Below, piece by piece: positions 1 through 64,000 of a stretch of DNA of 64,000 nucleotides. Within the stretch, counting starts at the first letter, position 1. Each line of letters starts with the position of its first letter. The DNA comes from an uncultured Psychroserpens sp. (GTDB lineage: Bacteria > Bacteroidota > Bacteroidia > Flavobacteriales > Flavobacteriaceae): the NCBI GenBank assembly GCA_947488655.1, contig CANKZZ010000007.1, positions 88,928 to 152,927 of the forward strand. The letters run 5' to 3'. The notes under the pieces are model-generated. The model worked only from the letters and a program-made list of their open reading frames with translations, was not told where the DNA came from and made no database searches. A program made the translations under genes and the position numbers.

Positions 1-70
1 CTGTTATTTTTGTTTGAGCAAAAGTTGCAATAGATAATAAGGTTGCGAAAAAAAGTAAAAATGATTTCAT
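1..70 (-). CDS. Secreted protein, N-terminal fragment (runs off window)
   Basis: Reading the minus strand from the ATG at 68-70 gives an open frame to the window edge. It starts with Met-Lys, a hydrophobic stretch rich in Phe, Leu and Ala, and ends in an ATFAQ-type signal-peptidase site, followed by TKIT. This is a typical flavobacterial Sec signal peptide. Only 23 residues are visible, so the mature protein cannot be identified. It lies downstream of the aromatic amino acid operon and is separated from it by a terminator, so it is probably its own unit. Confidence 0.7.
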   Translation of the reverse strand, partial: MKSFLLFFATLLSIATFAQTKIT

Positions 71-168
71 AATATTGGTTTTTAAAGTTATTAATCAAAC
101 CTACTATTAGTGATTACATTTTAAAACCATAAATGAGTAAACTCATTATTTGAATGAGGGAAGCGCAT

Positions 169-209
169 AAAAAAAGCTTCCATTAGACATTAACATTTCT
201 AATGGAAGC
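169..209 (-). terminator. Rho-independent terminator of the aromatic operon
   Basis: A perfect 11-bp inverted repeat (GCTTCCATTAG at 176-186, CTAATGGAAGC at 199-209) encloses a 12-nt loop. On the minus strand it is followed by seven T (169-175). It sits just after the stop of the DAHP synthase-chorismate mutase gene and would end the pheA-to-DAHP transcript. Confidence 0.85.
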
Positions 210-232
210 AGTTTAAAAACTATATATTATAA

Positions 233-1315
233 TTATCCTTTAATAATTTTCTCTTGATGATTTATTGATTCTTGGTGTATAGCTTTAAACATACGTAGAA
301 TAAATTCTTCACTCAACCCTTTCTCATCACCATCTAAAACCATTTTACCTAAAATCTCGTTCCAACGTTTGCTTTGTAATACCGAAACATTTTTTTGTTT
401 TTTAAGGGCTCCAATACCGTCTGCAACTTTCATTCGTTTTCCTAACAATTCTACAAGTTGACTATCAACAACATCTATTTGAGCTCTTAAATTGTTAAGC
501 TCTGTATTGTATTGAGCCTCTGGATCTGATTCTTTTCTAATTTTTAAATCTTCCATGATTTTAACCAAAGTTTTTGGCGTTACTTGTTGAGCAGCATCAC
601 TCCAAGCATTATCAGGATCGTAATGAGTTTCTATCATTAAACCATCAAAATTAAGGTCTAAAGCTGTTTGAGAAACATCAAAAATCATATCTCTATTACC
701 AGTAATATGAGATGGGTCGTTGATTAATGGTAAATCTGGAAATCTATTTTGAAACTCAATAGCTAATTGCCACTCAGGTATGTTTCTATATTTGGTTTTC
801 TCATAAGTTGAAAATCCTCTGTGAATAGCTCCTAAGTTTTTTACACCAGCACTATATAATCTTTCTATACCACCTAACCACAATGCTAAATCTGGATTTA
901 CTGGATTTTTTACTAATACAGTTTTATCTGTTCCTTTTAATGCATCTGCAATTTCTTGCATTATAAAAGGACTTACTGTAGATCGTGCACCAATCCATAA
1001 TAAATCTATATCGTGTTCTAGAGCTAATTCTACGTGGTTTCTATTAGCAACTTCTGTACAGGTTTTCATACCTGTCTCAGCTTTTACTTTTTGTAACCAT
1101 TTTAGACCTAAAGCACCAACGCCTTCAAAATTTCCTGGACGCGTTCTTGGTTTCCAAATACCAGCTCTGTAATAATTAACATCTGTATCTTTTAGCTCAT
1201 GAGCTATTTTTAACACTTGCTCTTCAGTTTCTGCACTGCATGGCCCTGCAATAACTAATGGGTGATCTAACCCTAGCTTATCTAACCATGTTCTCATTTC
1301 TTTTTTGTTTTCCAT
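233..1315 (-). CDS. Bifunctional 3-deoxy-7-phosphoheptulonate synthase / chorismate mutase (type II)
   Basis: Cytoplasmic enzyme of the shikimate pathway. Residues about 15-260 are a KDO8P-synthase-like (type I-beta) DAHP synthase domain, which condenses phosphoenolpyruvate and erythrose 4-phosphate; the LVIAGPCSAE, GIWKPRTRP and NDPSHITGNRD motifs are visible. Residues about 268-355 are an AroQ-type chorismate mutase helix bundle (LRAQIDVVDSQLVELLGKR). The fusion couples pathway entry to the branch toward prephenate, which is usual in Bacteroidota. It is the last gene of the operon pheA, aminotransferase, tyrA, DAHP synthase-CM, 85 bp after tyrA, and so falls under the upstream attenuator. 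Confidence 0.95.
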   Translation of the reverse strand: MENKKEMRTWLDKLGLDHPLVIAGPCSAETEEQVLKIAHELKDTDVNYYRAGIWKPRTRPGNFEGVGALGLKWLQKVKAETGMKTCTEVANRNHVELALEHDIDLLWIGARSTVSPFIMQEIADALKGTDKTVLVKNPVNPDLALWLGGIERLYSAGVKNLGAIHRGFSTYEKTKYRNIPEWQLAIEFQNRFPDLPLINDPSHITGNRDMIFDVSQTALDLNFDGLMIETHYDPDNAWSDAAQQVTPKTLVKIMEDLKIRKESDPEAQYNTELNNLRAQIDVVDSQLVELLGKRMKVADGIGALKKQKNVSVLQSKRWNEILGKMVLDGDEKGLSEEFILRMFKAIHQESINHQEKIIKG

Positions 1316-1400
1316 TGCTTTTGGTCTTTTGGGCTTTTTTTCCGAAGAAAAGAAAATCCGTTTTTTAATACTTATTGTTTAATTTGTTGTTATTCTATGT

Positions 1401-2252
1401 TTATACCAAACCATTTAAAATGTCTTTGATGTGGTTTGTATTTTTCATTTCGTTATAAATAGCTTCAAAATCATCTGCTTGCATTAATTCTTTAAATTGT
1501 TTTAAATTATTAATGTATTCATCTAACGTTTCTATAACATTTTCTCTGTTTTGCTTAAAAATTGGTGTCCACATCGCAGGAGAACTTTTTGCTAATCGTA
1601 CAGTACTTTCAAATCCACTGCCAGCCATATCAAAAATATCTCGTTCGTTTTTCTCTTTATCTATTACGGTTTTACCTAACATAAAAGAGCTAATATGACT
1701 CAAATGAGAAACATAGGCTATGTGTTTATCGTGAGCTTCTGGATTCATATAGCGAATACGCATCCCTAAGTCTGTAAAAATTTGCAAAGCTTTCTCTTGT
1801 AACTTAAAAGTTGTTTTTTCTACCTCGCATATAATATTAGTTTTTTTATTAAATAAACTTGCTATTGCTGCTTTAGGCCCAGAAAACTCGGTACCTGCTA
1901 TAGGATGTGTTGCTAAAAAATTACGACGGTTTTTATGTTGCTCTACAGATTTGCAAATAGGTAATTTTGTAGAACCTACATCAATAACAAGCGTATGTTC
2001 GCCAATACAATCTAAAATTTTTGGCAATTCAATTATGGCTTTATCAACCGGAATTGATAGTATGACCAAATCTGCACTTATTAAATCGTCATAGGTAGCT
2101 TTTTTATCTATTAAATTTAAATCTATCGCCTCGTCTAAGTGACTCTCATTAGAATCTATCCCAAAAATTATGGCATCTGTGTATTTTGACTTAATATCTA
2201 TTGCTAGACTTCCGCCAATTAACCCAATCCCTATGATGTATATGTTTTTCAT
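1401..2252 (-). CDS. tyrA: Prephenate dehydrogenase
   Basis: Oxidative decarboxylation of prephenate to 4-hydroxyphenylpyruvate with NAD(P)+, the tyrosine branch. The N-terminal Rossmann motif IIGIGLIGGSLA is at residues 5-16, and the prephenate-binding THPIAGTEFSG segment is near residue 115. The helical C-terminal dimerisation domain contains HIAYVSHLSHISS. At 283 residues it has no C-terminal ACT domain, so feedback regulation, if any, is not ACT-based. It is third in the aromatic operon, 72 bp after the aminotransferase gene. That gap holds an inverted pair of a repeated 10-mer. Confidence 0.94.
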   Translation of the reverse strand: MKNIYIIGIGLIGGSLAIDIKSKYTDAIIFGIDSNESHLDEAIDLNLIDKKATYDDLISADLVILSIPVDKAIIELPKILDCIGEHTLVIDVGSTKLPICKSVEQHKNRRNFLATHPIAGTEFSGPKAAIASLFNKKTNIICEVEKTTFKLQEKALQIFTDLGMRIRYMNPEAHDKHIAYVSHLSHISSFMLGKTVIDKEKNERDIFDMAGSGFESTVRLAKSSPAMWTPIFKQNRENVIETLDEYINNLKQFKELMQADDFEAIYNEMKNTNHIKDILNGLV

Positions 2253-2264
2253 GTTTTACAATTC

Positions 2265-2314
2265 TTTTCTTCGGAATTTTTATAATTCACTTGTTTCTAA
2301 CCTTCCGAAGAAAA
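2265..2314. repeat. Inverted pair of the TTCCGAAGAA motif between tyrA and the aminotransferase
   Basis: TTTTCTTCGGAA (2265-2276) and TTCCGAAGAAAA (2303-2314) are perfect 12-bp inverted copies with a 26-nt loop, and they could form a hairpin in the operon mRNA. There is no strong U-tract after it on the minus strand, so it is not an obvious terminator. Both arms are copies of the 10-mer that recurs about 15 times in this window. Confidence 0.6.
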
Positions 2315-2324
2315 AAGATTTATA

Positions 2325-3470
2325 CTATTTTAACCGTTTTAAGGCTTCTTCTAATTGCCCTATTGTTGCACATAAAGAAATTCTAATATAACCCTCACCA
2401 TTGGTTCCAAAAATGGTTCCTGGTGTTATAAATACCGACTTTTCTTTTAGAATTTTATCTATATATGCTTCTGCATCTACATGGCTTGGTAATTTTGCCC
2501 AAACAAATAATCCTGCTGCTCCTTTGTTATATGTACAATTTAAAGCCTCTGCTATTTGCCAAACAATTTTGCGCCTTTTTTTATATACACTGTTTAAACT
2601 TTTAAACCACACATCTGAACATTGCAAGGCTTCTATTGCTCCTTTTTGGATGCCTAAAAACATCCCAGAATCCATATTACTTTTTACACGTAAAACTGCA
2701 TCTATATAATCGTGTCTCCCTGTTAACATGCCTACTCGCCAACCAGCCATATTAAATGTTTTGCTCAATGAGTTTAATTCTAAACACACGTCTTTTGCAT
2801 CTTTATACTTTAAAATACTTCTTGGAAATTTATTGAGAACAAAACTGTATGGATTATCATTTACAATTAAAATATCATGACGTTTACCAAAACGTATTAA
2901 GTCTTCAAACAATTTAACCGACCCATTTTCTCCTGTTGGCATATGCGGATAATTTACCCACATTACTTTTACCTTTTCTAGACCTCTTTTTTCTAATGCT
3001 ACAAAATCTGGGCACCAATTAGAATCTTGAGTTAAATCGTAAAATACAGGAACTGCTCCAACTAGATTTGCTACAGATTTATAAGTAGGATAACCAGGAT
3101 TTGGAATTAAAACTTCATCTCCTACATTTAAAAACGCCATAGATATATGCATAATACCTTCTTTACTGCCCATTAATGGCAATACTTCTGTTTGAGCACT
3201 TAAATTGACGCTAAATTGTGTTTTATAGAAATTAGCTATGGCTTCTCTTAGCTCTGGTATGCCTTGATAGCTTTGATATTTGTGAGCTGCATCATCTTCA
3301 AAAGTTCCTACAAGTGCATTGAGTACAGCTTCTGGTGGATCCATATCTGGACTCCCAATACCTAAATTAATAATGGGTTTACCTTGAGACATGAGCAACC
3401 TTACTTCTCTTAATTTTTTAGAGAAATAATATTCTTCTACGTTTTGTAATCTTTTTGCAACTTGTATCAT
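2325..3470 (-). CDS. PLP-dependent class I/II aminotransferase (probable aromatic aminotransferase)
   Basis: Fold-type I aminotransferase of 381 residues. The Schiff-base lysine is K237 in LNSLSKTFNMAGWRVG, with the PNPGYPTY and NDNPYSF cofactor motifs upstream. Homologues are often annotated as LL-diaminopimelate or aspartate aminotransferase. Its place between pheA and tyrA suggests that it transaminates phenylpyruvate and 4-hydroxyphenylpyruvate to Phe and Tyr; the substrate is inferred from context. Its start overlaps the pheA stop by 4 bp (ATGA), indicating translational coupling. Confidence 0.9.
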   Translation of the reverse strand: MIQVAKRLQNVEEYYFSKKLREVRLLMSQGKPIINLGIGSPDMDPPEAVLNALVGTFEDDAAHKYQSYQGIPELREAIANFYKTQFSVNLSAQTEVLPLMGSKEGIMHISMAFLNVGDEVLIPNPGYPTYKSVANLVGAVPVFYDLTQDSNWCPDFVALEKRGLEKVKVMWVNYPHMPTGENGSVKLFEDLIRFGKRHDILIVNDNPYSFVLNKFPRSILKYKDAKDVCLELNSLSKTFNMAGWRVGMLTGRHDYIDAVLRVKSNMDSGMFLGIQKGAIEALQCSDVWFKSLNSVYKKRRKIVWQIAEALNCTYNKGAAGLFVWAKLPSHVDAEAYIDKILKEKSVFITPGTIFGTNGEGYIRISLCATIGQLEEALKRLK

Positions 3471-4294
3471 CGTCTTGCATTTTTATATTCTCCCAAAACT
3501 TTAAACTGTTGAGCCATAATTTTCATTATTGATTTTGCTTTATCGTAGTCGTCATAATCATCAAAAGTTACATCGACAAAGAAGGCATATTTCCAAGGAG
3601 TTTCTATTTTTGGTAGTGATTGAATTTTTGTTAAATTTAACTTACAATCACTTAAAACGTTTAAAATTGTTGCTAAACTTCCTCTTTTATGGTCTAACTC
3701 AAATTTTACAGATGCTTTGTTTATTTTAGATTTAGGTATTTCAGAATTTTTAGTTTTTACTATAAAAAAACGAGTTTCGTTATGTTTTATGGTTTGTATA
3801 CTCTCTGAAACAATCTCCAAACCAAACAATTGCGCTGCAAGACGCGATGCAATTGCTGCTACATTTTTTGTTTGATTATTTTGAATTCTCTGCGCTACTT
3901 GAGCGGTATCAATATCTTCAATCAATTTAATATGTGGATACTGCTTAAAAAAAGCTTTGCATTGTAATAAAGCCATAGGATGAGAGTATACCTCTTTAAT
4001 ATCGTGAATTGATTGATTTGGCAGTGCCATTAAATGGTGTTGAATATCTAAATAATGTTCTCCTACGATATGCAAATTATGTGTATCTATTAACGCATAA
4101 TTAGGTATAATAGATCCTGCAATAGAATTCTCTATTGCCATAATAGCTGCATCACATCTTTGATTTAAAACACTATCTACAACAGCATCAAAGGTCATGC
4201 ACTCATCTAGCTTAACATCATTATCAAAATACTGCTGTGACACAATGTGATGAAATGATCCTTTAACTCCCTGTATGGCTACCGATGTAATCAA
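3467..4294 (-). CDS. pheA: Prephenate dehydratase (monofunctional, with ACT domain)
   Basis: Converts prephenate to phenylpyruvate. Residues 1 to about 185 form the two-lobed dehydratase domain, including the IKHNETRF motif with the catalytic Thr-Arg-Phe. Residues about 195-270 form an ACT domain (HKRGSLATILNVLS, LNLTKIQSLP) that in this family binds Phe for feedback inhibition. It is the first structural gene of the aromatic operon, about 80 bp after the leader peptide stop and just after the attenuator hairpin. No mutase domain is fused here; that activity is on the DAHP synthase protein. Confidence 0.94.
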   Translation of the reverse strand: MITSVAIQGVKGSFHHIVSQQYFDNDVKLDECMTFDAVVDSVLNQRCDAAIMAIENSIAGSIIPNYALIDTHNLHIVGEHYLDIQHHLMALPNQSIHDIKEVYSHPMALLQCKAFFKQYPHIKLIEDIDTAQVAQRIQNNQTKNVAAIASRLAAQLFGLEIVSESIQTIKHNETRFFIVKTKNSEIPKSKINKASVKFELDHKRGSLATILNVLSDCKLNLTKIQSLPKIETPWKYAFFVDVTFDDYDDYDKAKSIMKIMAQQFKVLGEYKNARR

Positions 4295-4323
4295 TCTATT
4301 ACTAATTTCTAAAATGGTTAAAT

Positions 4324-4350
4324 AAAAAAAGTCTCGATTTTCATCGAGAC
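4324..4350 (-). terminator. Attenuator terminator before pheA
   Basis: On the minus strand GTCTCGAT, a GAAA tetraloop and ATCGAGAC form a perfect 8-bp stem followed by seven T (4324-4330). It lies between the leader peptide and pheA. The first arm, GTCTCG, is complementary to CGAGAC within the leader reading frame (plus-strand 4389-4394), giving a plausible antiterminator. This is the arrangement expected for ribosome-mediated attenuation. Confidence 0.85.
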
Positions 4351-4375
4351 TTATATAAAATGTATTATTACTAAA

Positions 4376-4453
4376 TTATACATACAACGTCTCGTTCTTC
4401 TCGCTAAAAAAGAAATAAAACCAGTTATAATATGTATGATTTGATGTATTCAT
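4376..4453 (-). CDS. Aromatic amino acid leader peptide (25 aa)
   Basis: An ATG at 4451-4453 opens a 25-codon frame ending in TAA at 4376-4378. Codons 8-16 read Tyr-Tyr-Asn-Trp-Phe-Tyr-Phe-Phe-Phe, so eight of nine are aromatic. Tyr and Val end the peptide. It ends 25 nt before the attenuator stem, and its 3' half carries CGAGAC, which can pair with the 5' arm of the terminator. Ribosome stalling at these codons when charged tRNA-Tyr, tRNA-Phe or tRNA-Trp is scarce should favour the antiterminator. The codon content matches the products of the operon, so I am confident despite the small size. Expression has not been shown. Confidence 0.85.
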   Translation of the reverse strand: MNTSNHTYYNWFYFFFSEKNETLYV

Positions 4454-4468
4454 GTCATTATTAAGGTG

Positions 4469-4497
4469 CTAATGTACTTATATTTTTAAGAAATCAA
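4469..4497 (-). promoter_or_regulatory. Candidate promoter of the aromatic operon
   Basis: On the minus strand TTG (4497-4495) is followed after 18 nt by TACATTAG (4476-4469), a one-mismatch version of the Bacteroidota -7 box TAnnTTTG. The predicted start would lie about 10 nt before the leader peptide ATG. The match is imperfect. Confidence 0.4.
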
Positions 4498-4578
4498 AAT
4501 TGTTAAACTATTTTTTTGAGATTTATCTTTAAGAATTAAAGAATTCACAATTTAAAGTATCCCATTAGCAATAATTAC

Positions 4579-4586
4579 TATTTTTG
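4579..4586 (+). promoter_or_regulatory. -7 promoter box of gldA
   Basis: TATTTTTG matches TAnnTTTG and lies 17 nt before the gldA ATG. I see no clear TTG -33 element, so the promoter may be weak or activator dependent. Confidence 0.45.
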
Positions 4587-4603
4587 AATAAATAAATTGA
4601 TTT

Positions 4604-5497
4604 ATGTCTATTGAAGTTGAAAACATTTCTAAAATGTATGGCGAACAAAAAGCGCTTGATAACATTTCTTTTTCTGTAAATACTGGTGAGATTGTTGGAT
4701 TTTTAGGACCAAATGGTGCTGGTAAATCTACATTAATGAAAATCTTAACTACTTATATTAATGCATCACAAGGAGTTGCTAAAGTAAGCGGTTTTAATGT
4801 AGACACTCATAAACAAGATGTACAAAAAAGTGTTGGCTATTTGCCAGAACATAATCCCTTATATTTAGACATGTATGTTAAAGAGTACCTTGCATTTAAT
4901 GCTGGTATATACAAAACATCTAAGACGAGAATAAATGAGGTTATTGAACTTACAGGACTAACACCAGAGGCTCATAAAAAAATAGGTCAACTCTCTAAGG
5001 GATATAGACAACGTGTTGGTTTAGCCAATGCATTGCTCCATGACCCATCTGTTTTAATTTTAGACGAGCCTACTACAGGCTTAGACCCAAACCAATTGGT
5101 AGACATTAGACATTTAATAAAAAATATTGGTAAGGATAAAACTGTGTTTTTATCAACACATATTATGCAGGAGGTTGAGGCTATTTGTGATCGCGTTATC
5201 ATTATAAATAAAGGTGTTATCGTAGCAGATAAAAAATTAAAAGACTTACGTGATGAAAAAGAACAAACTGTAATTGTTGAGTTTGATTATCGTGTTGAAG
5301 ATGCCTTTTTACTTAAACTTCCTAATGCTAAAGCGGTTAAAAATACTCATGATTTTATATATGAAATCACCTTCTCAACAGGAGAAGACATGCGTTCTCA
5401 CGTATTTGATTTTGCTCATGATAATGAGCTAAAAATTCTTCAGCTCAATCAAAAAAATGCTAGTTTAGAGAGTTTATTTAGGGAATTGACGAGTTAA
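4604..5497 (+). CDS. gldA: Gliding-motility-associated ABC transporter ATP-binding protein GldA
   Basis: Soluble ABC ATPase of 297 residues. Walker A is GPNGAGKST near residue 36, the signature is LSKGYRQRVGLAN near 130, and Walker B is VLILDEPTTGLDP near 150, followed by the H-loop STHIMQEVE. The C-terminal extension has the look of GldA of Flavobacterium, where it works with membrane subunits GldF and GldG and is needed for gliding. gldF and gldG are not in this window, as in other genomes where gldA stands apart. The exact assignment rests on overall resemblance, since other DrrA/CcmA-like ATPases are similar. Confidence 0.85.
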   Translation: MSIEVENISKMYGEQKALDNISFSVNTGEIVGFLGPNGAGKSTLMKILTTYINASQGVAKVSGFNVDTHKQDVQKSVGYLPEHNPLYLDMYVKEYLAFNAGIYKTSKTRINEVIELTGLTPEAHKKIGQLSKGYRQRVGLANALLHDPSVLILDEPTTGLDPNQLVDIRHLIKNIGKDKTVFLSTHIMQEVEAICDRVIIINKGVIVADKKLKDLRDEKEQTVIVEFDYRVEDAFLLKLPNAKAVKNTHDFIYEITFSTGEDMRSHVFDFAHDNELKILQLNQKNASLESLFRELTS

Positions 5498-5501
5498 ATA
5501 C

Positions 5502-5945
5502 ATGGAGCAACGCACAAGAATATCAGCAAATATTAAGCTAAAAAAATATGTCTTGTCGTGGTTTGTAATGGTTGTAGCCTACATAATAACTAACTTTTTT
5601 GATTTGAACCAATTTTGGGATTTTGTAACATGGAGTCTCGCAATGCTTATATTTTTATTATTTATTTCTTTAAGGAAGCTTGAATTCTCAGAAAAGGCAG
5701 TTTATTTTGATAGTAAGCGTATTGAATATGAAAATATCATTGCTTTAAAAACTTTTGAAATAAATGGTAGACCATATTATCTTTTTAAAACAAATGCCAA
5801 AAGTTTAATTGAGACATATTACTTAACGCAATTAGAAGGTATTGGCTATTTTTCTATTCTTAAAATTCTGTTCTCAAAAAACAAAAATAAAAAGTTACCA
5901 ATAGCAGATTTTCTAATGCTGCTAGATGAGAAAGCTAATATTTAA
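5502..5945 (+). CDS. Small membrane protein, possibly PH-like
   Basis: 147 residues that I do not recognise firmly. Two hydrophobic helices (about residues 14-34 and 38-58) form a hairpin, followed by a cytoplasmic tail with alternating beta-like segments (RIEYENIIALKTFEI, PYYLFKT) that recalls bacterial PH-like domains behind a 2-TM hairpin. This is inference from pattern only. It starts 4 bp after the gldA stop and is surely co-transcribed with it. The gene converges on the next one with a 3-bp gap. Confidence 0.8.
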   Translation: MEQRTRISANIKLKKYVLSWFVMVVAYIITNFFDLNQFWDFVTWSLAMLIFLLFISLRKLEFSEKAVYFDSKRIEYENIIALKTFEINGRPYYLFKTNAKSLIETYYLTQLEGIGYFSILKILFSKNKNKKLPIADFLMLLDEKANI

Positions 5946-5948
5946 AAT

Positions 5949-6701
5949 TTAATTCTCAAAAATTAACTCACCTGTATAAAATTGCTCAACATCAACTAAT
6001 AATGGTGTGTTTACTAGAATTACATCTCCTGTGCTTCTAATTTCGCCCGTTAAAGATTGTTGTGCGTTTATAGTTAAATCATTACTACTTCTATGAAAAA
6101 TATCTACATTTTGAGCTATTAAATTTCGACCTTCAAAACGAGCATCACCTGCATAAAATTCTAGTTTAAAATTAGTGACATCACCTTTAATAAATGAGTT
6201 AGACAAGTTATTAACTACAACACGTAAAAAATTACTATCTATTTCTAAGTTAAAATCTCCATCTGTAGAAAAGGCATCTTCCTCGGTAGAATCTTCAGAA
6301 ATTAAAGTTAGATTCCCAAAAGTTAAAATACCGTTACTGCGCACTGTTCTGCCAGATGCATTTCTAATCTCGGTAAGATTAGGTACTGTTACAAAAACTT
6401 TAGTAATCCCATAATCTCTAGTTAAATTACAAGCATTGTTGTTATATAACTCTAAACGACCATTATTAACAGTAACTTCTATATCACTCATTAAATATTC
6501 GCCAGTTTGCACTGTTACGCTTTGCGATAAGCCCTCTGTAATAATTAATTCTACACGCGGAAATGCTGTAATTGTAGTAAAAACATCTACCTCAAATTCT
6601 TGCTCTATAAGATCTCCAGAATTTTGAAAACAGTCTGGCGCATTCTCGCTATTACAAGACAACATCATAACCGCAACCATTATAAATACTAATTTTTTCA
6701 T
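5949..6701 (-). CDS. Lipoprotein with head-GIN-type (DUF2807) beta domain
   Basis: 250 residues. The N-terminus is a lipoprotein signal with lipobox MLSC (Cys 16), so it is membrane anchored. The rest is a repetitive right-handed beta pattern (PRVELIITEG, VTVQTGEYLM, LTEIRNASGRTVRS) typical of DUF2807 'head GIN' proteins, a family without a proven function that is sometimes called putative autotransporter adhesin. Its start overlaps the stop of the upstream PagL-like gene by 4 bp, so the two are translationally coupled and may act together at the outer membrane. Confidence 0.88.
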   Translation of the reverse strand: MKKLVFIMVAVMMLSCNSENAPDCFQNSGDLIEQEFEVDVFTTITAFPRVELIITEGLSQSVTVQTGEYLMSDIEVTVNNGRLELYNNNACNLTRDYGITKVFVTVPNLTEIRNASGRTVRSNGILTFGNLTLISEDSTEEDAFSTDGDFNLEIDSNFLRVVVNNLSNSFIKGDVTNFKLEFYAGDARFEGRNLIAQNVDIFHRSSNDLTINAQQSLTGEIRSTGDVILVNTPLLVDVEQFYTGELIFEN

Positions 6702-7795
6702 AAACGTACTCCTATTCCAAATTCTACTGCTTCTGCCTTTGCACCATGTGATTTAAGTGTAATTGCGCCAAATAATTTATCTCCAAAATAACGTTTTAAA
6801 CCTATTCTGTTATAAACACGTCCTTCAAAATCGTAAGGATAATATACATAATATCCCAATTGGGTTATAAATGACATTTTATTAATAAATAGCTCATGAC
6901 CCACAAAAACTCCAACACGTTTCCAATCTTCATCACCAGAAACCTCTAGCTCAGGAAAAGCAACTGAATAGAAATAAATTAACTCTTCAAGAAATTTTGC
7001 AAAAAAGACATCTGTACCTACTTGTATGGCACTTTTTCTATTGAGTCGTTTATCGGCATAAGCCGATACAATATAAAATGGGTATTGGCCAACACCAACA
7101 ATATCACTCTCATTAACACCGCTTCTAAATGCCAGATTATATTTTATATTTTCTTTATATTTTTTTTCTTCGGAAGAAGGAATAAACTCCGGTTCGCTTT
7201 CATAATTAAACAAATAATTAGCACCAACATTAAATACAAACGTATTTGTAGAATTATTAGGAGCTCTAAAATTGGCATTAGAATAATGTATTACAGAAAT
7301 TCCTGCTTGTAACCCTAAACCTTTGTATAAATTCTCTTTTCTATAATTAAACATTAAATAGGTGGAGCTCAACAAATCTGACCCATAAGCATTATTTTGA
7401 AAATTAGTCTCTTTATCATAAGGACTGGTAGCGTACGCTATACCTTGACCAATTCTCAAATTTAGATTTCTATTTAAAAAATAGAAATTATAGTGCGCAT
7501 ACAAACCATAATTTTCTCCTAAATAAGTGTTTTTTAAATCTTGATAGATAAAAGAAAATCCCCAATCTGGATAATTATATCTACTCTCCCAATCTTTAAA
7601 TCCGTATGTTTTTTTATTGTAACTTAAAATCAATCCGCTGGGATGATTTGTAATTAAATGAGAAATATCTGGATTGTGTTCTAAAATTGTTCCGTAGAAC
7701 AAATTAGCATCAAGAGTAAATAGATTAGGGTCTTCTTCTTGCGCAAACGCAGAAAAGAAAAACAAACAAAACAGGTAGGCTATAAAACGATTCAT
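6698..7795 (-). CDS. Acyloxyacyl hydrolase / PagL-like outer-membrane lipid A deacylase
   Basis: I choose the ATG at 7793-7795 because it begins a clean signal peptide (MNRFIAYLFCLFFFSAFA, then Q). A longer frame from 7834 would put 13 residues before it. The 365-residue mature region is rich in aromatic, alternating beta strands of an outer-membrane barrel. The motif VIHYSNANF (H170, S172, N173) matches the His-x-Ser-Asn catalytic signature of PagL-type lipid A 3-O-deacylases, so removal of an acyl chain from lipid A is likely. It is longer than proteobacterial PagL, as is usual in Bacteroidota. It is coupled to the DUF2807 lipoprotein gene. Confidence 0.82.
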   Translation of the reverse strand: MNRFIAYLFCLFFFSAFAQEEDPNLFTLDANLFYGTILEHNPDISHLITNHPSGLILSYNKKTYGFKDWESRYNYPDWGFSFIYQDLKNTYLGENYGLYAHYNFYFLNRNLNLRIGQGIAYATSPYDKETNFQNNAYGSDLLSSTYLMFNYRKENLYKGLGLQAGISVIHYSNANFRAPNNSTNTFVFNVGANYLFNYESEPEFIPSSEEKKYKENIKYNLAFRSGVNESDIVGVGQYPFYIVSAYADKRLNRKSAIQVGTDVFFAKFLEELIYFYSVAFPELEVSGDEDWKRVGVFVGHELFINKMSFITQLGYYVYYPYDFEGRVYNRIGLKRYFGDKLFGAITLKSHGAKAEAVEFGIGVRL

Positions 7796-7886
7796 AAATC
7801 TAGTTAGAGCGTAAAAGTATGTAAATAATCTCAACGCTTTAAAATCTTTACGATAAAAACTAAATTAGAGTTTTAAAAACTATATG

Positions 7887-9092
7887 CTAATTTGAAGTAT
7901 GTGATTTTTCTAAAGCGTAAAATGTTGCCTGTGCATAATCGTTAGCATTTCCAGAATTGTTGAGGTGGTAGACACCAGCTTTAAAATACATGTATTGTCC
8001 GCCTACATTAAAACCACTGTTAACCATGTTTACGGTTTCGACTATGTCACTTTTACCTTCTCTAATAATAGTACACGTTAAAATATCTCCAACAACTTTA
8101 ATTTTGTAACTAAATATTTCATCAAGGGCTATTCCGTCTGCAGGATTTGATGCACTATTACTTCTAGAACCTATCATTTCATACCACTGCTCATCTCCAT
8201 TACCATCTGTTGGCTCGTGGGCAAAATAAATTGAACCTAATGTATTATTTGGTAATTTTCTATAGTAAATACGAATTGGCTCATCATTATTTGCATGTAT
8301 TTGTCCAATAATTACTCTCCCAACATGGCTATTAGTACCCGATGTGGTAACATGATTTACTGCAAGAGTAGCATTCATTTCTCCATCATAACCTGCAGCA
8401 GCATTAATATCTGTAGCAGGAGCAGTTCCAAAAACCCAATTATTTCCATTAACCCCTTGAGTACTGATACTTGTATTTGTACCTCTTAACATTTCTCGTA
8501 ATTCTACTCTTGTATAAATTGTATTTGCCGATGTTGTAGCGCCATTTACTGGACATTTAAAAACCATTCCACCATCATCTGCAGTATAAAAATAATTACT
8601 GTTTTCATAAGCACTGTTAAGCTCACTAACTGTAATTGTAGTTGCTGTACCATTTCCTTGATCTACAGGAATACTCAAATTCCAAGTAGATAAATCAAAA
8701 TTCTGAGAAGGTGCACTATCGGGATCAAGACCTTCTATGTTTTCTTCTACAGCTGCTTGTGTTATGGTGACGCTTCTTGAAATATTACCTCCATTAACGG
8801 TTACTATTCCTGAACGATTATTAGTATTTTGATTTTCTTCTACTGAAATACTTATTGCACCATTATTAGTACCGCTTGAAGGTGAGATAGTTATCCAACT
8901 AACGTCTTCATTTGCTGTCCAATTTAAATTTGATGTCACAGTAATAGTTTGAGTTTCTGCATTAGAAGAAAACTCAGAAACTGAAGATACCGTTAGATTA
9001 TCTATTTGCATGACTTCATTAGAGTCATTAGAACTACAACTACATAAACCTATCAATACTATATACGCAAAAACCGTATTCAATATTTTCAT
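7887..9092 (-). CDS. Secreted alginate lyase, polysaccharide lyase family 7, with BACON domain
   Basis: 401 residues. The lipoprotein signal has a lipobox ending at Cys 19. A BACON/Ig-like domain (about 35-115; WTANEDVSWITISPSSG, SGIVTVNGG) is followed by a PL7 catalytic domain (about 130-395). Conserved PL7 strands are present: RVELREML (catalytic Arg), QIHANND (Gln and His) and YFKAGVYHLNN (Tyr). These match the RTELRE, QIH and YFKAGVYNQ signatures, so beta-elimination of alginate at the cell surface is expected. No other alginate utilisation genes (SusC/D, PL6, PL17) are next to it, so it stands alone. It implies contact with brown-algal material. Confidence 0.92.
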   Translation of the reverse strand: MKILNTVFAYIVLIGLCSCSSNDSNEVMQIDNLTVSSVSEFSSNAETQTITVTSNLNWTANEDVSWITISPSSGTNNGAISISVEENQNTNNRSGIVTVNGGNISRSVTITQAAVEENIEGLDPDSAPSQNFDLSTWNLSIPVDQGNGTATTITVSELNSAYENSNYFYTADDGGMVFKCPVNGATTSANTIYTRVELREMLRGTNTSISTQGVNGNNWVFGTAPATDINAAAGYDGEMNATLAVNHVTTSGTNSHVGRVIIGQIHANNDEPIRIYYRKLPNNTLGSIYFAHEPTDGNGDEQWYEMIGSRSNSASNPADGIALDEIFSYKIKVVGDILTCTIIREGKSDIVETVNMVNSGFNVGGQYMYFKAGVYHLNNSGNANDYAQATFYALEKSHTSN

Positions 9093-9163
9093 AATATTTT
9101 TTTTACAAAAAAAACTTAAAAGATGATATAAACCTAAAAAACCTATCGCAAATTTAAGTCTAC

Positions 9164-10120
9164 TTAAAAAACCTTGTCAGCAATTTCCTTTATATTAGTA
9201 CTCTTTCCCATAGAATAATAATGTAACACAGGTACGCCTGCATCTAACAACTCTTTAGATTGTTGTATGGCCCATTCTACACCAACTTGCCTAACATCCT
9301 TATTTGTTTGGCATTTATCTATCTCATTGATTAAAATTTCTGGTAAGTCAATTTTAAAAACTTGAGGTAATAACTGTAGGTGCTTTTTTATGGCTATAGG
9401 TTTAATTCCTGGTATTATTGGCACGTTAATACCATAATCTTTGGCAGCTTTTACAAAATCGAAATATTTTTTATTATCAAAAAACATTTGCGTTACAACG
9501 TAATCTGCACCAGCATCTACTTTTTGTTTTAACCGTTTTAAATCTGTCATTAAAGAAGGAGCCTCAATATGCTTTTCTGGGTAACCAGCAACACCTATGC
9601 AAAAATTAGATTTGTGATCTGCCTCCAAAACATCATGTAAATAATTACCACAATTCAAATTTTGGATTTGACTCACCAACTCAGAAGCATATTTATGACC
9701 TCCTTTAGTCGCTTCAAAATATTTTTGATGACTCATGGCATCACCACGCAAAGCCATTACATTATCAATACCTAAATAGTGACAATCTACAAGTAAATAC
9801 TCTGTTTCTTCTTTAGAAAAACCACCACACAAAACATGAGGAACCGTATCTACATCATATTTATGTTTTATAGCTGCGCAAATACCAACAGTACCAGGAC
9901 GCATTCTTGTTATTTTTCTATCTAATAGACCTTCACCTTTGTCAATATAAACATACTGTTCTCTTGACGTTGTAACGTCTATAAATGGAGGATTAAACTC
10001 CATTAAAGGGTCAATATTACTGTAAAGCTCCTGTATACTATTTCCTTTTTTTGGTGGTATTATTTCAAAAGAAAACAAGGTTTTACCATTCGCTTTTTTT
10101 ATATGTTCTGTAACTTTCAT
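9164..10120 (-). CDS. metF: 5,10-methylenetetrahydrofolate reductase
   Basis: FAD-dependent reduction of methylene-THF to methyl-THF, the methyl donor for MetH. The 318-residue TIM barrel shows FSFEIIPPKKG at the N-terminus, the IDVTTS strand, VMALRGD near residue 125 and YVVTQMFFD near 210, all family hallmarks. It is the last gene of the metH-metF unit on the minus strand. It lies 173 bp after metH's C-terminal half, with a possible 28-aa membrane microprotein between them. It is probably under the SAM-I riboswitch upstream of metH. Confidence 0.95.
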   Translation of the reverse strand: MKVTEHIKKANGKTLFSFEIIPPKKGNSIQELYSNIDPLMEFNPPFIDVTTSREQYVYIDKGEGLLDRKITRMRPGTVGICAAIKHKYDVDTVPHVLCGGFSKEETEYLLVDCHYLGIDNVMALRGDAMSHQKYFEATKGGHKYASELVSQIQNLNCGNYLHDVLEADHKSNFCIGVAGYPEKHIEAPSLMTDLKRLKQKVDAGADYVVTQMFFDNKKYFDFVKAAKDYGINVPIIPGIKPIAIKKHLQLLPQVFKIDLPEILINEIDKCQTNKDVRQVGVEWAIQQSKELLDAGVPVLHYYSMGKSTNIKEIADKVF

Positions 10121-10130
10121 TTTATCATCT

Positions 10131-10217
10131 TCATACGAAATAAGCTGCCAATAAAGACACTGTAGTTAACAGTATTAATTGCAATGCAAACCTTATTTCT
10201 ATTTTATATTTTTTCAT
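10131..10217 (-). CDS. Possible 28-aa membrane microprotein
   Basis: An ATG at 10215-10217 opens 28 codons to TGA at 10131-10133. The product starts with a basic head (MKKYKIEIR) followed by a roughly 18-residue hydrophobic stretch (LQLILLTTVSLLAAYFV), a single transmembrane helix. Its stop lies 10 bp before the metF start, so translation could couple to metF. It is too short for homology to be judged by eye; the positive head and hydrophobic tail are the only support. Confidence 0.35.
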   Translation of the reverse strand: MKKYKIEIRFALQLILLTTVSLLAAYFV

Positions 10218-10293
10218 CGTCTTGGCTTTAAAATTTAAATACAAGATTACTATTTAGTTTAAACGTAAATATGTTCTTTACTCTAAGAAATTG

Positions 10294-12978
10294 TTAAGTT
10301 TCTGCAAGGTTTGGATTAAGCCATTTCCTTGCTTCTTCTTCGCTAATATTTCTACGCTTAGAGTATGTTTTTAATTGATCTTCGGTGATTTTTCCTAATC
10401 CAAAATATTTTGCTTCTGGGTTACCAAAATAATAGCCACTTACACTTGCAGCTGGCCACATAGCTAAACTATCGGTTAATTTTACACCAATATTTTCTTC
10501 AACATTTAAAAGTTTCCAAATTGTTTTCTTTTCTAAATGATCTGGACACGCAGGATATCCTGGAGCAGGACGAATACCTTTGTAATTTTCTTTAATTAAT
10601 TGATCGTTGGTTAAATTTTCTTCGGAAACATAGCCCCAAAAATTCGTTCTAACCTCCTTGTGCAGGTATTCAGCAAAAGCTTCTGCTAATCTATCTGCTA
10701 GTGCTTTGATCATTATTGAATTATAATCATCATGATCTGCTTCAAATTGTTTTGCTAATTCTGCAGTACCGAATCCTGTAGACACGCAAAATGCTCCCAT
10801 ATAATCTTGTATTCCAGATTCTTTTGGAGCAACAAAATCTGCCAAAGCATGATTGGCAACACCCTCTTTTTTACTTAATTGTTGACGAAGCGATAAAAAT
10901 GTAGTTTTTACATTTCCGTGGTCATCATAAATTTCAATATCATCATCATTGACAGTATTTGCAGGAAATAGACCAAAAATGGCTTTTGCTTTCAATAGGT
11001 TCTCATCGAAAACTCGTTTTAAAAGTTCTTGTGCGTCTTTGAATAACTCTTGTGCTTGTGAGCCAACAACGTCATCTGTTAGAATATCTGGATAGCGTCC
11101 GTGGAGATCCCAACTTCTAAAAAACGGACTCCAATCAATAAAAGGTTCTAGTGTTTTGATATCAAAATCATTAATAATTTGAATGCCTAGCTGTTTGGGT
11201 TTTACAATTTCCGCAGTACTCCAATCAATTTTGAATTTATTTTGTCGAGCATCTTCAATCGTAAGATAATTTTTCTGCTTTCCTCGTTTTAAAAACTGCG
11301 CTCTAAATTTATCGTACTCTTCTCGTATTTGTGCTTTATAAATTGTGCTGTCTTTTTGGAGTAAATTACCTACAACAGTCACTGCTCTAGATGCGTCATT
11401 AATATGCACAACTGTATGATTGTATTTTGGTGCAATTTTCACAGACGTGTGCGCACGAGATGTTGTTGCGCCTCCAATAATTAACGGTATGTTTAAATTT
11501 TTCTTTTCCATTTCTTGAGAGACGTAGACCATTTCATCAAGTGATGGTGTGATTAATCCGCTTAATCCAATCACATCTACATTTTCTCTAATGGCAGTTT
11601 CGATGATTTTTTCTGGTGGCACCATAACGCCTAAATCGATAATCTCATAGTTGTTACACCCTAAAACAACACTCACAATATTTTTACCAATATCGTGCAC
11701 ATCACCTTTTACTGTAGCCATTAAAATACGTCCTGCAAATTCTTGTTTACCGTCTTTTTCTGCTTCTATGAAAGGTTGCAAATACGCTACTGCTTTTTTC
11801 ATAACACGAGCAGATTTTACAACTTGTGGTAAAAACATTTTTCCGCTTCCGAAGAGATCTCCAACAACGTTCATCCCAATCATTAAATGACCTTCAATAA
11901 CATGAATTGGTTTATCTGCTGCTAATCTTGCCTCTTCTGTATCTTCAATTATAAATTCATCGATTCCTTTAACAAGACTATGGGTAATTCTATCTTGTAA
12001 GGATTCGCTTCGCCATTCTAAAACTTTAGCAACATCTTGTTTTTTATCACCTTTTACGGTTTCTGCAAAGTCTAAAAGACGCTCTGTTGCATCATCACTT
12101 CTATTAAACAATACGTCTTCAACGCATTGTAATAAGTCCTTAGGAATTTCATCATAAATCTCTAACATGGTAGGATTTACAATACCTAAAGTCATACCAT
12201 GTTGTATAGCGTGATATAAAAATGCAGAGTTGATAGCTTCTCGAACTATATTATTTCCGCGGAAAGAAAAAGACACATTACTCACACCTCCTGAGACATT
12301 TGCATATGGTAAATTTTCTCTAATCCATTTTGTAGCATTGAAAAAATCTAGAGCATTTAAACGATGCTCATCCATACCTGTAGCAACTGGAAAAATATTA
12401 GGATCAAAAATAATATCTTGTGCTGGGAAGTTAACTTCGTTGACTAAAATATCATACGAACGTTTGCAAATTTCAATACGACGTTCATAAGTATCTGCTT
12501 GTCCAACCTCATCAAAAGCCATCACAATTACTGCTGCTCCATAACGTTTTACCAATTTTGCCTGACGCTTAAACTCTGCTTCGCCTTCTTTTAAACTAAT
12601 AGAATTGACGACACATTTACCTTGAGCTACTTGTAATCCTGCTTCAATGATTTCCCATTTGGAACTATCTATCATCAACGGAATACGAGCAATATCTGGC
12701 TCAGATGCAATAAGATTTAAGAACTTGACCATGGCATATTTACCATCGAGCATGCCTTCATCCATATTAACATCAAGAATTTGTGCACCACCTTCTACTT
12801 GATCTCTGGCAACGCTTAAGGCTTCGTCATACTTTTCTTCTTTTATTAATCTTAGAAATTTTCTAGAACCTGTAACGTTAGTTCGTTCTCCTACGTTTAT
12901 GAAGTTACTTTGTGGAGTTACAACTAACGGTTCTAATCCTGATAAGGTTAAATATTTTCTACAGTCACTATCTGCCAT
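10294..12978 (-). CDS. metH: Cobalamin-dependent methionine synthase, folate/B12/activation part
   Basis: 894 residues corresponding to MetH without its homocysteine domain. In order: a pterin-binding barrel (about 18-270; [25 protein letters not shown]), a cobalamin cap, a B12-binding Rossmann domain with [10 protein letters not shown] near residue 430 (His is the lower Co ligand), and a SAM-dependent reactivation domain (about 590-894; [12 protein letters not shown]). It transfers the methyl of methyl-THF through cobalamin to homocysteine bound on the partner subunit. The start shares one base with the stop of the N-terminal half (TAATG), so the two are made in equal amounts. Split metH is common in Bacteroidota. 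Confidence 0.96.
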
Positions 12979-13979
12979 TATGCGAATTCTTTAATTTGTC
13001 TTGGTTGATAATTTTGAGCTACATCTGCAATGGCCTTAATGTGCTCTGGATTTGTACCACAACAACCGCCAATAATATTTATTAAGCCATCTTTTAAATA
13101 GTCTTCAATTAATGTTTGCATCTGTTTTGCTGATTGGTCATATTCTCCAAAAGCATTTGGTAAACCTGCATTGGGATGAGCAGAGGTATAAAACTCAGTT
13201 TCATGAGATAAGCGTTGCAAATACGGTTTGAGCTGCTCTGCACCTAATGCACAGTTAAAACCTACACTAAGTAATGGTATGTGAGAGATAGATATCAAGA
13301 AAGCTTCTACGGTTTGCCCAGATAATGTTCGTCCCGAAGCATCTGTAATCGTTCCAGACACCATAATTGGGATGTCGATTTGACGCTCTTCTTTAACTTC
13401 TTCTATGGCAAATAATGCTGCCTTTGCATTGAGCGTATCAAAAATAGTTTCGACTAAAAGCACATCAACACCACCATCAATCAAGGCTTCTACCTGTAAT
13501 TTGTAGGCTATTCTTAATTCATCAAATGTTATTGCTCTATATTCTGGTTTATTAACATTTGGCGACATGCTTGCAGTTTTATTTGTAGGTCCAATACTAC
13601 CAGCAACAAAACGAGGCTTATTTGGATTTGCTTTTGTAAATTGATTAGCAACTTGTTTGGCTATTTTAGCAGACTCGTAATTTAGTTCGTACACCAAACC
13701 TTCCATGTCATAATCTGCCATAGCTATTGTTGTTCCAGAAAAGGTATTGGTTTCTACAATATCTGCTCCAGCTTCAAAATAGAGTTTATGAATATCTGCA
13801 ATAGCTTGCGGTTGTGTTAAGGATAATAAATCGTTATTTCCTTTTAATGATGTTGGGTAATCTTTAAAACGTTCTCCTCTAAAATCTTCTTCGGAAAAAT
13901 TATAACGTTGTAACATGGTTCCCATGGCACCATCTAGTACTAAAATACGTTTTTGTAAAGCTTGTAAAATATCTGACAT
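12978..13979 (-). CDS. metH: Methionine synthase, homocysteine-binding subunit
   Basis: 333-residue homocysteine S-methyltransferase domain. Zinc ligands are the Cys of GFNCALG and the adjacent pair in [10 protein letters not shown], exactly the MetH domain-1 pattern. DGAMGTMLQ and ETNTFSGTT are also present. It needs the downstream 894-aa protein for methyl transfer. The gene starts about 55 nt after the SAM-I aptamer, so SAM should lower its expression. Junction with the next gene is a TAATG overlap, not a frameshift, because both proteins have complete domain borders. Confidence 0.95.
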
Positions 13980-14033
13980 CTATAAAAATTTATAAAATGT
14001 CATCAAGAAAGTAAGAGGAATTACTTTTATGTT

Positions 14034-14153
14034 GTTTATCTGTCCAAAAATTTTGAATACTTTCAAAACTTGGTAGAATTTAGCACCTTCTTTAAGATAA
14101 AGGGTTGCTAAGGCTTCAATGGGTCTAATCCCTCTGCCTTTCATGATAACAAA
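14034..14153 (-). ncRNA. SAM-I (S-box) riboswitch upstream of metH
   Basis: The minus strand carries the SAM-I core: GTTATCATGAAAGGCAGAGG, then GATTAGACCCATTGAAGCC, TTAGCAACCC and AAGGTGCTAAATTCTACC, closed by a P1 stem of TTGTTATC with GATAAACAA (one bulged A). After it, AAAGTAA (minus strand) and TTACTTT can pair around 14009-14027 with no U-tract, which may mean control of translation. The downstream genes are metH, metH and metF. Confidence 0.93.
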
Positions 14154-14218
14154 TCAATAATAATATGAACTATAATGTAAATTAACGTAATAAAAATTTA
14201 ATATGAAAATTTAATGGC

Positions 14219-14512
14219 TTAAATATAGTTCTCAATATTTTGCCAAGGACCTCCATTAATGACATCAAAATTTTCGTCTAAAAGCAACTCCTTTGCTCGT
14301 TCACTTCTTGCACCACTTCTACAACAGGTAATTATTGGTTTTTGAAATTCTTTTAGCTGGTCTATTTCGTATTCTAATTCATCTAATACGATATGTATAG
14401 CATCTTTTACATGTCCTTCATTATACTCTGCTTCAGTTCTCACATCTAAAACGATAGCTCCTTTCTCTAAATACTCTTTAATGTTCTTAAATTCAAGACT
14501 TTGATTACGCAT
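14219..14512 (-). CDS. Rhodanese-like single-domain sulfurtransferase
   Basis: 97 residues, a single rhodanese domain. The active loop is CCRSGARS, with the catalytic Cys giving the usual CRxGxR persulfide cradle. VLDVRTEAEYNEGHVKDAIHI is the conserved N-terminal element. It probably carries sulfane sulfur. It is the last gene of the sulfite-reduction operon, 20 bp after the reductase gene, so it likely handles sulfide or persulfide made there; that role is inferred from context. Confidence 0.92.
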   Translation of the reverse strand: MRNQSLEFKNIKEYLEKGAIVLDVRTEAEYNEGHVKDAIHIVLDELEYEIDQLKEFQKPIITCCRSGARSERAKELLLDENFDVINGGPWQNIENYI

Positions 14513-14532
14513 ACTTTTTTTTGTACTTTTAT

Positions 14533-15582
14533 TTATATAATAGCTTTTACAACAGCTTTTTCAGCTTCTTTACGTGTACCATCAAATCCATTTATCCCAC
14601 TAACAGTTGTGTATTTTAAAACATATTTTTTTCCTGGATTTAGAATTTTATAAGCCGATTGACACATTAATGTCGCTTCATGAAATCCACAAAGAATAAG
14701 TTTCAACTTTCCTTCATAAGTATTAACATCACCTATAGCGAAAATGCCTGGAATATTAGTTTGGTAATCTAATGTATCTACTTTTATGGCGTTTTTTTCT
14801 ATCTCAAGTCCCCAATTTCCAATTGGTCCTAATTTAGGAGTGAGCCCAAATAACGGAATGAAATAATCTGTTTCTAAATGAATATTTTCATCTCCTTTTT
14901 TGACTGTTATCGCTTCAACATGATCATCTCCATGAATTTCTACGACTTCAGCAGGTGTGATAAGGTTTATTTTCCCTAAGAGTTTTAGTTCTTGTACTCT
15001 TTCTACGGAATCTAAAGCTCCTCTAAACTCGTTTCTTCTGTGGATCAAAGTCACTTCTGAAGCAATATCAGCTAAAAAGATACACCAATCTAATGCAGAA
15101 TCTCCTCCTCCAGAAATAACAACACGTTTATTTCTATAGACTTCTGGATCTTTAATGAAATAGGCAACACCTTTATCTTCATAATTAGCAATATTTTCGA
15201 TTAACGGTTTTCTTGGCTCAAAACTCCCTAAACCTCCTGCTATGGCAACAATTGGCGCTTGATGTTTTGTACCTTTATTAGTTGTTATAATAAAACTACC
15301 ATCATCTTGTTTTTCTATAGTTTCCGCACGTTCACCTAAAGTAAATCCTGGTTGAAATTGTTTCCCTTGCTCCAATAAATTAGTTGTCAAGTCACCTGCT
15401 AAAATTTCGGGTAATCCAGGAATATCATAGATAGGTTTTTTTGGATACAACTCAGAACATTGTCCGCCAGGTTGTGGCAACGCATCTATTAAATGACATC
15501 TTAATTTCAACAAGCCTGCTTCAAATACTGTAAATAAACCTGTTGGTCCTGCTCCTATAATTAATATATCTGTTTGTATCAT
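14533..15582 (-). CDS. Ferredoxin/flavodoxin-NADP+ reductase of the thioredoxin-reductase-like type
   Basis: 349-residue FAD/NAD(P)H oxidoreductase with an N-terminal FAD motif IIGAGPTGLFTVFEAG and a central NADPH motif VVISGGGDSALDWC. FAIGDVNTYEGKLKL near residue 285 is the second FAD motif. No CxxC redox pair is present, so it is not a thioredoxin reductase; the pattern is that of YumC-type ferredoxin-NADP+ reductases. It sits between the siroheme and rhodanese genes, 1 bp from the cysG-like gene, so supplying low-potential electrons to the sulfite reductase is the likely role. Confidence 0.88.
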   Translation of the reverse strand: MIQTDILIIGAGPTGLFTVFEAGLLKLRCHLIDALPQPGGQCSELYPKKPIYDIPGLPEILAGDLTTNLLEQGKQFQPGFTLGERAETIEKQDDGSFIITTNKGTKHQAPIVAIAGGLGSFEPRKPLIENIANYEDKGVAYFIKDPEVYRNKRVVISGGGDSALDWCIFLADIASEVTLIHRRNEFRGALDSVERVQELKLLGKINLITPAEVVEIHGDDHVEAITVKKGDENIHLETDYFIPLFGLTPKLGPIGNWGLEIEKNAIKVDTLDYQTNIPGIFAIGDVNTYEGKLKLILCGFHEATLMCQSAYKILNPGKKYVLKYTTVSGINGFDGTRKEAEKAVVKAII

Positions 15583-15583
15583 T

Positions 15584-16159
15584 TTACTTCTGTATTAAAT
15601 TTTCGGTAATTTTGTTTAAAGCCGACACTTTAGCGCCAAAATTTCCTTTAATTGTTGTTCTGTACATGTTTAAATTTTGCACCAAGACATTAATATCATC
15701 TGGAATTACAGACTCAAAAAATTGTCGTAATCGTTTGGCTGTTGTTGGTGATTTTCCGTTGGTAGAAATTGCAATTTTCACATTGCCTTTGGTGACAATA
15801 CCTCCTAGGTAAAAATCACATAAGTCTGGAGTATCTGCTACGTTTACCAATAAATTTCTTTGCTTGGCGTCTTTATATACTTGATGATTAACGCTTAATT
15901 TATCTGTTGCTACAATAGCTAAATCTTTATCACAAAGAAAAGATTCTTCGTAAGCCATATCATACATTTTTATATCAAAAGTCTTTGCCAATGCCTTTAC
16001 ATCATCTCTAAAAAAAGGCGCTATCATTGTGATATTTGCAGTTGGGCTTGATTTTAATAAAAATGTTAATTTTTCTAAAGCTACGTTTCCACCTCCAACA
16101 ATAAGCACTTGTAATTCGTGCATTTTCAAAAATATTGGGTATAAATTATTTCTTTCCAT
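15584..16159 (-). CDS. Precorrin-2 dehydrogenase / sirohydrochlorin ferrochelatase
   Basis: 191 residues matching the N-terminal half of CysG (Met8p-like). The NAD-binding motif is VLIVGGGNVALEKLTFLL at residues about 18-35, and ISTNGKSPTTAKRLRQFFE is the conserved later segment. It oxidises precorrin-2 to sirohydrochlorin and inserts iron to make siroheme. Its partner methyltransferase is the separate cobA gene 11 bp upstream. Together they supply the sulfite reductase cofactor. Confidence 0.92.
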   Translation of the reverse strand: MERNNLYPIFLKMHELQVLIVGGGNVALEKLTFLLKSSPTANITMIAPFFRDDVKALAKTFDIKMYDMAYEESFLCDKDLAIVATDKLSVNHQVYKDAKQRNLLVNVADTPDLCDFYLGGIVTKGNVKIAISTNGKSPTTAKRLRQFFESVIPDDINVLVQNLNMYRTTIKGNFGAKVSALNKITENLIQK

Positions 16160-16170
16160 ATGTGTATTTT

Positions 16171-16935
16171 TTATACGAATTGTGCTTTTACTTCTTGTTG
16201 AATAGAGTTTAAAGCAACACGTTGATTTACAACTTCACCAATTACAACAATTGCTGGCGATGACAATTGTTTTTTGTCAACAATAGATTCTATTGTTGAA
16301 ATAGTTCCTATGCCAACATTTTCTCGTTCTGTTGTTCCGTTTTGAATTATCGCTACTGCTGTATCGTTTTTATTTTCCGAAGAAAAAATCTTCACAATTT
16401 CACTTAGTTTTCCCATTCCCATTAAAATAACAACGGTTGCTGAAGATTGTGCAGCAAGTGCAATGTCTTTTGAAATTTGATGTGATTTTGTTGTTCCTGT
16501 AATCACCCAAAAACTTTCTGATGCGCCTCGCTTTGTCAATGGAATGCCTTGATAAGCAGGAACAGCAATTGATGATGAAATCCCAGGGACAACATACGTT
16601 TCTATGTCAAATTGTTTGACGTAATCAATCTCTTCTGCTCCTCTTCCGAAGATAAAAGGATCACCTCCTTTTAACCTCACAACGTGACCATGACTTTTTG
16701 CTCTACTCACGATAAGCTCATTAATTTGGTCTTGTTGATAGGCGTAGCACCCTTTACGTTTACCTACAAATATGAGTTCTGCATTTGGTGAAGCATATTT
16801 CAATAACGCTATATTGATAAGTGCATCGTATAGAATAACATTTGCAGATTTAATAGCTTTAATTCCTTTTAAAGTAATTAATTCTTCATCTCCTGGTCCT
16901 GCTCCAACTACTGTTAATTTTGCTATTGTATTCAT
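16171..16935 (-). CDS. cobA: Uroporphyrinogen-III C-methyltransferase
   Basis: 254-residue SUMT of the tetrapyrrole methylase family. VGAGPGDEELITLKG at the N-terminus, LKGGDPFIFGRGAEE near residue 85 and ITGTTKSHQ near 145 are the SAM- and substrate-binding motifs. It adds methyl groups at C2 and C7 of uroporphyrinogen III to give precorrin-2. It lies 7 bp after the sulfite reductase gene and 11 bp before the cysG-like gene. The precorrin-2 could also feed cobalamin, but no cobalamin genes are nearby. Confidence 0.94.
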   Translation of the reverse strand: MNTIAKLTVVGAGPGDEELITLKGIKAIKSANVILYDALINIALLKYASPNAELIFVGKRKGCYAYQQDQINELIVSRAKSHGHVVRLKGGDPFIFGRGAEEIDYVKQFDIETYVVPGISSSIAVPAYQGIPLTKRGASESFWVITGTTKSHQISKDIALAAQSSATVVILMGMGKLSEIVKIFSSENKNDTAVAIIQNGTTERENVGIGTISTIESIVDKKQLSSPAIVVIGEVVNQRVALNSIQQEVKAQFV

Positions 16936-16942
16936 ATTCTTA

Positions 16943-19033
16943 TCATTTTTGGATAACCTCTTCTGCTCTTAAAACTCTTACAACTTTTAAAAACTCTTGT
17001 GCGTTTTTTATATAGGCTTTTGCAAATGTTTCGGTTGGTGCATGTGCTCTAATTTGATACACCAAATCTGAAAACGACATGTCTAAATTTAATTTTTGGG
17101 TATCGACAATGAGTTCATCAAATTGTTTAATAATTCCTGCTTGTGTATTTGTTGATACATCTTTTGATAGTAAAATTGCTTTTGCTGAATTCACCATAGA
17201 ACTGTAGGCATAATAAATAGCACTAGAGTACACTTTGTTTTTAAATGCTTTGCTTGCTTCTTCAATTTTTTCTTCGCTTTCTAGAAATAAGGTTGCGATT
17301 AAATCAATAACGACACCAGCACATTCTCCAACTCCTATGGCTTTTACATACGCTTCCTCACTTCCCCAATCTATAAAGTCGTCTTGAGTTAAATTTTCAA
17401 TACTTGACAAGTCTGTCAACAACTCGTAGAAATATTTTTCGCCTTTTTGAGCATAATAATCTTCAAACTTTTGTGTGTTGGCAAACTGCTCATAATCATT
17501 AAGAATTCTTCGTAAAGCTTCTGGTCCTCTTTTACTTGGTATTTTTACAACTTTATCTGCAAAGACACCTTGACCATTTCCTTTATTACCACCTCCAAGT
17601 AACACTTGAAGTGCAGGTGCTACTAATTTATCTTTTGTACGAATAGACATGCCTTGAAACCCAATATTTGCCATATTGTGTTGACCGCAGGCATTCATAC
17701 AGCCACTAATTTTAATGACTAAATCTTCATTTTTTAAGTATTGCGGAAACTCAATTTTGATGATCCGTTCTAATTCTTCGGCTATTCCTGTACTGCTTGA
17801 AATCCCCAAATTACAAGTGTCTGTTCCTGGACAGGCTGTGATATCTATTGCTTTGTTATAGCCTAATTCTGTGAATCCCAATTTTTTTAATTCGGAATAG
17901 AAAAAAGGCAACAATTCTTCTTTTACAAACGGAATGAGAATGTTTTGCCTTAGGCTTAATTTAATTTCTCCTGCAGCATAGTTCTCTACTAAGTCTGCTA
18001 ACAATCTAGCTTTATCTGTATAAAAATCACCTAGTAACACTTTAATTCCTATGGCTACATAACCATCTTGTTTTTGCTTAACGATATTGGTTGATTTCCA
18101 TAATTCGAAATCTTTAGTATCATCAATATTAACATTTGGTATGTCTACGGAAACTGGAATTGAAACTGGGTAAGCTTTTGCATCTATCTCAACCGTTTTA
18201 AATTCGATAGCATTTTGTTCTTCTTCAACTAAGGCTTTAAAAGCATCTAAGCCAATATTTTTGATTAAAAATTTCAGTCTTGCTTTTGCTCTACTTTTAC
18301 GTTCTCCATGACGATCAAATAGGCGTAAAACACCTTCCATCACTGGAATAATTTTATTTGCAGGCAAAAACTCGTAGAATACATCTGCATGCCTAGGTTG
18401 TGAACCCAAACCTCCACCTAAGAGCACTTTAAAGCCTCTTTCGCCATTTTCAATTTTAGCGATAAATCCTAAATCATGCATGTAGGATAATCCTGTGTCT
18501 TCATCTGAAGCAGAGAAAGAAGCTTTAAACTTCCTACCCATTTCTTGACAAATTGGGTTTCGTAAAAAGTGTCGAAATAAAGCATCAGCATAAGGTGACA
18601 CATCAAAAGGTTCGTTAATATCTATACCTGCGGTTTCACTTGCTGTGACATTTCTAACGGTGTTACCACAGGCTTCACGTAACGTCACATTATCGCGTTC
18701 TAATTCTTCCCAAAGTTGAGGCGTACGATCTAAATCTACGTAATGAATTTGAATATCTTGACGTGTGGTAATGTGTAGACGACCACGAGAATATTCATCT
18801 GAAACATCAGCAATTCTTCGCAATTGATTACTCAACACTTTACCATAAGGTAATTTAATACGAATCATTTGCACACCTTGTTGTCGCTGACCGTACACAC
18901 CTCTAGCTAATCGAAGACTCCTAAACTTTTCTTCGTTTAATTTTCCTTTGTGAAAAAGTTGGATTTTATTGGCTAATTCAATGATATCCTTCTCTACAAT
19001 AGGATTTTCTATTTCGGTTCTAAAACTTTGCAT
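16943..19033 (-). CDS. Siroheme sulfite (nitrite) reductase with C-terminal HEPN-like domain
   Basis: 696 residues. The duplicated ferredoxin-like/siroheme-binding reductase fold spans about 1-560. Cluster and siroheme ligands are in TACPGTDTCNLG and KISGCMNACGQHN (C-x5-C then C-x3-C), and RRIADVSDEYSRGRLHITTRQD is the substrate-side segment. Residues about 595-690 are a helical extension (SAIYYAYSSMVNSAKAILLS) that resembles a HEPN domain, beyond the normal family length. The neighbours cysH, cobA, the cysG-like gene and the reductase all point to sulfite rather than nitrite. Electrons probably come from ferredoxin through the downstream flavoprotein, since no CysJ is present. Confidence 0.9.
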   Translation of the reverse strand: MQSFRTEIENPIVEKDIIELANKIQLFHKGKLNEEKFRSLRLARGVYGQRQQGVQMIRIKLPYGKVLSNQLRRIADVSDEYSRGRLHITTRQDIQIHYVDLDRTPQLWEELERDNVTLREACGNTVRNVTASETAGIDINEPFDVSPYADALFRHFLRNPICQEMGRKFKASFSASDEDTGLSYMHDLGFIAKIENGERGFKVLLGGGLGSQPRHADVFYEFLPANKIIPVMEGVLRLFDRHGERKSRAKARLKFLIKNIGLDAFKALVEEEQNAIEFKTVEIDAKAYPVSIPVSVDIPNVNIDDTKDFELWKSTNIVKQKQDGYVAIGIKVLLGDFYTDKARLLADLVENYAAGEIKLSLRQNILIPFVKEELLPFFYSELKKLGFTELGYNKAIDITACPGTDTCNLGISSSTGIAEELERIIKIEFPQYLKNEDLVIKISGCMNACGQHNMANIGFQGMSIRTKDKLVAPALQVLLGGGNKGNGQGVFADKVVKIPSKRGPEALRRILNDYEQFANTQKFEDYYAQKGEKYFYELLTDLSSIENLTQDDFIDWGSEEAYVKAIGVGECAGVVIDLIATLFLESEEKIEEASKAFKNKVYSSAIYYAYSSMVNSAKAILLSKDVSTNTQAGIIKQFDELIVDTQKLNLDMSFSDLVYQIRAHAPTETFAKAYIKNAQEFLKVVRVLRAEEVIQK

Positions 19034-19045
19034 AACACTATATTT

Positions 19046-19675
19046 TTATTGCAAGTGAATACCACACTCTCTATTTTGTAATGCCTTAATTGGATCAAAA
19101 TAATTATAATTTTTAGGCAAATTGTTGGCTTCTAAATACGCGTCTAGATCGACATCTGTCCAATAGTAAAATGGACTTATTTTTAAAATCCCGTCCTTAC
19201 TATAACTTAAAATGTCTTTTTTATTTCTCAATTCTGTTTGGCGTACTCTAATATTAGTAAACCATAAATCTGGTTGATGTTCTTTTAATGCCCTTCTAAA
19301 AGGTTCTAGTTTTACGAGTTCAGAAAACTCAGCATGATTATTGTCTTCAATACTCGGCAAACCGATAGTTGCATCTATCTCTTCTTTACTTTTTAAAGAT
19401 TGGTATTTATTGATTTTCAAATCAAAGTTCTCGATAAGATTTGCTGCATGTTCATAGGTACTGGGTTCATTGAACAATGTATCACACCATACCACTTTTA
19501 TATCTTTATCATGCTTGGACATTGTACTCAATAATATGGCAGAGTACTTACCAAAACTTGTAGTAACAATTCTATTTTCTGATAAGGTTAAAGCCCATTT
19601 TATGATGTCATCTGGCGCTTTGTATCTTAATTTTTTATTTAATTGTTCTATATCAATATCTATCATCTTCCCCAT
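19046..19675 (-). CDS. cysH: Phosphoadenylyl-sulfate (PAPS) reductase
   Basis: 209 residues of the PP-loop superfamily. TSFGKYSAILLSTM is the nucleotide-binding loop, IKVVWCDT follows, and the catalytic C-terminus is ECGIHLQ. The CC...CxxC iron-sulfur ligands of APS reductases are missing, so PAPS is the expected substrate and thioredoxin the donor. It overlaps the DUF2061 gene by 13 bp and lies 12 bp before the sulfite reductase gene. The ATP sulfurylase genes cysD and cysN, which often lie at this point in flavobacterial operons, are not in the window. Confidence 0.92.
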   Translation of the reverse strand: MGKMIDIDIEQLNKKLRYKAPDDIIKWALTLSENRIVTTSFGKYSAILLSTMSKHDKDIKVVWCDTLFNEPSTYEHAANLIENFDLKINKYQSLKSKEEIDATIGLPSIEDNNHAEFSELVKLEPFRRALKEHQPDLWFTNIRVRQTELRNKKDILSYSKDGILKISPFYYWTDVDLDAYLEANNLPKNYNYFDPIKALQNRECGIHLQ

Positions 19676-19923
19676 TTTATTTTATTCCAAGTACGTTCAT
19701 GAAAATAATACAGTACTAATTTTGATATCAGTTCTATAAATCCAATAGAAAAGGCTAAGGCTAATGTTCCAGTTATTGCATAAGAAATTACAATTGTAGC
19801 TACAGTGCCTAAAACTCTCCAACTTATTGTTTTCACAAGGGTTCTTTTTACTTTTTCACCAGCTTGTACTGGTGATATCTCTTCTATTTGTATATCTTCG
19901 TTTTGACTCAAAACTGTATCCAT
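19663..19923 (-). CDS. DUF2061 small membrane protein
   Basis: 86 residues. After a polar N-terminus come KRTLVKTISWRVLGTVATI and a second hydrophobic segment (ALAFSIGFIELISKLVLYYF), ending in HERTWNKIKWG, the pattern of DUF2061. The family is repeatedly found with sulfate assimilation genes; its function is unknown. It is the first gene of the cysH operon, overlaps cysH by 13 bp, and is preceded by a -7 box and a palindrome. Confidence 0.9.
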   Translation of the reverse strand: MDTVLSQNEDIQIEEISPVQAGEKVKRTLVKTISWRVLGTVATIVISYAITGTLALAFSIGFIELISKLVLYYFHERTWNKIKWGR

Positions 19924-19956
19924 TTTTTAAATTATTTAATTAGTTCTCATATACCC

Positions 19957-19974
19957 TATCGGACTAGTAGGATA
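19957..19974. promoter_or_regulatory. Candidate Rrf2 operator of the sulfite-reduction operon
   Basis: TATCGGACTAGTAGGATA is an 18-bp imperfect palindrome of form TATCnnACTAGTnnGATA. It lies between the Rrf2-family gene and the first gene of the cysH operon, just downstream of the -7 box, where a bound repressor would block transcription. The assignment to the Rrf2 protein is inference from position. Confidence 0.5.
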
Positions 19975-19980
19975 ATAATA

Positions 19981-19988
19981 CAAACTTA
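19981..19988 (-). promoter_or_regulatory. -7 box of the DUF2061-cysH operon
   Basis: On the minus strand TAAGTTTG matches TAnnTTTG exactly. It is 58 nt from the DUF2061 gene start, and the palindrome at 19957-19974 covers the predicted start site. No good TTG -33 element is visible. Confidence 0.5.
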
Positions 19989-20052
19989 TACTTTATTTAT
20001 TAAAAATCATTGGGTAATTTGACAAAAATATTGGGTATTATTTGCGAATATG

Positions 20053-20463
20053 CTAATTAGAAAGATCTTCTAATGTGGTATTTCTGAACACTTTAAGCGA
20101 ACTATCTCTTACTTGAATCATTAAACGATGTACAGCACATTTAACTTCATCTGGACAATCATCACATTTTTCATAATAATTTAAACTTACACAAGGCATC
20201 ATCGCTATTGGTCCCTCTAAAATTCTCATGACTGTAGTCATAGGTATATCTTTAGGATTTTTAATTAGATAATAACCTCCTCCAATTCCTTTTTTTGATC
20301 CTAATAAACCATTTTTTTTAAGTGTTAACAAAATACTTTCTAAAAATTTAATTGAAATATTTTCACTTTTAGATATAGTGGCTATTGAAACAGGATTTCT
20401 ACTCTCTTGTTTGGCTAAATAAGTTAAAGCCTTAATACCGTATTTTGTTTTTTTAGATAACAT
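20053..20463 (-). CDS. Rrf2-family transcriptional regulator (CymR/IscR type)
   Basis: 136 residues. The winged helix begins LSKKTKYGIKALTYLAKQE, followed by SKSENISIKFLESILLTLK and the wing KKGIGGGYYL. Four Cys (PCVSLNYYEKCDDCPDEVKC) lie between residues about 88 and 108, which could hold an Fe-S cluster or another metal, or sense redox state. It is the last gene of the metY-osmC-metX-metZ operon, 26 bp after metZ. It is followed by the sulfate assimilation operon, so it likely controls sulfur supply as CymR does in Firmicutes; the effector is unknown. Confidence 0.9.
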   Translation of the reverse strand: MLSKKTKYGIKALTYLAKQESRNPVSIATISKSENISIKFLESILLTLKKNGLLGSKKGIGGGYYLIKNPKDIPMTTVMRILEGPIAMMPCVSLNYYEKCDDCPDEVKCAVHRLMIQVRDSSLKVFRNTTLEDLSN

Positions 20464-20489
20464 CTAGACAAAGATACCTATTTAAACTT

Positions 20490-21650
20490 TTATTGTAAAG
20501 CCTGTTTTATATCGTCAATAATGTCATCTACATTTTCTAAGCCTACCGAAATTCTTACTAATCCATCGGTAATACCTACTTGTAACCTATCAGCTTCATT
20601 AAGTTTAGCATGCGTTGTAGATGCAGGATGTGTAACAATTGTTCTAGTATCTCCTAAATTTGCAGATAACGAACAAAGTTTAATAGTATTTAAAAATTGT
20701 CGACCAGCTTCTACTCCTCCATTAATTTCAAAAGCAACAATATTACCACCTAATTTCATTTGTTTAACAGCAATATCATGTTGAGGATGTGACTTTAAAA
20801 ATGGATATTTTACTAAACTAATTTTTTTATGAGTTTCTAAATACTGAGCCACTTTTAAGGCATTATCACAATGCTTATCTACACGCACAGCTAAAGTTTC
20901 TAAACTTTTAGATAATACCCAAGCATTAAAGGGCGATAAAGCTGGACCTGTATTTCTAGAGAACAAATAGATCTCTCTAATTAATTCTGCTTTACCTACT
21001 GTTACTCCTCCAAGTACACGACCTTGACCGTCTATTAATTTGGTTGCCGAATGTATTACCAAGTCTGCACCAAATTTAATTGGGTTTTGTAAGTAAGGTG
21101 TTGCAAAACAGTTATCAATAATAAGCAACAAATTGTGCTTTATTGCAATCTGTCCTAAAAGCTCTAAATCTAAAATATCTACTGCAGGATTTGTAGGACT
21201 CTCTGCATATAAAACTTTAGTACTTGGCTTAATTAAATTCTCGATTGCAGCTAAATCGTTAACATCAAAATAGCTGGTTTCTATATTCCATTTTGGTAAA
21301 TAATTAGTGAACAAACCGTGTGTAGAACCAAAAATACTTCTAGCAGAAATTATATGATCTCCTGCATTAAGTAGTGCTGCAAATGTTGAAAACACTGCAG
21401 ACATACCTGTTGCAAAAGCATAACCAGCCTCTGCACCTTCCATTTTACAAATTTTATCTACAAACTCAGCATTATTTGGGTTTGTATATCTACCATAAAC
21501 ATTACGTTGCTTCTCTTCTGCAAAAGATGCTCTCATATCTTCGGCATCTTCAAAAACAAAGCTAGATGTTAAGTATAAAGGCGTAGAATGTTCTAAAAAC
21601 TGAGACCTTTCTGTTTGCGTTCTTATCGCATCTGTTTCAAAATGACTCAT
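20490..21650 (-). CDS. metZ: O-succinyl/O-acetylhomoserine sulfhydrylase or cystathionine gamma-synthase
   Basis: 386-residue PLP enzyme of the Cys/Met metabolism family. The Schiff-base lysine is in SATKLIDGQGRVLGG; YGRYTNPN and SPTNPAVDI are family motifs. Joins sulfide or cysteine to an activated homoserine. Sequence alone does not separate MetZ from MetB, so metZ is tentative. It lies 2 bp after metX and shares the operon with a second such enzyme, metY, giving two parallel sulfhydrylases under one riboswitch. Confidence 0.85.
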   Translation of the reverse strand: MSHFETDAIRTQTERSQFLEHSTPLYLTSSFVFEDAEDMRASFAEEKQRNVYGRYTNPNNAEFVDKICKMEGAEAGYAFATGMSAVFSTFAALLNAGDHIISARSIFGSTHGLFTNYLPKWNIETSYFDVNDLAAIENLIKPSTKVLYAESPTNPAVDILDLELLGQIAIKHNLLLIIDNCFATPYLQNPIKFGADLVIHSATKLIDGQGRVLGGVTVGKAELIREIYLFSRNTGPALSPFNAWVLSKSLETLAVRVDKHCDNALKVAQYLETHKKISLVKYPFLKSHPQHDIAVKQMKLGGNIVAFEINGGVEAGRQFLNTIKLCSLSANLGDTRTIVTHPASTTHAKLNEADRLQVGITDGLVRISVGLENVDDIIDDIKQALQ

Positions 21651-21652
21651 AT

Positions 21653-22675
21653 TTAGGCAGTAACGCGTGTTTTATAACAATCTAATTCAAAATATTTTGA
21701 CTCTTTTCTAGCTTCAAAAATAGGAGTGAGAAACTTAGATAATTGAGCAAATTCTATCAAAAATGCATCATGACCATGAATAGATTTAATTTCACTAATA
21801 CAAACGTTATCCTTAATTAATTTAAGATCTACGTAAGTTTCCCAATTTTCTTCAGCCTTAAAAAAGAGATCACTATTAATAGTCACAATATGGATACTAG
21901 ATTTTATTTTTGCTACTACCTCATTAAATGATGCTCTATCTCTGGTAATATCAATAGTTCTCAATATTTGATTCATTAATTTATATGCCGAAAGATTAAA
22001 ACGTGCATTTAAAGCATCTCCATGATAATTAAACCAACTTTCTACATTAAAAAGTGCATTAGATTTTTTAGTTCTTCGGAATTTACTCGTCAGCGATTCT
22101 GGTGTACGATACAAAGTCATTGCATGCATCCTAGCATCTTCTAAAGGTTTACTAGAATTATTAAGTATAGCATCTTGTATGTGACAATTGGCTATCAACC
22201 AATCTGTAGATTTCCAATCTGTTGCAATAGGGATTAAGTGCTCTATCAAATCTGGTTGCAGTGCTGCCAATTCCCATGCAATGCCACCACCAACAGAGCC
22301 TCCAATCACAGCAAAAAGCTCATTTATGTTTAATTCTTTTAGGCCTTCATAAAAAATTTCAGCAATTGTTCTCGCTGTAAAATCTTTGTAGTTTTCTATT
22401 AAATTTTCGTTTTTATTATCAAATCCATTTCCTGGAATATTAAAGGCTAAAACCGAATAAAAGTTTGTATCAATACATTTATTTTCACCAATTAAATCAT
22501 TCCACCATCCCTCATTTCCGCAGATAGTAGAATTACCCGTAAGTGCATGATTTACTAACACTATTGGTGCATCACCTATAGGCTGACCAAAAATTTGATA
22601 AGACAGTTGTATATCAACTGTCTTACCATTTTGGATACTAAATTTTGAAATTTTTATGTATTGTAAATCTTTCAT
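21653..22675 (-). CDS. metX: Homoserine O-acetyltransferase-like alpha/beta hydrolase
   Basis: 340 residues. The nucleophile elbow is GGSVGGGIAWE near residue 127, and the His/Asp end of the triad lies in the SIHGHDAFLIEF segment. VNHALTGNS is the oxyanion strand. These match MetX, although this form is shorter than the 370-380 residues of classical MetX. It activates homoserine with acetyl-CoA for MetY/MetZ. It directly abuts the OsmC stop (TAAATG) and precedes metZ. One copy of the TTCCGAAGAA 10-mer lies inside (22072-22081). Confidence 0.85.
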   Translation of the reverse strand: MKDLQYIKISKFSIQNGKTVDIQLSYQIFGQPIGDAPIVLVNHALTGNSTICGNEGWWNDLIGENKCIDTNFYSVLAFNIPGNGFDNKNENLIENYKDFTARTIAEIFYEGLKELNINELFAVIGGSVGGGIAWELAALQPDLIEHLIPIATDWKSTDWLIANCHIQDAILNNSSKPLEDARMHAMTLYRTPESLTSKFRRTKKSNALFNVESWFNYHGDALNARFNLSAYKLMNQILRTIDITRDRASFNEVVAKIKSSIHIVTINSDLFFKAEENWETYVDLKLIKDNVCISEIKSIHGHDAFLIEFAQLSKFLTPIFEARKESKYFELDCYKTRVTA

Positions 22676-23128
22676 TTAAGATAAATTAAATTCTTTTTCT
22701 ACAGAAATTTTAATAGGTGTTTTATTAGTCAAATTATCTTTTACCGGACAACGTGCTTCAACTATTTCTAACCATTTTACTAATGTTTCTATCGAGGCAT
22801 CAGTCTCTGGAATAAGACTTAATTCTATACTTTTAAATCCAGCACGTTCTTTATCTGATGTTCCCAAAAAGCGATCTGGATTGATATTTCCAGAAACTTC
22901 AATATTTAGTTTTCTGATTGTAAAGCCCAATTCCTTAGCAACTAAATGTCCAACAACATTAATACAACCAGCAAAACCTGCTAAAATGTATTCTACAGGA
23001 TTTGCATCTTCATCTGTACCATTTAATTCTTCGGGCTCATCAATAATTAATTCAAAATGTCTTGCTTTACCTATAAATTGAGTTGCAGAAGTACTTTCTC
23101 CTTTTACTGTGAATTTTAAATCACTCAT
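22676..23128 (-). CDS. OsmC/Ohr-family peroxidase-like protein
   Basis: 150 residues with the two conserved Cys of the OsmC superfamily, in GFAGCINVVGHLV and VEARCPVKDNL. The family reduces organic hydroperoxides through this pair. Its place between metY and metX is conserved-looking and suggests a link to thiol metabolism, but I cannot name a substrate. It is 29 bp after metY and abuts metX. Confidence 0.9.
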   Translation of the reverse strand: MSDLKFTVKGESTSATQFIGKARHFELIIDEPEELNGTDEDANPVEYILAGFAGCINVVGHLVAKELGFTIRKLNIEVSGNINPDRFLGTSDKERAGFKSIELSLIPETDASIETLVKWLEIVEARCPVKDNLTNKTPIKISVEKEFNLS

Positions 23129-23157
23129 GTTTTGTTTTTTTAGAGATTAATTACATT

Positions 23158-24450
23158 TTAGGATAATACAGTTTGTTTAACCACTGCAAAAGCCTCTTTT
23201 AAATCTGCTTTTAAATCATCTATATTTTCAATACCAACAGATAGTCGTATTAAATCTTTTGTAACTCCTGTAGTTTCCTGAGCTTCATCACTTAATTGTT
23301 GATGGGTTGTACTTGCAGGATGTATGATTAAAGATTTGGTGTCTCCAATATTTGCTAAAAGAGAAAATAGTTTAGTTGTATCTGCTACTTTTTTAGCAGA
23401 TTCGTAACCACCTTCAACACCAAATGTTACGATACCACTTTGTCCTTCTGGTAAATATTTTTTTGCTAAATCTCTATATTTACTGGATTCTAATCCTGGA
23501 TAATTTACCCAGTTAACTTCTGGTTGCTCTTGCAACCATTTTGCCAATTCTAGTGCATTTTCACTGTGTTTTTTAATACGCAGTTCTAAAGTTTCTAGAC
23601 CTTGTATAATTTGAAATGCATTAAAAGGACTCAATGCTCCACCATAATCTCTAAGACCTTCAATTCTAATTTTTGCAATAAATGCAGCATCTCCAATAAC
23701 TTCACTATATACTAACCCATGATATCCTGCTGAAGGTTCTGTGAATTCTGGAAATTTTCCGTTGGTCCAATCAAAAGTTCCTGCATCTACAATAATACCT
23801 CCTAACGACGTACCGTTACCATTAATGTATTTTGTTAACGAATGAATAACAATATTTGCTCCATACTCTATAGGGTTTAGCAAATAAGGTGTTGCTACTG
23901 TATTATCAACTATTAAAGGCACTCGCTTTGCTTTGGCATGTGTAGAAATTGCCTCAAGATCTAAAACGTCTAATTTTGGGTTACCTAACGATTCTACAAA
24001 AAATACTCTTGTATTTTCTTGAGTTGCTTTTTCAAAATTCTCTGGGTTTGAAGGGTCTACAAAAGTGGTAGTTATACCATGTCTTGGTAATGTAACGCTC
24101 AACAGGTTATATGTACCACCATATAAACTACTTGATGCTACAATATGATCTCCAGCCTTTAATAAAGTTAACAATGTTGTAGAAATGGCAGCGGTTCCAG
24201 ACGCTGTTGCTACAGCAGCAATTCCACCTTCTAATGCAGCAATACGTTGCTCTAAAATATCGTTAGTAGGATTATTTAAACGTGTGTAAATAAATCCTGG
24301 AACAGATAAATTAAATCGTCCTGCAGCATCATCTGAATCATCAAATACATAAGCTGTAGATTGGTAAATAGGTACAGCTCGTGTTCCTCCTGTTTTTGTT
24401 GTGTCGTGTCCTGCGTGCAACGCTTGTGTTGCAAATTTTTGTGTACTCAT
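23158..24450 (-). CDS. metY: O-acetylhomoserine sulfhydrylase
   Basis: 430-residue PLP enzyme of the Cys/Met family. The PLP lysine is in IHSLTKYINGNGTSLGG, and TRAVPIYQSTAYVF and YTRLNNPTND are MetY hallmarks. At 430 residues it has the insertion typical of MetY compared with MetZ/MetB. It converts O-acetylhomoserine and sulfide to homocysteine. It is the first gene of the operon and lies 122 nt after the SAM-I aptamer. Confidence 0.93.
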   Translation of the reverse strand: MSTQKFATQALHAGHDTTKTGGTRAVPIYQSTAYVFDDSDDAAGRFNLSVPGFIYTRLNNPTNDILEQRIAALEGGIAAVATASGTAAISTTLLTLLKAGDHIVASSSLYGGTYNLLSVTLPRHGITTTFVDPSNPENFEKATQENTRVFFVESLGNPKLDVLDLEAISTHAKAKRVPLIVDNTVATPYLLNPIEYGANIVIHSLTKYINGNGTSLGGIIVDAGTFDWTNGKFPEFTEPSAGYHGLVYSEVIGDAAFIAKIRIEGLRDYGGALSPFNAFQIIQGLETLELRIKKHSENALELAKWLQEQPEVNWVNYPGLESSKYRDLAKKYLPEGQSGIVTFGVEGGYESAKKVADTTKLFSLLANIGDTKSLIIHPASTTHQQLSDEAQETTGVTKDLIRLSVGIENIDDLKADLKEAFAVVKQTVLS

Positions 24451-24481
24451 TTTTCTAAGTTTTTGAGTTAATTAATGATTA

Positions 24482-24521
24482 AAACAAAAGCCAAATAAGC
24501 CTCGTTAGAAGCATACTTATT
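24482..24521 (-). terminator. Candidate expression-platform terminator of the metY SAM-I riboswitch
   Basis: On the minus strand AATAA, a 4-nt bulge and GCTTC pair with GAGGC and TTATT around a TAAC loop, followed by TGGCTTTTGTTTT. The U-rich tail is broken by G, so the terminator is probable rather than certain. Confidence 0.45.
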
Positions 24522-24572
24522 AGAAAAATGTTATAAGAAAATATATAACTACAGATGAGTAATTATATTTTG

Positions 24573-24693
24573 GTTATCTATCCAAATTTGCAAAAAATGA
24601 CTTGCACATTTAAGTAGAATTTAGCACCTTCATAGTAAATCTAAGGGTTGCTAAGGCTTCAACGAGTCTAATCTCTCCGCCTTTCTTGATAAC
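24573..24693 (-). ncRNA. SAM-I (S-box) riboswitch upstream of metY
   Basis: The minus strand has GTTATCAAGAAAGGCGGAGAG, GATTAGACTCGTTGAAGCC, TTAGCAACCC and GAAGGTGCTAAATTCTAC, the SAM-I aptamer core. P1 is a perfect 6-bp pair, GTTATC (24693-24688) with GATAAC (24578-24573). It is very like the metH aptamer at 14034-14153. It should reduce metY-osmC-metX-metZ-rrf2 expression when SAM is high. Confidence 0.94.
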
Positions 24694-24953
24694 ATTTCAA
24701 TAAAGTTTTGAACTTTGTGAGTACAAATATTGCAAAATAAAATTTTCACAAACAAATAAAACAGAATATTTTTCTAAAAAATTATCATAAAATGATTTAA
24801 ACCGAAAATTTTTCGGCTATTATTAAATTTACACCTTTTTTATTCGGAAATGTATAAAATTAAAATCTTAGCATTTTGCAATATATTATAATCGTTCATT
24901 AAATATAAACATCTAATTTATCATACATTCTTTTCTAGTTCTAATATTATCTG

Positions 24954-24961
24954 TACTTTTG
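24954..24961 (+). promoter_or_regulatory. -7 box of metK
   Basis: TACTTTTG is an exact TAnnTTTG. The predicted transcription start is about 24968, right at the 5' edge of the SAM-II aptamer, which supports both calls. Confidence 0.6.
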
Positions 24962-24973
24962 CAGTCAATATAT

Positions 24974-25026
24974 ACGAGGAAAAATTTGTTCTGATTGCAA
25001 CCTCTTAAAAAAAATGCTAAAGCAGT
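24974..25026 (+). ncRNA. SAM-II riboswitch upstream of metK
   Basis: GAGG (24976-24979) pairs with CCTC (25001-25004). The loop carries ATTTG and CTGATTGCAA, and the tail is TTAAAAAAAATGCTAAAGC with the conserved GCTAAAG (25016-25022). This is the compact H-type pseudoknot pattern of SAM-II (SAM-alpha): a short P1, a conserved TTGCAA and a 3' GCTAAA. It is distinct from the two SAM-I elements. An ATG at 25014 lies inside the pseudoknot, so it is not the gene start. Confidence 0.85.
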
Positions 25027-25097
25027 TAGTTATAGACTTCTCTAGCGACCAAGCAATCTCAATATTTTTTTTCAGAATTATTAAATTAAAGAGATTT

Positions 25098-26351
25098 ATG
25101 TCATATTTATTTACTTCAGAAAGTGTTTCTGAAGGTCATCCAGACAAAGTAGCAGATCAAATTAGCGACGCATTAATTGATCATTTTTTAGCGTTTGATA
25201 GCGAATCAAAAGTAGCTTGTGAAACCTTAGTTACTACAGGTCAAGTTGTACTTGCAGGAGAAGTAAAATCTAACACGTATTTAGACGTGCAAAAAATTGC
25301 TCGTGATACCATAAACAAAATTGGATACACTAAGAGTGCATATATGTTTGATGGGAATTCATGTGGTGTGTTTTCTGCAATACATGAGCAGTCTGAAGAT
25401 ATCAATCGTGGTGTCGATAGAGCAAGCAAAGAAGAGCAAGGTGCAGGAGACCAAGGAATGATGTTTGGTTACGCAACCAGCGAAACAGAAAATTACATGC
25501 CTCTAGCTCTAGATTTATCTCATAGAATCCTAAAGGAATTAGCCGATTTAAGACGCGAAAACAAAGATATTACTTATTTACGTCCAGACTCTAAAAGTCA
25601 GGTAACTATTGAATATAGTGATGATAATGTCCCTCAACGTATTGATGCGATTGTTGTGTCTACACAGCATGATGATTTTGATGCTGACGATACGATGCTT
25701 GCTAAGATTAGAAAGGATATCGTAGATATTTTAATACCAAGAGTGGTTGCTAAATTACCAGAACACATCCAAGTATTATTTAATGATCAAATTACCTACC
25801 ATATTAACCCAACAGGAAAATTCGTAATTGGAGGACCTCATGGAGATACTGGATTAACAGGACGCAAAATCATTGTTGATACTTATGGTGGAAAAGGTGG
25901 TCATGGTGGTGGAGCCTTCTCAGGAAAAGATCCAAGTAAAGTAGATAGAAGTGCTGCTTATGCAACGAGACATATTGCAAAAAATATGGTTGCTGCTGGA
26001 GTTTGCGAAGAAATATTAGTGCAGGTAAGTTATGCGATTGGTGTTGTAGAACCTACGTCAATTTATGTAGACACATACGGTACTTGCCCATTTAATATCA
26101 CAGATGGAGAAATTGCATCAAAAATAAAAGATATTTTTGATATGCGTCCAGCTGCCATTGAAGAACGTTTAAAATTACGTCAACCAATGTATAGCGAAAC
26201 TGCTGCTTATGGTCATATGGGACGTCAGCCAGAAACAGTTAGTAAAACATTTTCTCAACCAAATGGTGATGATTTAACTTTAGATGTTGAGTTATTTACT
26301 TGGGAGAAATTGGATTATGTGGAAAAGGTGAAAACTGCCTTTGATATTTAA
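25098..26351 (+). CDS. metK: S-adenosylmethionine synthetase
   Basis: 417 residues. I start it at ATG 25098, where the conserved [20 protein letters not shown] begins. A frame from 25014 adds 28 unlike residues and would run through the riboswitch. [25 protein letters not shown] and [16 protein letters not shown] are the ATP/methionine-binding motifs. It makes SAM from ATP and methionine. It sits divergently from the metY operon, with its own SAM-II riboswitch and a rho-independent terminator. Confidence 0.97.
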
Positions 26352-26375
26352 TTTATTCTATAAAATTTATAACTG

Positions 26376-26410
26376 AAACCTCTAAATTTAATTTGGAGGT
26401 TTTTTGTTTT
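26376..26410 (+). terminator. Rho-independent terminator of metK
   Basis: A 12-bp stem with one T-G wobble, AAACCTCTAAAT with ATTTGGAGGTTT, closes a 3-nt loop (26376-26402) and is followed by TTTTGTTTT. Confidence 0.8.
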
Positions 26411-26444
26411 AAGCAGAGTTCTTATATTGTTTAAAATCTATAAT

Positions 26445-27239
26445 ATGACATTCAAAACACTAGAATCTTCAGAATATAAAAATCTCTACTTCTATCGTAC
26501 CGAAGAATGGGATTGGTATACTAGTGATTTGATTAAGATTATTGATAGCAAAAACCCTAGAGTTATTACAATGGATCCTTGGCCTCAAAAAATTTACTTA
26601 GACGCTTTAGGTCAATTAACGGTTGAAGATTATATACACAACGTTGCTAAAGACTATCCCAAAGGGAATGTGCCAAAAGAACTAGATGACATGATTTTAC
26701 AACTGCTCGAAGATTTGGTATATGGTGAGAAAGTGGTATCATTTTCTGAAACTCCAGTGACTTTGGAAGCCTCTGTTTTAAATCCATCAACAGAAGAAGG
26801 AGAGATTGACATGAAAGGCATTTGGAAAGGTATGTATCAATACGCAATACCAGACGAGTTTAAAGATGATAGAATGGTTGATGTTGAGTTTACAATAACA
26901 ATTGATAGTGTTACAGGCAAAACATTCTCTGGTACTGTAAAAGATGACATATTAACTGGCGGAACTCCTGGAACTGGAATTATACAAGGAACCTTTGATA
27001 ACGATACAGTGACTTTCACTAAGAACATGCCAATTTCATCCATAATTGATGAAGATGGAAATCATCTTAACGACCCTAATAAAAAACACTCTACATTAAT
27101 TTACAAAGGTCAATTTTCTAGAAGCAAGCAAATTATAACTGGTACTTGGAAATTTAAAAAGAAGGCACTGTACTGGAAAGGAATTATACCGCAACTTGTC
27201 TCTAGAGGAACAGGAACTTTCGTGATGAGTAAAGTCTAA
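26445..27239 (+). CDS. Hypothetical protein with C-terminal beta-barrel-like half
   Basis: 264 residues that I do not recognise. I choose ATG 26445 (MTFKTLESSEYK) over an upstream TTG at 26427. No signal peptide, so cytoplasmic. Residues 1-90 are mixed alpha/beta. Residues about 130-264 have alternating beta strands (FTITIDSVTGKTFSGTVKDD, YKGQFSRSKQIITGTWKFK) with the G-x-W and FSG patterns of lipocalin-like bacterial barrels. It lies between metK and the MoxR cluster, 213 bp from the latter, without an obvious link to either. Confidence 0.78.
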   Translation: MTFKTLESSEYKNLYFYRTEEWDWYTSDLIKIIDSKNPRVITMDPWPQKIYLDALGQLTVEDYIHNVAKDYPKGNVPKELDDMILQLLEDLVYGEKVVSFSETPVTLEASVLNPSTEEGEIDMKGIWKGMYQYAIPDEFKDDRMVDVEFTITIDSVTGKTFSGTVKDDILTGGTPGTGIIQGTFDNDTVTFTKNMPISSIIDEDGNHLNDPNKKHSTLIYKGQFSRSKQIITGTWKFKKKALYWKGIIPQLVSRGTGTFVMSKV

Positions 27240-27452
27240 AATAAATCAAATTAGTATAGCTCATCCTTTTGTACTAAATCATATTTCAATGCTGGAGTGA
27301 TTTAAATCCCTTCCTTTAATCAACTATTTATCCTTTTTTTATTTTTTCTCAATTGTGTAGTGAAATCATGCAACTTAAAAAAAGTCTTCAAATGATTAAA
27401 AAATCCTTAATTTTCGGTTAATTCTTAAAAGCTTAAATCTCTTCTAAAATTA

Positions 27453-28109
27453 ATGTCAAAACTAAAACCTAATTTTTTCTTAGATTCTATTGCTCATTTA
27501 AGAGCTCATGGTCACTTAATTATTAGAGACGACTTACTTAAAACAACAAAAGCAGAAGACGAAGACATAGTTTTATATTTAGAACAAGATTTTGAAAAAG
27601 AGTGTTTGAGTTTTCCGTTTGAAGCACCCAAATTTAATGCTAGTGCTGCTTTATGGGCAAGTAAAATTGTCTATTATGCAACTCTTTTGTTATTACATCG
27701 CAAAGACACAAAAAAAGATTTGGAAACTATGTTTGCAGATTATACTGGAGTAATAGATTTGTCTGCTATACTTTCAGCAGATTTAACCTTACGTTTTTTA
27801 CCTCAGATCTATCTGAAGTTAGAAGCAATTGATCCTCAAGACCCTTTAGTAATTATTCTAAAACAAATTTTAAATACTTGGCAATTTTCAGCAATACACC
27901 AAACATTTAAATTTGAAGAGATTGATAAGCATTTCTATTTAGATAACTTAAACATCAAACAAATTTTCTTAGATAGAATTGTAGATAAAAAAGCATTAAA
28001 TTGGGCTAATGATTCACAAATAAATAACCTTTTAATTGACCATTTAGGTTATTTTAAAAATGACATTTGGAAAGCCCTACAACCCATTATAAATAATGAA
28101 CAAGACTAA
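27453..28109 (+). CDS. MoxR-vWA system accessory protein, probably bpX-type
   Basis: 218 residues, no signal peptide or membrane helix, mostly helical (SAALWASKIVYYATLLLLHRK, TLRFLPQIYLKLEAI). I recognise no catalytic motif. It is the first gene of a five-gene overlapping operon: its end overlaps the MoxR gene by 14 bp. The position matches the small accessory proteins of MoxR-vWA-beta-propeller ternary systems, where bpX-type domains adjoin the ATPase. The family call is from context, not from a recognised motif. Confidence 0.8.
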   Translation: MSKLKPNFFLDSIAHLRAHGHLIIRDDLLKTTKAEDEDIVLYLEQDFEKECLSFPFEAPKFNASAALWASKIVYYATLLLLHRKDTKKDLETMFADYTGVIDLSAILSADLTLRFLPQIYLKLEAIDPQDPLVIILKQILNTWQFSAIHQTFKFEEIDKHFYLDNLNIKQIFLDRIVDKKALNWANDSQINNLLIDHLGYFKNDIWKALQPIINNEQD

Positions 28110-29232
28110 CATAGAACAACTCAAAGCAGTTTTAGACCACATTAAAGCTACATTTGTTGGCAAAGATGATATCATAGATTTACTTGGCATTAGCTTAATA
28201 GCCAGAGAAAACACCTTTTTATTAGGACCTCCAGGTACCGCAAAAAGCGCCATCGTCAAATCATTATCTAAAGGTATTGAAAACGGAAAAAACTTTGAAT
28301 ATCTCCTTACAAGATTTACAGAACCCAATGAGCTATTTGGACCTTTTGATATTAAAAAACTACGTGAAGGCGAACTCGTAACTAACACAGATGGTATGAT
28401 GCCAGAGGCCTCTATGGTGTTTTTAGACGAAATTTTTAATGCCAATAGTGCTATTTTAAATAGTTTGCTCATGGCATTAAATGAGAAAGTGTTGCGACGC
28501 GGAAAACAAATTTTAAAACTACCTGCATTAATGTTTGTTGGCGCAAGTAATGTGTTGCCAGAAGACGAAGCATTAAATGCCCTTTTTGATCGTTTTTTAG
28601 TACGTGTAAAATGTGATTATGTAAATCCAGACTTACTCAATCAAGTCTTATTAGCTGGTTGGAAATTAGAAAAAAACGTCACAGGTGATATTCCTGTAAT
28701 TCAACCAGAAATGATAAAAGATCTGCAAGGTCAAACTAAAAAAGTGAATCTTACACCGATAATATCCACGTATGTAGATGTGATTCATAATTTAAGAAAT
28801 ACAGGAATCAATGTGTCTGACAGGCGTGCTGTTAAACTTCAAAATTTAATTGCTGCCAGTGCTATTTTCTGCGGAAGACAAGACACGATATTAAGTGACC
28901 TTTGGGTGTTAAAATACATTTGGGATACCGAAGAACAGATTGAAATATTAGAAGGTATCATAAATAACGTTATTGAAAAAGACATTACAGATGATTCGCA
29001 TCCGCAGGCATTATATAACAAAGCACCAAATCCAGAAGAAGTCATTAAAGAAGTGAACTTACTTAAAGAGCGTTGGCAAAATGACACTATATCTTTTGAA
29101 GAGCAAAACGTTATTAAAGATAAACTTCGTTTTATACAAAGTAGAGCAGACTGGATAAACAACGACGAACAAAAGCAATTTATAAAAACCGAAATAGATG
29201 CATTATGGCAAAAGATTTTGCAGACATTATAG
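28096..29232 (+). CDS. MoxR-family AAA+ ATPase (RavA-like)
   Basis: 378 residues. Walker A is GPPGTAKS with K50, Walker B is MVFLDEIFNAN with D111 and E112, and LTRFTEPNELFGPFDI, GASNVLPEDEALNALFDRFLVR (sensor 1 and arginine-finger regions) closely follow RavA of Enterobacteria. Such ATPases form hexamers and pair with vWA proteins to remodel or mature targets. The downstream 852-residue protein is the likely vWA partner. The gene overlaps its neighbours by 14 bp and 28 bp. It is the motor of the system. Confidence 0.94.
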   Translation: MNKTNIEQLKAVLDHIKATFVGKDDIIDLLGISLIARENTFLLGPPGTAKSAIVKSLSKGIENGKNFEYLLTRFTEPNELFGPFDIKKLREGELVTNTDGMMPEASMVFLDEIFNANSAILNSLLMALNEKVLRRGKQILKLPALMFVGASNVLPEDEALNALFDRFLVRVKCDYVNPDLLNQVLLAGWKLEKNVTGDIPVIQPEMIKDLQGQTKKVNLTPIISTYVDVIHNLRNTGINVSDRRAVKLQNLIAASAIFCGRQDTILSDLWVLKYIWDTEEQIEILEGIINNVIEKDITDDSHPQALYNKAPNPEEVIKEVNLLKERWQNDTISFEEQNVIKDKLRFIQSRADWINNDEQKQFIKTEIDALWQKILQTL

Positions 29233-29954
29233 AATTTATAGTTCGTGTTGATAAATCAGACCTTGATACTTTAGCTCAAATTCGACATTTTGAGAATTTA
29301 AAAATTGCTCAAAATGAAAACGACTTATGGGTTAAAGGCTTCAGTATGGAGCAAATTAATGGTGTTGCGGTTAAAACGCTTCCGAAGAAAAACATATTTT
29401 ACGTCAAAGATTCTAGATTGTTCCCAAAAGACAGTTTACTACCCATTGGCAAATTACCATCGTCATTACTTTGGACACCTATACAAATGGCTTTGTTGAT
29501 TGAAGAACCTCAACTCAATCATAATTTTTTTGGTATTAATGAGCAAATTGATATTCAGTTAGCGCCATTTCATGAAGAAAAAAAACTTTTTGCAACCTTA
29601 ATTAATTTAGACAACAATACTAAATCAATTATAGAAAGCTCACCAAATTTTAGACTAGAGCATTTAAGATATGTACTAATTAATACATCTAAAGTATTAA
29701 TTATTGGATCTCCAACATTAGGTATAAAAGGGCAATCGTTTTGGCTCTATAATGATTTTTTATTACCAAATGGATTTCATTTTAAATTTCCAATTCTTAC
29801 TAAGAGTATTAAAAATGCATTAAACTCAACTGGAGAAAACTATGTACTTTGGCAAAAAAACAACAGTTATGCTTTAATTAAAAAGAGTGATTTTAAACCC
29901 TTGTCTATAAGTTCTTTTAGACGCACTTTGAGCCTTTTTAATATTAATGCATAA
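29205..29954 (+). CDS. MoxR-vWA system accessory protein (beta-rich)
   Basis: 249 residues with no signal peptide and no clear known domain. It is rich in short beta strands (VAVKTLPKKNIFYVKD, LPIGKLPSSLLWTPIQ) and ends in SSFRRTLSLFNINA. It starts 28 bp inside the ATPase gene and ends 8 bp inside the vWA-like gene, an unusual degree of overlap that shows tight coupling. A bpX-type role is inferred from the operon alone. Confidence 0.8.
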   Translation: MAKDFADIIEFIVRVDKSDLDTLAQIRHFENLKIAQNENDLWVKGFSMEQINGVAVKTLPKKNIFYVKDSRLFPKDSLLPIGKLPSSLLWTPIQMALLIEEPQLNHNFFGINEQIDIQLAPFHEEKKLFATLINLDNNTKSIIESSPNFRLEHLRYVLINTSKVLIIGSPTLGIKGQSFWLYNDFLLPNGFHFKFPILTKSIKNALNSTGENYVLWQKNNSYALIKKSDFKPLSISSFRRTLSLFNINA

Positions 29955-32505
29955 TTACCTAAACACATATAAAGACTACTTTTGGCACTGGGATTGTGAC
30001 AACGCAGATATTAATAATCGCTATCGATATATTGCAACAATTAGAGATGGCCAATCTATAGCTTACTACCCAAAAATATTTGAAGTTTTAGAAGATTTAC
30101 AGCATCAAGGTCTACCTCCTTTTGGTGCTATATTATTAGTGCTTATTGCCACTAACCAAAACATAGATGACGTCACCTCAAATCATTTAGAACGCATTTT
30201 ACTAGGCATTGATGGCTCCAAAACCACTCTAAATGCCATTGAGGTTTTAGACCTCATAAAAAGTTTACCTTATAGACTTAAAACAGGATCTAACTTAACC
30301 CTATTATTTCAAACTTTATTTAAAGATTGTCATAATAGAATGGGTATACCAAAATCTAAAGAGTTTATAAATAATCTTCAAAACGATCATTACAATTTTT
30401 ATTTAACTACTAACACACCCGAAGGCACAGACCAAACAAACATAGCAACTTTTAATAAAGATGTAAGAGCCATTGCACTACTTATTAGACGTTTTAAAAG
30501 CGTTGATGATATTAGTAATGCAATGCAAAATATACCGAAAAATGATTTAGAAAGTACCGTTATACTAGAAGACACGATCTCTAATGAAAATGAGATAGAC
30601 AAATCATTTATTAAGCAATTAACAGAGCATAAGAGTACCTACCAAATTGGGAGTTTAATAAAGCGTATTTGGTCTGGACTTGATATACCAATGCATAATA
30701 ATTTACCAAGTACTCAGCCTTTAGGTGGTGTGTCTGATATTATTAATAAGGGTGACTTTAGTAGATTATTGATTTCTGAATTTGCATATGAAGATGACAC
30801 ATTTATGTCTAGAATTGCAAATAATGAAGCACTTTATATTGAGAGAGAAACACCTCCCGAAAGCAATAACAAACACCGTGTATTTTTAATTGATGCCTCT
30901 CTAAAAAATTGGGGAATCCCTAAAGTATTATCATTTGCAACGAGTTTGGCTATAGCACAACACCCTAAATCTAATTACAAATACAGTGCTTTTGTAGTTG
31001 GACAAGATTATGAAGAAGCACCAATAGAAACTTTATACGATGTTATAGAAAGCCAACAAATTCTTTCTGGTGGCTTACAACCCTCTTTAGGTTTATCAAA
31101 ATATTTTAAAGATAATAATGATGATTCTAATCGCGAATTATTTTTCTTGACCGAAACTAAAAACTTAGACCATCCAGATCTTCAAAATGTGTTATATCAA
31201 TATCACGAACAATTTAATTACATTATTACAACACATACTAGTGGTACACTAAATTTTTATAAGCATCAAAATAGAAGTCGCAAACAGTTTCAACAAATCG
31301 TACTGCCTTATCAAGAAATATGGGACAACAATAGACCTTTAGAAGTGCACTCTAAACCCATAACGAGCAGTGATATAGATATTAAGCATGTATTGTTAGA
31401 ACCTATAGATGTTACTTCAAAGATAATTCCGTTTGAAGAAACTTATTATGTGGTACAAAATGCTAATGTGTATACCTTAACTTCGGCAGGATATGAAAAA
31501 GGGCTGCAAATGATCATGGAAGATATTCCCTATAGCCAAGACTATAGATATACTATTGTAAGAAATCAATCAAAAGCACTCATTCTCGTTATTTTAATTT
31601 TAGCTGAAAAACGCCTAACCAAAATAAATCTTAAAACTAAAGAAAGCGAGTCTAAAATTATTAATAATGAGAACATAGATAACTACCAAACCATCCTATT
31701 TAGCGAAGGAAATAATATTATACTTAGCAGTTCTAAACAGTATTATAATATTACTAATGACTATAAGATGTTTTTATTAACAGGAAACATGGCATATTCA
31801 CAGGCTATGAATACTTATTTTGATAAAATTTATGACTTTAGACGTCAATTAAAATTCTACAGAGTTAAGTACAACATCCTAAAAAACATAGTAGCTCTAA
31901 AAACAAAAAAAGGTGCTTATGATACCAATTATTTGTTTCTAAATGATTTTTTAATAGAAGATGAGTATATAAAATTAATAAATCAAAGTAAACACTATTA
32001 TACTATTAAGGCTAGTAGAGCTCTTATCATAGAAAAAAAACAAACACTGGTTTTAAAACGACGAGGAAACCAAGCTCTAAGCATTGTTAAATATCTAAAT
32101 ACGCATTTTAAATTTGATCTTAAAGAAGCCAAAAACCTTATAGAGTCTACTCCTAGCGTTATAGCAAATGGACTGTTATTTGAAAATGCCGAACGATTTA
32201 AAAAAGATATTGAAGAGTTAGGTGCCACCTGTTATTTAAAAACAGATTATTTTGAAAGTAAAGACGGTAGCACAATACATATAAAAAATGGGCAACTCAT
32301 TTTTAATAGTAGTAAAACCTTTATTCCAACTTTTTACATTACATCTGTTTTAAATCATCGTATTGCAATGGCTACCCATAGTGAGTTTGCTGGCAACACC
32401 TATTATTTACCAGTAAATCACAAGCTTACAACCATAGATATTAAGGAGTTTTATAAAAAATATATTAATCCGTTTCTAACTCAAATTATAGAACATGAAG
32501 ATTAA
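29947..32505 (+). CDS. Large vWA-like/beta-propeller protein of the MoxR system, with L7/L12-like segment
   Basis: 852 residues. Residues 1 to about 260 are helical (TYKDYFWHWDCDN start). Residues about 310-470 look like a vWA fold (HRVFLIDASLKNWG, ELFFLTETKN). The MIDAS motif is degenerate: D316-A-S-L-K in place of D-x-S-x-S. Residues about 480-700 have repeated beta-rich segments compatible with a beta-propeller. Residues about 706-764 (FDLKEAKNLIESTPSVIANG, KKDIEELGATCYLK) resemble the C-terminal domain of ribosomal protein L7/L12. The C-terminal 90 residues are again beta-rich. No signal peptide is present. The calls beyond vWA are by eye. Confidence 0.8.
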   Translation: MHNYLNTYKDYFWHWDCDNADINNRYRYIATIRDGQSIAYYPKIFEVLEDLQHQGLPPFGAILLVLIATNQNIDDVTSNHLERILLGIDGSKTTLNAIEVLDLIKSLPYRLKTGSNLTLLFQTLFKDCHNRMGIPKSKEFINNLQNDHYNFYLTTNTPEGTDQTNIATFNKDVRAIALLIRRFKSVDDISNAMQNIPKNDLESTVILEDTISNENEIDKSFIKQLTEHKSTYQIGSLIKRIWSGLDIPMHNNLPSTQPLGGVSDIINKGDFSRLLISEFAYEDDTFMSRIANNEALYIERETPPESNNKHRVFLIDASLKNWGIPKVLSFATSLAIAQHPKSNYKYSAFVVGQDYEEAPIETLYDVIESQQILSGGLQPSLGLSKYFKDNNDDSNRELFFLTETKNLDHPDLQNVLYQYHEQFNYIITTHTSGTLNFYKHQNRSRKQFQQIVLPYQEIWDNNRPLEVHSKPITSSDIDIKHVLLEPIDVTSKIIPFEETYYVVQNANVYTLTSAGYEKGLQMIMEDIPYSQDYRYTIVRNQSKALILVILILAEKRLTKINLKTKESESKIINNENIDNYQTILFSEGNNIILSSSKQYYNITNDYKMFLLTGNMAYSQAMNTYFDKIYDFRRQLKFYRVKYNILKNIVALKTKKGAYDTNYLFLNDFLIEDEYIKLINQSKHYYTIKASRALIIEKKQTLVLKRRGNQALSIVKYLNTHFKFDLKEAKNLIESTPSVIANGLLFENAERFKKDIEELGATCYLKTDYFESKDGSTIHIKNGQLIFNSSKTFIPTFYITSVLNHRIAMATHSEFAGNTYYLPVNHKLTTIDIKEFYKKYINPFLTQIIEHED

Positions 32506-34381
32506 TATTACACCAACAAAACATAATACATATCCCAAAAAAGGAATTCTCATTAGAAGCGCTCATCCTTATGAGTGGATCCAGGAATTGCAAAATTTAA
32601 ACATAGATTTAGACACGGTAAACGCCTACGCAATACCAAGTAAAATTGCCAACCAAATTTATGGATGCTTTGTGATTTTAAACCAGTTAAAATCTAACAC
32701 TCATATTGCAAATGTTGCTATTTTTCAATCGGTAAATGATGTAATTTACATACCAGAATTTTCTAAAATTAACCCTAAATTAGCATTAGAAGAAAGTCAA
32801 AAGTTATTGAAATTTCCTCACATTTATCATCCAGATTTTGGTTGGTTTTCTTTAGAAACAAAAATTAATTGGACAAGCCTTATAAGACTAAGAGCAGCAT
32901 TACCATTACAAATTACAGTTCCTGAAGACTCTGTTTTTATACCTTCGGAAATTTTAAGTTTTCAATTAATTTCTAAATCTGATGAAGAGATCACCAAAGA
33001 TTTAGACCTTAAACTAGAAAAACCAAAAAAAGAAAAATTAAGTGCTGTAGATAAAATAAAATTAAATGTTTTAAAAACACTTTTTTCCGCAACACAAGGA
33101 AAAAACGGAAACTTTAATGTAGAACGCAACAACCTATTAAAATGGTTAGATAATATAGGAGGCTCTCAAGGCCAAAAACAAAGCAATAGAAGCTCAAAAT
33201 GGGAAAAAAATCTAGAGAGGCTACTCTACAAAAATCAAAAAGAGACAGATAAATTACTTAGACTACTAAAACTTAATCCTAACTCTGCTTTAAAATTTGC
33301 TATACCAATAGATTTGGCTGGCACTTCAAGAGATGCTGGAAATGGCCAACTCGGTATCTTTTCTAAAAACAGTGATGGTGATAGCAGGTTCTCTAATTTT
33401 ATTTTTAAAATACTATCCTATATTATTTTACTTGTAATTGCTTATTTAATTTACTTACTTATTTCTGGCATTGCAAATGCTAATTTATATCCCTTTTTAT
33501 CGACATTACTCAAAGGTATTGGCTTTTTTGTTGGTGTCGTTATTTTGGTTGTAATTATAGAACGTCTTTTTGGAGGATCCAGCAATGGTGGCTCTGGCAC
33601 TGTAGATGATGAGCGTTTAAACGCTTTAAAAAAACAGTACGAGAAATTAGCAAAAGAGGCTATAGATGTTAAAGATTATAAAAAAGCAGCATCTATTTAT
33701 ATTAAGCTTTTAAAAGATTATTATGCTGCTGCAGATGCTCTAGAGGAAGGAAAGTTGTACCAAGAAGCTGCACTTGTCCATTTAAAATATAATAAAAATA
33801 AAAACAAAGCTGCAGAGGTTTATGAGAAAGGAAAAATTTATGATAAGTCTATAGCGTTGTACAAAGAGTTAGAAGAGCATGAAAAAGTAGGCGATATCTA
33901 TAAGTCTATGCGTAATACTGTAGAAGCTAATACATATTACCAAATGGTTATTGATGACTACTTAGAAAATGACCAATTTGTAAAAGCCTCGTTAATTTAT
34001 AAATACAAAATTGAAGATGCTCCAAAAGCACAAACTATCTTATTGCAAGGCTGGAGAGCGCACAAAGACGCTTATAACTGTTTAAATAATTATTTTAGCA
34101 ATTTCCCAAACACCGAAATATTAAAAAAAGGCATAGAATTTATTTACAAAAAAGAAACTGGACCAGACAACCTTACTGTGTTCTTAAAAGCATTAAAGGT
34201 AGAGCATCAAAAGCACGAGGATATACACGATTTTACACAAAATATCGCTTATGAGATTGTAGCTAATAATTTGAGTGATAATCCTGGCATTACTTACGAG
34301 CTCAAAGCATTTAGTGCAGATAATCATTTAATACAAAATGATGCAACTCGTTTTGTAAAGCGCACTAAGTATAAGAGGTAA
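32495..34381 (+). CDS. Membrane-anchored TPR-type protein of the MoxR-vWA system
   Basis: 628 residues. Residues 1 to about 160 form an N-terminal domain (GILIRSAHPYEWIQELQNL) of bpX6 type by context. Then comes a charged linker. Two membrane helices lie at about 302-325 and 335-357 (SYIILLVIAYLIYLLISG, GIGFFVGVVILVVIIERLF). From about 375 a helical solenoid follows with TPR-like repeats (KDYKKAASIYIKLLKDY, KIYDKSIALYKELEEHEK, AALVHLKYNK). It overlaps the vWA-like gene by 11 bp and is the membrane anchor of the system, so the whole machine probably works at the inner membrane. Confidence 0.86.
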   Translation: MKINITPTKHNTYPKKGILIRSAHPYEWIQELQNLNIDLDTVNAYAIPSKIANQIYGCFVILNQLKSNTHIANVAIFQSVNDVIYIPEFSKINPKLALEESQKLLKFPHIYHPDFGWFSLETKINWTSLIRLRAALPLQITVPEDSVFIPSEILSFQLISKSDEEITKDLDLKLEKPKKEKLSAVDKIKLNVLKTLFSATQGKNGNFNVERNNLLKWLDNIGGSQGQKQSNRSSKWEKNLERLLYKNQKETDKLLRLLKLNPNSALKFAIPIDLAGTSRDAGNGQLGIFSKNSDGDSRFSNFIFKILSYIILLVIAYLIYLLISGIANANLYPFLSTLLKGIGFFVGVVILVVIIERLFGGSSNGGSGTVDDERLNALKKQYEKLAKEAIDVKDYKKAASIYIKLLKDYYAAADALEEGKLYQEAALVHLKYNKNKNKAAEVYEKGKIYDKSIALYKELEEHEKVGDIYKSMRNTVEANTYYQMVIDDYLENDQFVKASLIYKYKIEDAPKAQTILLQGWRAHKDAYNCLNNYFSNFPNTEILKKGIEFIYKKETGPDNLTVFLKALKVEHQKHEDIHDFTQNIAYEIVANNLSDNPGITYELKAFSADNHLIQNDATRFVKRTKYKR

Positions 34382-34385
34382 TAAA

Positions 34386-35249
34386 TCACCCTCTAGGTCG
34401 TCCTCCCATGCGTTGTGATCTAAACTCTTTCATTTTCTCTGCAATTGTTTCTTGGTACGTTGTCTTTGTAACTTCTTTTCCTTTAGTTGGCGCTTCTATT
34501 TCAAGTGTTTCATCTGGATTTATAACCAATTTAGAACACAACATTGTTGTATCTCCTGCACTAACTTCTAAGATTAAACCAGGAAGTCCCCAATATTCTG
34601 ATGGTCCATGACTTACTGGGATTTGTGGTGTGTACCACGCTTCTACTTTTGTCATATCAATAGTTGGTGTTACTGTTGTTTCTCCCTCACCTGCTGGAAT
34701 ATTATTTGATAATTTACCCCAAGAAAATGAGTACCAAGTTAACTCGTTTGTAGGTATAGAGGCTGTGGCTTTAAAGCACATGTAATTACCAATTTGTTTA
34801 CTTTCGCTCCCTAATTGCCAATCTATTGGTTGCAGGCTATCTTTAACCAGAAAGCGTTTACCATAAAATTCTTGATCTTGTATTTGTGTATTTATTTTTA
34901 CGTTTTTATACTGGTCTCCTGCTGCAAAGTTTTTTCCCCAAGAGTCTGTTGCTCCAGACATAGCGTCTAACATATCATTTTCTGTAAAGTAGGATTCGGT
35001 TTTATTAAATGTTAGTGTATATGTTTTTTCTAGTCGGTTTTTTAATCGTGCTTTAACTGCTTTTTTTTGCTCTTCGCTCATTCTTGCTCCCCAACTCCCT
35101 AAATCTAATGACGATTTTGAGATATATGTAGCCACACCTTGAAACTCCTTGATGTTTTGGTGTTTTGTTATGTTTGTTTGTTGAGTTGGATGATGTAGTA
35201 TTAAGGTTATAAATGTTAACAAATATGCTGTACTGAAAATTACTTTCAT
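34386..35249 (-). CDS. GLPGLI-family secreted protein
   Basis: 287 residues. The N-terminal hydrophobic segment (VIFSTAYLLTFITLILHH) is a signal peptide. The family motif reads WGLPGLILEVSAGDTTMLCSK, preceded by AWYTPQIPVSHGPSEY. The C-terminus has TYQETIAEKMKEFRSQRMGG. The GLPGLI family is Bacteroidota specific and its function is unknown. It is one of three paralogues here, with its own -7 box and a terminator separating it from the barrel gene. Confidence 0.92.
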   Translation of the reverse strand: MKVIFSTAYLLTFITLILHHPTQQTNITKHQNIKEFQGVATYISKSSLDLGSWGARMSEEQKKAVKARLKNRLEKTYTLTFNKTESYFTENDMLDAMSGATDSWGKNFAAGDQYKNVKINTQIQDQEFYGKRFLVKDSLQPIDWQLGSESKQIGNYMCFKATASIPTNELTWYSFSWGKLSNNIPAGEGETTVTPTIDMTKVEAWYTPQIPVSHGPSEYWGLPGLILEVSAGDTTMLCSKLVINPDETLEIEAPTKGKEVTKTTYQETIAEKMKEFRSQRMGGRPRG

Positions 35250-35270
35250 AATATTTTATATTTTGTCTAA

Positions 35271-35278
35271 CAAATTTA
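35271..35278 (-). promoter_or_regulatory. -7 box before the GLPGLI gene at 34386
   Basis: On the minus strand TAAATTTG matches TAnnTTTG exactly, 21 nt before the start codon. A clear -33 element is not visible. Confidence 0.45.
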
Positions 35279-35345
35279 AATAAATATTAAACAAAATGCT
35301 GTTTTTATTATAACATTAACAAACTAAACAATTGATTATCTGCAA

Positions 35346-35378
35346 AGAAAAAGCCTTCTCTCAAATAAAGAAGGCTTT
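35346..35378 (-). terminator. Terminator after the barrel gene element
   Basis: AAAGCCTTC (35350-35358) pairs perfectly with GAAGGCTTT (35370-35378). On the minus strand it is followed by TTTCTTT. It separates the beta-barrel gene from the GLPGLI gene at 34386, making them separate units. Confidence 0.75.
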
Positions 35379-35385
35379 ATGTTTT

Positions 35386-35483
35386 GCGTTAAGGATAGTA
35401 GCGACATCCTTTTTGTTTTTTACAAAAAGATATAGCGAATAGCCTGACCCTTTGTAGTCTTTTAACGAAAAAGGGGAACGCCC
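35386..35483. other. Structured intergenic element after the barrel gene (possible RNA or dispersed repeat)
   Basis: 98 bp framed by GCGTT (35386-35390) and AACGC (35477-35481). Inside are GGAT (35393-35396) with ATCC (35406-35409), and CTTTTTGT (35409-35416) with ACAAAAAG (35422-35429). Text such as TAGCGACATCC and TATAGCGAATAGCCTGACC recurs, as I recall, in intergenic regions of other flavobacterial genomes. TATAGCGAATAG (35431-35442) occurs again at the barrel gene's end (35494-35505). Either a dispersed repeat or a structured RNA; family not settled. Confidence 0.5.
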
Positions 35484-35492
35484 AAAATTTGT

Positions 35493-38240
35493 TTATAGCG
35501 AATAGATAACTCTAAAGGTTACAAATCTTGGTAGTATAAAAGTTTCTGAACTAAATACCGATATATTATTAGCACCATTATTTACATTAGAGTCTATATT
35601 TAATAGGTTTGATGCTTTTACCTCGAACTCCCATTTTGCGTCTCTGTCTTTTCTATAAGCTAGACTTGCATCCCAAGTTTTAAAAGATTGTGCTGGCCTT
35701 ATACCATCATCTTGATTTTGGTATGTAAAATCTGTTCTAAATGTAAATGCTTTTAATATATAGGCATCAAACTCTATAGATGGTGCATTTACTATAAATG
35801 TTGTAGAACTGGCTCCTTGGTTGTTTTCTGTTACTGTATAACGGTATTTTAAGCTTACGTTTGGCGCTTGTTTAAAATTGGTACGAATCTCTGGAGTGTA
35901 ACTTTGTGAAAAACTTTCGTTAACAGAGCGAATGCCCTGAATAAATTGATTGTTTTTATTATAACTAAAATTGGCTCTTAAACTGGCTCTTATTTTTTTA
36001 AAGGTACGTTGTACACGACCAAATGCTGTAAAACTCTCATCTGCAAAATTAGAATTAAAATATGTGCTGGTTCTAATGACATTATCAAATTGAGTTTGAC
36101 TTCTAATTTGATCTATATTTTTATTGTAATTAAGTACTGCAAAAACGTTTGTATAGTTAAATAAATTGAAACTAAAGTAGCTTAAATTTAAGTTATGCGA
36201 TAAAGAGTTTTGAAGCTCTGAATTACCATAACCAATGCTATTAAAATTATTTAGAACTAAACCTTCGGCTAAACTTGTAACATCTGTAAATGAATTAGAC
36301 ATGTTGTATCTAAAGGTTAAATTTTCGCTCTTTTTGAATTGAATACGGGTTTCAAAATCTGGTAATACTCTAAAGAAATTATCTTTATATGTTTCTCCAA
36401 ATTGCGTATTCTTATTACCGTAAGAGTGCACAGAAAATCCAGGTGTTATTGTAAATTTTCCGGTTTTTAATCTATAGTGTAAACCTAAGTAAACATCACT
36501 AAAATTATAATTTGTATCGTTCTCGTTGGTTAACAAATTACCATCATTATCTTCTAAAGTAGCTACCGGATCAAAAAATGAACCATCGTCTAAAAACTGA
36601 AATATATTAGAATTAAACTCTTGTCTACTTAGTATGGTACCAAACGTAACATTAATATTACTTTTGTTATTTAAAATATGATAGTAATCTACTTTTGCAT
36701 CTAACTGATTAGATTTTATACGCCTGTTTTGATTAATATTATAACCTAATTGATCTTGGTTAAAACCTAAACCATCGGCTGTATTATCAAAAGCATCTTG
36801 AGTGAGTGGATCATCATTATTATCTGGATCATTAGTTAATAAAGCATTATAGAATGGATCTTCATCTTTAAAGAGATGTTGCGCCTCAACAGCAAAAATG
36901 TTTTTATCGTCTAAAGTGTAGTAATAATTAAAATTTTGATTTATACTGAAAGGCTTCGCCTTATCTACTTGGTTAGTATTACCTACAACAGAAGAAAATA
37001 AATCTTGAGTTTCTGTATCGTTAGAAATACGACCTAAAACATCATAATCTAGTTGATTGTTAACATTTGGTTTGTATGATAAGCTCAATTTTGCCAAACC
37101 TTGATTAGATGCTTCTCGTCCTATTTGAACAGTTTCTTCATCTGGTATACCTAAATCTGCATCTGTATAACGTACAAAACTTTCTTCTCTTGTTCTTAAC
37201 CTACTACTATTGTATATAAAAAATCCACTAATATCGAGATTTTTTTTAGGTGCATAACTAAAATTTGCTGCTCCTAATTTGGTCTCTACACTTTGTGCAT
37301 TACTTACATTGGTTAAACCACTTAAGCCATTATTGCCTAAATTAATATTTGTACCACTACTTCTTGAAGGCGCTCTAAAACCTCCTCCAAAATTTCTAAT
37401 ATCTCTATTGGTTAATGCTACTTCTCCTATATTATTCATGTCTCCAATAAGATTGACACTATATTTTGGGCTATAATAAAAGAGTTTGGGTTGTACGAGA
37501 TAAATCCCATCTGTATCTGCAATACCAGTTCCTGCAGTAATATCTCCAAACCAGAAATTCTCTTTTCCTTCTTTTAATTTAATATTTATGGCTACGTTAT
37601 CTTGGTTGTTGGTTACACCACTTAATTGACCAACCTCTGAGTAATTTCTCAATACTTGAATTTTGTCTACTGCGTTAGAGGGAATGTTTTTTGTAGCTAA
37701 TTTAGAATCGCCATCAAAAAAGTCTTTTCCGTTTACCATCAATTTATTAACCACCTTGCCTTCTACTTCAATTTGACCGTCGGCATTAATCTCTACTCCT
37801 GGTAATTTTTTGAGAACATCTTCTAGCTTTCTCTCACTACCATCTTTAAAAGAGTCTGCATTATAAACTAATGTATCTCCTTTGATAGTTACAGGCATTT
37901 CGTAAGTGAGCTCAACAGCTGCAAGTGCATTATCTTCTTGAAGCGTGTAATCATTAGTTATATCTGTTTCTTTGGTAGATACGGTTTGAGAGACTGTTTT
38001 CATACCAATGTAACTCACCTGTACAGTATACACTGTATTTTTATCTAAATCTAATTTATAAAATCCCTTATCGTTAGTTATCGCGTAAGATGCCATAGCT
38101 TTTGTTTCTTTATTGATAGCAATAATGTTTGCCAATTCTAATGGCGCACCAAGACTATCTTTTACAACACCTTTTACGGTAATTTGGGCACTAGAAATCC
38201 CTGCTATTAAAAGCATTAAAGCAATAATGATATTTTTCAT
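35493..38240 (-). CDS. Outer-membrane beta-barrel protein with carboxypeptidase-regulatory-like and plug domains
   Basis: 915 residues. A signal peptide (MKNIIIALMLLIAGISSAQ) is followed by a carboxypeptidase-regulatory-like domain (about 20-105; GVVKDSLGAPLELANI), a plug-like region (about 115-205; DVLKKLPGVEINADG, VDKIQVLRNYSEVGQLSG), and a long beta-barrel (about 390-915) ending in RVIYSL. This is the TonB-receptor-like OMP_b-brl_3 pattern. It follows a GLPGLI gene on the minus strand with a hairpin between them. Function is probably export or uptake of a peptide or ligand shared with the GLPGLI proteins; this is inference. Confidence 0.9.
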   Translation of the reverse strand: MKNIIIALMLLIAGISSAQITVKGVVKDSLGAPLELANIIAINKETKAMASYAITNDKGFYKLDLDKNTVYTVQVSYIGMKTVSQTVSTKETDITNDYTLQEDNALAAVELTYEMPVTIKGDTLVYNADSFKDGSERKLEDVLKKLPGVEINADGQIEVEGKVVNKLMVNGKDFFDGDSKLATKNIPSNAVDKIQVLRNYSEVGQLSGVTNNQDNVAINIKLKEGKENFWFGDITAGTGIADTDGIYLVQPKLFYYSPKYSVNLIGDMNNIGEVALTNRDIRNFGGGFRAPSRSSGTNINLGNNGLSGLTNVSNAQSVETKLGAANFSYAPKKNLDISGFFIYNSSRLRTREESFVRYTDADLGIPDEETVQIGREASNQGLAKLSLSYKPNVNNQLDYDVLGRISNDTETQDLFSSVVGNTNQVDKAKPFSINQNFNYYYTLDDKNIFAVEAQHLFKDEDPFYNALLTNDPDNNDDPLTQDAFDNTADGLGFNQDQLGYNINQNRRIKSNQLDAKVDYYHILNNKSNINVTFGTILSRQEFNSNIFQFLDDGSFFDPVATLEDNDGNLLTNENDTNYNFSDVYLGLHYRLKTGKFTITPGFSVHSYGNKNTQFGETYKDNFFRVLPDFETRIQFKKSENLTFRYNMSNSFTDVTSLAEGLVLNNFNSIGYGNSELQNSLSHNLNLSYFSFNLFNYTNVFAVLNYNKNIDQIRSQTQFDNVIRTSTYFNSNFADESFTAFGRVQRTFKKIRASLRANFSYNKNNQFIQGIRSVNESFSQSYTPEIRTNFKQAPNVSLKYRYTVTENNQGASSTTFIVNAPSIEFDAYILKAFTFRTDFTYQNQDDGIRPAQSFKTWDASLAYRKDRDAKWEFEVKASNLLNIDSNVNNGANNISVFSSETFILPRFVTFRVIYSL

Positions 38241-38254
38241 TTGATTAGTTTTTT

Positions 38255-38274
38255 CTTCCTTATTTCTAAGGAAG
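38255..38274 (-). other. Hairpin between GLPGLI and barrel genes
   Basis: CTTCCTTA (38255-38262) and TAAGGAAG (38267-38274) form a perfect 8-bp stem with a TTTC loop. On the minus strand it precedes the barrel ATG with no U-tract, so it may be an mRNA processing or stability element rather than a terminator. Confidence 0.45.
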
Positions 38275-38300
38275 TATGGACAGATTATTTGATTAGTATA

Positions 38301-39194
38301 TTAGTTTCTTCGACCTCCTCGACCTCCTCGACCACCATACATTTCTCTCATTTCTTCAATTTTATCTTTCATGATTTGATTGTATTCGTCTCTAGTCACA
38401 ACATCACCTTTATCTGGTTTATCAATGTCTTCTTTGTCTTTAGGATTCATTACTATTTTGGTGCATAACATGACTGTTTTATCTGCAGTAACTTCTAAAA
38501 TTAATCCTGGTAAACCATGGTATTCTCCTGGACCTGTACTTACTGGAATTTGTGGTGTATACCAAGCTGTCACAACAACAAATTTTGGCACTTCTATATC
38601 CTCAAACACTTGGTTATTTGCTTTTTTTGTAGAGTCTACTTTTTTATCTGCTTCTTCCTTATCATCATTACCTCTACCTCGTCTACGCATGCTTGTAAAA
38701 TCCATCTCATCAACAGGTTTTGTAGTTGTAGCTTTAAAGCATGTGTATTGCCCAATTTGTTTTGTTTCGCTTCCTAATTTCCACTCTAATTTTGGCAAAG
38801 AATCTTTTACTAAAAATTGCTTACCAAAAAATTCTTGCTCTTGTAAAATTAAAGACTCTTTTATGTTTTTATATTGAGGTCCTCCTGTAAAGCTACTCAT
38901 CATACCTCCAAAACGACCACCACCTCCTGCACCAGGAGCTTCTAGTTTCTCTTCTTCTTTATACGTAGATTCGGTTCTATTAAAATTGAGAACGTATGTT
39001 TTTTCTAACATACTTTTCATACGGTCTGCAATTTGCTTTTTTCTTTCAGCACTCATTTGATCTCCTCCAAAATTACTCATATCTAGAGTAGTCTTAGTTT
39101 GATAAATTGCCTGACCTTGAAAGTCTTGAGCAGAAATTGAGACACTAAATAAAAGTAAAAGTGCGGTACTACATGCGATAACTAGTCGTTTCAT
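38301..39194 (-). CDS. GLPGLI-family secreted protein
   Basis: 297 residues, with signal peptide (MKRLVIACSTALLLLFSVSISAQ). The family motif is HGLPGLILEVTADKTVMLCTK near residue 230, preceded by AWYTPQIPVSTGPGEY. A charged insertion of Arg, Lys and Asp (DDKEEADKKVDSTKK) lies near residue 180, and the C-terminus is Gly/Arg rich (MYGGRGGRGGRRN). These are unlike the sister copies and may make it basic. It is upstream of the barrel gene by 60 bp and has its own -7 box. Confidence 0.92.
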   Translation of the reverse strand: MKRLVIACSTALLLLFSVSISAQDFQGQAIYQTKTTLDMSNFGGDQMSAERKKQIADRMKSMLEKTYVLNFNRTESTYKEEEKLEAPGAGGGGRFGGMMSSFTGGPQYKNIKESLILQEQEFFGKQFLVKDSLPKLEWKLGSETKQIGQYTCFKATTTKPVDEMDFTSMRRRGRGNDDKEEADKKVDSTKKANNQVFEDIEVPKFVVVTAWYTPQIPVSTGPGEYHGLPGLILEVTADKTVMLCTKIVMNPKDKEDIDKPDKGDVVTRDEYNQIMKDKIEEMREMYGGRGGRGGRRN

Positions 39195-39219
39195 AATTAT
39201 AAAGTCTTAAAATAAAAGG

Positions 39220-39227
39220 CAAAGTTA
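39220..39227 (-). promoter_or_regulatory. -7 box before the GLPGLI gene at 38301
   Basis: On the minus strand TAACTTTG matches TAnnTTTG exactly, 25 nt before the start codon. The transcript would cover the GLPGLI gene and the barrel gene. Confidence 0.5.
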
Positions 39228-39306
39228 TACCCTTACACGTCAATTAGACTTTAAAACTTACAATTAGTTAAATCTTTAAAAGTTAAAGTTTTCTTAATGA
39301 TTTAAA

Positions 39307-40158
39307 CTAACCACCTATTCTAATTTCTATACTTTCTCCATCGCCTCTACCACTCGGTCTATAACGCTCTTCCATTTCTTTTAATTTCTTTTCTAAAATA
39401 GCGTCATACTCTTTTTGAGTTACTTCTTTACCTTTTGTAGGTTCTATAATATCATTAGATTTTTTAGGATTAATAGTTATTTTACTGCAAATAATAGTTT
39501 GACTCCCGTCATTAGTTTCTAATATTAAACCTGGCAACCCATGATAACCTGCAGGACCTGCACTTACAGGGATTTGAGGTGTGTACCATGCTGTAATAGT
39601 GATGGTCTTCATTTTAGGGATAGTTGTCTCATCTTCATTTAAATCTTTATATCCATTAAAGCTAATTGCGCTTTGCATTTCTTCTATCTCTCTGGTCATT
39701 GTAGCCTTAAAGCAAGTGTATTCTCCTATATTTTTTGTGTCTGGCTGCAAAACCCATTCATGTTCTTTTAAATCATCTTTTATTAAAAACATTTTGCTAA
39801 AGGTTTCTGTTTGGTTGATTTTACGCTTTTCTTTTATGTTTTTGTATAAAATATCTGATCCACCAGAGCCAATCATAACCATCTCCATACCTTGTGGATT
39901 TGGAGACCCAAGAGATTCTTCTTCTTTATAAACCGATTCATCTTTATTAAAAGTAAGTATGTGTGTTTTTTCAAATTGCTTTTTTAGCATGCTCATTACC
40001 TGTTGCTGCATACCTGTATCCATTTGAGTACTATCTAGTTTTATGTCTATTTGACGTTTAGACTTATAAGTTGCTTCTCCCTTAAACTCTTGAGCGTGCA
40101 CATTTCCGAAGAAGAAAAACAAGTAAACTATAAGTGCTAATTTTACTATTGTATTCAT
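39307..40158 (-). CDS. GLPGLI-family secreted protein
   Basis: 283 residues. The signal peptide contains FFFFGNVHAQ. The motif HGLPGLILETNDGSQTIICSK is near residue 205, preceded by AWYTPQIPVSAGPAGY. It shares the fold of the other two GLPGLI proteins but lacks the charged insertion. It follows the 123-aa protein gene by 27 bp and is in the same transcript, starting from the promoter next to the response regulator array. Confidence 0.92.
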   Translation of the reverse strand: MNTIVKLALIVYLFFFFGNVHAQEFKGEATYKSKRQIDIKLDSTQMDTGMQQQVMSMLKKQFEKTHILTFNKDESVYKEEESLGSPNPQGMEMVMIGSGGSDILYKNIKEKRKINQTETFSKMFLIKDDLKEHEWVLQPDTKNIGEYTCFKATMTREIEEMQSAISFNGYKDLNEDETTIPKMKTITITAWYTPQIPVSAGPAGYHGLPGLILETNDGSQTIICSKITINPKKSNDIIEPTKGKEVTQKEYDAILEKKLKEMEERYRPSGRGDGESIEIRIGG

Positions 40159-40185
40159 ATTTATAAATTTTTGATGAATTAATTC

Positions 40186-40557
40186 TTACTGTTTGTTATC
40201 ATAATAAGTGATCGCTGCTTTTCTAATTTTCTTGATCATTTTTAAAAATTCTTGTTTATTATTAGAATTTCCTGTGACACGATAAGAAACCTTACTGGCA
40301 ACTCCATTTGCAACCTCATCTCCATTACATGTAATTTCAAAAGTGAGATCTTCGTTACTCTCTACCTCATCTAAGATTTTTTTAATATCCTTCATTTTAA
40401 ACGTTGAAGCGACTTCTTGAGCAGAATCTACTGTGACAGATACACTTAAATTTGTTATTTTGGTATCTTGAGTTGTTAATTGCGCTTCTAGATTTTGAGC
40501 CTGACTAAAATTAATTGTAGCTAAAAAAAGTCCTAAAAATGTAAATACTGTTTTCAT
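40186..40557 (-). CDS. Small secreted protein of unknown function
   Basis: 123 residues. A signal peptide (TFLGLFLATINFSQAQ) precedes a mature region with beta strands (ITNLSVSVTVDSAQEV, TFEITCNGDEV, SYRVTG) and a basic helical end (EFLKMIKKIRKAAITYYD). I do not recognise it. First gene of the operon transcribed toward the GLPGLI gene at 39307 and divergent from the sensor kinase, whose regulator array lies in the gap. Confidence 0.82.
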   Translation of the reverse strand: MKTVFTFLGLFLATINFSQAQNLEAQLTTQDTKITNLSVSVTVDSAQEVASTFKMKDIKKILDEVESNEDLTFEITCNGDEVANGVASKVSYRVTGNSNNKQEFLKMIKKIRKAAITYYDNKQ

Positions 40558-40585
40558 GTTATATTGTTTTATGATTAATACACAA

Positions 40586-40593
40586 CAAATCTA
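40586..40593 (-). promoter_or_regulatory. -7 box of the leftward GLPGLI operon
   Basis: On the minus strand TAGATTTG matches TAnnTTTG exactly. The GTTAAC array ends 22 nt upstream of it. No TTG -33 element is visible, as expected for an activator-dependent promoter. Confidence 0.55.
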
Positions 40594-40615
40594 AAGAGGT
40601 CTTTAATAGATTTTA

Positions 40616-40641
40616 GTTAACCAGTGTTAACGTGTGTTAAC
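40616..40641. promoter_or_regulatory. Triple GTTAAC array, candidate response-regulator operator
   Basis: GTTAAC occurs at 40616-40621, 40626-40631 and 40636-40641, spaced exactly 10 bp, one helical turn. The flanks make a repeat of form TGTTAAC(C/G)nG. It sits between divergent -7 boxes (40586-40593 minus, 40669-40676 plus). OmpR/PhoB-type regulators bind such direct repeats, and the regulator gene is at 42233-42910. Confidence 0.6.
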
Positions 40642-40668
40642 CGATTAGTTTTTAAGGGTTTTAACATT

Positions 40669-40676
40669 TACATTTG
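40669..40676 (+). promoter_or_regulatory. -7 box of the sensor kinase gene
   Basis: TACATTTG matches TAnnTTTG exactly and ends 4 bp before the kinase ATG, so the mRNA would have almost no leader. The array ends 27 bp before it. Confidence 0.5.
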
Positions 40677-40680
40677 AGGT

Positions 40681-42240
40681 ATGAATGCTACAAAAAATAG
40701 ATATATATTATATATTATCGTCATTGTAATTATGTCTACAATTGGGATACAAGCCTATTGGAATTATAAAAACTACTTAACCAGCAAGCAACAACTTATT
40801 AATGATGTGCAAACGAGTTTGGATAAAGCAGTAGACGATTACTATGCTAAATTAGCCGAAAACAGCACCATTGGGTTTAGCTTAAATGGTATGAGCCAAA
40901 CCGACTTTATTAAAGATGGTAAGTTTGATAGTATCATAAGCTCTATTAACGTGTCTGATACCGATGGTTTTGGAGCTTTTGATTCTCTTAACCCAAAGCT
41001 CTTAAAAGGTGTATCTATTGTAAGAGGTAAAAAAGCAGATTCTCTAATTAATGAAATGCAACTTAATGGCACTGTAGAGTTTAATGATTCTTCATCTATA
41101 ATTAATCATATCCATCTAGACTCTTTACCTAAACACTCTAAGGATGAAAATTTATCATTTTCTGAAGAAGATATAAAAACGTTTACATCAAAAATTATTG
41201 TGTCTATGACTACAGACTCATTATCACTTAGAGGTATTGACACGCTACTTCAATCTGAACTTAATAGAAAAGACATTGGCATAAACTACACAATTAAATA
41301 CAAGGATCCGTCTACAGATGTAGACTATTATAACGCAGTAGAAAAAGACATAGAGTTTATAGATTCTATGGCGTTAAAATCATTTTTAAAAACAACTTCC
41401 AAGTCTGGTTTGTTGCCTAAAAAAAGCGAACTAAGTGTTTTATACAATGATATCTCTAAAGATGTTTTTAAAAGGATTATTTGGGGCATTTTTATTTCTA
41501 CTCTCTTAGTTCTTGCAGTAATAGGTTGCTTATTTTATTTATTACATATAATTAAGCGCCAAAAGCAATTAGCCGAAGTTAAAAACGACCTTATTAGTAA
41601 TATAACTCACGAGTTTAAAACACCAATTGCAACTATAGGTGTAGCCTTAGAGAGTCTTCAAAGTTTTAATATGATAGATGACAAAGTTAAGACAAAAACA
41701 TATTTAGATATGTCTACTTCTCAATTATCAAAATTAAATACAATGGTTGAAAAGCTGTTAGAAACTGCATCTTTAAACAGTGACAGTTTAGAGCTTAATG
41801 TAGAACATTATAATATATCTCATGTCTTAGAAATAATTACAGAGAAGTATAAATTTCAAAATCAATCAAAAAGCATTACATCTATGATTAAAAAGGATGT
41901 ATTTGCACACGTAGATGTTTTTCATTTTGAAAATGCTATCAATAACATCATTGATAATGCATGTAAATATGGAGGCAATACCATTACTATAGATTTAAAA
42001 CAAGACGAAAACCATATAACTATTTATATTATAGATGATGGTAACTCGTTAAAACCTGCCGACAAAGACCGTATTTTCGAGAAATTTTATCGCGTACCAA
42101 AAGGCAACACTCATGATGTTAAAGGTTTTGGAATAGGCTTGTATTATGCCAAAAAAATAATTGAAAAGCATAACGGTAGCATTAATTTAAATCTTAACAA
42201 AAAGAATACAACCTTTAAAATTCAAATACCGAATGCCTAA
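40681..42240 (+). CDS. Sensor histidine kinase
   Basis: 519 residues. TM1 is at about 8-25 and TM2 at about 264-286, with a 235-residue periplasmic domain between them. The HisKA box NITHEFKTP has the phospho-acceptor H310. The N box is NNIIDNACKYGG, and GFGIGLYYAKKI is the G2 box. The G1 box reads IIDDGNSLKP, lacking the second Gly of the usual D-x-G-x-G. It overlaps the regulator gene by 8 bp. The divergent GLPGLI operon suggests it senses an envelope signal and controls those genes. Confidence 0.92.
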   Translation: MNATKNRYILYIIVIVIMSTIGIQAYWNYKNYLTSKQQLINDVQTSLDKAVDDYYAKLAENSTIGFSLNGMSQTDFIKDGKFDSIISSINVSDTDGFGAFDSLNPKLLKGVSIVRGKKADSLINEMQLNGTVEFNDSSSIINHIHLDSLPKHSKDENLSFSEEDIKTFTSKIIVSMTTDSLSLRGIDTLLQSELNRKDIGINYTIKYKDPSTDVDYYNAVEKDIEFIDSMALKSFLKTTSKSGLLPKKSELSVLYNDISKDVFKRIIWGIFISTLLVLAVIGCLFYLLHIIKRQKQLAEVKNDLISNITHEFKTPIATIGVALESLQSFNMIDDKVKTKTYLDMSTSQLSKLNTMVEKLLETASLNSDSLELNVEHYNISHVLEIITEKYKFQNQSKSITSMIKKDVFAHVDVFHFENAINNIIDNACKYGGNTITIDLKQDENHITIYIIDDGNSLKPADKDRIFEKFYRVPKGNTHDVKGFGIGLYYAKKIIEKHNGSINLNLNKKNTTFKIQIPNA

Positions 42241-42910
42241 AACGACTATTTTACTTGCCGAAGACGAGCCAGCATTAGGGCAAATTATTAAAGAGAGTTT
42301 AGAAACTAGAGATTTTAATGTACTACTATGCGCAGATGGCAGTATAGCCTTTGATACCTACAAAAAACAAGCACCTAAGTTATTGGTTTTGGATGTTATG
42401 ATGCCTAAAAAAGATGGCTTTTCACTGGCTAAAGATATAAGAGCAATTGATGATAGTATACCCATTATATTTTTAACTGCTAAATCTCAAACCAAAGACG
42501 TTGTAGAAGGGTTTAATATTGGTGGTAATGATTATTTAAAAAAACCATTTAGTATGGAAGAGCTTATTGTTAGAATTAATAATTTGCTGCAACGTACTAA
42601 AATTCAAAAATCTTCGGAAATATTAAAAATTGGTAGTTATGCGTTTAATTTCCCAAAGCAAACACTACATTTTGATGGGAATGAACAACAACTAACACAT
42701 AGAGAAGCTCATTTATTATTTCATTTAGTACAAAACAAGAATAAAGTTCTTGATCGCTCATTAATACTTAATAAATTATGGGGAACTGATGATTTTTTTA
42801 CTGCTCGAAGCATGGATGTTTTTATTACAAAACTGAGAAAGAAATTAAAAAATGACGTTAGTATACAAATTATTAACGTACGTGGTTTTGGTTATAAATT
42901 AGTTTTTTAA
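42233..42910 (+). CDS. OmpR-family response regulator
   Basis: 225 residues. The receiver domain (1-120) has the acidic pair at 10-12, phospho-acceptor D54 in LLVLDVMMPKKDG, T in IFLTAKS and K in LKKPFS. The winged-helix domain (about 130-225) carries the recognition helix in TARSMDVFITKLRKKLK and ends GFGYKLVF. It is coupled to the kinase gene by an 8-bp overlap and likely binds the triple GTTAAC array. Confidence 0.95.
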   Translation: MPKTTILLAEDEPALGQIIKESLETRDFNVLLCADGSIAFDTYKKQAPKLLVLDVMMPKKDGFSLAKDIRAIDDSIPIIFLTAKSQTKDVVEGFNIGGNDYLKKPFSMEELIVRINNLLQRTKIQKSSEILKIGSYAFNFPKQTLHFDGNEQQLTHREAHLLFHLVQNKNKVLDRSLILNKLWGTDDFFTARSMDVFITKLRKKLKNDVSIQIINVRGFGYKLVF

Positions 42911-42998
42911 ATCACTTGACCACACAATCTATAATCCTAAATATAGTTATCTAATTACTGGTTCAATTTTTGTACTTTTCGGTACTGTAAATGCAATT

Positions 42999-43781
42999 AT
43001 GACATTAATTAGATACATATTACTACTACTAACCACTCTCGTTGCTGCACAAAGCCCAATTGAGCTAACATTAGTTAAAATCATTGATTTAAAGGCAGAT
43101 CAAATTATTGCTGTAGATAATTTTGAAACCATTTATTATCTAAATGGTAATATTCTTTATAAATCATCTAAAGACAAACCTACTATAAATTATAGCAATG
43201 TACAATTAGGATTTCCTACCACAGTTAATGCATTTAATCCTTTAAAAATAAACGTTTTTTATCAAGATTTTAATACGGTTTTAATTCTCGATAATAGATT
43301 AGCCGAAATCTATAAAGTTGATTTTAATACCAAACAACCATATAAAAATGTATCTCACGTATCTACAGGATACGATAATACGCTCTGGGTTTTTAATCAA
43401 GATTTACAACAATTAGAACTTTACGATTATAAAAATGATAAAGTAAGAGCTACCACAGTACCTGTACAATCAAATGTTTTACAATTAATTAGTGATTATA
43501 ATTACTGCTGGATGCTAACAGAAAAGTATCTATATCAATACACTTACTTTGGGAGTTTAATCTCTAAAATAGAAAACAAAGGCTACACATCTATTGCTGT
43601 AAATAATGAAAATCTTATTTTAAAAACTAAAACCAAACTCTTTTATAAATCTAAAAAGGAAGAAAACCTTAGCCCAATTACAGTACCAAAATTGTTAATA
43701 AATCAGTTTTTACTAACCAATGAAACCTTGTATATTTACGATTCGGAAAAACTTCATACATACCAACTAAAAATCAATTAA
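42999..43781 (+). CDS. Secreted beta-rich protein of unknown function
   Basis: 260 residues. Signal peptide: LIRYILLLLTTLVAAQ. The mature region has several short repeats of four-stranded blades (YYLNGNILYKS, TVLILDNRLAEIYKVD, NTLWVFNQDLQQLELYD, LYIYDSEKLHTYQL) suggesting a beta-propeller. I find no catalytic motif. It ends 2 bp before the deoxynucleoside kinase gene, so they may be co-transcribed. Confidence 0.82.
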   Translation: MTLIRYILLLLTTLVAAQSPIELTLVKIIDLKADQIIAVDNFETIYYLNGNILYKSSKDKPTINYSNVQLGFPTTVNAFNPLKINVFYQDFNTVLILDNRLAEIYKVDFNTKQPYKNVSHVSTGYDNTLWVFNQDLQQLELYDYKNDKVRATTVPVQSNVLQLISDYNYCWMLTEKYLYQYTYFGSLISKIENKGYTSIAVNNENLILKTKTKLFYKSKKEENLSPITVPKLLINQFLLTNETLYIYDSEKLHTYQLKIN

Positions 43782-43783
43782 AT

Positions 43784-44398
43784 ATGCACGTTGCTGTCGC
43801 AGGAAATATTGGTGCAGGTAAAACTACACTTACTAAATTACTAGCTAAACACTACAAATGGGAGCCTCAATTAGAAGATGTTGTAGACAATCCTTATTTA
43901 GATGATTTTTATAATCAAATGGAGCGTTGGAGTTTTAACTTACAAGTCTATTTTTTAAATAGCAGGTTTCGTCAAGTATCTCAAATTAGAGAAAGTGGCA
44001 AAGACATCATACAAGATAGAACTATCTATGAAGATGCTCATATTTTTGCTCCAAATCTTCATGCTATGGGTTTAATGACAAATAGGGATTTTGAAAACTA
44101 CCGTTCATTATTTGATTTAATGGAAGGTTTTGTAGCAGGTCCAGATTTATTAATTTATTTACGAAGCTCAATTCAAAATTTAGTAGCTCAAATTCATAAG
44201 CGTGGTAGAGATTACGAAAATACAATTAGCATAGACTATTTAAGTAGATTAAACGAACGTTACGAAGCCTGGATTTCCAAATATGATAAAGGTAATTTAT
44301 TAATTATTGATGTTGACGATTTAGATTTTGTTGCTAACCCTGAAGATTTAGGAGGTATAATAAACAAAATTGATGCACAAATAAACGGTTTATTCTAG
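43784..44398 (+). CDS. Deoxynucleoside kinase
   Basis: 204 residues of the deoxynucleoside kinase family. The P-loop is AGNIGAGKTTLTK at the N-terminus, IIQDRTIYEDAHIF carries the DR motif, and KRGRDYEN the lid region. It phosphorylates deoxyadenosine and/or deoxyguanosine, a salvage step. The base specificity cannot be seen in the sequence. It follows the secreted protein gene by 2 bp. Confidence 0.92.
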   Translation: MHVAVAGNIGAGKTTLTKLLAKHYKWEPQLEDVVDNPYLDDFYNQMERWSFNLQVYFLNSRFRQVSQIRESGKDIIQDRTIYEDAHIFAPNLHAMGLMTNRDFENYRSLFDLMEGFVAGPDLLIYLRSSIQNLVAQIHKRGRDYENTISIDYLSRLNERYEAWISKYDKGNLLIIDVDDLDFVANPEDLGGIINKIDAQINGLF

Positions 44399-44435
44399 TT
44401 AAGCCTAGTAAGTAAAACCATCACAAATTTAATGT

Positions 44436-44900
44436 CTATTGCATATTTGAGTTCTTAGCTTGCTTAACAAATTCGTGGTACGTTTTTGCTGGAGGATTTT
44501 CATAGTCTATATAACCTATAGTTGCATTGAGACTCTTTTTTAATTGTGCCAAACACATCTTTAAGTGTTTAGTGTCTAGTTTACCATAAAGCTCTGCTTC
44601 TCGAGAAATACCAAATATCATACAAGCGTCACTTGTATAAAAAATCATAGCATATTTGTTTACAGCATTGGTACTTGAGTGCCTCCAATATATACTCTGT
44701 TGGTAGTTTGTATTTAATTGCAAAAAGGACATCAACTCATCTGCTGTGTCAAATTGGTGAAGCGATTTTTCAGCATATTGAGGTATCTGATACGCATCGG
44801 CAACTTCATGTCTATTAGGTAAAAATTCATTTAAAAAATTAATACCATCTTGCTTAGACCTCGATTTTACTATTACGTATATATCGGCAAGATATCCCAT
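44436..44900 (-). CDS. Hypothetical protein
   Basis: 154 residues that I do not recognise. The protein starts MGYLADIYVIVKSRSKQDG, has a central mix of alpha and beta, and shows no signal peptide or membrane helix. It lies 2 bp after the App1-type phosphatase gene, so it is probably co-transcribed with it; I cannot suggest a role. Confidence 0.8.
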   Translation of the reverse strand: MGYLADIYVIVKSRSKQDGINFLNEFLPNRHEVADAYQIPQYAEKSLHQFDTADELMSFLQLNTNYQQSIYWRHSSTNAVNKYAMIFYTSDACMIFGISREAELYGKLDTKHLKMCLAQLKKSLNATIGYIDYENPPAKTYHEFVKQAKNSNMQ

Positions 44901-44902
44901 AC

Positions 44903-45901
44903 TTACTCAATGAAACCATGCTTTCTAGCGTGCTCAATGGCTTGAGCACTACTCTCTACCATTAACACCATAGTTGTTTTATAATTTTCAACAAGCCCCT
45001 TTACGCGCAACATTTTCTTTTTGTGTTTTACGCTACGTAAGTAAATTGCCAAAATACGATCTGGAAATTCTTCGGCAATTTCCATATAAATATCTGGGTC
45101 ATGCTCACCACTATCGCCAATTAGAATAAACGGTAAATTAGGGTATGTTTTCAAAAGATTTAAAATTTCTTTTTGCTTTTGAGGTTTTTCGTCTTGTGGC
45201 TTTTTCCTTAAAAAATTACTTAAACTACGTAACAAAATGGGTCCTTTTGGAAAATCATTTTGCTTCAAAAACAAATCGAGATAACGATATAAATTCCACG
45301 GACTATGACTTACATAAAAAATTGGGTTAGCATTCTCGCCAGATTGTCCTCTGTGCAGCATATGATAAAACTCTGCAGCACCTTCTAACGGACTTCTATT
45401 TTTGGCATGTTTAAATATAGAATTATAAATAACTCTCCACTTTAATAAAGACACGACTCCTGTATGTAAAATTGTATCGTCAATATCACTTGCAACACCA
45501 AATTGTGCTTTTTCAGAAGGTATTAGCAACTCTCCCGGAAATCTGTTTTCATTTTGTATAGTACGCTTAATATTTACATCATTGTACGATAACTCGTAAG
45601 GCAACCAACCTTCATCATTCGTGAGGAGGTCTAAGTCTTCAATTGCCTCATCTACTTTAAAATAACCATTATCATCTGTAGTGGTTTTAAAAATTTTATT
45701 ATTTGGTAATTTAATATCTATACCTACGTTTTTTATTTCGTCAGTTTCAAACCGTTTCCAGGTATTTATAGCTAAATGCCAAATCTTTTGAGATTCTAAA
45801 TCAATAGATTCATCTTCCAAAGCGCGACCTCTAGCGTAAAAATGAGATTTAGTACCATAACTTTGAAACGAAATAATTTGTAGAGGGTCTTTTTTAAACA
45901 C
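44903..45901 (-). CDS. App1-family phosphatase (DUF2183)
   Basis: 332 residues. The core SDIDDTILHTGVVSLLKWR has the DxDxT catalytic motif of HAD phosphatases, with IFYVSHSPWNLYRYLDLF and ILIGDSGEHDPDIY following, the App1 phosphatidate phosphatase pattern. The N-terminal 130 residues form a beta domain. It may act on phosphatidate or another lipid phosphate; in bacteria the substrate is unproven. It shares a unit with the 154-aa gene. Confidence 0.9.
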   Translation of the reverse strand: MFKKDPLQIISFQSYGTKSHFYARGRALEDESIDLESQKIWHLAINTWKRFETDEIKNVGIDIKLPNNKIFKTTTDDNGYFKVDEAIEDLDLLTNDEGWLPYELSYNDVNIKRTIQNENRFPGELLIPSEKAQFGVASDIDDTILHTGVVSLLKWRVIYNSIFKHAKNRSPLEGAAEFYHMLHRGQSGENANPIFYVSHSPWNLYRYLDLFLKQNDFPKGPILLRSLSNFLRKKPQDEKPQKQKEILNLLKTYPNLPFILIGDSGEHDPDIYMEIAEEFPDRILAIYLRSVKHKKKMLRVKGLVENYKTTMVLMVESSAQAIEHARKHGFIE

Positions 45902-45951
45902 TGCCTTTTGAATTTGACGTTGAAGATAGTAAAATCAAAAAAAATAAAATC

Positions 45952-46470
45952 TTAATTAGTAATGTAATTAATTTCAGAATTTATAAGTTGTTCAATATCA
46001 GCCTTTACTCCTAATAATAGCTGCATCAACTCCTTATGCTCAATTTTTAAAAAATGTAAATTACCTTCTAGTTTATCTTTTCCGAAGAAATCATTTAAAA
46101 CACTGTTTGCTATTTCGTGTTCTACATTACCCACCTTATGGTCAATAGCATAAATTTTGGAAACAATGGTTTTAAACTCCTTTTTTAATTCTGAAATTTG
46201 CCTCGTACAATGCGGTACTATTGTTTTTAAATCGTCTAATATGTATTCAAAATTTAGATTAGATGAAGAATGCGCGCAGCCCAATCGTTTTTGTCTAATA
46301 GCTGCTTTACAAAGGTTAACGCGTTTAAATACCAATGCGTTTTCTATAGAATTAAACATGGGTTTACCATGGGTATCTACAACAACTTTTTCGTGATGCA
46401 TTTGGCACTGCACAACTTTAAAAGATTTAACTGTTTTTAGTATTTGAGTTATTTGAGAAGACGTGTTCAT
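45952..46470 (-). CDS. Helical hypothetical protein
   Basis: 172 residues. I choose ATG 46468-46470 (MNTSSQITQILK), because a longer frame to 46548 would start inside the pyrophosphatase terminator hairpin. Helices dominate (HCTRQISELKKEFKTIVSK, HFLKIEHKELMQLLLGVK). Cys and His at FKVVQCQMHHEKV and the Cys-rich middle (LCKAAIRQKRLGCAH) suggest metal or redox binding, but I recognise no family. It carries one TTCCGAAGAA copy at 46080-46089. Confidence 0.75.
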   Translation of the reverse strand: MNTSSQITQILKTVKSFKVVQCQMHHEKVVVDTHGKPMFNSIENALVFKRVNLCKAAIRQKRLGCAHSSSNLNFEYILDDLKTIVPHCTRQISELKKEFKTIVSKIYAIDHKVGNVEHEIANSVLNDFFGKDKLEGNLHFLKIEHKELMQLLLGVKADIEQLINSEINYITN

Positions 46471-46535
46471 TACATCTATAAAGTTAAATGTGCATAACTC
46501 AAACTCCAATAGGTAAAAACACCTGTTTATTAAAC

Positions 46536-46586
46536 ATAAAAAAGCCACGATAAAACTTGATATTAATCAAGAACTATGTGGCTTTT
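46536..46586 (-). terminator. Rho-independent terminator of hppA
   Basis: AAAAGCCAC (46540-46548) pairs with GTGGCTTTT (46578-46586). A second inner stem, CTTGAT with ATCAAG (46556-46571), is nested in the loop. On the minus strand it ends in a T-run. Confidence 0.85.
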
Positions 46587-46606
46587 ATATGCTATATAAA
46601 ATGAAA

Positions 46607-49027
46607 CTATTCTTTAATAACGTCCATTTTTGTTATTACTTTTATTACGTCACCCTCTGCATTTTTTGTTGACGATTCAAAGATTTCTAATTGTGATTCT
46701 ACCTCAGCTTCTGTTCCTGAGAAAGTTTCTTCTTTAGTTACTTCAATTCCATTCTCAACTGTAGTGTATGTAATAGTTGCTTGCGCTAATTCTCTAGATG
46801 TACCAATAATAGTTTCAACCTCAACTTCTGTGTTGGTTAACCCAGTTTCTTCATCAGTATGACCTCCTAAAATTGGAGCAATTACTAAACCAATTAAACA
46901 TGTTAATTTGATTAAGATATTCATTGATGGTCCAGATGTATCTTTAAATGGATCTCCAACTGTATCACCTGTTACAGCTGCTTTATGAGCGTCAGAACCT
47001 TTGTATGTCATTTCTCCGTTTATCTCTACACCAGCCTCAAAAGATTTCTTAGCGTTATCCCAAGCACCTCCAGCATTGTTTTGAAAGATTGCCCATAACA
47101 CACCAGATACTGTTACACCAGCCATATAACCACCTAACATTTCAGCAATTGCTAAATTATTCATACCAAATAACATTGGTACAAAAGCGATTACCAAAGG
47201 AAAACCAATAGTTAATAAACCTGGTAACATCATTTCTTTTAAAGACGCTTTAGTAGAAATTGCAACACATTTATCGTATTCTGGCTTACCAGTACCTTCC
47301 ATAATTCCTGGAATATCTCTAAATTGACGTCTTACCTCTTCTACCATTTCCATAGCAGCTTTACCTACAGCATTCATTGCTAATGCAGAGAATACTACTG
47401 GTACCATACCACCAACAAATAACATGGCTAGTACAGGTGCTTTAAAAATATTAATTCCGTCAATTCCTGTAAACGTTACATAAGCAGCAAAAAGTGCTAA
47501 TGACGTTAATGCAGCAGATGCGATAGCGAAACCTTTTCCGGTAGCTGCTGTTGTATTTCCAACTGAATCTAAAATATCTGTACGTTCTCTAACGATTGGT
47601 TCTTGTTCGCTCATTTCGGCAATACCACCTGCATTATCAGATATTGGTCCAAAAGCGTCAATTGCTAACTGCATAGCTGTTGTAGCCATCATAGCAGAAG
47701 CTGCTAACGCTACACCATAAAATCCTGCAAAAGCATAAGATGCCCAAATTGCTCCAGCAAATAATAATACTGAAGGGAATGTAGAAATCATACCTGTTGC
47801 TAAACCTGCAATAATATTAGTACCTGCTCCAGTTGATGATTGTTGTACAATTTTTAAGATTGGAGATTTTCCTAATCCTGTGTAGTATTCTGTAACAGAT
47901 GAAATTACTGCTCCTACTACTAAACCAACTAATGTTGCATAAAATACTCGCATTGATGAGATATCTTGCAAACCTTCTCCAAAGAAATCCATTTGCATAG
48001 TTTCTGGTAACATCCATTTTACCAAACCAAAACATGCAACAGCTACTAATATAATAGAGGTCCAGTTACCAACATTTAAAGCTCCCATTACCTGAGCTTC
48101 TTTAGCATCATTACTTTTTATTTTCACCAACATCGTACCAATTATAGAAATAATGATTCCTACACCAGCAATTGCCATTGGTAATAAGATTGGACCAATA
48201 CCACCAAAAGCATCGGCAATAGATCCACCCATATCTTTAATCACGTAGTTACCAAGAACCATTGCAGCCAAAACTGTTGCTACATAAGATCCAAATAAAT
48301 CGGCTCCCATACCAGCAACATCACCTACATTATCACCTACATTATCTGCAATAGTTGCAGGATTACGAGGATCATCTTCTGGAATACCAGCTTCTACTTT
48401 ACCAACTAAATCGGCTCCAACATCGGCAGCCTTTGTATAAATACCACCACCTACTCTTGCAAATAAAGCGATAGACTCTGCTCCTAATGAAAAACCAGCT
48501 AATGTTTCTAATACGATAGTCATATCCATTGTGTTGGTCCATTCTCCACCCATAAAGAACTGGAAGAAAAATATAAAAAACGCTGTTAATCCTAATACAG
48601 CCAATCCAGCAACACCAAGACCCATTACGGTTCCACCTCCAAAAGAGATTTTAAGTGCATTTGGTAAACTTGTACGAGCAGCTTGCGTAGTTCTAACGTT
48701 TGTTTTTGTTGCTATTTTCATACCGATATTTCCAGCGTAAGCAGAAAATACAGCTCCAAAAATAAAGGCAACAACTATAAGCCAATGAGTTGTAGGTACA
48801 ACAAACGATACTATAGCTAATAAAACTGATACGATAATTACAAATACTGCGAGTAATCTGTATTCAGCATTTAAAAACGCTAAGGCACCTTCGTAGATAT
48901 GATCTGAAATTTCTTTCATTTTACCATCTCCAGCATCTTGTTTCATAACCCATGATTTTTTTACAACCATGTAGATTAATCCTATTAGCGCCAAAGCAAT
49001 TGGCATATAAATCATTAGTGATTCCAT
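46607..49027 (-). CDS. hppA: Membrane-bound, probably Na+-translocating pyrophosphatase
   Basis: 806 residues with about 16 membrane helices. The substrate site reads [20 protein letters not shown], followed by [25 protein letters not shown] has Ala where K+-independent enzymes have Lys, so this is the K+-dependent class, often Na+ pumping. The family's last helix ends near residue 720 ([18 protein letters not shown]), after which an extra hydrophilic tail of about 85 residues ([26 protein letters not shown]) follows. It hydrolyses pyrophosphate to drive cation export. The soluble enzyme ppa is its neighbour. Confidence 0.95.
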
Positions 49028-49061
49028 ATTTTAGTCTGATTTTGATTAGTTTTTAACTGCC

Positions 49062-49069
49062 CAAAAGTA
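49062..49069 (-). promoter_or_regulatory. -7 box of hppA
   Basis: On the minus strand TACTTTTG matches TAnnTTTG, about 35 nt before the start codon. Confidence 0.5.
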
Positions 49070-49092
49070 GTGAAATTGCTTAAAACTAAAAA

Positions 49093-49118
49093 ACCCTTCA
49101 ATTTTAATATTGAAGGGT
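49093..49118 (-). terminator. Terminator between ppa and hppA
   Basis: ACCCTTCAAT (49093-49102) and ATTGAAGGGT (49109-49118) form a 10-bp stem. On the minus strand TTTTTAGTTTTA follows. It ends the ppa transcript before the hppA promoter. Confidence 0.75.
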
Positions 49119-49248
49119 ACTAATTTCCTATTTATAACTATTTAATATGAGCTAGTGTAAGTCACTAATATCTAGTGTTTTCGATTTCTATATAGCCATC
49201 AAAGAGGTTATTACAAATAACCTTGAAACCTTTTAAGTTAATTTAGAA

Positions 49249-49776
49249 TTATATAGTAAAGTTTCCATTTGTTTTATGTTCGCTAGTTTCGTAACGATCA
49301 ATACATTTATTGAGAATATCATAAGCTTCTTGAGCATTTCCCCATCCACCAATATCAACTTTCTTCTTTTCTAAATCTTTATAGACTTGAAAAAAGTGTG
49401 TAATTTCTTTGATACGATGCGGATTTAAATCTTCGATATCATTATAGATATTCCAAATTGGATCTGTAACTGGCACACAAATTAATTTCTCGTCTGGTCC
49501 TTTTTCATCTGCCATATGAAAAACTCCAATTGGTTTTACTTCCATCACACACATTGGAAAAGTTGGCTCTGTACCCATAACCAAAACATCTAACGGATCT
49601 CCATCTAATGCCAATGTTTCTGGTATAAACCCATAATCTCCAGGATACATCATTGAAGAAAACAACATACGATCAAAGCGTATTTTGTTTAATTCAAAAT
49701 CATATTCATATTTATTACGACTCCCTTTTGGGATTTCTATTAATACATCGAAGGTTAATTTTCCTGTGACTGTCAT
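49249..49776 (-). CDS. ppa: Inorganic pyrophosphatase, soluble
   Basis: 175-residue family I pyrophosphatase. DGDPLDVLVMG near residue 65 and PGDYGFIPETLA are the metal and substrate loops; IEIPKGSRNKYEYD is the N-terminal signature. It hydrolyses pyrophosphate in the cytoplasm. It lies upstream of hppA on the same strand but has a separate promoter and terminator, so the two enzymes are regulated independently. Confidence 0.95.
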   Translation of the reverse strand: MTVTGKLTFDVLIEIPKGSRNKYEYDFELNKIRFDRMLFSSMMYPGDYGFIPETLALDGDPLDVLVMGTEPTFPMCVMEVKPIGVFHMADEKGPDEKLICVPVTDPIWNIYNDIEDLNPHRIKEITHFFQVYKDLEKKKVDIGGWGNAQEAYDILNKCIDRYETSEHKTNGNFTI

Positions 49777-49841
49777 GCTTTTTTATTTTTCTTACGGTTC
49801 CGATGGTTATCGGGATGGATTCTATTTTAATTTTCGGCTTG

Positions 49842-49871
49842 CAAAGATACTATAATGTATGAGTTAGACAA
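49842..49871 (-). promoter_or_regulatory. Promoter of ppa
   Basis: On the minus strand TTG (49871-49869) is followed after exactly 19 nt by TATCTTTG (49849-49842), a full match to the Bacteroidota TTG-N19-TAnnTTTG consensus. The leader then carries CCGAT-AACC-ATCGG, a small hairpin. Confidence 0.7.
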
Positions 49872-49996
49872 TTAAAATTGATTTTGAGTTTAGTTGATGA
49901 TTTATAGAATCTTTATTAATTTCATAAATACAGCACTTAATGTTTATACATTAAATCAACAATGCGAATCAAAGTTTCAAACGTGAAGTCATTAGT

Positions 49997-50308
49997 TTAT
50001 AATTGACAATCTTCCAATCCCCAAGCATCTAAACTTCTCAAAATATGCTCGAGTGACTTTCCTCGCTTGGTTAAACTGTATTCTACTTTAGGAGGAACTA
50101 CCGGAAAAATCTTTCTATTAATGAGTCCATCTTTCTCCAAATCTCTCACAGTTTGTGTAAACATTTTATTAGAAATTCCTGAAATTTTCTTTTGTAATAT
50201 TCCTGAACGCAAACCACCTTCTAATAAATGAAATAGTATTAAAGGTTTCCATTTTGTACCAATTAAATTCATTGTATAATTTAACGGACATTTATTATCT
50301 TTTATCAA
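49997..50308 (-). CDS. HxlR-family transcriptional regulator
   Basis: 103 residues, one winged-helix domain. CPLNYTMNLIGTKWKPLILFHL and GISNKMFTQTVRDLEKDGLI with the wing SLTKRGKSLEHIL are the family pattern, with the N-terminal Cys8 typical of redox-sensing members. It is divergent from the VOC gene and likely controls it through the dyad in the shared gap. Confidence 0.92.
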   Translation of the reverse strand: MIKDNKCPLNYTMNLIGTKWKPLILFHLLEGGLRSGILQKKISGISNKMFTQTVRDLEKDGLINRKIFPVVPPKVEYSLTKRGKSLEHILRSLDAWGLEDCQL

Positions 50309-50347
50309 ATTTAATATATATAATATTGATTATTAATATTTTACTCG

Positions 50348-50386
50348 TTTAGGTAACTATACTACTTTTAGGTAAGTTATTGCCTA
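50348..50386. promoter_or_regulatory. Candidate HxlR operator in the divergent region
   Basis: TTTAGGTAA occurs at 50348-50356 and 50367-50375, 19 bp apart. TAGGTAAGTTATTGCCTA (50369-50386) is an imperfect palindrome (TAGGTAA against TTGCCTA, one mismatch). Its position between the divergent genes fits an HxlR site. Confidence 0.5.
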
Positions 50387-50410
50387 TTATGCAAATATAG
50401 AGTAATTTTA
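50380..50410 (+). promoter_or_regulatory. Promoter of the VOC gene
   Basis: TTG (50380-50382) followed after 20 nt by TAATTTTA (50403-50410), near the Bacteroidota consensus. It overlaps the end of the operator dyad. Confidence 0.45.
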
Positions 50411-50429
50411 CAGTCTAAAATATAACGTA

Positions 50430-50942
50430 ATGACAACTACTAAAAATTATCCTAAATCATTCTCTCATATAGGGCTTACGGTTCCTGATATAAAAGCAGC
50501 TGTAAAATTTTATTCGGAAGTAATGGGTTGGTACATAATTATGGAGCCTTCCGTAGTTAAAAAAGAAAAAGAAACAGCTATTGGCCAAATGTGTATTGAT
50601 GTATTTGGTAACGATTGGACGCAATTCGAAATTGCTCATTTATCTACTGCTGATGGTATTGGTATCGAATTATTTTCTTTTGCTGATGGTATTAAAGAAG
50701 CTCCAGAGTTTAATCCTTTTAATACGGGTTTATTTCATTTTTGTGTTCAAGACACTAACATTGAAGAACTTATTAATAAAATAGTGGCTTATGGCGGAAA
50801 ACAAAGAATGCCAATTAGAGAGTATTACCCAGATAATAAACCATTTAAAATGTGCTATGTTGAAGATCCTTTTGGAATTGTATTTGAAATCTATACGCAT
50901 AGTTATGAACTTACATATTCTTCGGGAGCGTATACAAAATAA
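50430..50942 (+). CDS. VOC/glyoxalase-family protein
   Basis: 170 residues, two beta-alpha-beta-beta-beta modules. FSHIGLTVPDIKAAVKFYSEVMGWY and FHFCVQDTNIEELINKIV, with FKMCYVEDPFGIVFEIYTH, contain the His and Glu metal ligand positions of the vicinal oxygen chelate fold. Substrate unknown; divergent control by HxlR suggests a reactive electrophile. Confidence 0.9.
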   Translation: MTTTKNYPKSFSHIGLTVPDIKAAVKFYSEVMGWYIIMEPSVVKKEKETAIGQMCIDVFGNDWTQFEIAHLSTADGIGIELFSFADGIKEAPEFNPFNTGLFHFCVQDTNIEELINKIVAYGGKQRMPIREYYPDNKPFKMCYVEDPFGIVFEIYTHSYELTYSSGAYTK

Positions 50943-51067
50943 AGTTCACTATAGTAACTAATCCTCTTTAACTAAAAATATATCTAACACTAGTAATATA
51001 TGTAATTCATATATAGTTTAAAGCATTGCGCTATAGATACTTCTCAAAAATTAAATATAAAAAAAAT

Positions 51068-53578
51068 TTAAAAACTAAAGCCAAAACTGCCTGTTACACC
51101 AAATGGTCGAGCGTCTGGTGTATCTAAATAATTACCTCTAAAGTTAAAATCGATACGTAATATTTTAAAAATATTACCAACACCAACACTGTATTCATAA
51201 TACATTTCATCGTTTGGTGCAATTAAAGGAGTTTCTACAGGATTTCCAGTCGTATTGAGGGCAATGTTTTCTTGTGAGATATCTCCCCAAACGCCACGAA
51301 CTCCTACTATTGCTCTTAAATTGTATTTTTTTAAGAATGGAATTCGAGAAAAAACTCGTCCGTTAAAATTATGTTCTAAATGTAAAGATGTGTAAGTATC
51401 GGTAACAAACTCATAAAAATCTAACTGCGGAAATGTGTTATAAATAGAAAAGTAAGATTGATTTCCTGGCACAACACTTAATAAAGCCAATGGTACTTCT
51501 CCAAAGGTTTTACCTGCCTCAATTGTGGTAGTTAAACGTCCAAATCCTCCAACTTGCCAAGGTTGTATGTAGGAGAACTGCACTTTAGTATAATCAAAAT
51601 CGCCATTAAAGAAAACTTTATCACCTCGAGTAACTTGCGCAAATAAGCTTGCGAAACCATCATTAGCTGTACGACGTTCTACACCAAAACCTGTCATTTT
51701 TCGCTTCGGAAAATAAGATAAAGACAATGCTGTTTCGTACTGCTTAACTTCCGAAGAAATTCCGGTAGGAGAATCAGGATCATTATAATCTAAACTAAAG
51801 GTTGGTGATGCAGATTTTAATGTTCTGTATGTTCCGCTAGTTCTTATTATAAAATTTCTACTAGGTTCTATCTCTAATGCTAAGGTGGTTAAATTTACAC
51901 TTGTAAGTTTATCGTTTATACTGGTTCCAACAACTGCAGATGATGCCAAACTTCGACCTAAAACATCTGTTGAGGCTGTTAGGTTCGCACCTATTTGTTC
52001 TACATCTCTACGGTTTCCTCCAGAAATTATTAACCGATTTTTTTTATCTAATAACCACTTACCAGAAATACCATACTTAAACTTATCATCTTTAAAACCA
52101 TAAGCTAAAAAACCTTCTACTCTCCAAATATCGTTGGGCCCAAAATATGTTCGTCCTCCTGCTCTAATACGCGTACCTTCTACTTCATTAGATCCAAAGA
52201 CAGAAAAGACGGGACCAATATCTAAATTGAGGCTTGGTACTTCTATATAACCTGAGGCTAGTATACTTCCAATATTATATAGTCTTTTAAACTTTTTAAC
52301 GGTCTTTAAAGTGTCTAACATTTTATAAACACCTTTCTCGTCATTATTTAAAGACTCCATTCTATTACGTTCCCAAAAATCATCATCTCGATTAAATGCG
52401 TCTTCGTCATAACTGTAAACCTCTAAATCATAAAATTCATCGTCCTTAGGTTTATTAAATTCGTAGTTATCGTATAGAGTAGTTCTTTTTCCGTAGACAC
52501 CTCGAGACTTTTCCTTTTTATTTAGAACAAAATCAGAAAGCATATAATCTCGCTTTATTAAAAAGAGTGTATCATTAATAACCTCAAACTCTTGCTCTAT
52601 ATAAATTTCTTTAACCCAGTTAATATTAGCACTTTTTGAAGCTTGGAGATTTATATCCTTTATAGCATAAGTAGAATCGTTAACCCAAAAATCTCCCTTA
52701 AAAGTTAATTCATTTTTACGTCTTGGATAGTAAATAATGTTATAACACCATTTATTATCTATAAATGCACTATCAGATAATACGTAGTTATAGGTTTGTA
52801 TTCCTGTTTTTGATAACGGACTCACAAAACTTTTATCAAAAAACTTTAAATAATTATCATAAATATTAAAGTCTGAATACAGGTCATCAATAAAACCAAT
52901 AATAGTTTGGTTATTGCTAAAACCTGAATTTTTATTTCCTTTTAAATCTTCTTTTTCCTTTTTTAATATATTGTCTCCATAGACCTTACTCGCTGCCTCA
53001 TTTATAAAAATAGGTAAGTAGGTTTTACCTGTAATATTAGAGGTATCTACTTCTTCAAAAACAAACTCCATACCTTTAAAGAGCTTACTTTTTATAAGTG
53101 CACTATCTATGGTATTAAGGTCAAACTCAACTTTCTCGTACTTATCATACTCGTATTGTTTAAATTGTTTTAAACCATTGCTGCGTTTACGTTCCCAGAT
53201 TTTCTTTAAAATTCTTATTGCTGGATTTTCTGATGCTTTTTTAGATTGCTTGCCAGAGACTATAACCACCTCATCTAAGGCTCCTGCTTCTTCTTTTAGT
53301 ACAAATTTTAAATCGTAGTTTACTTTACCTTCTAGCTTTATTTCTTGAAGTTCGTATCCCAAAAATGAGACTACTAAGGTTTGCCAAGTATTATTAGATT
53401 CTAAATAAAAACGACCATCCTCGTTAGATATCGTACCTTCTGTAGAGCCTTTAAAAAGTATGTTGGCAAATGCGACAGGCTCATTAAACTCATCATAAAC
53501 GTAACCACTTACTTTGGTTTGCGCGAAGGTTTGAACGATTCCGAAGAATAAAAATAAAATAAGGAGCTTCTTTTTCAT
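51068..53578 (-). CDS. DUF5686 outer-membrane protein with carboxypeptidase-regulatory-like domain
   Basis: 836 residues from ATG 53576-53578, whose frame starts with the signal peptide MKKKLLILFLFFGIVQTFAQ; a frame from 53596 adds six residues. The regulatory-like domain (about 20-105; VSGYVYDEFNEPVAFANILF) is followed by DUF5686 (about 120-835; NPAIRILKKIWERK), a beta-rich outer-membrane region ending in GSFGFSF. Function is unknown. Copies of TTCCGAAGAA lie at 51749-51758 and 53539-53548. Confidence 0.9.
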   Translation of the reverse strand: MKKKLLILFLFFGIVQTFAQTKVSGYVYDEFNEPVAFANILFKGSTEGTISNEDGRFYLESNNTWQTLVVSFLGYELQEIKLEGKVNYDLKFVLKEEAGALDEVVIVSGKQSKKASENPAIRILKKIWERKRSNGLKQFKQYEYDKYEKVEFDLNTIDSALIKSKLFKGMEFVFEEVDTSNITGKTYLPIFINEAASKVYGDNILKKEKEDLKGNKNSGFSNNQTIIGFIDDLYSDFNIYDNYLKFFDKSFVSPLSKTGIQTYNYVLSDSAFIDNKWCYNIIYYPRRKNELTFKGDFWVNDSTYAIKDINLQASKSANINWVKEIYIEQEFEVINDTLFLIKRDYMLSDFVLNKKEKSRGVYGKRTTLYDNYEFNKPKDDEFYDLEVYSYDEDAFNRDDDFWERNRMESLNNDEKGVYKMLDTLKTVKKFKRLYNIGSILASGYIEVPSLNLDIGPVFSVFGSNEVEGTRIRAGGRTYFGPNDIWRVEGFLAYGFKDDKFKYGISGKWLLDKKNRLIISGGNRRDVEQIGANLTASTDVLGRSLASSAVVGTSINDKLTSVNLTTLALEIEPSRNFIIRTSGTYRTLKSASPTFSLDYNDPDSPTGISSEVKQYETALSLSYFPKRKMTGFGVERRTANDGFASLFAQVTRGDKVFFNGDFDYTKVQFSYIQPWQVGGFGRLTTTIEAGKTFGEVPLALLSVVPGNQSYFSIYNTFPQLDFYEFVTDTYTSLHLEHNFNGRVFSRIPFLKKYNLRAIVGVRGVWGDISQENIALNTTGNPVETPLIAPNDEMYYEYSVGVGNIFKILRIDFNFRGNYLDTPDARPFGVTGSFGFSF

Positions 53579-53671
53579 CAATATTGCTATTTGCAATTTA
53601 ATTTATATTTAGAATTAGTTTCACTTAGTCGAAAAATAAACTGTAACCTAATTTTAAATAGTTGTTATTAA

Positions 53672-53710
53672 TCAAAAAACTTCATCAACAATCGTGCTAA
53701 TGAAGTTTTT
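53672..53710 (-). terminator. Terminator of pdhB
   Basis: AAAAACTTCAT (53675-53685) pairs with ATGAAGTTTTT (53700-53710), 11 bp, 14-nt loop. On the minus strand T-rich sequence follows. Confidence 0.75.
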
Positions 53711-53735
53711 ATAACGTAAAATATACGTTTATATG

Positions 53736-54713
53736 TTATTTGTACATGACTTTATTTACTGCTTTAATAACTTCTTTGTAGTCTGGTAACCACTCTGCTA
53801 GTAAAACTGGAGAATAAGGTGCAGGTGTATCTGCTGTGTTAATTTTTACAATTGGTGCATCTAAATAATCAAATGCTTCAGATTGTACTAAATATGTAAT
53901 TTCTGTTGAGACATTTCCAAAAGGCCAAGCCTCTTCTAAAACGACAAGTCTATTTGTTTTTTTAACTGAAGTTAAAATAGCTGCTCTATCTAAAGGTCGT
54001 ACTGTTCTTAAATCAATGATTTCACAAGACACACCATCTTTCTCTAATTCTTCGGCAGCTTTATAGGCTTCTTTGATAATTTTTCCGAAAGAAACGATAG
54101 TAACATCTGTACCTTCTCTTCTAATTTCGGCAACTCCAAGTGGGATTGTATATTCTCCTTCTGGCACTTCGCCTTTATCTCCATACATTTGCTCGCTCTC
54201 CATAAAAATAACGGGATCATCGTCACGAATTGCAGATTTTAATAATCCTTTTGCATCATAAGGGGTTGATGGTACAACTACTTTTAAACCAGGTGTGTTT
54301 GCAAACCAGTTCTCAAATGCTTGAGAGTGTGTTGCTCCAAGTTGACCTGCAGATGCTGTAGGACCACGAAAAACAATTGGGCATTTAAATTGCCCACCAG
54401 ACATTTGTCTAATTTTTGCAGCATTATTAATAATTTGGTCAATACCAACTAAAGAGAAGTTAAATGTCATGTACTCAACAATAGGACGATTACCTGTCAT
54501 TGTAGATCCAATTGCGATACCAGCAAAACCAAGTTCGGCAATTGGTGTATCAATAACACGTTTTGCTCCAAACTCATCTAACATTCCTTTAGAAGCTTTG
54601 TAAGCTCCGTTATATTCTGCAACTTCCTCACCCATTAAATAAATGCTTTCATCTCTGCGCATTTCTTCGCTCATGGCCTCACAAATTGCTTCTCTAAATT
54701 GAATTGTCTTCAT
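53736..54713 (-). CDS. pdhB: Pyruvate dehydrogenase E1 component, beta subunit
   Basis: 325 residues of the transketolase-type E1 beta subunit. LMGEEVAEYNGAYKASKGM, FNFSLVGIDQIINNAAK and VVLEEAWPFGNVSTEI are conserved. It forms the alpha2-beta2 E1 that decarboxylates pyruvate in the E1-E2-E3 complex. The alpha subunit and E2 are not adjacent; the gene is alone on its transcript. The 2-oxo acid specificity cannot be fixed by sequence alone, but similarity favours pyruvate. Confidence 0.92.
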   Translation of the reverse strand: MKTIQFREAICEAMSEEMRRDESIYLMGEEVAEYNGAYKASKGMLDEFGAKRVIDTPIAELGFAGIAIGSTMTGNRPIVEYMTFNFSLVGIDQIINNAAKIRQMSGGQFKCPIVFRGPTASAGQLGATHSQAFENWFANTPGLKVVVPSTPYDAKGLLKSAIRDDDPVIFMESEQMYGDKGEVPEGEYTIPLGVAEIRREGTDVTIVSFGKIIKEAYKAAEELEKDGVSCEIIDLRTVRPLDRAAILTSVKKTNRLVVLEEAWPFGNVSTEITYLVQSEAFDYLDAPIVKINTADTPAPYSPVLLAEWLPDYKEVIKAVNKVMYK

Positions 54714-55036
54714 GTATTATTTTTTTACGAATAACAAAAGTAAGAATTATTGATAATAAAACACCAAAAAAATAAGGTTGAAAAGAGATTCTAACCTAAG
54801 CCAACAACACAAATATTACTTTTTTTGTATTTAATGCTGAAATAGACAAGACCAAATTAATTATTAATGAAATAAACATTGAATTATTCGTAATTTAGCC
54901 AAGAATTTATGCGATATTCATACTAGATGAGGATTAAAATCGATTTTTAACAAAATTTATTATGCACGCATAGTAAAATTAAAATTTTATAATTATCTTC
55001 GTAAACTCAATTTTTTAAACTAAAACATAATTTAAA
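54714..55036. other. Divergent intergenic region without recognised element
   Basis: 323 bp between pdhB (minus) and a secreted protein gene (plus). I see no RNA gene, repeat or hairpin terminator. TATCTTCG at 54994-55001 is only a partial -7 box. Promoters for both genes must lie here. Confidence 0.4.
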
Positions 55037-55768
55037 ATGAAGAAAAACATACTCTTTATCTGTCTCGTATTATTCTTATTCACCAAAGGATTTTCTCAAG
55101 ATAAAAAAGTTGCTGTAGTAAGTTTTTATGGCGATAAAATTATAGGTTTTAGTGAGCTTGGTTTAGGAGGTGAAGAATTGCTAACAAGCGTTTTAAAATT
55201 AAGGGATAATCCAGATTTTGATTTAAAACCAATAATGGATCAATTTCATGAAGAATTTTTTGACACCTATTCTAAGAAATTCCCATTTGAGTTATTAGAT
55301 GAAGAAACTGTAACTAGCAATGAAGACTATATTGCTTTTACTCCAAAATACGAAAAAAGTGAAGATGAGCTTAAACGTTACATCGTACACGATGGCTATA
55401 AATATATTCATGAGGGCTTTATGGGACAAGCTAATGAAGTTGCAACAGCAGCTATGTTTAGCGACCTGGCAGATGGAGTAATGTTTGTAGAAATCCATTT
55501 TGAACTCACCAAAGGTTTTGGTATTGGTGGCACTGCAACTGTAAAGATGAGAGCTTATGCTAGAATAGCTCTATATGATAAATCTGGGAAAAAAGTATTT
55601 GCCATAAAAGAAGGTGCCAATTCAAAAAAGACGAGCATGATGGTTGGTGGTATCCCAGTTATGTCTGTCAAAAAAATATTACCAATGTGCGAAAGCGCAC
55701 TAGAGAAATTAATGAAAGACCTAGATAAGCGTCTTCCAAAAATTATTAAAAAAGCAAACAAACTATAA
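55037..55768 (+). CDS. Secreted protein of unknown function
   Basis: 243 residues. A signal peptide (ILFICLVLFLFTKGFSQ) precedes a mature part with beta/alpha mix (KVAVVSFYGDKIIGFSELGL) and a basic C-terminus (LMKDLDKRLPKIIKKANKL). I recognise no domain. It is 26 bp before etfB, so the two may share a transcript, although a link in function is not apparent. Confidence 0.82.
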   Translation: MKKNILFICLVLFLFTKGFSQDKKVAVVSFYGDKIIGFSELGLGGEELLTSVLKLRDNPDFDLKPIMDQFHEEFFDTYSKKFPFELLDEETVTSNEDYIAFTPKYEKSEDELKRYIVHDGYKYIHEGFMGQANEVATAAMFSDLADGVMFVEIHFELTKGFGIGGTATVKMRAYARIALYDKSGKKVFAIKEGANSKKTSMMVGGIPVMSVKKILPMCESALEKLMKDLDKRLPKIIKKANKL

Positions 55769-55794
55769 TAAATATACACTCAAAATAATTCCAT

Positions 55795-56541
55795 ATGAAA
55801 ATATTAGTATGTATTAGTCACGTACCAGATACAACATCAAAAATTAATTTTACAGATGGCGATACAAAGTTTGACACTAATGGTGTACAATTTGTAATCA
55901 ACCCAAACGATGAGTTTGGTTTAACTCGTGCTATGTGGTTTAAAGAAAAACAGGGTGCCCAAGTTACGGTTGTAAACGTTGGCGGGCCAGAAACAGAACC
56001 TACATTGCGTAAAGCATTAGCAATTGGAGCAGATGAAGCTATAAGAGTCAACACACAGGCTCAAGATGGTTACCAAGTTGCTAAAGAAATTGCAAACGTT
56101 GTAAAAGAAGGTGGTTATGATTTAGTAATCGCAGGAAGAGAATCTATTGATTATAATGGAGGAATGGTTCCTGGAATGATTGCAGCAATAACAAATTCTA
56201 ATTTTGTTACTAATTGTATAAGTCTAGAAGTAGATGGTACAAACGCTACTGCTATGAGAGAAATAGATGGTGGTAAAGAAACTGTTACAACAAGTTTACC
56301 ATTGGTTATTGGTGGACAAAAAGGATTGGTTGAAGAAAGTGACTTGCGCATACCTAACATGAGAGGTATTATGATGGCTCGTAAAAAACCATTATCTGTT
56401 GTAGAAGCTACCAATGCAGCTGTAGAAACTAACTCAGTTAAATTTGAGAAACCTGCTCCAAAAGGTGCAGTTACATTAGTTGATCCAGATAATATTGATG
56501 AATTAATCAATTTGCTTCATAACGAAGCAAAAGCGATTTAA
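55795..56541 (+). CDS. etfB: Electron transfer flavoprotein, beta subunit
   Basis: 248 residues. The AANH-like fold (ISHVPDTTSKINF) carries AMP; DLVIAGRESIDYNGGMVPGM and PNMRGIMMARKKPL are conserved. With EtfA it accepts electrons from acyl-CoA dehydrogenases. It lies 21 bp before etfA. Confidence 0.94.
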   Translation: MKILVCISHVPDTTSKINFTDGDTKFDTNGVQFVINPNDEFGLTRAMWFKEKQGAQVTVVNVGGPETEPTLRKALAIGADEAIRVNTQAQDGYQVAKEIANVVKEGGYDLVIAGRESIDYNGGMVPGMIAAITNSNFVTNCISLEVDGTNATAMREIDGGKETVTTSLPLVIGGQKGLVEESDLRIPNMRGIMMARKKPLSVVEATNAAVETNSVKFEKPAPKGAVTLVDPDNIDELINLLHNEAKAI

Positions 56542-56562
56542 TTAACCCTTAAAATTAAAAAC

Positions 56563-57525
56563 ATGTCAGTTTTAGTATATACAGAATCAGAACAAGGAAA
56601 ATTCAAAAAAACAGCTTTTGAAGTAGCATCTTACGCTAAAGCAGTTGCAGACCAAATGGGAACAACTGTAACAGCTATAACCGTTAATGCTGGTGACACA
56701 TCAGAATTAGGAAAATATGGTGTTGATAAAGTATTAAGTGTCACAAATAGCGATTTAGATAAGTTTAATGCAAAAGCATACGCAAGTGTGATAGTTGAAG
56801 CTGCTAAGCAAGAAAGTGCTAAAGTGGTTGTTTTAAGCTCTAGTGCAGACAGTAAATATCTTGCTCCTATTGTTTCAATAGGACTAGAAGCAGGTTATGC
56901 ATCAAATGTAGTAGAAGCACCATCTAGCACATCTCCTTTTACAGTAAAACGTACAGCGTTTACTAATAAAGCATTTAATATGACTACCATAGATACAGAT
57001 ACTAAAATTATTGGCGTATCTAAAAATGCTTTCGGTTTAAAAGAATCTAGCGGAAATGCTTCTTCGGAAGATTTTTCGCCTGCAATATCAACATCTGGAG
57101 TTACAGTACAATCTGTAGATAGAGCAACAGATAAAGTTACCATTGCAGATGCCGAAATCGTAGTTTCAGGTGGTCGTGGACTTAAAGGTCCAGAAAATTG
57201 GGGAATGATAGAAGAATTAGCCGAAGTTCTAGGAGCAGCAACTGCTTGTTCTAAACCGGTTTCAGATTTAGGTTGGAGACCACACAGCGAACACGTTGGT
57301 CAAACAGGAAAACCAGTAGCATCTAACTTATATATTGCAATAGGAATTTCTGGAGCCATACAACATTTAGCAGGTATTAATTCATCTAAAGTTAAAGTTG
57401 TAATTAATACAGATCCAGAAGCACCTTTCTTTAAAGCTGCAGATTACGGTATTGTTGGTGATGCCTTTGAAGTTGTACCAACATTGATTGAAAAATTAAA
57501 GGCTTTTAAAGCTCAAAACGCATAA
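56563..57525 (+). CDS. etfA: Electron transfer flavoprotein, alpha subunit
   Basis: 320 residues. The C-terminal FAD domain (about 195-315) shows GGRGLKGPENWGMIEELAEVL, VGQTGKPVASNLYIAIGISG and INTDPEAPFFKAADYGIVGD. It partners EtfB to pass electrons to ETF-quinone oxidoreductase. One TTCCGAAGAA copy is inside (57061-57070). Confidence 0.95.
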   Translation: MSVLVYTESEQGKFKKTAFEVASYAKAVADQMGTTVTAITVNAGDTSELGKYGVDKVLSVTNSDLDKFNAKAYASVIVEAAKQESAKVVVLSSSADSKYLAPIVSIGLEAGYASNVVEAPSSTSPFTVKRTAFTNKAFNMTTIDTDTKIIGVSKNAFGLKESSGNASSEDFSPAISTSGVTVQSVDRATDKVTIADAEIVVSGGRGLKGPENWGMIEELAEVLGAATACSKPVSDLGWRPHSEHVGQTGKPVASNLYIAIGISGAIQHLAGINSSKVKVVINTDPEAPFFKAADYGIVGDAFEVVPTLIEKLKAFKAQNA

Positions 57526-57547
57526 TTTTTTATAAATTGTAGTTCCA

Positions 57548-57626
57548 AAAGAACTGTTTTGATTTGGTTGTTTAAACTTAAATCTGCACTTTGCAGTTGT
57601 TAAAGTCCAAATTAAAACAGTTCTTT
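57548..57626 (+). terminator. Long inverted repeat after etfA
   Basis: AAAGAACTGTTTTGATTTGG (57548-57567) and CCAAATTAAAACAGTTCTTT (57607-57626) form a 20-bp stem with one G-T wobble. A second stem, CTGCA with TGCAG (57584-57596), is nested. It may end the etf transcript or regulate the next gene; the U-tract is weak. Confidence 0.5.
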
Positions 57627-57640
57627 ACGTTTTCTTAATT

Positions 57641-58255
57641 ATGAGCCTAGTTAGATTAAACATTAAAGGAATTTCATACAGCCAAACTCAAAATGGTGCG
57701 TATGCCTTAATTCTAAATGAAGTAGATGGTGATCGTAAATTACCAATAGTAATTGGTGCTTTTGAAGCCCAATCTATTGCCATTGCCTTAGAAAAAGAAA
57801 TTAGACCTCCTAGACCGCTTACGCACGATTTATTTAAAAATTTCGCAGATCGTTTTGATATCGTTGTGAAACAGGTCATTATACACAAATTAGTAGATGG
57901 TGTCTTTTATTCAAGCCTTATTTGCGAACGCGATAAAATTGAAGAAATCATAGATGCACGTACTAGTGATGCAATTGCTCTGGCTCTTCGATTTAAAGCA
58001 CCCATTTTTACTTATAAAAATATTTTAGATAAAGCTGGTATTTATCTTAAAGTAAATCCTAAAAAGGAAGGTGAAGAACAAGATCAAGACTCTATTCTTG
58101 TTGATGATATGGTCGTAGAAGAAATTGAAGCAAGTATCCAAGATAATTATATGGATAAATCCCTTCAAGAATTACACACACTCTTAGATGAAGCTGTTAA
58201 TAACGAAGACTACGAAAAAGCTGCTAAGATTAGAGATGAAATTGACAAACGATAA
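57641..58255 (+). CDS. Bifunctional nuclease-family protein (DUF151) with UVR motif
   Basis: 204 residues. The BFN domain (about 1-155) has the ALILNEVDGDRKLPIVIGAF segment. The C-terminus (about 165-200; LQELHTLLDEAVNNEDYEKA) is a UvrB/UvrC interaction motif. Nuclease activity is known from plant and mycobacterial homologues. It lies 10 bp before the CNT transporter gene. Confidence 0.92.
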   Translation: MSLVRLNIKGISYSQTQNGAYALILNEVDGDRKLPIVIGAFEAQSIAIALEKEIRPPRPLTHDLFKNFADRFDIVVKQVIIHKLVDGVFYSSLICERDKIEEIIDARTSDAIALALRFKAPIFTYKNILDKAGIYLKVNPKKEGEEQDQDSILVDDMVVEEIEASIQDNYMDKSLQELHTLLDEAVNNEDYEKAAKIRDEIDKR

Positions 58256-58265
58256 CAATTTTCTT

Positions 58266-60023
58266 ATGAGACATTTTTTACTAGCTATTGCAGCTATTTT
58301 TTTTGGCACTACATTGACTTTTGGTCAAACATTAGAAAAAAATTGGCAATTTGAAACTGTAAAAAATGATTCAGGTGTTTCATTATATAATATCCAATCT
58401 ACAGATGAGTTTCAACTTAAAGATGGTGAGTTTAACTACGCTATAAAATCAATTGATACTCTTGGAGATTTTTCAGGAAATTATATGTTTCAAAATAATT
58501 TATTAGTTCTCTATTATGATACACCTTTAGAAAAAATAGAACGCTATAAAATTTCAGAATTAACAGATTCTACACTAATTTTTTCTAACAAACTTAAGAG
58601 CTTTAGTTTTAAATCTGCATCAGATGCTGTTGTAGCTACAGAAGCTAACGATGGTGTTACTGGAAGCATAATACCAAGTCAAGGTTTTTCAATGAACAGT
58701 TTATGGAGAGGCGTTCTAGGTATGATTTCTTTAATTTGTATTGCGTTTTTATTTAGTAGTAATCGCAAAGCAATTAACTGGAAAACTGTTGGTATTGGTT
58801 TAGCTTTTCAACTAATTATTGCAATTGGAGTGTTAAAAGTTAGCTTTATAAAAACTATTTTCGAATTTATAGGACAAGGTTTTATAGAAATTTTAAGCTA
58901 CACAAAAGCAGGTAGTGAGTTTTTATTTGGAGGCATGTTAGACGTGACTTCCTTTGGGTTTATTTTCGCATTTCAAGTACTACCAACAATTATATTCTTC
59001 TCTGCATTAACCTCAGTTTTATTCTATTTAGGATTGATTCAAAGATTAGTAAAAGGCATGGGATGGTTATTATCTAAAGTCTTAGGAATTTCGGGAGCAG
59101 AGAGCTTAAGCGTTGCAGGAAATATTTTCTTAGGTCAAACCGAAGCACCATTATTAATTAAGGCTTATTTAGAAAAAATGAATAAGTCTGAAATTCTCTT
59201 AGTGATGATTGGTGGTATGGCAACCGTAGCAGGTGCTGTTCTTGCTGCGTACATTGGATTTCTAGGTGGAGAAGATGAAGCCTTACAATTGTTCTATGCA
59301 AAACATTTATTAGCAGCTTCTGTTATGGCAGCTCCTGGAGCTATTGTAATTTCTAAAATTTTATTTCCTCAAACTGAAAAGGTAAATACAGACGTTCACG
59401 TATCTCAAGAAAAAATTGGCTCAAACATCTTAGAAGCAATTGCTAATGGAACTACGGAAGGTTTAAGACTAGCTGTAAATGTAGGAGCTATGCTTCTAGT
59501 ATTTGTAGCATTTATTGCCATGTTTAATGGTATCATAGGTGGTATTGCAGGTTTTGATGGTTTCACAATTGATTTTTTAAATATTAATTGGCACTTCACC
59601 TCTCTAAATGAAATTATTGCAGCAAATACACCATATGACTCATTATCCTTAGAGTTTATTTTAGGTTACCTTTTTGCGCCTTTGATGTGGTTAATTGGTG
59701 TGGCTAATGAAGATATGGCGCTTATGGGTCAACTATTAGGTATTAAATTAGCTGCGAGCGAATTTATAGGTTATATCCAATTAGCAGATCTTAAAAATGC
59801 AGCAAACGCAACGCATTTAAAATATGAGAAATCTATAATTATGGCAACATATATGCTTTGTGGTTTTGCAAACTTTGCGTCTATAGGCATCCAAATTGGT
59901 GGCATTGGCTCTTTGGCTCCTGGTCAACGTAAACAACTTTCAAAATTTGGTATAAAAGCGTTAATTGGTGGTACACTTGCATCACTAATATCTGCTACTA
60001 TTGCAGGAATGATTATAGGATAA
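58266..60023 (+). CDS. CNT-family nucleoside transporter with extra N-terminal periplasmic domain
   Basis: 585 residues from ATG 58266 (MRHFLLAIAAIFFGTTLTFGQ), a signal peptide; a frame from 58188 adds 26 residues that overlap the previous gene. About residues 23-130 form a small beta domain before the membrane part, from about 145, which has the CNT core: GNIFLGQTEAPLLIK, ANGTTEGLRLAVNVGAMLL, YMLCGFANFASIGIQIGGIG. It should import nucleosides with Na+ or H+. The fused periplasmic domain may be for ligand capture. Confidence 0.92.
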   Translation: MRHFLLAIAAIFFGTTLTFGQTLEKNWQFETVKNDSGVSLYNIQSTDEFQLKDGEFNYAIKSIDTLGDFSGNYMFQNNLLVLYYDTPLEKIERYKISELTDSTLIFSNKLKSFSFKSASDAVVATEANDGVTGSIIPSQGFSMNSLWRGVLGMISLICIAFLFSSNRKAINWKTVGIGLAFQLIIAIGVLKVSFIKTIFEFIGQGFIEILSYTKAGSEFLFGGMLDVTSFGFIFAFQVLPTIIFFSALTSVLFYLGLIQRLVKGMGWLLSKVLGISGAESLSVAGNIFLGQTEAPLLIKAYLEKMNKSEILLVMIGGMATVAGAVLAAYIGFLGGEDEALQLFYAKHLLAASVMAAPGAIVISKILFPQTEKVNTDVHVSQEKIGSNILEAIANGTTEGLRLAVNVGAMLLVFVAFIAMFNGIIGGIAGFDGFTIDFLNINWHFTSLNEIIAANTPYDSLSLEFILGYLFAPLMWLIGVANEDMALMGQLLGIKLAASEFIGYIQLADLKNAANATHLKYEKSIIMATYMLCGFANFASIGIQIGGIGSLAPGQRKQLSKFGIKALIGGTLASLISATIAGMIIG

Positions 60024-60099
60024 TAACAAATCGCCAAAATGATTTTTTTGTCTTAAAATTATATACTTACCATAGTTAATAACTTTTAATATTATAAAG

Positions 60100-60137
60100 G
60101 GTTGAAATCATATAGATTCAACCTTATTTTTTATTTT
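60100..60137 (+). terminator. Terminator of the CNT transporter gene
   Basis: GGTTGAA (60100-60106) pairs with TTCAACC (60117-60123), followed by TTATTTTTTATTTTT. The stem is short (7 bp) but the T-tract is strong. Confidence 0.6.
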
Positions 60138-60194
60138 TAATTTCTGAAATTTTACTTTTAATTTAAAGAAATTCCCACTTTCGAGGGAAATGTT

Positions 60195-61019
60195 ATGAAA
60201 CAATACCACGACTTAGTAAAACACGTTTTAGATCAAGGTAACGAAAAAGGAGATCGCACTGGCACAGGTACCAAAAGCGTATTTGGATATCAAATGCGAT
60301 TTGATTTAAGTGAAGGGTTCCCAATGGTTACTACAAAAAAACTACACTTAAAATCTATTATTTACGAATTATTATGGTTTTTAAAAGGAGATACAAATAT
60401 TAATTACCTCACCGAAAATGGCGTTAAAATTTGGAACTCTTGGGCAGATAAAAATGGAGATCTAGGTCCTGTATACGGTCACCAGTGGCGTAATTGGAAT
60501 AATGATGATATTGATCAAATTAAAGAAGTAATAGAAACTTTAAAAACTAATCCTAATAGTCGTCGTATGATGGTATCTGCATGGAATCCTTCTGTTATGC
60601 CAGACACATCAAAATCATTTGACGAAAATGTTGCAAATGGTAAAGCAGCCTTACCTCCTTGTCACGCCTTTTTTCAATTTTATGTAGCTAATGGTAAATT
60701 ATCGTGTCAATTATATCAACGTAGTGCAGATATATTTTTAGGAGTTCCTTTTAACATTGCCTCTTATGCATTATTTACAATGATGATGGCACAAGTTTGC
60801 GGTTATGAAGCAGGAGAATTTATACACACCTTTGGTGATGCTCATATTTATAGTAATCATATCGAACAATTAGAACTCCAATTATCTAGAGACCCTAGAC
60901 CATTACCAAAAATGAAAATTAATCCTGAAGTAAAAGATATTTTTGATTTTAAATTTGAAGATTTCACTTTAGAAGATTACAATCCGCATCCACATATTAA
61001 AGGTGCTGTAGCTGTATAA
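60195..61019 (+). CDS. thyA: Thymidylate synthase
   Basis: 274 residues. The active-site Cys is in [13 protein letters not shown] near residue 157, and [17 protein letters not shown] and HIKGAVAV at the C-terminus are conserved. It methylates dUMP using methylene-THF, yielding dihydrofolate, which the reductase fusion gene about 1.1 kb downstream recycles. Confidence 0.97.
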
Positions 61020-61027
61020 TTTATGAT

Positions 61028-61462
61028 ATGAAACTTACACTTTTTACACTTTGTTTATTCTTCCATTTTAGTTGTTTTTCTCAAGAAACTAATACTAAAA
61101 GCCCAGACACACTTATAGTTATAGATAAAGCTCCAGTTTATAAAAACTGTGACAAAAATATGAGTAATGCAGACCTAAAAAGATGCATGATGAGTGAATT
61201 AAACGCTCATATTGGACAAAGATTCAACACTAAAGTTGCCAGAGGCTTAGGATTACCATCTGGAGTCGTGAGAATAAAAGTGTTTTTTGATGTTAGTAAA
61301 AAAGGAAAAATAGTTAATGTAACAGCTAATGGACCACATATAAAACTTGAAAAAGAAGCCATAAGAGTTTTAAAGTCTGCATCACGTTTTAAACAACCTG
61401 GATATATTAAAGACCGTCCTGTAAATGTGTCCTATGTTATCCCAATTGCTTTTGCTTTATAA
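61028..61462 (+). CDS. TonB C-terminal-like secreted protein
   Basis: 144 residues with a signal peptide (LFTLCLFFHFSCFSQ). VRIKVFFDVSKKGKIVNV and LEKEAIRVLKSASRFKQPG match the C-terminal domain of TonB-type energy transducers. Two Cys lie at KNCDKNMSNADLKRCM. It is a stand-alone domain without a membrane anchor, 8 bp after thyA. Function unknown. Confidence 0.85.
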   Translation: MKLTLFTLCLFFHFSCFSQETNTKSPDTLIVIDKAPVYKNCDKNMSNADLKRCMMSELNAHIGQRFNTKVARGLGLPSGVVRIKVFFDVSKKGKIVNVTANGPHIKLEKEAIRVLKSASRFKQPGYIKDRPVNVSYVIPIAFAL

Positions 61463-61465
61463 AAT

Positions 61466-61505
61466 AAAAAGAGCTTTCAAATTTAAATTTGAAAGCTCTT
61501 TTTTT
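61466..61505. terminator. Bidirectional terminator between convergent genes
   Basis: GAGCTTTCAAATTT (61471-61484) and AAATTTGAAAGCTC (61485-61498) are a perfect 28-bp palindrome flanked by A5 and T7. It would terminate the rightward TonB-like gene and the leftward glycogen-binding-like gene. Confidence 0.85.
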
Positions 61506-61524
61506 AATCTCGATAAACGTGTGA

Positions 61525-61824
61525 TTACACGTTTAAAACACCGTTTTCTGCTCCAGCATAATCGCTCCACGCGTAAGCATCTGCTTGGTCGTCATTAACG
61601 TAAGTACCATCAACAACATATCTAAACTCATATGAGTTATCTTTTTCTAAATCTACAGTTCCCTTAAAAGTTCCGTTTTTTAATTTTTTAAGTTCAACAG
61701 CTTTTTTTTCATTCCATTCGTTGAAAGATCCTACTACTGATACTTTTTGTGCCTCCTCAGCTGGCAAAGAAAATGTTACCTTGCAAACTGGCTTGCTTTT
61801 TAAAAATTGTTTTGTAATTGCCAT
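61525..61824 (-). CDS. Isoamylase early-set (CBM48-like) domain protein
   Basis: 99 residues, a single E-set/CBM48 domain. VCKVTFSLPAEEAQKVSVVG, SFNEWNEKKAVEL and DNSYEFRYVVDGTYVNDDQA match the isoamylase early-set pattern that binds glycogen or starch-like chains. It has no catalytic part or signal peptide, so it may be a cytoplasmic glucan-binding or AMPK-beta-like module. It is monocistronic. Confidence 0.88.
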   Translation of the reverse strand: MAITKQFLKSKPVCKVTFSLPAEEAQKVSVVGSFNEWNEKKAVELKKLKNGTFKGTVDLEKDNSYEFRYVVDGTYVNDDQADAYAWSDYAGAENGVLNV

Positions 61825-62115
61825 AATAATTATGAATTAATTTCTTAGCCAAATGTATAAAAGAAACATTGATAGTCAAATGAATATCTAACTGTAAATT
61901 AAAGAATTGTTGTTTTCTTAATAAAAGGGTATTATTATTTTGAACTATTAAATTAATGACTTCATAAATTATCATATTCACAACGCTACAACAAGTCCTT
62001 AACTACTGATTTTCATAACGTTAAACACTATATCGTTTTCGTTCAATATTAATTTCCGAAGAAAATAATAATTATAACGTTTGCGCTAAAAAGAGTAACT
62101 TTACAATTCTAAATT

Positions 62116-63057
62116 ATGTTATTTATGTTTGGAAAAAAGAAATCAATACCACAAATAGACAAAGAGCAATTAGCGTTAATTAAGTATGCCGAAAAGCGTA
62201 TTAAACAAAAACGACGTGTTTATATTCACTTTGTAGTTTTTCTAATCGGAGCTGTCTTTTTAATTGTAGCCAACACCGTTTTGGGTATTGGAAAAGACTT
62301 TACAATCGCTGGACTCAATTGGTTTGTGATAGCTATAATTTTATGGTTAGCATTTTTTATTTACCACTTTATAAGTGTTTTTATAACGCACAAATTTATG
62401 GGTAAGGATTGGGAAGATCAACAGCGCGAAACACTTGTTGCAAAACAACAAGAACGTATAGAACAATTAAAGCAACAGTTTTTAAAAGAAGAAATAGAAA
62501 TTGCAAAATCTCAAGCTTTTAATGAAACCTTAATAGAAACAGCTCCAGCTGGAAAAAAAAAAGTTGAGCGCACTATAATTGTTGCTGCTGGAGAAAACAA
62601 TGCAATTGGCAAAGACAATGATCTTATATGGCATTTGAGTGACGACTTAAAACGTTTTAAATCATTAACAAATGGTCACCATATTATAATGGGACGTAAA
62701 ACTTTTGAGAGTTTCCCTAAACCACTACCAAATCGTACACATATAGTTATTACTCGTCAAAATAATTACAAAGCTCCAGATGGTGTCATTATTGTTAATA
62801 ACATGGAAGATGCGCTAGATGCAGCTAGAAGTGATAAGCAACCTTTTATAATTGGAGGAGGTGAAATTTACAAACAGTCTATGCTCTTGGCAGATAAAAT
62901 TGAAATTACGAGAGTACATCATAGTTTTCCTAATGCTGATACATTTTTTCCAGAAATTGATAAGTCTTTATGGAAAGAAATCGCCAGAAGAGAACATCCT
63001 AAAGACGATAAACATGAGTTTTCGTTTACTTTTTTAACTTATGAGAGAATTTTATAA
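62116..63057 (+). CDS. 2TM-domain/dihydrofolate reductase fusion
   Basis: 313 residues. The N-terminal part (about 15-125) is a 2TM domain: two helices (YIHFVVFLIGAVFLIVANTV, WFVIAIILWLAFFIYHFI) and the charged coil EDQQRETLVAKQQERIEQLK. The C-terminal part (about 150-313) is a complete DHFR: IIVAAGENNAIGKDNDLIWH, HHIIMGRKTFESFP and FIIGGGEIYKQSM. Known DHFRs are about 160 residues and soluble, so this one is membrane tethered. It reduces dihydrofolate from thyA. One frame runs through with no stop, so the fusion is real in this sequence. Confidence 0.93.
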   Translation: MLFMFGKKKSIPQIDKEQLALIKYAEKRIKQKRRVYIHFVVFLIGAVFLIVANTVLGIGKDFTIAGLNWFVIAIILWLAFFIYHFISVFITHKFMGKDWEDQQRETLVAKQQERIEQLKQQFLKEEIEIAKSQAFNETLIETAPAGKKKVERTIIVAAGENNAIGKDNDLIWHLSDDLKRFKSLTNGHHIIMGRKTFESFPKPLPNRTHIVITRQNNYKAPDGVIIVNNMEDALDAARSDKQPFIIGGGEIYKQSMLLADKIEITRVHHSFPNADTFFPEIDKSLWKEIARREHPKDDKHEFSFTFLTYERIL

Positions 63058-63090
63058 TTTTCTTTCAGAAGGATAATTAAATTTAAAATC

Positions 63091-64000
63091 ATGCATCGTT
63101 TACTTACAATTTTAGTGTTTATATTTTTTGCACGAATGGATGCACAAAATTCTAAAGCGTATGTTATTGATGGCGTGCTTTATGATAATAAAACTTACAA
63201 TATTGAATTAAATTTAGATGCTAAGTATATTTACTCGACTGCTAATCTTACAGACTCAAAAAAAATTATCGAGCTAGGCTTTCATAATAAAGATACTATT
63301 ACCTTTATTACCACACAAGCGTTTAATAAACGGTCTGATAGTATAAGGAATATTCCTTCAACAGATTATATTTTAAATAACACTAATAAAACGTGGTATA
63401 AAGACAATGTTCTATATTCTGGCCCCTTTATTAATTACTATTACAATGGAATAAAAAAAAGTGAAGGAACTATTATTAATGGCAAAGTTGAAGGAGTAAG
63501 CTTTCATTATCATACTAACGGAATTATAAAGGAAAAACATAATTACAAGAACAGCTATTTCAATGGTACTCAACAATATTACTTTAACAACGGTAATATT
63601 AAAAAAAAAGGAGATTATAAAAACGGTAAAAGAATTGGGACTTGGGAAGAATACTTCATTAACGGAAATTTAAGTCTACAATATTTTTATAACAATAGTG
63701 GTGATACAACTAATGCAATAGAGTACTATTCTAATGGTAAAGTAAAAAGGAAACTTCAACCTTATATAGAATTTCAAAATATTGTGATTTATAAAGATTT
63801 TAGAGTAAATAGGGATCATTATCATCATTCAGATTATCTTCAAGGGAAAATAGAATTTCGTAAAAAAGAAATTAAACAACTACGCAAAAAACTCAACAAA
63901 TTAGATAGTAAAATAAAATCCAGCATCCCTATTGACTTAGATTACTTGTATAGAGGAATTTTATATGGAGTATTAAATGACAGAGAACTTTCTATCAGAG
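63091..64000 (+). CDS. Secreted MORN-variant (YwqK-like) repeat protein, N-terminal part
   Basis: The frame from ATG 63091 is open to the window end (303 codons). A signal peptide (MHRLLTILVFIFFARMDAQ) is followed by repeats such as YYYNGIKKSEGTIINGKVEG, YHTNGIIKEKHNYKNSYF and YYFNNGNIKKKGDYKNGKRI, the MORN-variant pattern of YwqK-type proteins. The repeats often occur in secreted or toxin-linked proteins; function unknown. The C-terminus is missing. Confidence 0.88.
   Translation, partial: MHRLLTILVFIFFARMDAQNSKAYVIDGVLYDNKTYNIELNLDAKYIYSTANLTDSKKIIELGFHNKDTITFITTQAFNKRSDSIRNIPSTDYILNNTNKTWYKDNVLYSGPFINYYYNGIKKSEGTIINGKVEGVSFHYHTNGIIKEKHNYKNSYFNGTQQYYFNNGNIKKKGDYKNGKRIGTWEEYFINGNLSLQYFYNNSGDTTNAIEYYSNGKVKRKLQPYIEFQNIVIYKDFRVNRDHYHHSDYLQGKIEFRKKEIKQLRKKLNKLDSKIKSSIPIDLDYLYRGILYGVLNDRELSIR

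Follow-up and report, generated by a model that had tools for sequence, protein, structure and literature searches.

The MoxR-vWA-beta-propeller (bpX) ternary systems were defined by Kaur et al. (2020, eLife e52696; PMC7159879), whose account of them proposes, from their context, a role in biological conflict. They are characterized by a bpMoxR-clade ATPase with a GXXXTAKS P-loop, a vWA component that has a C-terminal beta-propeller and carries N-terminal helical and C-terminal beta domains in about 62% of the family members, a third component composed of a globular N-terminal domain, a membrane span, TPRs and a beta-propeller, and linked extra genes for alpha-helical and alpha+beta proteins (PMC7159879). 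In the RavA-ViaA system of E. coli, RavA likewise has a vWA partner and a link to the inner membrane.

The operon described here lies in a 64,000-nt stretch of a Psychroserpens sp. contig (the window; positions are counted from its first letter). It is a further member of the bpX family and not a new one, since the 2020 description already covers the family together with its L12 insertion. The new part of the findings is the context of its relatives, in which tRNA arrays and RNA-repair genes stand beside the operon. Among the open-licence papers searched we found neither a report linking bpX systems to tRNA arrays nor one assigning them a client, effector or pathway, and section 22 of Kaur et al. 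and that paper's passages on tRNA and RNA repair do not mention such a context.

Composition of the operon

The five ORFs all start with ATG on the forward strand and overlap successively by 14, 28, 8 and 11 bp (Table 1), which reproduces the coordinates and overlaps of the initial annotation. That annotation had recognized a MoxR-vWA-beta-propeller system and had called for a search against the bpX families; every one of the five proteins matched Pfam families of the ternary system, in gene order bpX4, bpMoxR, bpX2, bpX0+L7/L12+bpX1 and bpX3. Because each protein matches its own curated family far above the cut-off, the arrangement is not due to chance, and membership in the family appears near certain from these matches. 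The genes also remain linked in relatives, so that neither of the two outcomes named beforehand as refuting the annotation (no vWA or bpX relation in the four non-ATPase proteins, or unlinked genes in close relatives) was obtained: among 81 loci (the window and its 80 closest relatives, picked by similarity to the query), all five genes are present in 76, and their order is identical in 76 of 76. The five others are L121, L131, L134, L141 and L144. Four of these loci are short or break off close to the operon; for L131 and L144, ORF picking chose an antisense ORF over one of the genes.

Table 1. Features of the operon, in positions of the window
Feature	Position	Strand	Evidence
bpX4 protein, 218 aa, first gene	27453..28109	+	PF19920 2.1e-56
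bpMoxR AAA+ ATPase, 378 aa	28096..29232	+	PF20030 1.7e-98
P-loop GPPGTAKS of bpMoxR	28225-28248	+	
bpX2 protein, 249 aa, mixed alpha/beta	29205..29954	+	PF19918 4e-76
Large vWA component, 852 aa	29947..32505	+	ORF, Pfam, AF2 model
bpX0 helical domain, aa 35-189	30049..30513	+	PF19915 1.3e-26; helices in model
vWA-like domain, aa ~310-441	30874..31269	+	DSSP of AF2 model
Beta-rich region, aa ~490-680, predicted beta-propeller	31414..31986	+	Foldseek
L7/L12 C-terminal-domain insert, aa 701-765	32047..32241	+	PF00542 (Ribosomal_L12) 3.1e-11
bpX1 domain, aa 767-847	32245..32487	+	PF19917 9.7e-17
Third component, 628 aa	32495..34381	+	PF19919 (bpX3) 3.3e-37
bpX3 domain of third component	32501-32995	+	PF19919
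Two TM-like stretches, aa 298-331 and 333-363	33386-33583	+	hydrophobicity scan
TPR-like repeats of third component	from ~33626	+	alignment

The ATPase belongs to the bpMoxR clade and contains, in addition to its P-loop, which is retained in 78 of 79 MoxR proteins (window included), the Walker B motif MVFLDEI. Its earlier description as RavA-like holds in the sense of kinship (NCBIfam RavA, 1.4e-52; RavA chains in the PDB at 1e-42, the sole PDB relatives at 1e-10) but not of membership in RavA itself, as the score of 179.4 bits compares with a curated cut-off of 681 bits. The ViaA family is not among the Pfam and NCBIfam matches of the five window proteins.

In the large vWA component, bpX0 and bpX1 supply the N-terminal helical and C-terminal beta domains. 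Its naming as vWA-like rests on the published definition and on the predicted Rossmann-like alternation of strands and helices that DSSP assigns to aa 310-441 of the AF2 model; Pfam gives no VWA match, and no vWA-only protein occurs among the 50 PDB matches listed. The metal site (IDASLKNWG) is partly degenerate, and its first Asp, D316, is invariant in 36 aligned sequences. The top Foldseek match of the beta-rich region is a propeller lyase (E 1.9e-4), with an integrin alpha chain at 1.8e-3 and many further propellers below. The model of the L7/L12 insert matches 1ctf at 0.9 A with 34% identity; sequence search found no solved relative of the whole protein. On the ribosomal stalk, the L7/L12 C-terminal domain serves to recruit translational GTPases. 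It is present in 34 of the 80 vWA proteins scored (window included) and absent from those of Chryseobacterium, where the tRNA arrays described below are largest, a point against the function proposed below.

The third component combines a globular N-terminal domain (bpX3), a predicted membrane span and TPR-like repeats. Membrane anchoring, as first annotated, is consistent with the two hydrophobic stretches of the window protein but does not extend to the family, the span being bound to lineage: a simple hydrophobicity scan finds a TM stretch in 69/69 third components of the window, Flavobacterium-type and Chryseobacterium-type groups and in 1/10 from other loci (one of the ten, L121, is titled Flavobacteriales). 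Pfam supports the TPR-like assignment weakly for the window protein (TPR_6, 0.041) and more clearly for its relatives. Pfam gave no beta-propeller match for the window protein; a profile search gave only a WDR19 stretch (0.0012) over the repeat region.

The products bpX4 and bpX2 represent the linked alpha-helical and alpha+beta extra genes of the ternary system and keep a constant order. No fold was recognized for bpX2 (AF2 model with pLDDT 83.2 and pTM 0.52; best PDB match E 0.12), and profile comparison linked bpX2 neither to bpX3 nor to the vWA protein, and found no homology between bpX4 and the vWA protein.

Distribution and divergence

In Psychroserpens the operon is accessory, occurring in 3 of 23 genomes and adjoining metK in all three. 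In 14 of the other 20 the metK-side interval holds a lipoprotein-like ORF of ~600 aa (by reading of the ORF), whereas five genomes have no ORF of 70 aa there and one has a different ORF; these genomes give no support for a defence hot spot at this site. The gene for bpX2 is patchy in Flavobacterium (19/299 genomes) and near-core in Chryseobacterium (161/173, with one match each save in one incomplete genome). A family-wide draw of Flavobacteriaceae contained it in only 1 of 149 genomes, which rules out the conserved synteny across the family for which the initial annotation had proposed to look.

According to the proposal of the 2020 authors, the operon would be an anti-phage or inter-bacterial conflict system; its fast-diverging third component could then be a membrane effector, and the tRNA and repair genes of the relatives merely a neighbouring defence-type island. 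The patchy presence in Psychroserpens and Flavobacterium fits this account, as do presence and absence of the operon at the same site, with remnant fragments of bpX3 in locus L155, and the divergence of bpX3, vWA, bpX4 and bpX2 in 23 Chryseobacterium-type loci (0.25-0.35), compared with 0.073 for MoxR, a value close to that of the neighbour gene F2 (0.084). However, the near-core status in Chryseobacterium argues against it, and there the divergence of vWA and bpX3 follows that of the neighbours F2 and F7 (Spearman 0.69-0.77) just as F2 and F7 follow each other (0.72). Moreover, PADLOC 2.0.0 matched 0 families with the five proteins, phage records gave no match, the plasmid search gave one partial match (Hymenobacter, 52% covered, 26% identity), and no relative was confirmed in viral contigs. 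We consider a conflict system possible but doubtful. The same phage, plasmid and viral-contig results give no support for a mobile element.

tRNA arrays and RNA-repair genes beside the operons of relatives

The 80 relatives of the window were selected for likeness to the query, and the following proportions therefore do not describe a random sample. Of the 38 Chryseobacterium-type loci, 34 have 4-17 tRNA genes adjoining the operon, usually followed by RNA-repair-type genes. In 19 of the 23 Flavobacterium-type loci the fetched flanks contain at least two tRNAs, and opposite them there are mostly ligase, Band-7 or exonuclease genes. One complete genome has an array of 15 tRNAs, each of which repeats an anticodon present elsewhere, at 58-73% identity. 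The repair families, of each of which one representative was scanned, are an RNA ligase (PF09414+PF18043 or the RLIG1-like PF17720), an exonuclease (PF00929/PF16473), cREC (PF20274), Band_7, RNaseH_like, Endonuclease V and a phosphoesterase. No Pfam family matches F5_261, for which an ATP-grasp identity had been considered, and it counts simply as a neighbour. Repair genes lie mostly upstream in Flavobacterium and downstream in Chryseobacterium, with differing membership; in L091 they lie downstream. Band-7-associated tRNA-like RNA was reportedly described by Burroughs and Aravind in 2016, in work on RNA repair systems.

Of 299 Flavobacterium genomes, 21 encode the RLIG1-like ligase, 19 bpX2 and 11 both (Fisher 5.8e-10, uncorrected for phylogeny), and in 11/11 of the latter the two are on the same contig within 12.4 kb. 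The RLIG1-like protein served as marker because PF09414 matches occur in 73 of the 299, most in frames of ~850 codons that we read as DNA ligases. In Chryseobacterium, cREC is found in 142 of 161 genomes with bpX2 versus 5 of 12 without (Fisher 3.8e-4, likewise uncorrected for phylogeny).

The window contains no tRNA genes, and its genome has no tRNA match near the operon and no dedicated RNA ligase; its only PF09414 match, in a frame of 537 codons, is below the cut-off. The fetched flanks are also free of tRNA in the four other loci of the window lineage (L069-L072) and in 12 further loci, for which they reach 5 kb on both sides in 4/12 only. Two Flavobacterium operons outside the 80 have no repair family, one with a single tRNA (L063) and one with none (L158). 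The island, in turn, is present without the operon in both Flavobacterium and Chryseobacterium.

Such separability in both directions would suit a membrane-linked chaperone for assembly or quality control, comparable to RavA-ViaA and without any particular connection to RNA. Insertions are common at tRNA genes, so that the co-location could reflect a genomic hot spot. RavA as the only PDB relative of the ATPase at 1e-10, the TM stretches of the window lineage and the metK-adjoining operons of the window's relatives, devoid of RNA genes, point the same way. Nevertheless, most Flavobacterium-type operons touch protein genes of the island and not tRNA, and both genera show the tie, for the most part on opposite sides. 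Since 9/10 third components from other lineages differ from that of the window in lacking TM stretches, membrane work is also unlikely to be the ancestral job. We regard this chaperone as unlikely.

Proposed function and comparison with known systems

Our preferred reading, to which we give a probability of roughly 0.4, is that the five proteins together form a single, ATP-driven remodelling machine of the bpX type, whose client would be part of a translation apparatus in trouble. A client in translation or among tRNAs is the best single guess, because the window vWA protein has an L7/L12 C-terminal domain and because many operons in two sister genera sit in a tRNA and RNA-repair island. By analogy with known MoxR-vWA couples, the MoxR protein, a ring by homology, and the large vWA-propeller protein may cooperate to capture and then release the client, for which damaged tRNAs and stalled translation factors are candidates. 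In the window lineage the bpX3-TM-TPR protein would tether the complex to the inner membrane, and bpX2 and bpX4, without a recognized fold, would be constant partners. Guarding of tRNA or translation is offered only as a hypothesis, because the window lineage, the 12 further loci, L063 and L158 are without the island, which in its turn is kept where the operon is missing.

A more specific version, which we think improbable as a whole, treats the operon as the protein component of a defence by chromosomal "tRNA insurance". In this view cells would keep supernumerary, deeply diverged tRNAs, some with altered anticodon loops, as spares or decoys alongside RNA-repair enzymes, and the MoxR-vWA machine would sense or clear translation complexes hurt by tRNA-cutting toxins; members without an array, such as the window operon, might contact the same client directly through the L12 domain.

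The recurrent tie to tRNA arrays and RNA repair, together with the L7/L12 domain, gives a first testable hint of a role in protecting protein synthesis, and raises the direct question of whether tRNAs or stalled ribosomes are bound or protected by the complex. The relatives would also exemplify a conserved reserve of divergent tRNAs held by a bacterium and not by a phage.

Jumbo phages are described as carrying tRNA sets together with RNA ligases (PMC7824862), and phage tRNAs as evading anticodon nucleases (PMC10264068). With their extra tRNAs, RNA ligases and cREC-type receivers, these sets resemble the islands of the relatives, of which the window itself has no counterpart; unlike them, the islands are chromosomal, widely kept within a genus and accompanied by a MoxR-vWA-bpX operon. 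RavA-ViaA shares with the window system the MoxR AAA+ kinship, a vWA partner and a putative inner-membrane link, but RavA is longer (~498 aa versus 378 aa) and the window operon has three additional bpX partners. Compared with the bpX ternary systems of Kaur et al. (2020), a beta-propeller in the third component is not detected by sequence in the window protein; the two have in common seven domains (bpX0-bpX4, bpMoxR and the L12 insert), the GXXXTAKS P-loop, the degenerate vWA site, and the TM and TPR-like segments of the third component.

Organization of the operon and its proteins

All five genes were assigned by Pfam to the MoxR-vWA-bpX ternary system, which bears out the initial annotation, and the reading frames lie where it had placed them, as a single directional set (see the table). 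The 270-aa ORF was left out of the operon, because it is found in Psychroserpens members without the operon (loci L032 and L036) and was not seen adjoining the operon in L029.

Features in and around the bpX operon
Feature	Position	Strand	Remarks
SAM-I riboswitch	24571-24695	-	ahead of minus-strand gene 23158-24450
SAM-II riboswitch	24970-25030	+	at metK ORF start
metK	end 26351		upstream of operon
Terminator-like stem	26375-26403		beyond metK end
270-aa ORF	26427-27239		between metK and operon; no Pfam match
bpX operon, five genes	27453-34381	+	overlaps of 14, 28, 8 and 11 bp
Porph_ging gene	from 34386	-	convergent; 5 bp past last operon stop; Pfam
Three mutually similar genes flanking a receptor-like gene	34386-40158	-	one encodes a Porph_ging protein by Pfam
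Flavo-1 sRNA	35381-35453	+	59 bits (Rfam RF01705); a minus-strand gene on either side

The two riboswitches, SAM sensors of different types, share this region at a distance of 275 bp. In the Psychroserpens members examined, relatives of the three-gene Porph_ging set are found downstream of metK, and a second Flavo-1 copy occurs in locus L091. The third component, a single gene in the window, corresponds to two genes, bpX3-TM and TM-TPR, in L073, L074, L080, L088, L091 and most Chryseobacterium-type loci. In 12 loci (L091, L099, L101, L110, L113, L124, L127, L130, L138, L139, L146 and L147) the bpX4-MoxR junction is interrupted by one or two extra genes, of the DUF4919 family or of a membrane-bound looking family without a Pfam match.

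The large protein has the domain order bpX0, vWA-like, beta-rich, L7/L12 C-terminal domain, bpX1. Its AlphaFold2 model (pLDDT 79.5, pTM 0.46) consists, from N to C terminus, of helices, a Rossmann-like alternation (310-441) and strands. Foldseek ranks a propeller lyase first (E 1.9e-4), followed by many propellers; an integrin alpha chain ranks 11th among the best 50 matches, which include no vWA-only structure. For the L12 part, Foldseek gives a match to the C-terminal domain of E. coli L7/L12 (0.9 A, 34% identity). In the metal-site motif of the vWA-like domain the first Asp is invariant among 36 sequences, and the second is not apparent in our alignment (A1). Many invariant residues fall just before this motif, in a block at about aa 225-305; aa 251-306 have a pLDDT under 50.

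Distribution and descent

The bpX2 gene was found in 161 of 173 Chryseobacterium and 19 of 299 Flavobacterium genomes, in 10 of 395 genomes drawn from the phylum and in one of 149 drawn from the family. Three of 23 Psychroserpens genomes encode the full-length vWA protein, in each case just downstream of metK, and an Arcticiflavibacter operon (L071) occupies the same site. Relatives were compared in the best 80 of 226 stretches encoding one, so locus proportions are biased to near relatives. An unrooted tree built from 33 loci unites the Chryseobacterium type, the Flavobacterium type and the window lineage in one group (support 1.0), without support for joining the latter two (0.499).

The L12 domain is present in 34 of 80 vWA proteins scored, namely in the window lineage, all 23 Flavobacterium-type loci and six other loci; it was found in none of the 41 Chryseobacterium-type loci scored, nor in L063, a Flavobacterium operon that does not belong to the 80. 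Transmembrane-like stretches occur in all 69 third components of the three groups and in one of 10 from other loci.

Among 23 Chryseobacterium-type loci, MoxR divergence is 0.073, as low as that of neighbouring genes (0.084, 0.088 and 0.125); that of bpX4, bpX2, vWA and bpX3 is 0.25-0.35. The vWA and bpX3 distances correlate with those of the neighbour families F2 and F7 at 0.69-0.77 (F2 versus F7, 0.72), a pattern in line with vertical descent. Tracking is weaker for bpX2 (0.53-0.56) and bpX4 (0.34-0.38), and also for the neighbouring RNaseH-like gene (0.28-0.38).

tRNA arrays and RNA-repair genes

In two genera many of the operons adjoin an island of tRNA genes and RNA-repair-type genes. Downstream of the operon, ARAGORN found 4-17 tRNA genes in 34 of the 38 Chryseobacterium-type loci whose flank reaches 2.5 kb or more, the exceptions being L120, L135, L137 and L142; the arrays (L096-L148) lie mostly at 15.8-18.7 kb. 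At least two tRNAs flank 19 of 23 Flavobacterium-type operons (ARAGORN, mostly about 7-8 kb a side). ARAGORN detected no tRNA gene in the whole 64,000-nt window, nor near the operon in four relatives from the window lineage and in 12 other loci (only four of these 12 with 5 kb on both sides); the window lineage itself is without the island.

The 34 arrays have a median of 13 tRNAs. Most frequent among their anticodons are those for Pro (31), His and Glu (30 each), Cys, Tyr and Leu(tag) (28 each), Phe (25) and Lys (24); Ala, Gly and Val are absent from this tally. The complete genome G373 has 15 array tRNAs versus 59 in the other stretches examined (ARAGORN). All 15 anticodons are duplicated outside the array. 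Identity to these counterparts is 58-73%, and the nearest outside tRNA carries a different anticodon in 12 of the 15 cases. An Rfam search, with 150 candidates scored per genome, gave at least 75 tRNAs in G373 and at least 35 in the window genome. The array Leu tRNAs, 33 in number, all measure 74-76 nt and lack the long variable arm that a bacterial tRNA-Leu would be expected to have; the Tyr tRNAs measure 84-87 nt. Array tRNA-His is not decaying, since mean column identity is 96% (25 of 30 copies aligned). The base after the anticodon differs from that of the canonical G373 genes in most array copies for Asp, Glu, Gln and Pro, with no such difference for the other nine of 13 anticodons compared.

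Flavobacterium-type operons (n = 23) mostly lie downstream of the island protein genes, on the same strand. These encode a ligase (RLIG1-like or Rnl2; 15/23), an uncharacterised 261-aa family, Band_7 (16/23), a phosphoesterase and an exonuclease (21/23); in L091 the ligase, Band_7 and exonuclease are instead downstream. Chryseobacterium-type operons are followed by RNaseH-like (31/41), cREC (28/41), ligase (19/41) and exonuclease (13/41) genes. All these counts are lower bounds, because short-flank loci are included. At least one of eleven island families, each named by a Pfam scan of one representative, occurs in 55 of 81 loci, and at least three in 47; the less specific ones among the eleven are phosphoesterase, MBL, R2K and the 261-aa family.

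Each was found without the other, so the island and the operon can be separated in both directions. Eight Flavobacterium controls were examined, of 10 genomes with the RLIG1-like ligase and without bpX2. Six (L149-L154) keep island genes, but not the operon, beside the same F15/F16 genes; L155 (G928) has two short bpX3 fragments beside the RNA-repair set, apparently a scar of operon loss; and L156 has the ligase only. These eight loci hold 0-5 tRNAs. Conversely, the Flavobacterium operon L158 has no tRNA and no repair family nearby, and L063 one tRNA and no repair family. Five Chryseobacterium genomes with cREC and without bpX2 have 15, 17, 19, 4 and 0 tRNAs in the stretches examined, of which we read 14, 16, 16, 4 and 0 as array members; the first three have gene F2 immediately next to tRNA-His at the expected operon position. 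Arrays of supernumerary, divergent tRNAs persist in Chryseobacterium genomes without the operon. The six operon-positive, cREC-negative Chryseobacterium genomes examined each carry an array, of 6-17 tRNAs. Fisher tests of co-occurrence with bpX2 gave 5.8e-10 for the RLIG1-like ligase in Flavobacterium and 3.8e-4 for cREC in Chryseobacterium, values that ignore phylogeny. The Chryseobacterium-type arrays merit separate study.

Possible function and the published system

Family membership, gene order, the L12 domain, the transmembrane-like stretches and the island association in two genera are established by the comparisons above. We infer that the operon products would form one ATP-driven complex, membrane-located in the window lineage, that may act on translation or tRNA damage. 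The counter-examples L063 and L158 leave the odds of this reading as they were, because absence of the island had already been taken into account for the window lineage. The L12 domain is the one feature of the window operon itself that points to translation or tRNA; the remaining indications come from relatives.

Kaur et al. 2020 (PMC7159879) describe the MoxR-vWA-bpX ternary system in their section 22, where it is presented with a membrane span in the third component, without a conventional effector, and with an L12 insertion 'in several bacteroidetes'. Since that description includes the L12 insertion, the window operon is a member of an already known kind. In its metal site, where no second Asp is apparent, it resembles a subset described in the same paper.
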